From Bacteroidaceae bacterium (GTDB lineage: Bacteria > Bacteroidota > Bacteroidia > Bacteroidales > Bacteroidaceae), in the NCBI GenBank assembly GCA_017547385.1, contig JAFYPU010000023.1:1-35916 (forward strand): a stretch of DNA of 35,916 nt, written 5' to 3'. Position numbers and translations under genes: made by a program. Each line of letters starts with the position of its first letter. Position 1 is the first letter of the stretch. The notes beneath the pieces were generated by a model. It was not told the DNA's origin, searched no databases, and saw only the letters and a list, made by a program, of their open reading frames with translations. Of the stretch, positions 1-35,916 are shown in pieces.

Positions 1-119
1 AGGGAAAGAATAAAATGTCCGTTCTGAACGCTATCAGAGCCAAAATTGTTCACGCTATGTTTGCGGTTGTAAGAAATAACACCATGTTCGATAAAAATTA
101 TAACATTTCTCTTGCATAA
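1..119 (+). pseudogene. C-terminal end of a probable transposase (cut by window edge)
   Basis: An open frame runs from the window edge to a TAA at 117-119 and gives about 38 residues, including KMSVLNAIRAKIVHAMFAV and ending in KNYNISLA. The pattern of a basic helix followed by a short Lys-Asn-Tyr tail resembles the C-terminus of Bacteroidetes IS110-type transposases as I remember them; the exact family is not certain. The start lies outside the window, so it cannot be told whether the element is intact. The 580 bases that follow hold only repeats, which fits the edge of a mobile-element-rich gap. Confidence 0.4.
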
Positions 120-175
120 ACCATAAGAATAGGGGAGCAGTGCCATCCGGATGGCCCGTTGGCTGAGGGAAACGG

Positions 176-308
176 AATAAGTTTGCAGGTAACTAAACGC
201 AGCGGGCGAACTGATCGCAGATATATATAAGTCTGCAAACACAGCGTACGAACAAACCGAATGGGAATATAAGCAAGCTAACGCCGCGGGCGAACAAGCC
301 GGATGGAG
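176..308. repeat. Degenerate 42-50-base tandem repeat, about three units
   Basis: Three units each begin with ATAAG (177, 227, 269) and carry a variant of GCGGGCGAAC followed by a CCG-rich tail. They are clearly related but decayed. No reading frame of note runs through them. Confidence 0.45.
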
Positions 309-433
309 CTGTCCCCCTAAGGTAGGGGGACGAGCGAAGCGGAGGGGGTATGAGACAAAAGCTAAACAACATGTAAAGCTGCGGAAGTTCATACCCCTCA
401 CCGCTACGCGGAGCTCCCCTGCCTCAGGGGAGC
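308..433. repeat. Long imperfect inverted repeat (REP/MITE-like)
   Basis: The arm at 308-356 (GTCCCCCTAAGG, then AGCGGAGGGGGTATGA) is matched in reverse complement by the arm at 387-433 (TCATACCCCTCACCGCT, then CTCCCCTGCCTCAGGGG). About 30 bases separate them. Each arm also holds its own small C-run/G-run hairpin. A folded transcript or cruciform would have a stem of nearly 50 bases. It is non-coding and looks like a small dispersed element. Confidence 0.6.
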
Positions 434-474
434 AGCGCCGTCCGGATGGCCCGCAGGCTGAAATGTTGGCTTTT

Positions 475-671
475 CGCTCGCCTTGCACACTTTTGCTGCG
501 CCAAAGTAGGCGGCGGCTCGGCAAGAAAAACAAAAAACTCTGCATTTTGTTTTGTCCTGCGCTCGCCTTGCACACTTTTGCTGCGCCAAAGTAGGCGGCG
601 GCTCGGCAAGAAAAACAAAAAACTCTGCATTTTGTTTTGTCCTGCGCTCGCCTTGCACTACTTTTGCAAAG
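475..671. repeat. 85-base tandem repeat, two full units and a third partial one
   Basis: Units start with CGCTCGCCTTGCAC at 475, 560 and 645, so the period is exactly 85. The first two units are essentially identical. The third breaks off where the functional-looking promoter of the next gene begins (TACTTTTGC in place of ACACTTTTGC). Predicted peptides from this region are themselves repetitive and have no family resemblance, so I treat it as non-coding. Confidence 0.85.
636..666 (+). promoter_or_regulatory. Bacteroidetes-type promoter of the thiE-like/prs unit
   Basis: TTTG at 636-639, a 19-base spacer and TACTTTTG at 659-666 match the Bacteroidetes consensus exactly (TTTG, N19, TAnnTTTG). 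Transcription would begin near 673, about 25 bases before the ATG at 698. Confidence 0.8.
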
Positions 672-697
672 AAATCTTAACATAGCAGTTCAGACGC

Positions 698-1306
698 ATG
701 AAACTCATCTTAATGACCACTCCCTATTTCTTCGTGGAAGAGCACCAAATCCTGACGGCGCTTTTTGACGAAGGGTTGGAACTCTTGCATCTGCGTAAAC
801 CGAACACCGAACCGGTGTATTCGGAACGCCTGCTCTCTCTCATTCCCGAAAACTATCGTCGACGCATCATCGTGCATGACCATTTCTACCTGAAGAACGA
901 ATATAAGTTGAAAGGCATACACCTGAATAGTCGCAACCCGGAATTGCCCAACAATTACAAAGGACACATATCATGCAGTTGCCACACAGCAGAAGAGGTG
1001 ATGGCACGCAAAAAGATGTGCGATTATGTTATCTTCTCGCCCATCAACAATGATGCTTCCCCCAACGGATACACCACCCCCTTCACCCCTGCCATGCTGA
1101 AGAGCCTGGCCGGTCGCAAAGTGATTGACCGCAAGGTGATGGCACTGGGAGGCATCGACCTTGACAACATCCGCGCCGTTGAGGAAGCCGGGTTTGGAGG
1201 TGCCATTCTGCTCGGCGCCATCTGGAACCGCTTCAACATTCACACCACTCAGGACTTCAAGGAACTCATCAACCACTTCCGAAAGATAAAGAAGTCCATC
1301 GGATAA
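698..1306 (+). CDS. Thiamine-phosphate synthase family protein (ThiE/TenI-like)
   Basis: This 202-residue protein has the ThiE/TenI TIM-barrel pattern. A HLRKP strand comes near residue 32 and a KGIHL segment near 72, where ThiE has DGVHLGQ. SCSCHTAEEV lies near 90, DYVIFSPI near 108, then ALGGID and the C-terminal glycine-rich phosphate-binding turn (GFGGAILLGAIW). ThiE joins HMP-pyrophosphate and thiazole phosphate to make thiamine phosphate; TenI-type relatives act on the thiazole half or have lost the synthase reaction. The HLNSRNPE stretch departs from the usual HLGQxD, so a TenI-like or altered role is possible. No other thiamine genes are nearby; prs follows after 35 bases and is probably cotranscribed. 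Confidence 0.75.
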   Translation: MKLILMTTPYFFVEEHQILTALFDEGLELLHLRKPNTEPVYSERLLSLIPENYRRRIIVHDHFYLKNEYKLKGIHLNSRNPELPNNYKGHISCSCHTAEEVMARKKMCDYVIFSPINNDASPNGYTTPFTPAMLKSLAGRKVIDRKVMALGGIDLDNIRAVEEAGFGGAILLGAIWNRFNIHTTQDFKELINHFRKIKKSIG

Positions 1307-1341
1307 GTAAATTCATAAAACCCCAATAAAGCATTCAAGAA

Positions 1342-2277
1342 ATGAGCAACAATTCTTTCATGGTGTTCTCCGGCACTAACAGCCGCTATCTTGCAGAGAA
1401 GATCTGCGCCGAGTTGAATTGCCCGTTAGGCAATCTCGTTGTTACGAAATTTGCCGATGGCGAATTTGAAGTAAGTTACGAAGAAAGCATCCGCGGTCGC
1501 GACGTGTTCCTCGTACAAAGCACATTCCCCAACTCCGACAATCTGATGGAGCTCCTCCTGATGATCGATGCTGCCAAGCGTGCTTCTGCCCGCAGCATTT
1601 GCGCCGTGGTTCCCTATTTCGGCTGGGCGCGTCAGGACCGCAAGAGCAAGCCGCGTGTGTCAATCGGTGCCAAACTCGTGGCAGACCTGTTGAGCGTGGC
1701 CGGCATCGACCGCCTCATCACCATGGACCTTCACGCCGACCAGGAACAGGGTTTCTTTGATGTTCCCGTCGACCATCTGTATGCTTCCACCATCATGCTG
1801 CCTTACATCAAGAACCTGGGACTTCCCAACCTCTGCATCGCCACTCCCGACGTGGGAGGCTCGAAGCGTGCCTCTTCTTATGCAAAATACCTGGATTGCC
1901 CCATGGTGCTTTGCAACAAGACACGCAAGAAAGCCAACGAGGTGGACAGCATGCAAATCATCGGCGACGTGAAAGGCATGGACGTGATTCTCGTTGATGA
2001 CATTGTTGACACAGCCGGCACCATCTGCAAGGCCGCAGACATCATCATGGAGAACGGAGCCAACAGCGTACGCGCCATTGCCAGCCACTGCATTATGTCC
2101 GGTCCTGCCAACGAGCGTGTTGCAGCTTCTTCACTGAAAGAAATGCTCTTCACCGACAGCATCCCCTACAAAGGCAACTGCGAAAAGGTGAAACAAATCT
2201 CTGTGGCCGGTCTTTTGGCTGAAACCATCCGCCGTGTGATGGACAACGAAAGCATCAGCTCACAATATCTCATTTAA
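1342..2277 (+). CDS. prs: Ribose-phosphate pyrophosphokinase (PRPP synthetase)
   Basis: The enzyme makes PRPP from ribose 5-phosphate and ATP, the activated sugar for purine, pyrimidine, NAD, His and Trp synthesis. The 311 residues match the family length. Visible motifs are the flexible ATP loop YFGWARQDRK (92-101), DLHADQEQGFF (129-139) with the catalytic His131, and the PRPP-binding loop VDDIVDTAGT (218-227). It follows the ThiE-like gene by 35 bases with no promoter of its own that I can see, and a strong hairpin terminator lies just downstream. It feeds the same pyrimidine pathway as carAB further along the window. Confidence 0.96.
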   Translation: MSNNSFMVFSGTNSRYLAEKICAELNCPLGNLVVTKFADGEFEVSYEESIRGRDVFLVQSTFPNSDNLMELLLMIDAAKRASARSICAVVPYFGWARQDRKSKPRVSIGAKLVADLLSVAGIDRLITMDLHADQEQGFFDVPVDHLYASTIMLPYIKNLGLPNLCIATPDVGGSKRASSYAKYLDCPMVLCNKTRKKANEVDSMQIIGDVKGMDVILVDDIVDTAGTICKAADIIMENGANSVRAIASHCIMSGPANERVAASSLKEMLFTDSIPYKGNCEKVKQISVAGLLAETIRRVMDNESISSQYLI

Positions 2278-2310
2278 ATACTTCCGAAGAACTCTTCGAA
2301 GCGAAAACAA

Positions 2311-2347
2311 AAAAGTGCCAGTGTCTGCATGACATTGGCACTTTTAT
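2311..2347. terminator. Bidirectional terminator between prs and the helicase gene
   Basis: AAAAGTGCCAGTGTC pairs with GACATTGGCACTTTT around a five-base loop. A-rich sequence on the left and T-rich sequence on the right give a U-run in either direction, so it can end both converging units. Confidence 0.85.
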
Positions 2348-2387
2348 TATAAAGTCTCTTTTGAGGCTCTCGCAGTTTTGCTTGAAC

Positions 2388-4787
2388 TTACAATACACGG
2401 AAGCGAGCAAATTTCAGAAGCAACTGCTTGGTTCCAGCATTTTCAAACTCCACACATGCTTTTGCACTTTCACCGGAACCTTCCAAACTCAGCACCCGAC
2501 CTCTGCCAAATCGTTCGTGCTCGATGCAACTGCCCACGTTGAGCGTTCCCCCTTTGGAAGGAAGACTCTCCTGATGGGAAACGGAAGATGCTTTGGGCGA
2601 AGTTTCCACTTTGCGCCAAGTCCCGATGGGTTTGTATCCTCCACCGGAAACAAAAGATTTGGTTTCCCGACTTTGTTGTGAAACTTCACGAGCCACCGAC
2701 GGACGAGGCATGTTTCTCTGCACCGGTGATGCCGGCCATTCGGACTTTCGCTCCGGTTCTCTCATGAAATAATCATCACCAAACGAGCGTTGTGAAGTTA
2801 CTCTCGGCCATGACAGAGTGTCTGCATCGCGTTGCAAAAACTTTTCATCAATTTCTCGAATGAAGTTACTCTCATTGGCAAATTCCAACTTGCCATATCT
2901 ATAACGGCTCTTGGCAAACGTGAGATAGCAACGACGCTCGGCACGCGTTACAGCCACATAGAACAAACGACGTTCCTCCTCCATTTCGCGCGGAAAGACG
3001 CGAGCCTGAGCATTGGGGAACAAGTCTTCTTCGAGTCCCGTCACAAACACCGTATCGTATTCCAAACCTTTGGCAGCATGCACGGTCATCAGCGTAACCT
3101 TGGGCGTGCCGTCATCGCGCTCGTCGGCATCGGTGAGCAGAGAGACTTGAGAGAGAAACTCGGTCAAAGGCACTTGTTCGCGCCCCTCTGTTTCGCGCAC
3201 ATCCTCTTCATAGCTCTTGATGCTGTTGAGCAACTCCTGCACATTCTCCTGCCGCGACAGGTTTTCGGGACTATGGTCCACACTGATGTCTGCCCATATC
3301 CCACTGGCCTTCACCATGTGGCGCGCCACTTCATAAGCACTTTCGGTGGCAGCCATCTCCATGCCGGAAACAATCAGCGCCTTGAAGCCATCCAAACGCA
3401 CCAGGGCTGCTTTTCCGAGCGCAACGCCGAAGCGTTCGGGGCTGCAAAGCACTTGCCACGGACTGACGCCCTGCTCTGAGGCGGCCATCGTTATTTTTGA
3501 AAGCGTGGTGTTGCCGATGCCACGTGCCGGGGTGTTGATGACACGCTTGAAAGCCTCTTCGTCATCCGGGTTTCCGAGCAATCGCAAATAAGAAATCACA
3601 TCCTTGATCTCCTTGCGTTGGTAAAAGGAAAGGCCTCCCCAGATGCGATAAGGGATGGAATGATTGCGAAAAGTCTCCTCGAACACACGGCTCTGCGCAT
3701 TGGTGCGATAGAGCAGTGCGATGTCTTCGTAGTCCACTCCCTCACGGCGCACCAGGCGGCGTATTTCGCCTGCCACCTTCTCGGCCTCATCCTTGTCGCT
3801 CTGCGTGGAGAAAACACGGAGCTTCTCCCCCACTTCTTTCTCCGAGTATATGGTTTTTTCAATTTGGTTGGCGTTGCCACGGATAATGCAGTTGGCAGCA
3901 TTCACAATGTTCTGCGTCGAACGATAGTTGCGCTCCAACTTGATGAGCTTCGCCGTGGGATATTGTGCGGTAAACTGCAAGATGTTATCGATGTTGGCGC
4001 CACGAAATCCGTAGATGCTCTGCGCATCGTCGCCCACCACACAGATGGAGGAGTCCGGGCGGGTGAGTTGCCGGATGATGGCATGCTGTGCCGAGTTGGT
4101 GTCTTGATACTCATCCACCAAGATATATTGAAAGCGTTGGCAATAATGTTCACACACCTCCGGCTGCTGACGAAACAGGAGATAGGTGTTGAGCAGCAAA
4201 TCATCGAAGTCCATGGCGTTGGCCTTGTGGCAACGCTTGCGATAGGCTGCATAGATGTCGCGCACCTTGGGGATGTTGTTGATGCTGTCGCGCTTGTAGA
4301 GCGATGCATCTGCTGCATATTGTTCCGGCAGGATGAGCAGATTCTTCGCCTCCGAAATGCGGTTTTGCACCACCGAAGCCTTATAAACCTTGTCGTCGAG
4401 CTGCATCTCTTTCACCAGAGTCTTGATGAGCGAACGGCTATCGGAAGTGTCGTAGATGGTAAAGTCCGGTTTATACCCCAAGTGTTCGCACTCTCGACGC
4501 AGGATGCGCGAAAAGATGGAGTGAAATGTTCCCGACCAAAGATTGCGCGTAGCTTCTACCCCCACAATCTCCGCAATGCGGTGGTTCATCTCACGTGCCG
4601 CCTTGTTGGTAAAAGTCAATGCCAAGACGTTCCACGGCATCACTCCCTGCTGCAGAAGATAGGCTATCTTGTAAGTAAGCACACGCGTTTTGCCCGAACC
4701 GGCACCGGCAATGACCAGCGAAGGACCGCTGACGTGTTGCACCGCTTCGAGCTGAGACGGATTGAGTTGGGAAGAGAAGTCAAACAT
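2388..4787 (-). CDS. pcrA: UvrD/PcrA-type superfamily 1 DNA helicase
   Basis: This 799-residue ATP-dependent 3'-5' helicase acts in nucleotide excision repair and in clearing RecA filaments and stalled forks. Seen in order: QLNPSQLEAV (Q-motif), Walker A AGAGSGKT (27-34), the helicase II box DEYQDTN, GDDAQSIYGFRGA (motif III), ERNYRST (IV), TVHAAKGLEYDTVF (V) and FYVAVTRAE (VI). A C-terminal Tudor-like domain follows (HERFGRGRVLSLEG ... LLLKFARFRVL). The frame stays open 54 codons upstream to 4949, but that stretch translates the repeat array and has no similarity; the family starts near MFDFSSQLNPSQ, so I place the start at 4787. A hairpin-forming CGGCG...CGCCG sits in the leader near 4833. 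No strong promoter is evident. Confidence 0.93.
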   Translation of the reverse strand: MFDFSSQLNPSQLEAVQHVSGPSLVIAGAGSGKTRVLTYKIAYLLQQGVMPWNVLALTFTNKAAREMNHRIAEIVGVEATRNLWSGTFHSIFSRILRRECEHLGYKPDFTIYDTSDSRSLIKTLVKEMQLDDKVYKASVVQNRISEAKNLLILPEQYAADASLYKRDSINNIPKVRDIYAAYRKRCHKANAMDFDDLLLNTYLLFRQQPEVCEHYCQRFQYILVDEYQDTNSAQHAIIRQLTRPDSSICVVGDDAQSIYGFRGANIDNILQFTAQYPTAKLIKLERNYRSTQNIVNAANCIIRGNANQIEKTIYSEKEVGEKLRVFSTQSDKDEAEKVAGEIRRLVRREGVDYEDIALLYRTNAQSRVFEETFRNHSIPYRIWGGLSFYQRKEIKDVISYLRLLGNPDDEEAFKRVINTPARGIGNTTLSKITMAASEQGVSPWQVLCSPERFGVALGKAALVRLDGFKALIVSGMEMAATESAYEVARHMVKASGIWADISVDHSPENLSRQENVQELLNSIKSYEEDVRETEGREQVPLTEFLSQVSLLTDADERDDGTPKVTLMTVHAAKGLEYDTVFVTGLEEDLFPNAQARVFPREMEEERRLFYVAVTRAERRCYLTFAKSRYRYGKLEFANESNFIREIDEKFLQRDADTLSWPRVTSQRSFGDDYFMREPERKSEWPASPVQRNMPRPSVAREVSQQSRETKSFVSGGGYKPIGTWRKVETSPKASSVSHQESLPSKGGTLNVGSCIEHERFGRGRVLSLEGSGESAKACVEFENAGTKQLLLKFARFRVL

Positions 4788-4876
4788 AAATACTAAGGCT
4801 ATACGTTCATTTAGGTAAGAAACGGCGAAGGCTCCGCGCCGTCGGAAAATGTCGAACCGGCTTGCAAAGATTTTCT

Positions 4877-5006
4877 CACGCCTTGACACTCCGGTATCAC
4901 GCCTTGATACTGCAGTGTCAAGCACTTGAGACAAGAGTATCAAGCACAAGATACTGTTGTGTCAAGCGCATGACACTCGCGTATCAAGTGCTTGACACTG
5001 CGGCGT
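4877..5006. repeat. Mini-array A: six abutting 21-22-base palindromic units
   Basis: Units begin at 4877, 4898, 4919, 4941, 4963 and 4985 (lengths 21, 21, 22, 22, 22, 22). Each starts CA(A/C)G and has a core such as AAGCACTTG or AAGTGCTTG, followed by GACACT- or GATACT-like sequence, and ends in GTAT or GTGT. The last unit runs into the 3' end of the CCA-adding enzyme gene and supplies its stop codon and final few codons. It is not CRISPR: units abut with no unique spacers. Confidence 0.85.
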
Positions 5007-6444
5007 CGTGCGCCACAGGTTTCAATCCAAGGCTTTCGGCTTTTTGCAGGATGTATGCGAGCGCGGCTTCTCGCTCATTGGGAATATCGCCATTGAGCAC
5101 AGCATCTTTGAGCGAGGACTTGAGTTGTCCCACAACGGGCGAAGGCGTCAGCCCGAACATCTGCATGATTTCCAAACCATCGACAGGCGGTTGGAAATTG
5201 CGTATGTGGTCTTTCTCCTCGATGTCGTGCAACTTGGTACGCACCAATTTGAAATTCTGAAGGAAGTTACGCTTGCGCACCTCGTTCTTGCTGGTAACAT
5301 CGGCCTCACAGAGCAACATCAAGTCTTCGATGTCATCACCGGCCTCAAAGAGCAAGCGACGCACGGCACTGTCCGTAACAATATCGTCGGCAATGGCAAT
5401 GGGACGCATGTGCAGCCCCACCAATTTCTTCACATATTTCATTCGCTCATCCAGCGGCAGCTTCATTCGGCGAAAGAGAGGCGCAATCATCTTCTCGCCC
5501 AAGAAATTGTGGTTGTGGAAGGTCCATCCCACCGTCGGCTCCCAGCGCTTGCTGCGCGGCTTGCCGATGTCGTGCAACAGGGCAGCCCATCGCAAATAGA
5601 GCTTATCACTTTGCGCCGCCACATTGTCGAGCACTTCAAGCGTGTGATAAAAATTGTTCTTATGGGCACGTCCATTGCGGGTTTCCACGTTGTCGAGCGC
5701 AGCCAGTTCGGGCAAAATCAGCTCCAGCAAGCCGCATCTGTGCAGATGGTCAAAACCAATCGAGGGCATGGGCGAGGCCATGATTTTGTTGAGTTCGTCA
5801 ATCACCCTTTCGGCACTGATGATTTTGATGCGCTCTTTGTTTCGGCAAAGCGCCTCAAACGTTTCGTCGGCAATGTAGAAACGCAACTGTGTGGCAAAAC
5901 GCACGCACCGCATCATGCGAAGCGGATCATCGCTGAAGGTGATGTCAGGATCCAACGGCGTGCGGATGTATCCCTCCTCCAAATCGAGCAAACCATCGAA
6001 GGGGTCGACCAATTCGCCAAAGCGCACCTTGTTCAGACACACCGCCATGGCGTTGATGGTGAAGTCGCGTCTGTTCTGATCGTCCTCCAGCGTTCCGTCC
6101 TCCACAATAGGCTTGCGCGAATTGCGCTGGTAGCTCTCGCGACGTGCTCCCACAAACTCCACTTCCGTATCACGCCATTTCACTTGCGCCGTCCCAAAGT
6201 TGCGAAACACCGACAGATGGCAACGCTTGCGCCCCACATGGTCGGCAAAAGCCTCTGCCATGGCCACACCACTGCCCACCACAACAACATCGATGTCGCC
6301 CGTCGGACGTTGCAGAAACAAGTCGCGCACAAAACCACCGACCACATAGCATTCCATGCCTATGGCGTCGGCCGTCTCGCTCAGCATTCTGAACACCGGT
6401 TTGTCCAGACAGGCCACAATTTCCTCTTGCGTCAATTTTACCAT
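4984..6444 (-). CDS. CCA-adding enzyme / poly(A) polymerase family protein with HD domain
   Basis: This class II tRNA nucleotidyltransferase-like protein has 486 residues and should add or repair the 3' CCA of tRNAs. The head holds VVGGFVRD (34-41) with the metal-binding pair Asp50/Asp52 in GDIDVVVVG. RDFTINAMAV (127-136), DPFDG and DPLRMMRCVRFATQL follow, and the HD phosphohydrolase motif LLHDIGK has His291/Asp292. The start at 6444 (MVKLTQEE) is preferred over 6549: the upstream extension has no similarity and overlaps the promoter zone. Its last residues (AAVSST) are encoded by the edge of mini-array A. The helicase gene follows on the same strand after about 200 bases. Confidence 0.88.
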   Translation of the reverse strand: MVKLTQEEIVACLDKPVFRMLSETADAIGMECYVVGGFVRDLFLQRPTGDIDVVVVGSGVAMAEAFADHVGRKRCHLSVFRNFGTAQVKWRDTEVEFVGARRESYQRNSRKPIVEDGTLEDDQNRRDFTINAMAVCLNKVRFGELVDPFDGLLDLEEGYIRTPLDPDITFSDDPLRMMRCVRFATQLRFYIADETFEALCRNKERIKIISAERVIDELNKIMASPMPSIGFDHLHRCGLLELILPELAALDNVETRNGRAHKNNFYHTLEVLDNVAAQSDKLYLRWAALLHDIGKPRSKRWEPTVGWTFHNHNFLGEKMIAPLFRRMKLPLDERMKYVKKLVGLHMRPIAIADDIVTDSAVRRLLFEAGDDIEDLMLLCEADVTSKNEVRKRNFLQNFKLVRTKLHDIEEKDHIRNFQPPVDGLEIMQMFGLTPSPVVGQLKSSLKDAVLNGDIPNEREAALAYILQKAESLGLKPVAHDAAVSST

Positions 6445-6462
6445 AATAAATCTTTGAAGAGG

Positions 6463-6491
6463 CAAAGTTACGCAATAAATTCGTAATTTTG
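6463..6491. promoter_or_regulatory. Divergent promoter elements between the CCA-adding enzyme and lipoprotein genes
   Basis: On the minus strand TAACTTTG (6470-6463) fits the -7 box for the CCA-adding enzyme gene. On the plus strand TAATTTTG (6484-6491) fits the -7 box for the lipoprotein gene. The boxes are 13 bases apart, so the two polymerases would compete. Neither has a clear TTTG at the -33 position. Confidence 0.5.
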
Positions 6492-6509
6492 ACGCGAAAA
6501 TCAATGACG

Positions 6510-6938
6510 ATGAAGACAAAACATTTACTTCTTTTCCTGCTGTTGGCACTCACTGCCTGCAAAAAGCAAAACGACGAAACCGCACACTTCTCAGAAGCAC
6601 GTGCCGAGATGGAAGCACAAGGCAGCAAAAGCCTCAGCACTGCACGCGCCCTCTTGGCCGAAGGAAATTTCACCGCCGCAAGGGACACACTCCTGCAAAT
6701 GAGAGAGAATTATCCGCTGGCACTCAACGCTCGTGAAGAAGGCATCCTGCTGATGGATTCCATCGAATTGGGAGAATCGCAAATGCTTCTGAGCAATATC
6801 GACAAGCAACTGCACACCACCGGACTGCCGGCCGCAGTGCACGACAGCCTGCAGAACAACTTTGAAGAGTTGCACCAAAAAGTGAAATTCTATCAACGCA
6901 AACTGCGACACGACAAAGAGAACACACGCAAGCACTAA
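6510..6938 (+). CDS. Small lipoprotein of unknown function
   Basis: This 142-residue protein starts MKTKHLLLFLLLALTAC, a signal peptide with a lipobox (LTAC) that predicts lipidation of Cys17. The mature part is charged and helical (EARAEMEAQG, ALLAEGNFTAARDTLLQM), with one TPR-like helix pair and a coiled-coil-like C-terminus (LQNNFEELHQKVKFYQRKL). The ATG at 6510 is chosen because the upstream candidate codons overlap the expected transcription start near 6498. It stands alone between divergent and converging neighbours. I do not recognise a family; an envelope role is inferred only from the lipobox. Confidence 0.75.
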   Translation: MKTKHLLLFLLLALTACKKQNDETAHFSEARAEMEAQGSKSLSTARALLAEGNFTAARDTLLQMRENYPLALNAREEGILLMDSIELGESQMLLSNIDKQLHTTGLPAAVHDSLQNNFEELHQKVKFYQRKLRHDKENTRKH

Positions 6939-6990
6939 GCGACAACCAACAAGCACTCTGACGCTTTCTCTCATAGCAAACAGAAAAAAC

Positions 6991-7032
6991 AAAGAAGCCG
7001 CAAGCAACTTCCAAGCTGCTTGCGGCTTCTTT
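6991..7032. terminator. Strong bidirectional terminator
   Basis: AAAGAAGCCGCAAGCA (6991-7006) and TGCTTGCGGCTTCTTT (7017-7032) form a perfect 16-base stem with a ten-base loop. It serves the lipoprotein gene on the plus strand and gdhA on the minus strand. Confidence 0.93.
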
Positions 7033-7055
7033 GTTATCCTTATTTATTATGTTGC

Positions 7056-8390
7056 TCAAAGCACGCCTTGCGCCATCATGGCACGCGCCACTTTCATAAA
7101 TCCGGCGATGTTCGCTCCCTTCACATAGTTCACGTAACCATCGTCCTGTTTTCCGTATTTGCAACACTGCTCGTGAATGTTCTCCATGATTTGGTGCAAA
7201 CGCGCATCCACTTCCTCGGCACTCCAGCCCAGATGTTCGGCATTCTGCGTCATTTCGAGACCGCTCACCGACACACCTCCGGCATTCGAAGCCTTACCGG
7301 GAGCATAAAGGATGCGAGCCTTCAAGAATGCTGCTACGGCTTCGGGAGTTGAAGGCATGTTTGCTCCTTCACTCACGGCAATACATCCATTTTCAAGCAA
7401 CATCTTTGCATCATCGCCATCCAGTTCGTTTTGTGTGGCACAAGGGCAAGCGATGTCGCACTTCTCTGCCCAAGGACGTCCGCCGGCCACATATTTCACA
7501 CCATATTCCTCTGCATATTCGCGAATACGACCGCGATAGAGATTCTTGAGTTCCATGATGTAGTCGAGCTTTTCGCGAGTAATTCCGTCAGGGTCGTAGA
7601 TATATCCGTCTGAGTCGCTCATCGTTACCACCTTGGCACCCAATTGCAAAAGCTTCTCGGCCGTGTATTGCGCCACATTGCCCGAACCACTCACACACAC
7701 CGTCTTACCCTTGATGTCGATATTGCGTGTTTTCAACATCTCCATGAGGAAGTAAACATTACCGTAACCGGTTGCCTCAGGACGAATGAGTGAGCCGCCG
7801 AAGTCAATACCTTTTCCGGTGAAAGTACCTGTGTTTTCGCGGGCCAGTTTCTTATACATGCCATACATATAGCCCACTTCGCGACCACCCACACCGATAT
7901 CTCCTGCCGGCACGTCGGTATCAGGACCGATGTGTCGCCACAATTCCGTTACAAAGGCCTGACAGAAGCGCATCACTTCAGCATTGGATTTGCCGCGCGG
8001 CGAAAAATCCGAACCGCCTTTCGCACCTCCCATGGGGAGTGTGGTGAGAGAATTCTTGAAAGTCTGTTCGAAGGCAAGGAACTTCAAAATACCGGGTTTC
8101 ACAGAAGAGTGAAAGCGAATGCCGCCTTTGTAAGGGCCGATGGCATTGCAATGCTGCACACGGTAACCCATGTTGGTCTGCACGCGGCCGCTATCGTCTG
8201 TCCATGTTACGCGGAAAGTGAACATGCGTTCAGGAATGCAAAGACGTTCCACCAGATTGGCAGCTTCGAACTCCGGATGTTCGTTATACACTTCTTCAAT
8301 GCTTTCAAGCACTTCTTGCACAGCTTGATAGTATTCGGGTTCGCCGGGGAAGCGGCGTTTCAGTTCATTGATTACTTCAACGGTTTTCAT
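7056..8390 (-). CDS. gdhA: NAD(P)-dependent glutamate dehydrogenase
   Basis: The enzyme interconverts 2-oxoglutarate plus ammonia and glutamate in the cytoplasm. The 444 residues fit the hexameric bacterial family. Visible are YKGGIRFHSSV (87-97), the catalytic-lysine loop PMGGAKGG (119-126, Lys124), PAGDIGVGGRE with Asp163, and the nucleotide-binding SGSGNVAQYTAEKL near 235. NADP is likely from the family but cannot be read with certainty. It has its own promoter and is flanked by terminators, so it is probably a single-gene unit. With glnA and carAB it forms the ammonia-assimilating set of this window. Confidence 0.95.
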   Translation of the reverse strand: MKTVEVINELKRRFPGEPEYYQAVQEVLESIEEVYNEHPEFEAANLVERLCIPERMFTFRVTWTDDSGRVQTNMGYRVQHCNAIGPYKGGIRFHSSVKPGILKFLAFEQTFKNSLTTLPMGGAKGGSDFSPRGKSNAEVMRFCQAFVTELWRHIGPDTDVPAGDIGVGGREVGYMYGMYKKLARENTGTFTGKGIDFGGSLIRPEATGYGNVYFLMEMLKTRNIDIKGKTVCVSGSGNVAQYTAEKLLQLGAKVVTMSDSDGYIYDPDGITREKLDYIMELKNLYRGRIREYAEEYGVKYVAGGRPWAEKCDIACPCATQNELDGDDAKMLLENGCIAVSEGANMPSTPEAVAAFLKARILYAPGKASNAGGVSVSGLEMTQNAEHLGWSAEEVDARLHQIMENIHEQCCKYGKQDDGYVNYVKGANIAGFMKVARAMMAQGVL

Positions 8391-8436
8391 ATCTTTTGTT
8401 TTTAATTTTGTCTTTCGTTTTTGTTAAAATCGAGCA

Positions 8437-8466
8437 CAAAGGTAAGCGTTTTGAAAGGAAAACAAA
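8437..8466 (-). promoter_or_regulatory. Promoter of gdhA
   Basis: Read on the minus strand, TTTG (8466-8463), an 18-base spacer and TACCTTTG (8444-8437) match the Bacteroidetes consensus. The start would fall near 8430, about 40 bases before the gdhA ATG. Confidence 0.7.
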
Positions 8467-8581
8467 ACTTTTTGTAAGATATTTTTGATTTTTAGAGTAA
8501 AATTGTTCGTATCTCGGCACGCTTTTCAAACAAATGCGCAAGCACGCTGTCTGCACGTCCTCTGCCTCTCGCAAAAAGACA

Positions 8582-8609
8582 AAGGCCTGTCGAAACACCG
8601 ATAGGCCTT
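8582..8609 (-). terminator. Terminator of nudC
   Basis: AAGGCCTGTCG (8582-8592) and CGATAGGCCTT (8599-8609) form a short stem with one wobble. Read on the minus strand it is followed by GTCTTTTTGC, giving the U-run. Confidence 0.75.
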
Positions 8610-8633
8610 GACAATGAAAATGCGTGGTTTTTG

Positions 8634-9386
8634 CTATTTTCTCAACCAATGATCAATGAGCCTACGTGCCAGGCTCACTTTTCCGGGGATGGGGGGCAAT
8701 TGTTCGGCAGCAAACCATCCACCTTTGCGCAGCTCGGAGCGTTGCAAAGACAGTTCTCCGCCGGCATATTCTGCCGTGAAGCCAACCATCAGTCCGCTGG
8801 GATAAGGCCATGGTTGCGAATCAAAATAGCGGATGTTGCAGATGGAAATGCCTGTCTCCTCTTTCACTTCGCGCCGCACGCAATCTTCCAAAGTTTCGCC
8901 CGTCTCCACAAATCCTGCCACCAATCCATAATAATCCCCCTTGAAGTTACGACTCTGCACCATCAGCATTTCGCGACCCTCGTTCCGCGTAACGGCCACA
9001 ATGATGGCAACGGCCAACTGCGGCCATACCTCTTTTCCACAATTCGTGCAGCGTTTGGAAATGTCGGTATGCCGTTTCATGGGCGCACCACACACACCGC
9101 AAAATCGGGTACTGGCATCCCAATAAAGTATCTCGGCTGCTTTACCCGCCATATTGTAGAAAGCTTCGGGCAATCGGTCGAAAGCTTCACGCAATCCCAT
9201 CATGCAAAGCCCCGGTTGCACCACGGGAGCATCCAATCGCACCGCCCGACATTCGCGCCCGTTCATCCGTGGCAGACGGTGCTGCGTATGCCAGGCTTCA
9301 AGCGGCACAGGCGGCACGTCGCCCTCCGGAATTTCGTGACTATCGGTCAGCAAAATGTCGCCTTGGCAAAACATGAACCAATACAT
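8634..9386 (-). CDS. nudC: NAD(+) diphosphatase (NudC-type Nudix hydrolase)
   Basis: It hydrolyses NADH/NAD to NMN(H) and AMP, and family members also remove NAD caps from RNA. The 250 residues contain a four-Cys zinc ribbon (CGVC 96-99, CTNC 113-116). The full Nudix box runs from Gly158 to Ile180 (GFVETGE ... REVKEETGI), and the NudC hallmark SQPWPYP follows at 190-196. The start at 9386 (MYWFMFCQ) gives a normal length; Met5 is an alternative. It lies downstream of the phosphohexomutase gene on the same strand, separated by a terminator-like hairpin, and ends just before its own terminator. Confidence 0.93.
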   Translation of the reverse strand: MYWFMFCQGDILLTDSHEIPEGDVPPVPLEAWHTQHRLPRMNGRECRAVRLDAPVVQPGLCMMGLREAFDRLPEAFYNMAGKAAEILYWDASTRFCGVCGAPMKRHTDISKRCTNCGKEVWPQLAVAIIVAVTRNEGREMLMVQSRNFKGDYYGLVAGFVETGETLEDCVRREVKEETGISICNIRYFDSQPWPYPSGLMVGFTAEYAGGELSLQRSELRKGGWFAAEQLPPIPGKVSLARRLIDHWLRK

Positions 9387-9407
9387 AGTACCTATATTAA
9401 ATAAAAG

Positions 9408-9458
9408 GCGAGATACAGGCAGAAACTGTGCTTAAGCATTGTTCCACCCGTATCTCGC
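9408..9458 (-). terminator. Terminator-like hairpin after the phosphohexomutase gene
   Basis: GCGAGATAC (9408-9416) pairs with GTATCTCGC (9450-9458), and the loop holds the palindrome GCTTAAGC. On the minus strand CTTTTATTTAA follows, a passable U-run, so transcription may end partly before nudC. Confidence 0.6.
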
Positions 9459-9482
9459 TTATGAGAAATTATGTTTTAGCGA

Positions 9483-11228
9483 TTAAATGCCAAGGCTTTT
9501 CATCACCTCGTCCACCTTTTGCATCGCAGCCTCGCGAGCACCGGCGTAACATTTGGCACAACCCATTTCGCCCTTCACCTCAACGTAGAACTTAATCTTG
9601 GGTTCTGTTCCTGAAGGACGCACACTCACTTTCGTACCATCGGCGGTGTACCACTGAAGCACATTGCTCGTTTCGGGCATCGGCAGTTCAGAAGCATTGC
9701 CTTCGGCATCATATTGCTTAAGCACGGCATAATCCTTGGTGCAAACCACTTGCGAGCCGGCCAACTCTGTGGGACGATTGGCACGGAAACCTTCCATCAT
9801 GGCTTTGATTTCGTCAGCGCCGCTCTTACCGGGCTTCACCACATTGATGGTCTTGTTGAGCGAAAGTCCGTATTCCACATAGATTTCCATCAACACATCA
9901 TAGAGTGTCTTGCCTTGGTCTTTGGCCCATGCGCAAATCTCTGCCAGCAAGGTGCAAGCCGACACGGCATCTTTGTCGCGCACGAAGTCTTCAGCCATAA
10001 AGCCGTAGCTCTCTTCGCCACCGCCGATATATTGCTCTTTACCCTCGGCAAGGCGCACTTCACGCGCAATCCACTTGAAGCCGGTATACACATCCAGCAT
10101 TTTGATGTTGTTCTTGGCTGCAATTTCCTTGATGAGTTCGGTTGTTACGATGGTCTTCACCACAAACTCATTGCCTTGCATCTTTCCTTGCGCCTTACGG
10201 TTCATGATGATGTAGTAAAGGAAAATCATGCAGGTTTGGTTACCATCAATGAGTACCCATTCACCCTTGTCGTCCTTGCATGCCATACCCACACGGTCGG
10301 CATCGGGGTCGCTGGCCATCACGATGTCAGCATCGAGCTGCTTGGCCAGGTTGAGTGCCATGGTGAGTGCTTCACCATTTTCGGGATTCGGACTTTGCAC
10401 GGTGGGGAAGTCTCCACTCTTCACCATCTGTTCGGGAACGGTGTGAACGTTTTCAAAGCCCCACATCTTCAGTGCCTGCGGAATGAGCATCATGCCCGTG
10501 CCGTGCAACGGAGTATAAACAATTTTGAGGTCCTTCTGGCGAGCGATGCAGGCAGGGTCGATAGAGAGTTCCTTCACCTTTGCCAGATAAATATCATCGA
10601 TTTCTTTACCAATCACCTCGATGAGGGCGGGATTGCCTTCAAACTTGATGTCAGCCACACTCACTTTGTTCACTTCTTCGATGATGCCCTTGTCATGCGG
10701 AGCCAACACCTGTGCGCCGTCGTCCCAATAAGCCTTGTATCCGTTATATTCCTTCGGGTTGTGGCTGGCAGTGAGGATGATACCGCTCTGACAACCGAGA
10801 TGACGGATGGCAAATGACATTTCGGGTGTGGGACGCATGTCATCGAACAAGTAGACCTTGATGCCGTTGGCCGAGAAGATGTTGGCCGAAGTCTCAGCGA
10901 AGAGACGGCTGTTGTTGCGGCAGTCGTGTCCCACCACCACAGAGATTTGCTCCAGGTCCTTGAAGTTTTTGTTGAGATAGTTGGAGAGACCTTGCGTGGC
11001 GGCTCCCACGGTGTAGATGTTCATGCGGTTGGTTCCGGCTCCCATGATGCCGCGCAGACCTCCCGTACCGAATTCCAGGGTGCGATAGAAAGAATCGATG
11101 AGGGGCGTTTTGTCATCAGCCTCAATCATTGCTTTCACTTCGGCCTGTGTTTCTTTGTCATACAGCGGAGAGTCCACCCACTGCTGTGCCACTTCGGTGC
11201 ACTTCTTGATGAGTTCTTGATTTTCCAT
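9483..11228 (-). CDS. Phosphoglucomutase/phosphomannomutase (alpha-D-phosphohexomutase)
   Basis: It moves phosphate between C1 and C6 of glucose or mannose, linking glycolysis to sugar-nucleotide and polysaccharide synthesis. From MENQEL it is 581 residues, the length of the large PgcA/PGM2-like group. Motifs are FGTGGLRGIMG (53-63), the phosphoserine loop TASHNP (Ser155), the metal loop DPDADRVG (307-314), the sugar-binding GGEESYGF and the phosphate-binding RPSGTEPK near the C-terminus. I prefer the ATG at 11228 to that at 11264 because MENQEL matches the family start. It follows the VOC gene by 53 bases and is probably cotranscribed with it. Confidence 0.94.
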   Translation of the reverse strand: MENQELIKKCTEVAQQWVDSPLYDKETQAEVKAMIEADDKTPLIDSFYRTLEFGTGGLRGIMGAGTNRMNIYTVGAATQGLSNYLNKNFKDLEQISVVVGHDCRNNSRLFAETSANIFSANGIKVYLFDDMRPTPEMSFAIRHLGCQSGIILTASHNPKEYNGYKAYWDDGAQVLAPHDKGIIEEVNKVSVADIKFEGNPALIEVIGKEIDDIYLAKVKELSIDPACIARQKDLKIVYTPLHGTGMMLIPQALKMWGFENVHTVPEQMVKSGDFPTVQSPNPENGEALTMALNLAKQLDADIVMASDPDADRVGMACKDDKGEWVLIDGNQTCMIFLYYIIMNRKAQGKMQGNEFVVKTIVTTELIKEIAAKNNIKMLDVYTGFKWIAREVRLAEGKEQYIGGGEESYGFMAEDFVRDKDAVSACTLLAEICAWAKDQGKTLYDVLMEIYVEYGLSLNKTINVVKPGKSGADEIKAMMEGFRANRPTELAGSQVVCTKDYAVLKQYDAEGNASELPMPETSNVLQWYTADGTKVSVRPSGTEPKIKFYVEVKGEMGCAKCYAGAREAAMQKVDEVMKSLGI

Positions 11229-11281
11229 AATGGTATGTTGTTTAATGTTTATTCTTTCGTTCACCTTTCAGCATTGGTGCT

Positions 11282-11659
11282 TCATTCTTTGGGAAGCACT
11301 TCAATCCAATAGCCGTCGGGGTCATTGATGAAGTAAAGCCCCATGTCATGATTTTCGTAGCACACGCAACCCATTTCCTTGTGATAAGCACGTGTGGTGT
11401 CATAATCACCTGGCACACGCACGCAGAGATGGAATTCGCATTCGCCCAAATCATAAGGTTGGGGATGATCTTTCAACCATGTAAGTTCCAAGCGAAATCC
11501 CGTTTCGGCATCCGCCAAATACACAATCACAAAGGCACCTTCCGGTCCTTCAATCTTTCCACACGGACGAAGCCCCAGGGCTTTATCATAAAAGTCGATG
11601 CTGCGCTGCAGATCGGTTACGTTAATGTTGAAATGGTCAAAACAGGCCTTTACTTCCAT
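11282..11659 (-). CDS. VOC-family protein, lactoylglutathione lyase-like
   Basis: This 125-residue protein of the vicinal oxygen chelate fold has two beta-alpha-beta-beta-beta halves (ACFDHFNINVTDLQRS and CEFHLCVRVPGDYD). Likely metal ligands are His9, the Glu in FRLELTW, the His in EFHLCV and the Glu in YWIEVLP, the glyoxalase I pattern. Glyoxalase I detoxifies methylglyoxal as its thiol adduct; the thiol used here is unknown, so the name is by family only. First gene of the minus-strand unit that continues into the phosphohexomutase, a plausible sugar-phosphate-stress pairing. Confidence 0.8.
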   Translation of the reverse strand: MEVKACFDHFNINVTDLQRSIDFYDKALGLRPCGKIEGPEGAFVIVYLADAETGFRLELTWLKDHPQPYDLGECEFHLCVRVPGDYDTTRAYHKEMGCVCYENHDMGLYFINDPDGYWIEVLPKE

Positions 11660-11760
11660 AGCTTATAATATATATAATGTATACCCCCACGCGGTACCTC
11701 CGCTTCTCCTCGCTCCGGAAAGCAACAAAGCAGATAAGCGCCCATGAGGCTTAACTTTCG

Positions 11761-11811
11761 CAAATGTAGGGATTTTTTTGCATGCGCCAACAAATAAAAG
11801 TGGTATTTTTG
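11761..11811. promoter_or_regulatory. Divergent promoters of the VOC and HAD-phosphatase units
   Basis: On the minus strand TTTG (11794-11791) and TACATTTG (11768-11761) are 22 bases apart. On the plus strand TTTG (11777-11780) and TATTTTTG (11804-11811) are 23 apart. Both -7 boxes match the consensus; the spacers are slightly long. The two promoters interlock. Confidence 0.6.
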
Positions 11812-11872
11812 CCGCAAGTGGACAAGCGAAAACCATTATCGCACGCCACACACTCACCTTTTGAGAACTCAC

Positions 11873-12517
11873 ATGAAACATCCGGCCATCATCTTCGACC
11901 TCGACGGCACCCTGCTCGACTCCCTTGCCGACCTGGCAGCATCTGTCAACCACGCGCTGCAAACGCATGGCATGCCCACACGCTCCATCGACGAGGTGCG
12001 CACCTTTGTGGGCAACGGGGTGCGCCATCTGATGTCTGAAGCCGTAATGCCCGGCACAGCCTCGTCATTGTTCGAACAAGTGTTTGCCACCTTTCGCCAC
12101 CACTATGCCGAGCACTGCATGGACACCACAGCCCCCTACCTCGGCATCCGCGAAATGCTCACAGCCTTGCAACAACGCAACATCCGCACCGCCATTGTCA
12201 GCAACAAAATCCACTCGGCCGTCGAAGCCCTGCACCAACGTTTCTTCGCCGAGACCATCGACACAGCCATAGGCGAAAGTTCCACCATACGCCGCAAGCC
12301 GCACCCCGACGGATTGCAAGAAGCCATGCGACGCTTGGGAAGCACTCCCGAAACAAGCCTCTATGTGGGCGATTCGGAAGTCGACATTCTCACGGCGCAA
12401 CGGTGCGGCATCAGGTGCATCACCGTTTTGTGGGGATTTCGCGACGAAATGTTTCTGCGCCAACAAGGGGCCGAGACTTGCATCCGAGAACCACAAGAAC
12501 TCTTGTCGCTGATTTAA
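11873..12517 (+). CDS. HAD-superfamily phosphatase, phosphoglycolate phosphatase-like
   Basis: The 214-residue protein has the HAD motif I FDLDGT (8-13, nucleophile Asp9), a helical cap, motif II IVSNK and motif III/IV KPHPDGL ... VGDSEVDI. This arrangement is typical of Gph and pyrophosphatase PpaX-like enzymes, which remove phosphate from 2-phosphoglycolate or similar small esters; the true substrate cannot be read. A TTG at 11861 would add four residues, but the ATG at 11873 places FDLDGT at the usual distance from the N-terminus. No clear terminator follows; mini-array B lies about 60 bases downstream. Confidence 0.85.
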   Translation: MKHPAIIFDLDGTLLDSLADLAASVNHALQTHGMPTRSIDEVRTFVGNGVRHLMSEAVMPGTASSLFEQVFATFRHHYAEHCMDTTAPYLGIREMLTALQQRNIRTAIVSNKIHSAVEALHQRFFAETIDTAIGESSTIRRKPHPDGLQEAMRRLGSTPETSLYVGDSEVDILTAQRCGIRCITVLWGFRDEMFLRQQGAETCIREPQELLSLI

Positions 12518-12575
12518 CAAAACCTCTCTCATTGCCCCGAAACCACACCCGATTTTTTGCACGGGCAATGCCAAC

Positions 12576-12640
12576 ATTTCTGCAGTGCTTGCAGAATTTT
12601 CCGCAGTGCTTGTAGAAAATTCTGCAAGCACTGCAGATTT
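12576..12640. repeat. Mini-array B: three abutting 21-22-base palindromic units
   Basis: Units are 12576-12597, 12598-12618 and 12619-12640. Unit 1 is TTCTGCA-GTGCT-TGCAGAA, a perfect 7-base palindrome around GTGCT. Unit 2 is a near copy, and unit 3 is the same unit inverted (core AGCAC). Core centres are exactly 21 bases apart. The region is non-coding; a frame open through it into the alpha-galactosidase gene is not its true start. A possible decayed unit lies at 12554-12575. Confidence 0.85.
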
Positions 12641-12759
12641 TCATCCCTCGCGCCTATGCATTTTCATAAACCGGAAGCCATGTTTCCCAAGGACTTCTGC
12701 AAAGGATGCTCGCGGTGGAAAAACTCCTTTCTTTGGCAAGATATTTCAAGTCTCTCGTC

Positions 12760-12796
12760 TGTTCTCACCCGACTTCATGCAAAAAGACTATCTTTG
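12760..12796 (+). promoter_or_regulatory. Promoter of the GH27 gene
   Basis: TATCTTTG at 12789-12796 is a perfect -7 box. The -33 side is poor (TGTTC near 12760). The start would be near 12803, 25 bases before the ATG at 12828. Confidence 0.65.
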
Positions 12797-12827
12797 CGGT
12801 GAAAAATCACCTAAAATCACACAAACT

Positions 12828-14648
12828 ATGAAGACAAAGCTTTTCATGCTTTTATCAACGCTCTCCATCGCCCTGGCTTCGATGGCAGACAACCCACCCC
12901 TCATGGGCTGGAGTTCATGGAACACTTACGGTTTCCTCATCAACGATTCGGTCATTAAGGTACAGGCCGATGCAATGGTAAAACTGGGTTTTCTGGAAAA
13001 GGGATACAATCACATCAACATCGATGACGGCTTCTTCGGCGGCCGCGACAAAGAGGGGAAGCTACTCATTCACCCCAAACGTTTCCCCAACGGACTGAGA
13101 CCACTGGTGGACTACATCCATTCAAAAGGACTGAAAGCCGGTATCTACTCTGATGCCGGAGCCAACACTTGCGCTTCATACTGGGGAAAGCCCAAAGACA
13201 CCATCGGCATCGGTGTAGGCCTGTATCAACACGATGAGGAGGACCTCAACCTCTATTTCAACGAGCTCGATTTCGACTTTATCAAGGTGGATTATTGCGG
13301 TGCCGATGGCGGCAACAACGCTGACGGGCTGGACCTTGACGTAGAGCAGCGATACAAAGAAATTGCGGCAGCCATCAAGAGCACAGGCCAAGAAGATGTT
13401 ACGTGGAACATCTGCCGATGGGCGTTCCCGGGTACGTGGGTTTGCAACATCGCCGACTCCTGGCGTACCACCGAGGACATTTATCTGGGATGGGAGTCCG
13501 TCAAAAGCATCATCGGACAAAGTCTCTACTTATCGGCTTACGCCAGCTACGGACACTACAACGATATGGACATGCTGGAAGTGGGCCGCGGACTCACCGA
13601 AGAAGAAGACAAGACACACTTCGGCATGTGGTGCATCATGAGCTCGCCCTTGCTTATCGGCTGCGATCTGAACGACATCAAGGGAAATGCACTTACGCTC
13701 ATGCAGAACGAAGAACTCATTGCCCTCAACCAAAACAATCTGGGATTGCAAGCTTATGTCGCAGACAAGGTGAATGGTTGCTACATCCTCGTTAAAGACA
13801 TTGAAACACTCTATGGAAACAAAAGAGCCATTGCCATCTACAACCCCAACAACCAGAAAAAGACTGTAGACGTGAACTTCTCGAAATTGGATTTGGCCGG
13901 CAACATCATGGTACGCGACCTCTTTGAACATCAAGACATCGGTGTGCACAGTGAGACCATGCGCGTCAGCGTTCCCGCACACGGCACCCGCATTTACAGT
14001 CTGGCAGCCGACAAGCGCACTGAGCGCACCATCTATGAAGCTGAAACCGCATGGCTCTCTTGCTATCAGGAATTGAAAAACAACGAAGCATTGGGAACAG
14101 CCGTATATACAGAAAGCGGATCATGTTCCGGCGGTGCTTATGTGGGTTGGTTGGGCAACAAATCAGAGAACGACCTGCAATGGCGCAACGTTTACAGCGT
14201 GGAAGGTGGCGACTATGACATGGCACTATCATTCATCTGCAACGAAAATCGCAATGTGAAGATCAGTGTCAACGATGGAGCACCCATCGAATTCGTTGCC
14301 AACTCCGGAAGTTGGTCACAACCGGGCAGCAAAAGCTTCTCCATACACCTGAACAAGGGTAACAACGTTATCCGTCTCTATTCCGACAGCGGATGGATGC
14401 CGGACATCGACCGCATGACGCTCACGCGACACGAAGAAACCGGACTCCCGGCCATCGACAACAACCAAGACCTACAAATTCAAATCAGAGGGAACCAACT
14501 TACCGTCAAGCCCTCTTCCCCCTCCCGCATACAAATTTGCGATACCAACGGACGCTATTTGTTCAACGACATCGTAACGGGAACTTTATCACTGACACTT
14601 CCACAAGGAAGCTATGTAATCAATGGTCAGAAAGTGGTTATCAGATAA
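12828..14648 (+). CDS. Secreted GH27 alpha-galactosidase with CBM and C-terminal sorting tail
   Basis: Signal peptide MKTKLFMLLSTLSIALASMA, then a GH27 barrel from NPPLMGWSSWNTYG (residue 23). The nucleophile is Asp155 in FIKVDYCG and the acid/base Asp210 in ADSWRT; HYNDMDMLEVG and MSSPLLIGCDL are also family marks. Residues about 402-545 form a CBM6/35-like domain opening with YEAE (Glu404). The last 50 residues (QICDTNGRYLF ... YVINGQKVVIR) look like a short type IX secretion sorting domain. It should remove terminal alpha-galactose from dietary galactosides or host glycans such as blood group B. The ATG at 12828 is chosen because translation upstream runs through mini-array B and past the promoter. 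It is 606 residues. No SusC/SusD genes accompany it. Confidence 0.93.
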   Translation: MKTKLFMLLSTLSIALASMADNPPLMGWSSWNTYGFLINDSVIKVQADAMVKLGFLEKGYNHINIDDGFFGGRDKEGKLLIHPKRFPNGLRPLVDYIHSKGLKAGIYSDAGANTCASYWGKPKDTIGIGVGLYQHDEEDLNLYFNELDFDFIKVDYCGADGGNNADGLDLDVEQRYKEIAAAIKSTGQEDVTWNICRWAFPGTWVCNIADSWRTTEDIYLGWESVKSIIGQSLYLSAYASYGHYNDMDMLEVGRGLTEEEDKTHFGMWCIMSSPLLIGCDLNDIKGNALTLMQNEELIALNQNNLGLQAYVADKVNGCYILVKDIETLYGNKRAIAIYNPNNQKKTVDVNFSKLDLAGNIMVRDLFEHQDIGVHSETMRVSVPAHGTRIYSLAADKRTERTIYEAETAWLSCYQELKNNEALGTAVYTESGSCSGGAYVGWLGNKSENDLQWRNVYSVEGGDYDMALSFICNENRNVKISVNDGAPIEFVANSGSWSQPGSKSFSIHLNKGNNVIRLYSDSGWMPDIDRMTLTRHEETGLPAIDNNQDLQIQIRGNQLTVKPSSPSRIQICDTNGRYLFNDIVTGTLSLTLPQGSYVINGQKVVIR

Positions 14649-14685
14649 GTCCATCAACCATTCTGCGCAAAATACTGACATTGCA

Positions 14686-14721
14686 AAATCCGCACATTCC
14701 ACGAAAGGAATGTGGGGATTT
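14686..14721. terminator. Hairpin after the GH27 gene
   Basis: AAATCCGCACATTCC (14686-14700) pairs with GGAATGTGGGGATTT (14707-14721), with one mismatch and a six-base loop. No clean T-run follows on the plus strand, so it may terminate weakly or protect the mRNA end. Confidence 0.65.
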
Positions 14722-14782
14722 GAACGATAAAAAATTATTTACTCCCTTCACAAAAAGACAAAAACTTTTTGCACTCATTCTG

Positions 14783-14811
14783 TTGTTTGTCTGAAAAAAT
14801 ATATACCTTTG
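14783..14811 (+). promoter_or_regulatory. Promoter of carAB
   Basis: TACCTTTG at 14804-14811 is a consensus -7 box, with TTG at 14783-14785 as a partial -33 element 18 bases upstream. The start would be near 14818. That leaves an unusually long leader of about 275 bases before carA. Confidence 0.7.
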
Positions 14812-14841
14812 CACGAAATATGCAGAAACCTCTATGAAACC

Positions 14842-14921
14842 TCTGAGCCGAGCCCATCATTTTGAAAATCCTCTGCCGGAACCTTGGTACGTTCCTCGGC
14901 AGTATGCGATTTGTTCTCAGA
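14842..14921 (+). ncRNA. Candidate structured leader RNA of carAB
   Basis: Three nested pairings can be drawn. The outer is TCTGAG (14842-14847) with CTCAGA (14916-14921), and the middle is AAATC (14866-14870) with GATTT (14908-14912). The inner is CTGCCGGAAC (14873-14882) with GTTC-CT-CGGCAG (14891-14902). The direct repeat GAAACCTCT occurs at 14824 and 14836. TGCCGG of the inner stem could instead pair with CCGGCA (15001-15006) inside the downstream terminator, giving a possible on/off switch. I do not recognise a known riboswitch class; ligand and function are unknown. Confidence 0.45.
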
Positions 14922-14994
14922 ATAAAAGCTTCGGTTTCCGCAACAAGGTTGACGGTTGCTCGCATTTCCCTTTTTCGCAATTATCACACAATGA

Positions 14995-15032
14995 CCACTA
15001 CCGGCACTCGCGGCCGCTGTAGTGGTTTTTTT
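14995..15032 (+). terminator. Intrinsic terminator inside the carAB leader (attenuator candidate)
   Basis: CCACTAC (14995-15001) and GTAGTGG (15019-15025) enclose a GC-rich CGGC...GGCCG centre. Seven Ts follow (15026-15032). It lies about 60 bases before the carA ATG and well after the promoter, the place expected of an attenuator. Confidence 0.8.
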
Positions 15033-15093
15033 GTACTTGCCCGAAAGCACTCCTCGCAAACAAAACAAAATCAAAAAAATATATTCATAGAAT

Positions 15094-16173
15094 ATGCGAA
15101 ACGTAACATTGGTTCTTGAAGACGGCTCCAAATTCCACGGAAAGTCGTTTGGTTATGAAAAGCCCGTACAGGGCGAAGTGGTGTTCAATTCTGCCATGAC
15201 AGGATACCCCGAAGCGCTGACCGATCCGGTCTTCGCCGGTCAAATCATGGTGATGACATATCCGCAAGTGGGCAACTACGGTGTACCCTCGCTTGACGAA
15301 AAGACCGACGGACTGGCCAACTTCACAGAGAGCGATCGCATACAACCCGCCTGTCTCATCGTGAGCGATTACAGCGAAACCTATTGCCACTGGAACGCAA
15401 AAGAAAGTTTGGGCGAATGGCTCGTGCGCGAACAAGTGCCGGCCATCACAGGTATCGACACCCGCGAAATTACCAAAACTCTGCGTGAGAACGGAGTGAT
15501 GCGCGGTCGCATCGTGTTCGAAGGCTTGGCAGAAGAGGCAGAGGCCGCTCCCGTTTATGACGAAGTGAACTACGCTGCTCAAGTTTGCTGCAAGGAAGTG
15601 ATACGTTACAACGAAGGTGCTCCCAAGAAAGTGGTGGCAGTGGACTGCGGCATCAAAAACAACACCCTGCGCAGCCTCATCCGCAGAGGCGTTGAGGTAA
15701 TTCGTGTGCCTTGGGACTATGACTTCAACACATTGGAATTTGACGGCCTGCTCCTCGGTAGCGGTCCGGGCAATCCCGACACCTGCGAAGCCACAGTGGC
15801 CAACATCGTTCGCTTCCTGCAAAATGACAAAATGCGTCCTTGCTTAGGTATCGGTATGGGCAACCTGTTGCTCGCCAAAGCTGCCGGTGCAAAGACCTAC
15901 AAGCTGAAGTATGGCCACCGCACCCACAACCAACCCGTGCGCAAGGTAGGCACCAACACCTGCTTCATCACCACACAAACCCATGGTTATGCCGTGGATG
16001 CTGCCACACTGCCCGAAGAATGGACAACCTCATACGTCAATATGAACGATGGCACCAACGAAGGCATAAGCCACATTCACAAACCTTGGGCTGCTGTTCA
16101 GTTCCAACCCGAAGCTTGCCACAACCCCGTGGCAGCCGACCCCATTTTCGATGAATTCGTAACGCTTTTATAA
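15094..16173 (+). CDS. carA: Carbamoyl-phosphate synthase small subunit, glutaminase site lost
   Basis: CarA normally hydrolyses glutamine and passes ammonia through a tunnel to CarB. The 359 residues have the normal N-terminal domain (VVFNSAMTGYPEALTDP, GNYGVPSLDE) and class I amidotransferase domain. The nucleophile elbow usually reads GICxG(N/H)Q but here reads GIGMGNL, with Gly254 in place of Cys and Leu258 in place of Gln. QNHG has become QTHG (Thr296), and the catalytic FHPEA has become FQPEA (Gln338), with only Glu340 kept. The frame is intact and the rest well conserved (AGAKTYKLKYGHRTHNQPV), so this is not simple decay. Glutaminase activity should be absent and ammonia the likely nitrogen source. 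carB follows after 18 bases. Confidence 0.93.
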   Translation: MRNVTLVLEDGSKFHGKSFGYEKPVQGEVVFNSAMTGYPEALTDPVFAGQIMVMTYPQVGNYGVPSLDEKTDGLANFTESDRIQPACLIVSDYSETYCHWNAKESLGEWLVREQVPAITGIDTREITKTLRENGVMRGRIVFEGLAEEAEAAPVYDEVNYAAQVCCKEVIRYNEGAPKKVVAVDCGIKNNTLRSLIRRGVEVIRVPWDYDFNTLEFDGLLLGSGPGNPDTCEATVANIVRFLQNDKMRPCLGIGMGNLLLAKAAGAKTYKLKYGHRTHNQPVRKVGTNTCFITTQTHGYAVDAATLPEEWTTSYVNMNDGTNEGISHIHKPWAAVQFQPEACHNPVAADPIFDEFVTLL

Positions 16174-16191
16174 TTTCCTAAGACAATCATC

Positions 16192-19100
16192 ATGAAAGAG
16201 ATAAAAAAAGTTCTGCTGTTGGGTTCCGGTGCCCTTAAAATCGGAGAAGCCGGCGAATTTGACTATTCCGGTTCACAAGCGCTCAAGGCACTGAAAGAAG
16301 AAAACATCGAGACCATTCTCATCAACCCCAACATTGCGACCGTGCAAACCAGTGAGGGAGTGGCCGATCGCACCTACTTCCTGCCCGTTACACCGTTCTT
16401 CGTTGAAAAGGTGATTCAAAAGGAACGCCCCCAAGGCATCATGTTGGCCTTTGGCGGACAGACGGCATTGAACTGCGGTGTAGAGTTATACAAAAGCGGT
16501 ATTCTTGACAAATACGACCTGCAAGTGCTTGGCACCCCCGTACAAGCCATCATGGACACCGAGGACAGAGATTTGTTCGTACAGAAACTGAACGAAATCG
16601 ATGTTAAGACCATCAAGAGCGAAGCATGCGAGGACATCGAAAGTGCTCGCCGCGCAGCCAAAGAGCTGGGCTACCCCGTCATCCTGCGTGCCGCATACGC
16701 ACTCGGAGGATTAGGTTCCGGCTTCTGCGACAATGAAGAAGAACTCAACAAGTTGGCAGAAAAGGCCTTCTCGTTCTCTCCGCAGGTGTTGGTGGAAAAG
16801 AGTTTGAAGGGCTGGAAGGAAATCGAGTTCGAAGTGGTGCGCGACCGTTTTGACAACTGCATCACTGTGTGTAACATGGAAAACTTCGACCCGCTCGGCA
16901 TCCACACTGGTGAAAGTATCGTTATCGCTCCCTGCCAAACACTCAACAACAACGAAGTGCTGAAGTTGCGCGAACTGGCCATCCGCATTGTGCGCCACGT
17001 CGGCATTGTGGGTGAATGTAACGTGCAATATGCTTTTGACCCCTTCTCTGAAGACTATCGCGTCATCGAAGTTAACGCTCGTTTGAGCCGTTCGTCTGCA
17101 CTTGCCTCCAAGGCAACCGGTTACCCCCTTGCCTTTATCGCAGCCAAGTTGGGTCTCGGTTACGGCCTCTTCGACTTGAAGAACACAGTAACAAAAACCA
17201 CAACTGCGTACTTCGAACCGACACTTGACTACATCGTTGGTAAATTCCCGCGTTGGGACCTCGGAAAATTCCGTGGCGTGGACCGCGAAATCGGTTCCTC
17301 CATGAAATCCGTGGGAGAAGTGATGTCCATCGGTCGCACCTTCGAGGAAGTTATCCAAAAGGGATTGCGCATGATCGGACAAGGCATGCACGGTTTTGTG
17401 GATAACAAGGAACTGAAAATCGATGACGTCGATGCAGCCTTGCGCGAGCCGACCGACAAGCGTATCTTTGTTATCGAAAAAGCCTTCGACCAAGGTTATA
17501 CCGTCGATCAGATTTACGAACTTACGAAAATCGACAAATGGTTCTTGGAAAAGCTGAAAGGCATTCATGACACCGACCAAGAAATCCACGCTGTGGGCAA
17601 CATCAACTTGCTGGACAACGAATTGCTGAAGAAAGCCAAGATACAAGGATTTACCGACTTCCAGATTGCCCGTGCTTTGGGATTGGAGAAAGAAATGGAG
17701 CCCGAAAAGGCTGCGCTCATCGTGCGCCAACGCCGCAAACAAGCCGGTATCATCCCTTATGTCAAGCAAATCGACACCTTGGCTGCCGAATATCCCGCAC
17801 AAGCCAACTATCTGTATCTCACATATCTGGGTCAGGCACATGACATCACTTTCGAAAACGACAAGCGCAGCGTTGTGGTATTAGGATCCGGTGCTTACAG
17901 AATTGGTTCTTCGGTTGAATTTGACTGGTGCGGTGTGCAAGCACTTAACACCATCCGCAAGGAGGGTTATCGCTCCATTATGATTAACTACAACCCCGAA
18001 ACGGTATCGACCGACTACGACATGTGCGATCGTCTCTACTTTGACGAACTCACATTTGAGCGCGTGATGGACGTACTCGACCTTGAATGCCCCTACGGAG
18101 TGGTTGTATCGACCGGTGGACAAATACCTAATAACTTGGCCATCCGTTTGGATGAACAACACATCCCCCTGCTTGGAACACAAGCCAAATACATCGACAA
18201 TGCCGAGGACCGCGACAAGTTCTCTGCCCTGCTCGACCGCATCGGTGTGGACCAGCCCGAATGGAGTGCCCTGACTTCGATGGACGACATCAACTCTTTC
18301 ATTGAAAAAGTGGGCTTCCCCGTATTGGTACGTCCCAGCTACGTGCTTTCAGGTGCTGCCATGAATGTTTGCTCCAACCAGGAAGAACTTGAACGCTTCC
18401 TGAAACTTGCTGCCAACGTGAGCAAGAAACACCCTGTGGTGGTGAGCCGTTTCTTGCAACATGCCAAGGAGGTGGAAATGGACGCTGTGGCTCGCGACGG
18501 CGAAATCATTGCCTATGCCATTAGTGAACACGTGGAATATGCCGGTGTGCACTCCGGAGATGCCACCATTCAGTTCCCGCCCCAGAAACTCTATGTGGAA
18601 ACAGCCCGTCGCATCAAGAAAATCTCAAAGCAGATTGCCAAAGAATTGCACATCAGCGGACCGTTCAACATTCAGTTCCTGGCCAAAGAAAACGACATCA
18701 AAGTGATCGAATGTAATCTTCGTGCCAGCCGCTCCTTCCCCTTCGTGAGCAAGGTTTTGAAGATTAACCTCATTGAACTGGCTACTCGCATCATGCTGGG
18801 CCTGCCCGTTGAAAAGCCCTCCAGCAACTTGTTCGATCTCGACTATGTGGGCGTGAAAGCCTCTATGTTCTCCTTCAACCGACTGCAGAAGGCTGACCCC
18901 GTGCTCGGCGTCGACATGGCCTCAACAGGCGAAGTGGGATGCTTGGGCGAAGATTCACGCGCAGCCCTTCTGAAGAGCATGCTCTCCGTGGGCCATCGCA
19001 TCCCCGAAAAGAACATTCTTCTTTCAACCGGCGACGGCAAACAAAAAGCAGAAATGCTTGAAGCTGCACAGATGCTCAAGGATAACGGATACAACCTGTA

Positions 19101-19407
19101 TGCCACAGGTGGAACAAGCCGCTATCTTACTGAAAACGGCATTGAAAACACGTTGGTATACTGGCCTAGCGAAAGCGGACAACCGCAAGCTCTCGACCTC
19201 TTGCACAACAAAGAAATCGACATGGTGGTTAACATCCCGAAAAACCTGTCGACCGGCGAACTGACCAATGGTTACAAAATCCGCCGTGCCGCCATCGACC
19301 TCAATATCCCGCTTATCACCAATGCCCGATTGGCTTCGGCATTCATCGGCGCGTTCTGCACAATGACGATGGACGACCTCGAAATCAAGAGTTGGCAGGA
19401 GTATTAA
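16192..19407 (+). CDS. carB: Carbamoyl-phosphate synthase large subunit
   Basis: It makes carbamoyl phosphate from bicarbonate, ammonia and two ATP for pyrimidines and arginine. At 1071 residues it has full family length with two ATP-grasp halves. The first opens with LGSGALKIGEAGEFDYSGSQ and contains FGGQTALNCG, YALGGLGSG and ARLSRSSALASKATGYPLA. The second opens near residue 564 (GSGAYRIGSSVEFDWCG) and contains STGGQIPNNLA, RPSYVLSGAAMNV and NLRASRSFPFVSK. The C-terminal MGS-like regulatory domain covers roughly 935-1071. Phrases such as VCNMENFDPLGIHTGES and DFDFIKVD-free KQIDTLAAEYP recall animal CPS1/CAD more than E. coli CarB. A strong terminator ends the operon. Confidence 0.97.
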   Translation: MKEIKKVLLLGSGALKIGEAGEFDYSGSQALKALKEENIETILINPNIATVQTSEGVADRTYFLPVTPFFVEKVIQKERPQGIMLAFGGQTALNCGVELYKSGILDKYDLQVLGTPVQAIMDTEDRDLFVQKLNEIDVKTIKSEACEDIESARRAAKELGYPVILRAAYALGGLGSGFCDNEEELNKLAEKAFSFSPQVLVEKSLKGWKEIEFEVVRDRFDNCITVCNMENFDPLGIHTGESIVIAPCQTLNNNEVLKLRELAIRIVRHVGIVGECNVQYAFDPFSEDYRVIEVNARLSRSSALASKATGYPLAFIAAKLGLGYGLFDLKNTVTKTTTAYFEPTLDYIVGKFPRWDLGKFRGVDREIGSSMKSVGEVMSIGRTFEEVIQKGLRMIGQGMHGFVDNKELKIDDVDAALREPTDKRIFVIEKAFDQGYTVDQIYELTKIDKWFLEKLKGIHDTDQEIHAVGNINLLDNELLKKAKIQGFTDFQIARALGLEKEMEPEKAALIVRQRRKQAGIIPYVKQIDTLAAEYPAQANYLYLTYLGQAHDITFENDKRSVVVLGSGAYRIGSSVEFDWCGVQALNTIRKEGYRSIMINYNPETVSTDYDMCDRLYFDELTFERVMDVLDLECPYGVVVSTGGQIPNNLAIRLDEQHIPLLGTQAKYIDNAEDRDKFSALLDRIGVDQPEWSALTSMDDINSFIEKVGFPVLVRPSYVLSGAAMNVCSNQEELERFLKLAANVSKKHPVVVSRFLQHAKEVEMDAVARDGEIIAYAISEHVEYAGVHSGDATIQFPPQKLYVETARRIKKISKQIAKELHISGPFNIQFLAKENDIKVIECNLRASRSFPFVSKVLKINLIELATRIMLGLPVEKPSSNLFDLDYVGVKASMFSFNRLQKADPVLGVDMASTGEVGCLGEDSRAALLKSMLSVGHRIPEKNILLSTGDGKQKAEMLEAAQMLKDNGYNLYATGGTSRYLTENGIENTLVYWPSESGQPQALDLLHNKEIDMVVNIPKNLSTGELTNGYKIRRAAIDLNIPLITNARLASAFIGAFCTMTMDDLEIKSWQEY

Positions 19408-19436
19408 ACCGAACATTTCGACACACTCTCATAACT

Positions 19437-19479
19437 ACCGCAGCGGAGCAGGAACACCTGCTTCGCTGCGGTGTTTTTT
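19437..19479 (+). terminator. Terminator of carAB
   Basis: ACCGCAGCGGAGCAGG pairs with CCTGCTTCGCTGCGGT (one mismatch) around a four-base loop, followed by GTTTTTTG. Confidence 0.93.
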
Positions 19480-19796
19480 GTTTGGTAAATCGAACAAGCA
19501 TGATGTGCATCCGGAGAGTGATAGCAGAGTGTATCTGTCACTCATCCGTCACCCTATCTATCACAGGTTAACACACTGACTACCCGTATTTACCCATAAA
19601 AAGTGACAGTGGTGAAACAGAAAAGGCAAAAATGCCGGATGCGCGTACGCGTACACACGCGAGCACATATCATAAATATATGTATGACATAGGTATGTTT
19701 GTCGCCTCCGTTTTTTGCTTTCGCTAAAACAATGAAAACCATTTTGCAATTTCATTTGTCATCGACCGCCCCATTTGGTTAAAATCCAAGGAAGAC
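19480..19796. other. Intergenic stretch with no supported gene
   Basis: Between the carB terminator and the next promoter there are scattered GTGACAG/CTGTCAC and GTGATAG/CTATCAC words, the palindrome CGCGTACGCG near 19641, and AT-rich sequence. A 64-residue minus-strand frame (19755-19561) has no start context or similarity that I trust. The GTGACAG words and alternating purine-pyrimidine run look like remnants of a mobile or decayed gene, but this is only an impression. Confidence 0.4.
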
Positions 19797-19827
19797 TTTG
19801 AAGATTTCTACCATTATAGTAAATTAG
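19797..19827 (+). promoter_or_regulatory. Candidate promoter of the papain-like protein gene
   Basis: TTTG (19797-19800), a 19-base spacer and TAAATTAG (19820-19827) fit the Bacteroidetes layout with two mismatches in the -7 box. The leader would be about 80 bases. Confidence 0.5.
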
Positions 19828-19915
19828 CCACGTTTATGGGGTAACATCAACATACACCATGGAAACAAAAACCCGAACATTTTATACAAATCACTAACTC
19901 AATAAATCTTTCTCC

Positions 19916-22900
19916 ATGAAACATTTATCAAAATTGTTGTTGGTTGCCGGACTTGCTTTCCCCGCTTTGTTATCGGCACAACAAAGGGTTACGGATGTAG
20001 ATCGGACGAAATACCCCGACTACTCCACCACTTTTAATCCGGACGAGTCGCTAAGGGCTAAACCCTTCCGCGCCACCAAAGGTAAAACAAAGGCTGCGGA
20101 TGCACTCCCCGACCATGTGAATAATGCTGAAAACATGTATTTCCCTCCGGTGTTCAACCAAGACGGTGGCTCATGCGGATCAGCCTCACGCATTTCCTAT
20201 ATGTTCAGCTACGAACTGGCCGCTTATCGCAACCTTGATGGTTCGAAACCCGAGAACTATTATCCCTCACACTTCGTATGGCTACATACGTATGCACCCA
20301 ACGGACAAGGCAAAGACGAATTTGTGCAGTTTGTGGGTGTTCCCTCTGCTGCCACTTATGGCGGACAGACCTATTCTTCCTTGTTTGGTAATCAGGACAC
20401 AGAACAAGATGATTTTGGATGGATGCAAGGCTATGACAAATGGTTTGAAGCCATGCACAACCGTATGCTCAAACCTCAAAACTTTCCGCAAAGCATAGCC
20501 ACAGAAGAAGGCCGCAATGCCGTGAAACGCTGGCTCTACAACCACAATGGAGACAACGATTTTCACGCCGGCGGAATCTGCGGTATCGGTGTGGCATCGG
20601 GCGGTGTATGGAAAAACATTCCGAAGACTGCCACGAACGACGCCATTGGTGTAACAGGCAAATACTACGTGAAAGAATGGGGTACGCAAGTGGACCACGC
20701 TCTGACCATCGTCGGATATGACGACCGCATTGAGTTTGACCTTGACGGTGATGGTGTTTATGGAGAGGCAGCCGCAGACGAGCGTGGAGCTTGGATCATT
20801 GTCAATTCGTGGGGCAACACCTGGTGTAACAAAGGTTTCATCTATTGTCCGTATGCCTTTGGCGGAAGTGCTTTCAAGAATGACGGAACAGCCGGAAACC
20901 GCACTTTCAACGGCGACTTCTGGTGGCCGGAAATCTATCACGTGCGCAAAAACTATCGCCCCCTGCGTACCATCAAACTCGAGATGGAATACTCTCGCCG
21001 AAGCGAAATCGCATTAAGCGCCGGTGTGTCAAGCGACTTGTCAGCCGAGAAGCCGCAAAAGTCTGTTCCGTTCATCCACTTTATCTACTCGGGTGATGGT
21101 AACTATGGCAACACCAATCCGGCTCCTGAAATTCCGATGCTGGGACGCTGGGCTGATGGTAAACTGCACACAGAACCGATGGAATTTGGCTACGACCTGA
21201 CCGACCTCTCTGCCACTTTCGACAAGAACATGCCGCTCAAGTATTTCTTTATTGTTGACACCAAAACATGGGCACAAGGCAAGGGTAAAATTCACAAAGC
21301 CTCCATTATCGATTACGAACACGATCCGGCAGGCATAGAAACACCGTTCGACCTCAGTGGTGAGGGAGTTGAAATCAAGAATGCCGGTGAACAAACCATC
21401 ATCTCGGTGGTGGTATACGGACAAGGCTACTTTGCACCTCAGAACCCCTCATTTGATGGAGCCACACTCAGTTGGCAAACTCCTATGCGCTCGAGCCACA
21501 TCATTCAGTCGTATAACATTTATGCAGATGATGTGCTGATTGAAAACGTAGGAAAGGATGTGCAGTCTTATCAAATTGACAATGCCACAGCCGGTAATTA
21601 TAGCATCACTGCCGTATATGAAGATGGCACAGAATCTGCAAAAGCCACAGTGAACGCACCGATAGCGAATGCTACCACCAACACGGCCATCAATTTGAAG
21701 CAATCCGGATTTACCATCCCCAATATCTTCAGCACCAAGTTTGAACAAGCCACCATTGAATTCTACATCAACCCGACCACCTTGGCAAACTGGAACCAAA
21801 GCGGCGGACCCGGTTGGGGAACTTTCATGTTCCATGCCAATGCAGACGGACGCTACACTGCAGGATGGGATACCGGCAACCGTGTTAACTCAAGCACAAC
21901 ACTTAGCACGAGCACATGGAAGCACGTGGCCATGGTCATCGACCGCAGCACGCTTACACTATATATTAATGGTAAGAAGAGTGGTTCGGTCAATTCATCC
22001 ACTTATAGTGGTGTTGGCGGCTTTGGCGATCTCACATTCTCTGCCAACGGAACTCAGAATGCACAGAATGCCAGATACGATGAAATCCGCATTTGGAACT
22101 ATGCTCGTTCGGCCACAGAAGTGCAGAAAAGCTACAATGTGGAATACACCGGAAGCATTCTTCCCCAGGGACTGATTGCCTACTACAAGGGAGATACCTT
22201 GCATACTGCTGACGGAACTGTGAAACTGCGCGATTGCGTAGGCGGAAACCACGCCACAATCCTCAACAGCAGTTTCCAGATGCTCAACATCTCGAAGAGT
22301 AATCCTCCTCGCCTTGTTTCCCCGACGGACGAACTCGCAGTAAGCATTGACGAGCCTGCAGAACCTGTTTATGCCGGTATTCCGACAACTTTCACTGCCA
22401 CCCACAGCCAATCAACCAATGCGTTGAAGTGGACCGCTGCCGGGGCAGGTGTAGAAAATTTGGCAGTAGCAAGTCCCACTCTCACATTCAGCGAGGCTGG
22501 CCAATACACCATTTCGGTGGAAGCCGCCAATGCCAAGGGCGAAACAGTAACAGCCACTCGCGACATCACCGTTAACGAAATTCCTGACATTGACGCAGGA
22601 TTTAAGGCCACAAAGACCAACGTTCCTGCCGGCGAGCGCGTTACTTTCTTGGTAAACAAACCCGTGTTGGGTTACCTCTACGAATGGTCTATGCCCGGTG
22701 CAGATGTTGAAAAAGTTACGACCATGAACGCTGCGGCTTCATATCAAGCCAAAGGCGATTACACCGTAACGCTCACCGTTACAGCTCCTGATGGGCAAAG
22801 CAAATCTTCCAGTGTCAACATCTCAGTGGTGGAAGTGGCACCCGTCGCAGCTTTCACCATTGCCCCCGGAGTTATTCTCAAAGGCGAAAACACTTTCCTC

Positions 22901-24880
22901 CGCGACCAATCAAAGTTTGCGCCCAACAAGTGGCTGTGGCATATCTGCGGCCCCACCGGCGACTACATCATCAACGGACAAAACTCTTCGTTCTCGCCCG
23001 ACAAACCCGGTATTTACGATGTTACACTCACAGCCTCCAACAACACCGGCAGCCACAAGGCAACGCGTGAACGCGGTCTCATTGTTTGCAATGCCGACAG
23101 TAAGAATGGTCTGAACTTCGGAACTGGCGGAGCCAGACTCACCGCAACGAAAGTTCCCTTCACCACAGACCAAAACACTTTCTCCATTGAATGGTGGATG
23201 AACTCCGGACGCCTTGCCACCTATTGCAATGGCATTGGCGACAGCGAAGCAAGTTTGATGCTGAAGACCAACGCCACCGGTGCAATGGAGCTTCACATCA
23301 ACAGCAAATCTGTTTCTTCGGGTGACGACTTCATCATTCCCGGCGAATGGCATCATTATGCTGTTACCTTCAACAACAGAAGCACCATCTTCTATCGCGA
23401 CGGCATTCAGTTCAGCAAAAAGTCGATAATGCAAGCCAAGTTGCCCGCCATTGCCAACTTCAGCATCGGCACAGCAACCGCTCCGCAGACCGGACAGATG
23501 GACGAATTCCGCGTATGGAACAAGGCACTCAGTCTGGAACAGCTCAAGGAAGTGGCCAATGCCCCAATCACCGACATCGCAGCTGCCGAAGCCAATGGTT
23601 TGGTTGTATATTACTCATTCAACCAGAGCGGTGGTGATGTGCAGGATGGCACGACCAACAGCAACCATGGCATTCGCAGTGGGTTCGGTCCTGATGGCGA
23701 TGCATGGGGACTCTCAAAAGGTGTGTTCAGCCTCAACTTCGAAGCGAATGAAACGAAAGCCGACATTTCTGCCGACTATCTGAAGAACTACAAGAAAGCC
23801 TTCAGCAGCGATGCCAGCAAGTGCGTCAACCCGCAGCTCAGCAGCCGCACTTTTGCCATCAAAGATTGGACACTCGAAAACACCATCGTCAATGGCAGCA
23901 TCACCACCGGTGCTCACGTTGACAAGGCTAAGAACAACTGCTTCACCGTTACCACCGGTTGGGACAATTTTGCCTCCGCGCTGACCGACCACAAGGTGTA
24001 TCAGACCATCACACTGCCGGAAGGCTCTTACACATTCACAGCCACTTATGACGACACATACGAAGGACAAAGCGGAAGCAGCTACATCGTGGCAGCTACA
24101 GGCAAGGGACTGCCCAACACAGACGAACTTAACGCCGAAAGCCTGGCACACCAGCTGATGCTCCCGAAGAGCGGCTCATGCGCCGGCAACAGCATCACAT
24201 TCGTGCTGACTGAGGAAACCGAGGTGAGCCTTGGCCTCGTGGTCAACATGAACGGTCAGCTGTGTATGACCATTCAGAACTTCACACTGACACGCAGCAA
24301 CGTAACTTCTCTCGAGGCTGATGGTGCCAATGGTTACGACCTGGAAGTTGACGCAACAGGTTATAGCTCGCTCTACCTGCCCTACCCCGTTGAAATACCG
24401 GAGGGAGTGGTGGCCTATTGTGTGACGAATGTTGATGAAACCACAGCTGCCGTTACGCTCGAAGCCATTGGCGACGGAGTGATTCCGGCACGCACGGGTG
24501 TGATTATTGAAACCACGGCCGGCACGCACCACTTCAACCCGGCTTCACAAAGCGGAACAGCCACCAGCCTCATGGTGGGCCACACCGAAGATACCAACGC
24601 TGACACCGGCAAGAGCTATTATGCATTTACCAACATGAATGGTGAAAAGCAATTCAGTCTCCACACCGGTTCACTCCTGCCCGCCCACCGTGCATTCCTG
24701 GAAGTGGAAAGCGGCAGCCTCCCCGAAGTTCTCAGCATCAACATCGTGGAGACCGGCATCGGTCAGCTCATCACCCCGGGACAAGGTCAGGCAAAGGTGT
24801 ATGACCTCAGCGGTCGCCGTGTGAAGCAAAGCTCCGGCGGCATCTACATCATCAACGGACAAAAGGTGGTGGCAGAATAA
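19916..24880 (+). CDS. Secreted papain-like (C1) multidomain protein with LamG and PKD domains
   Basis: The 1654-residue protein begins with a signal peptide (cleavage near LLSAQQ). Residues about 65-320 are a papain-fold domain with FNQDGGSCGSASRISY (Gln82, Cys87), VDHALTIVGYDD (His261) and NSWGNTWCNKGF (Asn297). Aligned on the following helix, the nucleophile position falls on Ala90 and Cys87 sits at the structural-Cys position, so activity is in doubt. Then come an Fn3-like domain (about 515-590), a LamG-like domain (590-745), PKD-like domains (815-1060), a second LamG (1065-1250), a carbohydrate-binding-like domain (1290-1460) and a Prevotella-type beta domain. It ends in YDLSGRRV ... IINGQKVV, probably a type IX sorting signal. 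It is likely cell-surface. It has its own promoter and terminator. Confidence 0.85.
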   Translation: MKHLSKLLLVAGLAFPALLSAQQRVTDVDRTKYPDYSTTFNPDESLRAKPFRATKGKTKAADALPDHVNNAENMYFPPVFNQDGGSCGSASRISYMFSYELAAYRNLDGSKPENYYPSHFVWLHTYAPNGQGKDEFVQFVGVPSAATYGGQTYSSLFGNQDTEQDDFGWMQGYDKWFEAMHNRMLKPQNFPQSIATEEGRNAVKRWLYNHNGDNDFHAGGICGIGVASGGVWKNIPKTATNDAIGVTGKYYVKEWGTQVDHALTIVGYDDRIEFDLDGDGVYGEAAADERGAWIIVNSWGNTWCNKGFIYCPYAFGGSAFKNDGTAGNRTFNGDFWWPEIYHVRKNYRPLRTIKLEMEYSRRSEIALSAGVSSDLSAEKPQKSVPFIHFIYSGDGNYGNTNPAPEIPMLGRWADGKLHTEPMEFGYDLTDLSATFDKNMPLKYFFIVDTKTWAQGKGKIHKASIIDYEHDPAGIETPFDLSGEGVEIKNAGEQTIISVVVYGQGYFAPQNPSFDGATLSWQTPMRSSHIIQSYNIYADDVLIENVGKDVQSYQIDNATAGNYSITAVYEDGTESAKATVNAPIANATTNTAINLKQSGFTIPNIFSTKFEQATIEFYINPTTLANWNQSGGPGWGTFMFHANADGRYTAGWDTGNRVNSSTTLSTSTWKHVAMVIDRSTLTLYINGKKSGSVNSSTYSGVGGFGDLTFSANGTQNAQNARYDEIRIWNYARSATEVQKSYNVEYTGSILPQGLIAYYKGDTLHTADGTVKLRDCVGGNHATILNSSFQMLNISKSNPPRLVSPTDELAVSIDEPAEPVYAGIPTTFTATHSQSTNALKWTAAGAGVENLAVASPTLTFSEAGQYTISVEAANAKGETVTATRDITVNEIPDIDAGFKATKTNVPAGERVTFLVNKPVLGYLYEWSMPGADVEKVTTMNAAASYQAKGDYTVTLTVTAPDGQSKSSSVNISVVEVAPVAAFTIAPGVILKGENTFLRDQSKFAPNKWLWHICGPTGDYIINGQNSSFSPDKPGIYDVTLTASNNTGSHKATRERGLIVCNADSKNGLNFGTGGARLTATKVPFTTDQNTFSIEWWMNSGRLATYCNGIGDSEASLMLKTNATGAMELHINSKSVSSGDDFIIPGEWHHYAVTFNNRSTIFYRDGIQFSKKSIMQAKLPAIANFSIGTATAPQTGQMDEFRVWNKALSLEQLKEVANAPITDIAAAEANGLVVYYSFNQSGGDVQDGTTNSNHGIRSGFGPDGDAWGLSKGVFSLNFEANETKADISADYLKNYKKAFSSDASKCVNPQLSSRTFAIKDWTLENTIVNGSITTGAHVDKAKNNCFTVTTGWDNFASALTDHKVYQTITLPEGSYTFTATYDDTYEGQSGSSYIVAATGKGLPNTDELNAESLAHQLMLPKSGSCAGNSITFVLTEETEVSLGLVVNMNGQLCMTIQNFTLTRSNVTSLEADGANGYDLEVDATGYSSLYLPYPVEIPEGVVAYCVTNVDETTAAVTLEAIGDGVIPARTGVIIETTAGTHHFNPASQSGTATSLMVGHTEDTNADTGKSYYAFTNMNGEKQFSLHTGSLLPAHRAFLEVESGSLPEVLSINIVETGIGQLITPGQGQAKVYDLSGRRVKQSSGGIYIINGQKVVAE

Positions 24881-24912
24881 TCCTTCGCCCACACTCATTA
24901 TAATATATGTAT

Positions 24913-24946
24913 ATGGAGAGGCTCCACACGGGCCTCTCCATTTTTT
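24913..24946 (+). terminator. Terminator of the papain-like protein gene
   Basis: ATGGAGAGGC (24913-24922) pairs with GCCTCTCCAT (24932-24941), followed by six Ts. Confidence 0.92.
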
Positions 24947-25014
24947 GTATCTCGCCCACCCTTACGAGCCGGGCAGCCTCCCGATTGGGCAGTGAGCACA
25001 CAGCCTTCAATGCC

Positions 25015-25205
25015 TGCTCGAAAGCACACCGGCATCCTTCGAAAAGCACTCTCGGTGAATTATCATGCGCATGAAACGTTCTTCTCATGCGGATGATAAG
25101 TTCTTCTCATGCGGATGATAATTTCTTATCATGCGCATGATAATCCAACGAAACGCCGATTTTCCACCTACCGAAAGCCCTCTGCCCCGGTGCGAAAGCC
25201 CCGGA
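25015..25205. repeat. Mini-array C: about nine 21-23-base units upstream of glnA
   Basis: Four central units share ATGCGCAT or ATGCGGAT cores centred at 25068, 25090, 25112 and 25134, exactly 22 apart, joined by TTCTT-like linkers. The outermost two (25065-25072 and 25131-25138) are the symmetric ATCATGCGCATGA form. Upstream, cores AGCAC at 25023 and 25045 keep the 22-base phase inside CGAAAGCAC-like units. Downstream, GAAACGCC, GAAAGCCC and GAAAGCCC (25150-25201) continue it loosely. The array is therefore a fresh core with decayed edges. The glnA promoter begins about 155 bases further on. Confidence 0.8.
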
Positions 25206-25359
25206 AGCAAGCACTATGACCGACAGAAAGAGCCCGGACAAGCCGCAAGAGCAGGGAAAAGCCGGGCTTTCACTGCCCATCTTCACCATGCAGCATCCGA
25301 AGACTGAGGCTGAAAATCAGGCTGCGGCTCGCGAAAGGATAAGAAAAGCATACATTCAT

Positions 25360-25390
25360 TTTGCCCTTCACGCACCTTGCACTATATTTG
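25360..25390 (+). promoter_or_regulatory. Promoter of glnA
   Basis: TTTG (25360-25363), a 19-base spacer and TATATTTG (25383-25390) match the consensus perfectly. Transcription should start near 25397, which rules out in-frame start codons at or before 25397. Confidence 0.85.
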
Positions 25391-25426
25391 TCGGGCATGA
25401 ATTTGAAATACGTAAAACAAAATACC

Positions 25427-26929
25427 ATGAGTAAAGAATTAACCATGAGCCCCAACAAGGTGGTGGCCTACCTCGGAAAACCTAACACAGCGCTCACAAA
25501 AGCCGACATCATCCGCTTTATCAAAGAAAACGAAGTGCGGATGGTCAACTTCATGTATCCGGCCGGAGATGGTCGCCTCAAGACGCTCAATTTTGTCATC
25601 AACAACGAAGCCTATCTTGAAGCCATCCTCACCTGCGGCGAGCGCGTTGACGGCTCCAGCCTGTTCCCCTTTATCCAAGCCGGAAGCAGCGACTTGTATG
25701 TGCTGCCACGCTTCAGCACGGCCTTTCTCGATCCTTTTGCCGAAATCCCCACTTTGTCAATGCTTTGTTCCTATTTCAACAAAGACGGAGAGCCCCTCGA
25801 AAGTTCTCCGGAGCACACACTGCACAAAGCATGCAAAGCCTTCAAGGAGGTTACGGGGATGGACTTTGAGGCCATGGGCGAATTGGAATACTATGTCATC
25901 GCCCCCGACACCGGAATGTTTGCCGCCACCGACCAGAAAGGATACCACGAGTCTGCTCCTTATGCCAAGTTCAACGAATTCCGCACACAGTGCATGGCCT
26001 ACATCGCACAAGCCGGCGGACAAATCAAATACGGCCACTCCGAAGTGGGCAACTTCACCATAGACGGAAAGGTGTACGAACAAAACGAAATTGAATTCCT
26101 CCCCGTCAAAGCAGAGAATGCTGCCGACCAATTGGTCATCGCCAAATGGATGATTCGCAACTTAGCCTTCCAAAAAGGATATGACATCACCTTTGCACCG
26201 AAAATAACAGTCGGCAAGGCCGGATCAGGACTGCACATCCACATGCGCATCACCAAAGACGGCAAAAACCAAATGCTCGAGAACGGCAGCCTTTCGGCCA
26301 CAGCGCGCACAGCCATTGCCGGCATGATGAAATTGGCACCCTCCATCACAGCTTTCGGCAACACCAACCCCACCTCCTATTTCCGCCTTGTGCCTCATCA
26401 GGAAGCACCCACCAACATCTGCTGGGGCGACCGCAACCGCTCTGTGCTGGTGCGCGTACCCCTGGGATGGGCAGCCAAAGCCGACATGTGCCAATTGGCC
26501 AACCCATTGGAAGACCTCAGCCACTATGACACCACACAAAAACAAACGGTAGAAATGCGTTCGCCCGATGGCTCAGCCGATGTCTATCAGCTCATTGCCG
26601 GATTGGCCGTGGCATGCAGACACGGATTTGAAATGGAGAACGCCCTCGACGTGGCAGAGCGCACTTATGTGAACGTAAACATCCACCAAAAGGAAAACGC
26701 CGACAAGCTGAAAGACCTGGCACAACTGCCCGACAGTTGCGCAGCCTCAGCCGATTGCCTGCAAGAGCAACGTGCCATCTTCGAAAAGCACAACGTGTTC
26801 AGTCCGGCCATGATTGACGGCATCATCAAGCAATTGCGTGCCTTCAACGACAAGACCTTGCGCAGCGAGATTGAGAACAACCAAGAAGAAATGCTGCGAC
26901 TGGTGCAACGCCACTTCCACTGCGGATAA
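25427..26929 (+). CDS. glnA: Glutamine synthetase (type I-like)
   Basis: It makes glutamine from glutamate, ammonia and ATP. From ATG 25427 (MSKELTMSPNK) it is 500 residues, with a beta-grasp N-terminal domain and a catalytic domain. Marks include ELEYYVI, the metal-binding HSEVGNFTIDGKVYEQNEIEF, GSGLHIHM (266-273), NPTSYFRLVPHQEAPTNICWGDRNRS (NRS at 337-339) and MRSPDGSADVY. I see no adenylylation-type Tyr loop near the C-terminus. The longer frame starts upstream of the transcription start, so it is not used; the ATG at 25445 is an alternative. A lipoprotein gene follows after 30 bases, possibly in the same transcript. Mini-array C lies upstream and could affect expression. Confidence 0.94.
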   Translation: MSKELTMSPNKVVAYLGKPNTALTKADIIRFIKENEVRMVNFMYPAGDGRLKTLNFVINNEAYLEAILTCGERVDGSSLFPFIQAGSSDLYVLPRFSTAFLDPFAEIPTLSMLCSYFNKDGEPLESSPEHTLHKACKAFKEVTGMDFEAMGELEYYVIAPDTGMFAATDQKGYHESAPYAKFNEFRTQCMAYIAQAGGQIKYGHSEVGNFTIDGKVYEQNEIEFLPVKAENAADQLVIAKWMIRNLAFQKGYDITFAPKITVGKAGSGLHIHMRITKDGKNQMLENGSLSATARTAIAGMMKLAPSITAFGNTNPTSYFRLVPHQEAPTNICWGDRNRSVLVRVPLGWAAKADMCQLANPLEDLSHYDTTQKQTVEMRSPDGSADVYQLIAGLAVACRHGFEMENALDVAERTYVNVNIHQKENADKLKDLAQLPDSCAASADCLQEQRAIFEKHNVFSPAMIDGIIKQLRAFNDKTLRSEIENNQEEMLRLVQRHFHCG

Positions 26930-26959
26930 ACAACAGACAACTTCCCCAAAACCATCCTT

Positions 26960-27571
26960 ATGAAACACATCAAGACATTTGCCCTCGCTCTGGGCGCAGC
27001 ATGCTGCATCTTCACCGCATGCAACAACACAAACAACACTACTCCCACGCCTTCCGACCAAGACAGCACCACCGTGGCCGACACCACGGTTGCAACAGAG
27101 GAAGAGCCTGCAGCCGAAGTGCCGGCCTACACCTCCGATGACAGAAAAGCATTCTCGCTCAAGGGAAACGTGAAGAGCGTTACTCCTTATGCCACGGCAG
27201 AACTGCACATCCTTGAGAACATACGCTTCGACGAAAATGGCAAATGGAAGAAGCCCGGAGGCACAACCATTGCACGCAACGATGAGGGTTTCTTGAAAAG
27301 CCTGAAGACCTCAACCGGCGATCAGGAAATCAACATCACCTGCAACGAACACGATGAAAACGGCCTTCCCACCTCACTCACCGTAAAGACCGAAGACCAG
27401 TTTGGTGAAACAACGTACAAGGAAACATACACTTACACCGAATTCGACGCACAAGGCAATTGGACAAAGTGCACCGTTAAGTTCACCAAAACATACGCCA
27501 ATTGGGACACTGACTACGAGGAGAAAACCAAAGGCTCAGCCACCCTCAAGCGAAGCATCACTTATTTCTAA
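26960..27571 (+). CDS. Lipoprotein of unknown function downstream of glnA
   Basis: The 203 residues open with a lipoprotein signal (MKHIKTFALALGAACCIFTAC; lipobox FTAC, Cys21). A Thr/Asn/Glu-rich linker of about 35 residues comes next, typical of surface-tethered Bacteroidetes proteins. The C-terminal part has short beta repeats of the type RFDENGKW, RNDEGFLKS, NEHDENGLPT and TEFDAQGNWT, a YD-repeat-like pattern with D/N-x-x-G-N/K turns. I do not recognise a named family. It starts 30 bases after glnA, with no promoter visible between, and a strong terminator follows, so it is probably cotranscribed with glnA. Whether this has meaning for nitrogen metabolism is unknown. Confidence 0.8.
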   Translation: MKHIKTFALALGAACCIFTACNNTNNTTPTPSDQDSTTVADTTVATEEEPAAEVPAYTSDDRKAFSLKGNVKSVTPYATAELHILENIRFDENGKWKKPGGTTIARNDEGFLKSLKTSTGDQEINITCNEHDENGLPTSLTVKTEDQFGETTYKETYTYTEFDAQGNWTKCTVKFTKTYANWDTDYEEKTKGSATLKRSITYF

Positions 27572-27587
27572 CATAACCGTAACAACC

Positions 27588-27634
27588 AAAAGGGGCGAAG
27601 AGTATGGCAGACATACATTCTTCGCCCCTTTTTG
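27588..27634 (+). terminator. Terminator after glnA and the lipoprotein gene
   Basis: AAAAGGGGCGAAGA (27588-27601) pairs perfectly with TCTTCGCCCCTTTT (27619-27632). A T-run ends the stem. Confidence 0.93.
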
Positions 27635-27707
27635 GCTTCGTCCACTTATTTACAAGGCATAAGGCGAATATCGCGGAGCAACACTTCACATTCTCGAAGA
27701 TAAATTG

Positions 27708-27715
27708 TACTTTCG
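27708..27715 (+). promoter_or_regulatory. Possible -7 box of aspS
   Basis: TACTTTCG differs from TAnnTTTG at one position and lies 46 bases before the aspS ATG. No convincing -33 TTTG is present at the right distance. Confidence 0.35.
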
Positions 27716-27760
27716 CAGTCGAAAACTTAACATTGCTTATACAATAATAAATATATAACT

Positions 27761-29530
27761 ATGTACAGAAGTAAAAACTGCGGCGAGCTTCGCATTGCCA
27801 ATGTTGGAGAAACCGTAACGTTGGCCGGATGGGTGCAGCGCAGTCGCAAAATGGGAGGCATGACTTTCATTGACCTGCGCGACCGTTATGGCATCACACA
27901 ATTGGTGTTCAACGAAGAGACCAATGCAGACCTCTGCGCTGCTGCCAACAAGCTGGGACGTGAATACGTAATCCAAGTGGTAGGAACAGTGAATGAGCGT
28001 TATGCCAAGAACGACAAAATGCCTACCGGCGACATCGAAATCATCGTGAACGAACTGCGCGTGCTGAATGCCAGTGAGGTGCCTCCCTTCACCATCGAAG
28101 AGAACACCGACGGTGGCGACGACATCCGCATGAAATATCGTTATCTCGACCTGCGCCGTTCCAATGTTCGCGCCAACATTGAGTTGCGCCACAAGTTCTG
28201 CCTGGCCGTGCGCCACTTCCTCGATAGCAAAGGCTTCATCGAAGTGGAGACCCCAGTACTCGTTGGAAGCACCCCCGAAGGAGCACGCGACTTCATTGTG
28301 CCCTCACGTATGAACCCGGGACAATTCTATGCCCTTCCCCAAAGTCCGCAAACTCTGAAGCAACTCTTGATGGTAGCCGGCATGGACCGCTATTTCCAAA
28401 TAGTGAAGTGCTTCCGTGATGAAGACCTTCGTGCTGACCGTCAACCGGAATTCACGCAAATCGACTGCGAAATGAGCTTCGTCAACCAAGACGACATCAT
28501 CAGCACCTTCGAAGAAATGACCAAACACCTCTTCAAGGAAGTGCGCGGTGTGGACCTCGGCGAGCAACCCTTCCTTCGTCTTCCCTGGAGCGAAGCCATG
28601 CGTCGTTTCGGTTCTGACAAACCCGACATGCGCTTCGGCATGGAGTTTGTGGAACTGATGGACGTGCTCAAAGGCACAGGAGAATTTGCCGTATTCAACG
28701 ACGCAGCTTACATCGGCGGTATCTGTGCAGAAGGCTGTGCCGTTTACACCCGCAAACAACTCGACGAACTCACCAACTTCGTCAAGAGCCAACAAATCGG
28801 AGCCAAAGGTATGGTTTATGCCCGTGTGAGCGAAGACGGCAGCGTCAAGAGCAGCGTCGACAAATTCTACAGCCCCGAAGTGCTCAACCAACTCAAGGAG
28901 GCCATGAACGCCAAGCCCGGCGACCTCATCCTCATCCTCAGTGGCGACGATGCCATGAAGACACGCCGTCAGCTCTGCGAACTTCGTCTCGAAATGGGTA
29001 ACCGCCTTGGCTTGCGCGACAAGAACAAGTTCTCATTGCTTTGGGTGGTCGACTTCCCCATGTTCGAATGGAGCGAAGAAGATGGACGCTTCATGGCCAT
29101 GCACCACCCCTTCACCTCACCCAAACCCTCAGACATTGCAAAACTCGACACCGACCCGGGCAGCGTATTGGCCGATGCCTACGACATGGTTTGCAACGGT
29201 GTGGAAGTGGGTGGCGGCAGCATCCGTATTCACGACGCAGAGCTACAAGCAAAGATATTTAAGACCTTGGGCTTTACCCCCGAAAAGGCACAAGAACAGT
29301 TTGGTTTCCTCATGAATGCCTTCAAATATGGCGCACCTCCTCACGGTGGTTTGGCCTACGGACTCGACCGCTGGGTGAGCCTCTTTGCCGGCCTCGACAG
29401 CATCCGCGACTGCATCGCCTTCCCCAAGAATAACTCCGGACGCGATGTGATGCTCGATGCACCCTCGTTTGTGGACCAAGCACAACTCGACGAACTTCAA
29501 TTGGCACTCAACCCCATTGAGAAAAACTAA
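27761..29530 (+). CDS. aspS: Aspartate--tRNA ligase
   Basis: It charges tRNA-Asp with aspartate. At 589 residues it is the bacterial-type class II enzyme. It has an N-terminal OB-fold anticodon domain ([22 protein letters not shown]), motif 1 in [15 protein letters not shown], motif 2 [18 protein letters not shown] (from about residue 218), a GAD-like insertion between motifs 2 and 3 (about 285-420), and motif 3 [10 protein letters not shown] (near 528). The C-terminal [13 protein letters not shown] is typical of the bacterial form. It sits alone between two terminators. Whether it also charges tRNA-Asn cannot be judged from this window. Confidence 0.97.
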
Positions 29531-29547
29531 TCACCATTCATATCACG

Positions 29548-29584
29548 CAAGGACGGTCTTACACGAGGCCGTCCTTGTTTGTTT
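29548..29584 (+). terminator. Terminator of aspS
   Basis: CAAGGACGG (29548-29556) pairs with CCGTCCTTG (29569-29577), followed by TTTGTTTTG. Confidence 0.88.
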
Positions 29585-29735
29585 TGCATAAGTTCCCACA
29601 CCGGGTTCCGGCTTCCTTTTTAACTTCAAACCACCAAGCTATCACTGACTAACAAGAAAGGCAGCATCAATATTGCCGAACTTATATCAAATTTGGAAAT
29701 CGCTTTCCAAAAACATAAGAAAATCAGATTTTTAT

Positions 29736-29766
29736 TTTGTTTTACCTTAATTAACTCATAAATTTG
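29736..29766 (+). promoter_or_regulatory. Promoter of the GH89 gene
   Basis: TTTG (29736-29739), a 19-base spacer and TAAATTTG (29759-29766) match the consensus perfectly. The leader is about 90 bases and AT-rich. The rest of 29585-29735 shows no gene. Confidence 0.8.
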
Positions 29767-29864
29767 TTACGTAATATGCATGTAGTGTAAATTGTGCTCA
29801 CGTCAAAGCACAAATTGAAGCTACTTCCACTTTCTGAAATTATAAAATCTAAATACAAAATCTT

Positions 29865-32800
29865 ATGAGAAAATTTTTCTTGTTATCACTCCTACTCACC
29901 TTGTGGGGAACAGCCACAAGTAAAGATATCACGGGTGATGGAAGCGAAGGTACATTCAACATTTCTGAAATCAACTCACAAGGTTGGACTTCGGTATCTG
30001 CAGGAACCGGTTGGACAATTTCCATGGATGTAGAAAACCCCAATGGAGCATCTTTCAATGAATGGGGTAGCAGCATCTTTGCGATTGGCAGCGATGGCAC
30101 ACCCACAATCAATGTCTACAAAGGCATTCAATTATATCTACAAAGCTCTACCAATGGCGGCGGCAAATTGGATGCAGTGTTTGATGGTGGCGACCACTTG
30201 ATAGATAACGTAACTTACACGGGCAACTTCAGCGCTACGATCTCATACAATGGCAAGAATCAGTTGCAAATAAAGACAACAAATGCTTCGGGCACTGTTG
30301 CCGTGAATGATTACACATTAACCAACACACTGACAGAGTTTTCGCAACTCTCATACGCTTTGCCCACAGGTATCAATGTAAAGAACTTGCAACTCACACC
30401 GTTGAGCAAGAGTGTGGATTACCCCACTGCAGCAACGGTGTCTAACGGCAAGTACACTTTCACTTCTAACAAGATTTTGTACGACGGCAATTGCAACAAG
30501 ATCCGCTTTACGCTTACCGAATCAGCTGCTTTCTACAAGAATGGAAAGAACCGTATGAGCTTTGACTCATTCGTTTTGCGCGATGCCGGTGGAAATGAAG
30601 TTGAGTTGAAAGACACTTACTTCACTGGCAACAACACTGGTAAAGTTTTCGCGAATATGTTGGATGGAGAAAACGCCACTTATTGTTCAGGAACTTGGGA
30701 AACAGGTACAGAAGACGACTGGTTCGAAATCACCCTGCCCAACAGCATTGACCTTGGTGGTGCATTCTCATTCTCATTCGTAACAGAGAATACCACAATG
30801 AATGCGAAGGCTTTTAATATCGCGATGTCTTACGAAGCACAGACCGGTTATACTTTCAGCATTTCCGGTAATGGTGAAAACGAAGTTATTGTAAAACACG
30901 GCGAAGAGGAACTCATTGCCGGCAGCAAAATGGATATTACCGACTTCAATGCTGACAACGTAACTGCTACTGAAATTCCCGGTTACACTTGGAACATCGT
31001 TGTGGATCACGAGAACAAGACCATCACACTTGTTTATACTGAAGCAGCTGTTGTTGAAAATCCCGACGCTGTTGTAGCACTCATCACCCGTATCGGCGGT
31101 GCTGCCATCGCTGACAAGTTCAAGTTCAAGCTCGAACCTTCTCTCAACTCAAAGCAAGAAGTATTCGTACTTGGCAATGAAGATGGCAAGATTTTGATCA
31201 AGGGTACTACCATCAGTGCCATCACCACAGGTCTCGGTTGGTATCTCAACAACGTGGCAAAAGTGAACATTGCATGGAACGCATTGAACGAAACCACATT
31301 GGCAGACAACAACAGCGGCAAAGGACTTGAAATAAAAGAAGGCGAAGTGGACACTTCTGTTGAAGGAAAGCAACTCAGCAAACGTCGCAGAAAGGCAAGT
31401 CGCAATGCAGAACCTGCCGCAAAGCCTTACTTTGACTTCACAGGTATTAACCTCCCCCTTCCCTCTGACAAAGAAGTGCACGTATCAGACGCGAAGTACC
31501 GCTACTATCTGAACACTTGTACCTTCGGTTACTCTATGACCTCATGGACATGGACACGTTGGCAACAGGAAATCGACTGGATGGCACTCCACGGTATCAA
31601 TATGCCTCTCCAGCTCGTAGGTATGGAAGAAGTATGGCGCAAGTTCTTGACCATGGAAGATGCTAATGGTAATCGCAAGTATGGTTACACTGATGAAGAA
31701 GCCAAGGCTTTCGTTGCTGGTCCTGCCTTTATCGCATGGTGGGCAATGAACAACCTTGAAGGTTGGGGTGGTACTGCTGCTGGTTCAAAGAGCGGTTATA
31801 ATAACTTGCCCGGTGCCGGTGGTGTGCAGGACGATGCTTGGTATGCTCGTCAGAAGAAACTCGCTAAGCAGATTGTTGATGCACAACGTGCGCTCGGCAT
31901 GCAGCCCGTATTGCCCGGTTGGTCGGGTATGGTGCCCACTAACTTTGCTTCAAAGTCTGGTTACGCGACTCGTGGTAATGGAGGCAACTGGGCTGGTGAT
32001 TTCGTACGTCCCTTGCTTTTGAATGTAAATATTGGTGCTGATAAATATGCTGAAATTGCAGCAGACTACTACGCATGTTTGAAAGAAGTGATGGGCGAAA
32101 GCCAATATTATTCTATGGACCCCTTCCACGAAGGTGGTGGTGCTGGTACTATGGAAGACTATAAAGCACTCTACGCTGCTATGGAGGCAGCCCAACCTGT
32201 TTCACAGTGGGTAATCCAGCAATGGCAGTGGAGCGAAACACAGAAATATTCGCTCACAGCAGTTCCCGCAGGAAAACTTATCGTACTTGACCTCTTCTCT
32301 GACGGTTCTCCCGCATTCGATGGCTACAATGGTTATGCTCCTCAAGACGCTGTATTCTGCGCTATCCCCAACTTCGGCGGTCGCTCAGGTTTGATGGGTC
32401 GTTTGCAGAATGTAACGGACAACTACTTCAAGTTCAAGGGTAAGTATGCAAGCATCAAGGGTATCGGTACGGCTCCTGAAGCGATTGAGCAGACGCCCGT
32501 AACTTATGATTTGATTTATCAACTCCCCTGGATGAACGGTGTGAAGCCTGATGTAGCAGCGTGGGTGGACAATTATGCAGAGGCTCGTTATGGACAAGAC
32601 AATAAGGTCGTCAAAGAAGCGTGGAGTTTGCTCCGCCAAGGTCCTCTCAACTACGGTGCCGATGGTATCCAAGGTCCTGTGGAAGATGTTTGGGCAGCTC
32701 GTCCTAACCTCGATGCCAACAAGGCAAGTTCATGGGGTAAGACGCTCGCTGATGCAGGTAACACCTATACACCAGCACGTCGTCAGATGTTGATTGATGC

Positions 32801-34811
32801 AGTTTACAAGCTCATCGACCAAGAAGATGAACTCGCTTTGGTAGATGGTTCTATCTATAAGAGCAACTACAACTACGACCTCGTAGAGTTTGGTGGTGGT
32901 GTAATGGCTGACTATGCTTACGACCTCTTGCTCGGTATTAGAGCTGCCAAGAATGCAGAAGGCACAAATGGCGCCACTTACAAGGCTCGTCGCGATGCCT
33001 TCCTCCAACTCATCTTGGATATGGATGCGTTCAGAGGCACGAACCTCAACTTCCGTCTCGGTAAGTGGACACAGGAAGCTCGTGCTGCTGCAGGTGAGGT
33101 AGAAGGTGCTACTACTGCCACCCCCGACTGGTATGAATACAACAATGCGCGCACTATCTTGACAACATGGTCTTCACCCGGCACAAACTTGAACGATTAT
33201 TCGTACCGCTCATGGCAGGGTCTCTTGAAGGACTATTACTACAAGCGTTGGAAGTATTACTTCGACAACAACTGTAATGGTGGTCAGTATGAATACTTCG
33301 AATGGAACTGGGCGCATGGTAAGGAACACTATGTTGGTCAGACTGGCTTTAGTGATGTAGACCTTACAGAAGAACAAGATGAACATACTTCTAAGTACAC
33401 TCGTGAGCCGGTAGGCAACACTGTGGAAGAAGCGAAGTCTATGCTCGGCAAATACATCATCCCCGTTACAGTAAACGGCAGAACGCACTATGCTTACCGT
33501 TACCTTGACAACGACGTTTCGAGCATGGCAACAATTCCGGCGAAAGCAGGTGAGACCATCGACTTGACACCCTACTTCGGTGCATTGACCGGTATCAGCA
33601 GCATCACTTCAGAGGCAGTGAGCGACAACATCACCGACCTCAGCAAGGTAACCATCAAGGCAGATGCAGCAGACGGTGCACACAGCGCAACCATCACTTT
33701 GAGTGATGGCACGAAGTTGACTTTCTACTTCTCCATCAATCCTAGATTCAACGGAGTTTATACCATCAACTACAAGAACGGCAACGCAGATGCTCCCGTT
33801 TTTATAGCATATAACACTGAGGCTTATGACAATAGTGTAGCTGGTTATAAGTTGATAGCAGAAAGTAACGTCTACAAAGCGAGTGCTGCGGGTGATTTGT
33901 ATTTTACTATACTACCTTCAGCAGTAGGATTCACAATATCTGCACAAGGAAAGCACTTACAAGCACCTGACCTTGGCAATTGGAGACATTTGCAATTTTC
34001 CGACAACAAAGGCGATGCCGGCGTCTACCTTTTTGAAGAAGTAGATTTAAATACAAATATCTTCTATATGCGTAACCCTATAGAAGATACTGATAAGAAT
34101 AAATATATTAAATATGTCAACGACTACAACAACCTCGTCTTTGGTAATGACAAATCTAGCAAGGAAAACCTTGCTAGATTTACCTTAACAAAAGCAGAGA
34201 GTTACCCATTCACTGTTACTTCAGCCGGCATGGCAACTCTTTGTCTTCCTTTCAATGTAGTGATGGCAGACGGCATGTATGCCTACGACCTTGCCCTCGA
34301 AGGTATTGACCCAGAAAGCAATAGTGAAGTCTATAACTGCACCATGAGAGCCATCGCAGGTCCCGGAAGAACATTGAAGGCCGGCACTCCTGCAATTATT
34401 GCTGCAGAGCCGAAGACTTACAACCTTACCATCACGATGAGCGACGACAAGGCAGGCACTTCGCTGAACGGATCATTGCTCAAAGGAAACTTCTTACAGC
34501 AAGACCTCACGCAAAGCGGTGATAAGGTAAAGTTCATCTTCACCAAGAAGAATGGTGTTGTTGGTTTCTACCGCCTATCAAGCAGCGGCACAAACAGCCC
34601 CCTCGGTGCCAACAAATGCTGGTTGGAATGGGATGTACCTACCATGGGAGATCCTGCGCAGAGCATCCGTCTCCGCTTTGAAGACGTTACTGATATCACA
34701 AGCGTTATCCAGACAACAAAAGCCCAAGGCATTTATGACCTCACCGGCAGACGCCTCGCTACACCACAAAAAGGGGTAAATATCATCAATGGTAAAAAGG
34801 TAATTCTCTAA
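29865..34811 (+). CDS. Secreted GH89 alpha-N-acetylglucosaminidase, multidomain
   Basis: The 1648-residue protein begins with a signal peptide (MRKFFLLSLLLTLWGTATS), then two beta-rich domains (about 20-180, 185-335) and a NAGLU N-terminal domain (about 400-530) holding a basic insertion SKRRRKASR (505-513). The GH89 barrel runs from KYRYYLNTCTFGYSMTSW to about residue 960. Both catalytic glutamates are present by the human-enzyme pattern: Glu756 in DPFHEGG (acid/base) and Glu872 in APEAIEQ (nucleophile). The helical NAGLU C-terminal domain, two further beta domains and a tail YDLTGRRL ... IINGKKVIL (probable type IX sorting) follow. It removes terminal alpha-GlcNAc, as found on gastric mucin and heparan-type chains. 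Gly and Arg codons in the barrel favour GGT and CGT, suggesting strong expression. A small-protein gene follows after 42 bases. Confidence 0.93.
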   Translation: MRKFFLLSLLLTLWGTATSKDITGDGSEGTFNISEINSQGWTSVSAGTGWTISMDVENPNGASFNEWGSSIFAIGSDGTPTINVYKGIQLYLQSSTNGGGKLDAVFDGGDHLIDNVTYTGNFSATISYNGKNQLQIKTTNASGTVAVNDYTLTNTLTEFSQLSYALPTGINVKNLQLTPLSKSVDYPTAATVSNGKYTFTSNKILYDGNCNKIRFTLTESAAFYKNGKNRMSFDSFVLRDAGGNEVELKDTYFTGNNTGKVFANMLDGENATYCSGTWETGTEDDWFEITLPNSIDLGGAFSFSFVTENTTMNAKAFNIAMSYEAQTGYTFSISGNGENEVIVKHGEEELIAGSKMDITDFNADNVTATEIPGYTWNIVVDHENKTITLVYTEAAVVENPDAVVALITRIGGAAIADKFKFKLEPSLNSKQEVFVLGNEDGKILIKGTTISAITTGLGWYLNNVAKVNIAWNALNETTLADNNSGKGLEIKEGEVDTSVEGKQLSKRRRKASRNAEPAAKPYFDFTGINLPLPSDKEVHVSDAKYRYYLNTCTFGYSMTSWTWTRWQQEIDWMALHGINMPLQLVGMEEVWRKFLTMEDANGNRKYGYTDEEAKAFVAGPAFIAWWAMNNLEGWGGTAAGSKSGYNNLPGAGGVQDDAWYARQKKLAKQIVDAQRALGMQPVLPGWSGMVPTNFASKSGYATRGNGGNWAGDFVRPLLLNVNIGADKYAEIAADYYACLKEVMGESQYYSMDPFHEGGGAGTMEDYKALYAAMEAAQPVSQWVIQQWQWSETQKYSLTAVPAGKLIVLDLFSDGSPAFDGYNGYAPQDAVFCAIPNFGGRSGLMGRLQNVTDNYFKFKGKYASIKGIGTAPEAIEQTPVTYDLIYQLPWMNGVKPDVAAWVDNYAEARYGQDNKVVKEAWSLLRQGPLNYGADGIQGPVEDVWAARPNLDANKASSWGKTLADAGNTYTPARRQMLIDAVYKLIDQEDELALVDGSIYKSNYNYDLVEFGGGVMADYAYDLLLGIRAAKNAEGTNGATYKARRDAFLQLILDMDAFRGTNLNFRLGKWTQEARAAAGEVEGATTATPDWYEYNNARTILTTWSSPGTNLNDYSYRSWQGLLKDYYYKRWKYYFDNNCNGGQYEYFEWNWAHGKEHYVGQTGFSDVDLTEEQDEHTSKYTREPVGNTVEEAKSMLGKYIIPVTVNGRTHYAYRYLDNDVSSMATIPAKAGETIDLTPYFGALTGISSITSEAVSDNITDLSKVTIKADAADGAHSATITLSDGTKLTFYFSINPRFNGVYTINYKNGNADAPVFIAYNTEAYDNSVAGYKLIAESNVYKASAAGDLYFTILPSAVGFTISAQGKHLQAPDLGNWRHLQFSDNKGDAGVYLFEEVDLNTNIFYMRNPIEDTDKNKYIKYVNDYNNLVFGNDKSSKENLARFTLTKAESYPFTVTSAGMATLCLPFNVVMADGMYAYDLALEGIDPESNSEVYNCTMRAIAGPGRTLKAGTPAIIAAEPKTYNLTITMSDDKAGTSLNGSLLKGNFLQQDLTQSGDKVKFIFTKKNGVVGFYRLSSSGTNSPLGANKCWLEWDVPTMGDPAQSIRLRFEDVTDITSVIQTTKAQGIYDLTGRRLATPQKGVNIINGKKVIL

Positions 34812-34853
34812 CTCCCATGCACATCCATAGGTTCACATATAAACAAGATTAAT

Positions 34854-35024
34854 ATGAGAAAGACATATAGCCACCCCCAAAGCAAAACAATTGATTTCGC
34901 ACTCGAACAACACATTTTGCTATCGTCGAACGAAGACACCATCATCGACAACAATACCGAAGCAGGAGCAGGTGAATCACTTTCTAAAAAGAGAAACCCC
35001 ATCTGGAACGCATCTGAAAAGTAG
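34854..35024 (+). CDS. Small protein of a Bacteroidales pattern (KTYxxP ... LSxxR ... W)
   Basis: The frame ATG 34854 to TAG 35022-35024 encodes 56 residues: MRKTYSHPQSKTIDF, then an acidic stretch with HILLSSNEDTIIDNNTEAG, and SLSKKRNPIWNASEK at the end. I recall many 50-70-residue Bacteroidales proteins with the same plan: Lys-rich start with KxYxxP, a LL/LAASS-like middle, an acidic linker, then LSKxRRxxxW. Their function is unknown. There is no signal peptide or membrane helix. It begins 42 bases after the GH89 stop, and a terminator follows nine bases after its own stop, so it is the last gene of that unit. Confidence 0.7.
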   Translation: MRKTYSHPQSKTIDFALEQHILLSSNEDTIIDNNTEAGAGESLSKKRNPIWNASEK

Positions 35025-35032
35025 TTAACCAT

Positions 35033-35068
35033 CGCACCTTGCAAACACCATTGCAAGGTGCGTTCATT
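35033..35068 (+). terminator. Terminator of the GH89/small-protein unit
   Basis: CGCACCTTGCAA (35033-35044) pairs perfectly with TTGCAAGGTGCG (35051-35062), followed by TTCATTTTT. Confidence 0.92.
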
Positions 35069-35123
35069 TTTGTAGCTCTACCTGACTTAGCAATCACAGA
35101 CAAACCAACTTTCACAAAATAAT

Positions 35124-35160
35124 AAAGGCAGCCATTCTCCGAATTAGAATGGCTGCCTTT
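35124..35160. terminator. Second perfect hairpin, terminator-like in both directions
   Basis: AAAGGCAGCCATTCT (35124-35138) pairs perfectly with AGAATGGCTGCCTTT (35146-35160) around CCGAATT. It lies between the plus-strand unit and the rRNA operon reading the other way. It may stop read-through from either side. Confidence 0.8.
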
Positions 35161-35235
35161 ATATTTAACTCAGAAGAAAGAGAGAAAACAAGAGGAAGCA
35201 TATTTGCACCCACCCTGTAAAATAGCACTTTCAGC

Positions 35236-35316
35236 GAAAGGGCACTTCATTGCCATAGATAGTGCGCATCGTTGATGAAGATAGTGCGCATCGCTGGCAA
35301 AGAAATACCGCATCTC
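35236..35316. repeat. Mini-array D: about four 22-base units
   Basis: GATAGTGCGCATCG occurs twice, with core centres at 35265 and 35287. A third, weaker core (TACCGCAT) is centred at 35309, again 22 on, and a GGCAC core at 35243 extends the phase upstream. The sequence is non-coding. Confidence 0.65.
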
Positions 35317-35404
35317 CAAAAGCCCCCAAAATGGAGCATTCCAAGTATGCCGAATGAGAGCATCAAAGGAAATAAGTAGAGCTTTATAGAGCTAAGTATA
35401 TTAA

Positions 35405-35524
35405 CGTACCGTTAAGGAAAAAGGTAAGTACTTCAAAGCAGCATATACCAATCGTCCAAGCACACGCAAGAAGCCTGCTTGGAAGTTTACTCACTACATC
35501 ATTTTAAAAGACAATGAGAGCTGA
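35405..35524 (+). pseudogene. Possible gene remnant of 39 codons without a start
   Basis: Between an in-frame TAA (35402-35404) and a TGA (35522-35524) the frame reads KEKGKYFKAAYTNRPSTRK then KPAWKFTHYIILKDNES. The composition looks protein-like (basic and aromatic, Ser/Thr-Arg-Lys-Lys), but there is no start codon and I do not recognise a family. It may be the tail of a lost transposase or other gene, or chance. Confidence 0.25.
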
Positions 35525-35607
35525 AATGTGCTGCAAAGGAGGTAGGTATTGAAGCTGCTCTGAGTATTTACCAAACGTCCGTTCTCACCCACCCGATGCA
35601 CAAAAAC

Positions 35608-35671
35608 ACGCGGTGCTCGGAGATATTCGCGCAGTGCTTGCGCAAATTTCTCCGAGCACCGCGCAATCGCA
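35608..35671. repeat. Mini-array E: three palindromic units arranged as a larger inverted repeat
   Basis: The middle unit is GCGCA-GTGCT-TGCGC (35629-35643). The left unit CGCGGTGCTCGGAGA (35609-35623) and right unit TCTCCGAGCACCGCG (35649-35663) are exact reverse complements. Core centres are at 35615, 35636 and 35657, exactly 21 apart. It has the same GTGCT/AGCAC core as mini-arrays A and B. Confidence 0.85.
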
Positions 35672-35781
35672 CTTATTTTTCGTCTCCACATATAAAACTT
35701 CATACGCCACTTAACTCTTGGCAGCAGAAGCTACTTTATGCTTTTAAATTTACTGCATTTATGATGTAGAAACACAAAAAA

Positions 35782-35814
35782 AGTTCCTCATCAACACTGT
35801 GCTGATGAGGAACT
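35782..35814 (-). terminator. Terminator of the rRNA operon
   Basis: AGTTCCTCATCA (35782-35793) pairs with TGATGAGGAACT (35803-35814). On the minus strand it is followed by a T-run (complement of AAAAAAA at 35776-35782). It lies ten bases past the 5S 3' end. Confidence 0.9.
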
Positions 35815-35823
35815 CTCAAAAAA

Positions 35824-35916
35824 ATGGCGGCGACCTACTCTCCCGCGGGTGTGCAGTACCATCGGCGCGGCCGGGCTTAACTTCTCTGTTCGGGATGGGA
35901 AGAGGTGGAACCCCGG
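35824..35916 (-). rRNA. rrf: 5S ribosomal RNA, 3' part (5' end beyond window)
   Basis: Read on the minus strand, the sequence contains the 5S signatures GGGTTCCACCTCTTCCCAT, CCGAACAGAGAAGTTAAGCC and GGGAGAGTAGGTCGCCGCC. About 93 of the usual 110 or so bases are present and the first part is cut by the window edge. The 23S and 16S genes would lie to the right of the window. The 3' end is placed by similarity and could shift by a few bases. Confidence 0.95.

Follow-up and report, generated by a model that had tools for sequence, protein, structure and literature searches.

Does a bacterial carbamoyl-phosphate synthase (CPS) whose small subunit has lost the residues for glutamine hydrolysis run on free ammonia? 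The question is raised by the carA gene of a Bacteroidaceae bacterium, which lies in a stretch of 35,916 nucleotides (hereafter the window). A preliminary description had read the replaced residues as the mark of a candidate ammonia-dependent synthase, with the small subunit kept for structure or regulation. Such an enzyme would stand apart: in the excerpted text of PMC6245113, glutamine is the nitrogen donor of E. coli CPS and, by extension, of all bacterial CPSs, and in that of PMC4655335 every CPS type except CPS1 uses glutamine.

A small subunit with a replaced glutaminase site

The CPS genes of the window, and two genes of nitrogen metabolism given for context only, are as follows.

7056..8390, minus strand: gdhA, NADP-specific glutamate dehydrogenase, ammonia assimilation, context only (NF010634, 907.6 bits, cut-off 822)
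15094..16173, plus strand: carA, CPS small subunit, 359 aa, predicted to be glutaminase-dead (open frame; TIGR01368, 391.5 bits)
16192..19407, plus strand: carB, CPS large subunit, 1071 aa, conserved normally (TIGR01369, 1522.7 bits, cut-off 1027)
25361..26929, plus strand: glutamine synthetase-like protein, 522 aa, context only (TIGR00653, 220 bits, under the cut-off of 429)

The carA score is above the TIGR01368 cut-off of 307.35 bits, and 18 bases separate the carA stop codon from the carB start, in carA-carB order. When the window's genome assembly was searched for a second carA, as had been proposed, none was found with the PF00988 profile, the single match being the window carA; the same search was positive in 14 of 14 control genomes.

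Gly254, Leu258, Thr296 and Gln338 had been pointed out earlier, and both the codons and the alignment confirm them. Three further replacements were found, Val46, Ser223 and Asn344. The complete set is given below, with frequencies among the 223 Cys-containing rows of the alignment described in the next section.

15229..15231, plus strand: Val46 (GTC) for Ser, E. coli Ser47; Ser in 223/223 Cys-containing rows, Ala in the sister species and in human CPS1
15760..15762, plus strand: Ser223 (AGC) for Asn, E. coli Asn240; Asn in 223/223 Cys-containing rows
15853..15855, plus strand: Gly254 (GGT) for the nucleophile Cys, E. coli Cys269; codon GGC in the sister species
15865..15867, plus strand: Leu258 (CTG) for Gln, E. 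coli Gln273; Leu also in human CPS1
15979..15981, plus strand: Thr296 (ACC) for Asn, E. coli Asn311; Asn in 223/223 Cys-containing rows
16105..16107, plus strand: Gln338 (CAA) for the catalytic His, E. coli His353; His in 223/223 Cys-containing rows
16123..16125, plus strand: Asn344 (AAC) for Gly, E. coli Gly359; Gly in 222/223 Cys-containing rows

The lone Cys-containing row without Gly344 belongs to a near relative, G013 (locus L027). At position 258 the Cys-containing rows have Gln (215), His (6) or Leu (2). Leu258 of the motif GIGMGNL, noted earlier, is thus not diagnostic by itself. Glu340 (E. coli Glu355) is retained. We take E. coli Gly359 to be part of the ammonia tunnel, and Ser47, Gln273 and Asn311, as positioned by the alignment, to be glutamine-binding residues of CarA. 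Cys-269 and His-353 are described as essential to glutamine hydrolysis in the excerpt of PMC6245113.

E. coli-type CarAB (CPS II) has the same gene order and subunit sizes as the window pair, and like it scores above the profile cut-offs, but it keeps Cys269, His353, Ser47, Asn311 and Gln273, the equivalents of which are all replaced in the window. As far as sequence tells, the window protein, with the profile and the carB adjacency of the TIGR01368 family, is a CarA by descent, yet one that fails the catalytic features of that family. A loss of CarA glutaminase activity is strongly supported as a prediction.

Two other positions were considered as markers of the loss and rejected. In the excerpt of PMC4655335, human CPS1 carries Gln at the position of E. 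coli Gly293; the window residue at this place, His278, which might have plugged the tunnel, is ancestral (218/223 Cys rows) and therefore uninformative about glutaminase loss. Tyr at the position of E. coli Phe314 is common in Cys rows (145/223).

The same losses in a sister species, and their rarity

A sister species, represented by the roe-deer colon MAG RGIG4240 (L032 = G017), has a CarA 92% identical to that of the window, with the same losses. It has Ala at position 46 where the window has Val, and the codon of the lost Cys is GGC, versus GGT in the window. Of the 16 changed invariant columns described below, 15 are common to both species. With these shared residues, the GGC codon and a carA dS of 0.78, the earlier view that no sequencing error is involved stands.

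CarA residues were read at 247 loci, corresponding to 227 distinct rows. This sample is non-random: it comprises all 45 full CarAs of the genus, the best 80 named loci, and 114 of the 238 matching genomes of the order, mostly from the top of the match ranking. Cys254, Ser46, Asn296, His338 and Glu340 are all kept in 223 of the 227 rows, which are mostly close relatives. The four Cys-less rows all come from the window's genus, and are those of the window, of its sister, of G032 (L318; motifs MAIGLGQQ and FLPEA) and of G002 (L320; GIGLGMQ, QTHS and FQPDD). Their genomes are drafts in several contigs, with completeness of 86.5%, 81%, 89% and 82%. In all four species carA and carB share one contig, with carA directly upstream and the frames intact.

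The CarA search matched 238 of 393 order genomes, and 206 of the 325 near-complete ones, so it misses distant CarAs. Within the genus, all 19 genomes with a completeness of 90% or more gave one strong match each, no genome gave more than one, and 13 of the 39 genomes below 90% gave no full CarA. No report of a bacterial CarA without the Cys was found among the full-text literature matches listed, a body of text with few subscription papers.

At least two independent losses within the genus

CarB trees place the window and its sister (clade 1) with the Cys-bearing G050 and G013 (support 98), and G032 and G002 (clade 2) with the Cys-bearing G031/L053 (support 100). The fewest changes that explain Cys loss on the CarB tree are two. 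A single clade of the four Cys-less members was rejected by an AU test (p = 2.4e-6 with 50 rows, p = 6e-94 with 89 rows), on quick trees with one substitution model, and with L079, which has 62 private CarB changes, left out of the 89-row tree; L079 was also left out of one further count. Given these trees and this rejection, the two Cys-less pairs are independent, and by the CarB phylogeny the CarA Cys has been lost at least twice within the genus. The Cys is replaced by Gly in both pairs, and the other losses differ. G032 keeps Asn296 and has H338L and S46A; G002 keeps Ser46 and has N296T, H338Q and E340D.

The CarA of G013 (L027), from a genome 63% complete, is a possible intermediate. Its triad is intact, yet it has G344N and five other unusual changes. 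As G344N occurs there while Cys, His, Ser and Asn are unchanged, changes in the tunnel segment may precede those in the triad.

At L053, one open frame of 1467 aa spans both carA and carB and encodes a fused bacterial CPS; the long open frames seen at the carA locus of other genomes suggest further examples.

Constraint on CarA and CarB

The strong conservation claimed around the replaced sites holds only in part. The window CarA is changed at 16 of 125 columns that are invariant in 79 relatives; when any other relative is left out in turn, the maximum is four private changes. By count, 7 of the 16 columns are active-site or tunnel positions listed above. Identity of the window CarA to seven relatives is 61–68%, and six of these are 76–93% identical to the seventh, L035. 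The window CarB is 81–86% identical to the same seven relatives and 98.2% identical to that of the sister; of the 474 CarB columns without variation in 44 relatives, it differs at 10.

Selection on the gene was estimated, as had been suggested. The window–sister comparison gave a dN/dS of 0.055 in carA and of 0.017 in carB. Four Cys-bearing carA pairs gave 0.029–0.091, but at high dS (1.3–3.1), and two further pairs were unusable, one having an infinite dS and the other being near-identical. The ratio of carA dN to carB dN is 3.5 in clade 1 and 7.5 in clade 2, versus 1.1–2.3 in three other pairs. In the clade-2 pair, where synonymous sites are saturated, CarA is 60% identical and CarB 94%. A fast CarA together with the low clade-1 dN/dS indicates a burst of change followed by renewed constraint, CarA being held in clade 1 less tightly than CarB. 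CarA nevertheless evolves far more quickly than CarB, above all in clade 2, and some relaxation of constraint is therefore involved. The earlier proposal of a structural or regulatory role for CarA fits the clade-1 dN/dS, with that qualification.

CarB T538A is common to the two Cys-less clades, and none of the 79 other distinct CarB rows has it. The chance of such an overlap is about 0.05, a rough figure that depends on hand-entered clade-specific counts (6 and 4 of 463). T538A, the one sign of CarB adaptation found and a weak one, is only suggestive. A cluster of CarB changes at 316–367 (p = 1.8e-5 with 44 relatives, the region being picked post hoc) was discarded: with 79 relatives it fails, as columns 316, 332, 340, 350 and 367 vary in Cys-bearing ones. 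L367I was discarded as a specific change as well, being present in 5 of 79 others.

Other glutamine-dependent enzymes in the Cys-less genomes

The class I glutaminase profile PF00117 matched four proteins in the window's genome and four in its sister: CarA, HisH, a protein of about 600 aa, and GuaA. HisH keeps GICVGLQ and the 600-aa protein has GICRGTQ in both genomes. GuaA is short (about 435 aa; L134 = G000:C28, L135 = G017:C9), and neither the Cys elbow nor the His-Glu part is present in its glutaminase domain; its synthetase part clears the cut-off of 339 with 457 bits. This short GuaA carries the sole GMP synthetase C-terminal domain found in each clade-1 genome. Among 395 genomes of the class, counting that of the window, full-length kin of it (84–85%) were found in two; these kin, L155 and L156, are from one other genus (g6), and lie there next to a normal GuaA. 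The short GuaA seems to be an older paralogue that was either gained or kept.

Searches for CTP synthase (PF06418) were negative in the four Cys-less genomes, all incomplete. It was found in 44 of 58 genus genomes, including 19 of the 19 with a completeness of 90% or more. The gene is missing from 4/4 Cys-less genomes versus 3/41 Cys genomes in which CarA is full (Fisher p = 2.3e-4), and, among genomes below 90%, from 4/4 versus 3/22 (p = 0.0023); both tests treat related genomes as independent, which their kinship contradicts. Two of the three Cys genomes without CTP synthase, G013 (63% complete) and G031 (68%), are near the Cys-less clades in the CarB trees. The absence is not proof by itself, because 12 of 37 other genus genomes below 90% also lack the gene, although the Cys-less G002 and G032 are among these 12.

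At least 43 of the best 80 named loci encode, upstream of carA, a long PurF with the ECGVA motif (exact motif); this protein was not found in either clade-1 genome, both incomplete. Both have a short PurF starting with MGGFFG, without the class II Cys. No class II amidotransferase was found with PF13522 in the window's genome or its sister, a profile that is weak even on real relatives. In the same two genomes PurL keeps GVCNGCQ. As PurL and HisH keep their Cys, glutamine use has not been abandoned; in clade 1, two or three nucleotide enzymes appear to have had their glutaminase lost or exchanged, but PurL and HisH have not.

The MGGFFG PurF (about 470 aa; L186–L194) was seen in 9 of 11 order genomes searched, that is, in every match within the order, and the two PurF matches from outside the order keep ECGIFG or MCGIVG. 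This PurF is possibly ammonia-dependent in many Bacteroidales.

Discussion

Taken as a whole, the initial interpretation of this locus is partly supported. We consider it likely that a glutaminase-dead CarA has been kept as the scaffold of an ammonia-dependent, CPS1-like CarAB synthase. With the residues of its glutaminase site lost, the enzyme probably uses free ammonia instead, like CPS1 of human liver, and we infer, as the best reading, that the synthase takes it directly. CarB would make carbamate from free NH3, which would enter by a path bypassing the old glutaminase site and reach the carboxyphosphate site, as proposed for CPS1, and CarA would stay as a pseudoglutaminase shaping or stabilising the complex. 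Ammonia is abundant in the hindgut. In the excerpt of PMC4655335, an NH3 route bypassing the glutaminase site is proposed for CPS1, and less clearly for E. coli, in which blocking or perforating the tunnel leaves the activity on external ammonia normal. According to the excerpt of PMC6245113, the E. coli enzyme requires ammonia at very high levels, so that efficient use would call for either high ambient ammonia or an adapted CarB.

The nearest known system is vertebrate CPS1, the best PDB match of both the window CarA (364 bits) and CarB (1210 bits), in which an inactive class I glutaminase-like domain is likewise retained beside an intact synthase. The loss of the Cys and the GNL motif, which had been cited earlier for CPS1, are both present in the human enzyme (PDB 5dot), whose aligned motifs read TDPAY, GISTGNL, QNHGYA and FHPEV. 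Three positions are shared: the Cys is lost, the Ser47 equivalent is replaced (Ala in CPS1), and Leu stands at the Gln273 position. The differences are that the Cys became Ser in CPS1 and Gly in the window, and that human CPS1 keeps the catalytic His and the Asn311 equivalent, both lost in the window. In the excerpt of PMC4655335, the Cys-to-Ser change explains the inability of human CPS1 to use glutamine. CPS1 is also mitochondrial, ammonia- and N-acetylglutamate-dependent and made as one fused chain, whereas the window CarAB consists of two open reading frames. We infer that the window CarAB works like CPS1, yet is a separate, bacterial, two-subunit invention.

A bacterial precedent in an amidotransferase family is that of the single-domain (type N) NAD synthetases, which use free ammonia in vivo (PMC3376133, excerpt). 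Those enzymes have no glutaminase domain, and their use of ammonia is regarded as the ancestral state; the window CarA represents a derived loss, with the subunit retained but predicted to be dead. According to Table 1 there, as excerpted, the glutaminase part is never missing from carAB or guaA in the 600 and 730 genomes covered; the table counts genes, not residues. In Pyrococcus and Thermococcus, a carbamate kinase-like synthesis of carbamoyl phosphate has ammonia as its nitrogen source (PMC6022934, excerpt), but that enzyme has the amino-acid-kinase fold, in organisms with no canonical CPS genes, and the window genes are carAB by profile.

The excess of carA dN over that of carB, present in both clades, also fits slow decay, and thus speaks against the scaffold reading. 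CarA could be on its way out: if nucleosides are salvaged, CTP synthase is gone and little carbamoyl phosphate is needed, CarB might make do poorly on ambient ammonia and CarA drift under relaxed selection. The divergence of the clade-2 CarA pair, with its differing further losses in G032 and G002, and the failure to find CTP synthase in the four Cys-less genomes would agree with this. We nevertheless judge it unlikely, as the clade-1 dN/dS is that of a constrained gene, the carA frames are intact directly upstream of carB in four species, and 7 of the 16 changed invariant columns are active-site or tunnel positions.

It is much less probable still that ammonia comes from an unknown docking glutaminase in place of the dead site, or that the unassembled part of the genome encodes a second carA or another amidotransferase as its source. 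The four genomes are only 81–89% complete, and the 13 of 39 less complete genus genomes without a full CarA show that assembly or search gaps are real; but PF00988 revealed no second carA in the window's genome, no genus genome had more than one strong CarA, and a hidden copy would have to escape detection in four separate genomes. As for an artefact of sequencing, assembly or binning, the four genomes are multi-contig drafts, and the sister is a MAG. Yet two assemblies with many synonymous differences, the lost-Cys codon included, have the same residues, and carA and carB are on one contig in four species. An artefact is all but refuted by the two independent assemblies.

Beyond the scaffold reading, the loss of the CPS glutaminase, at least twice in this genus of gut Bacteroidales, may have produced bacterial counterparts of CPS1 as part of a broader move of nucleotide synthesis away from glutamine and towards free ammonia. 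The short GuaA of the window's lineage, which probably also has only a Cys-less PurF, and the missing CTP synthase of the Cys-less species would belong to the same move. We regard this extension as conceivable and somewhat doubtful. An ammonia-rich niche, or an escape from glutamine-mimicking inhibitors, could be the cause, which is speculation.

A lineage with at least two losses and with close relatives that still bear the Cys makes the transition from CPS II to CPS I testable in bacteria, including the order in which residues are lost and the adaptation of the synthase to free ammonia. As the curated profile labels the window CarA "glutamine-hydrolyzing", annotation and metabolic models based on it would probably be wrong for these species.

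Two minor observations concern the remainder of the window. Three large proteins, encoded at 12585–14648, 19916–24880 and 29865–34811, have similar C-terminal tails (GSYVINGQKVVIR, GGIYIINGQKVVAE and KGVNIINGKKVIL, respectively). They are probably exported, judging from their N-termini, and the tails are perhaps a common sorting signal. Close to the window edge, at 475–667, there is a tandem repeat with a unit of 85 bases, in 2.3 copies with 99% matches.
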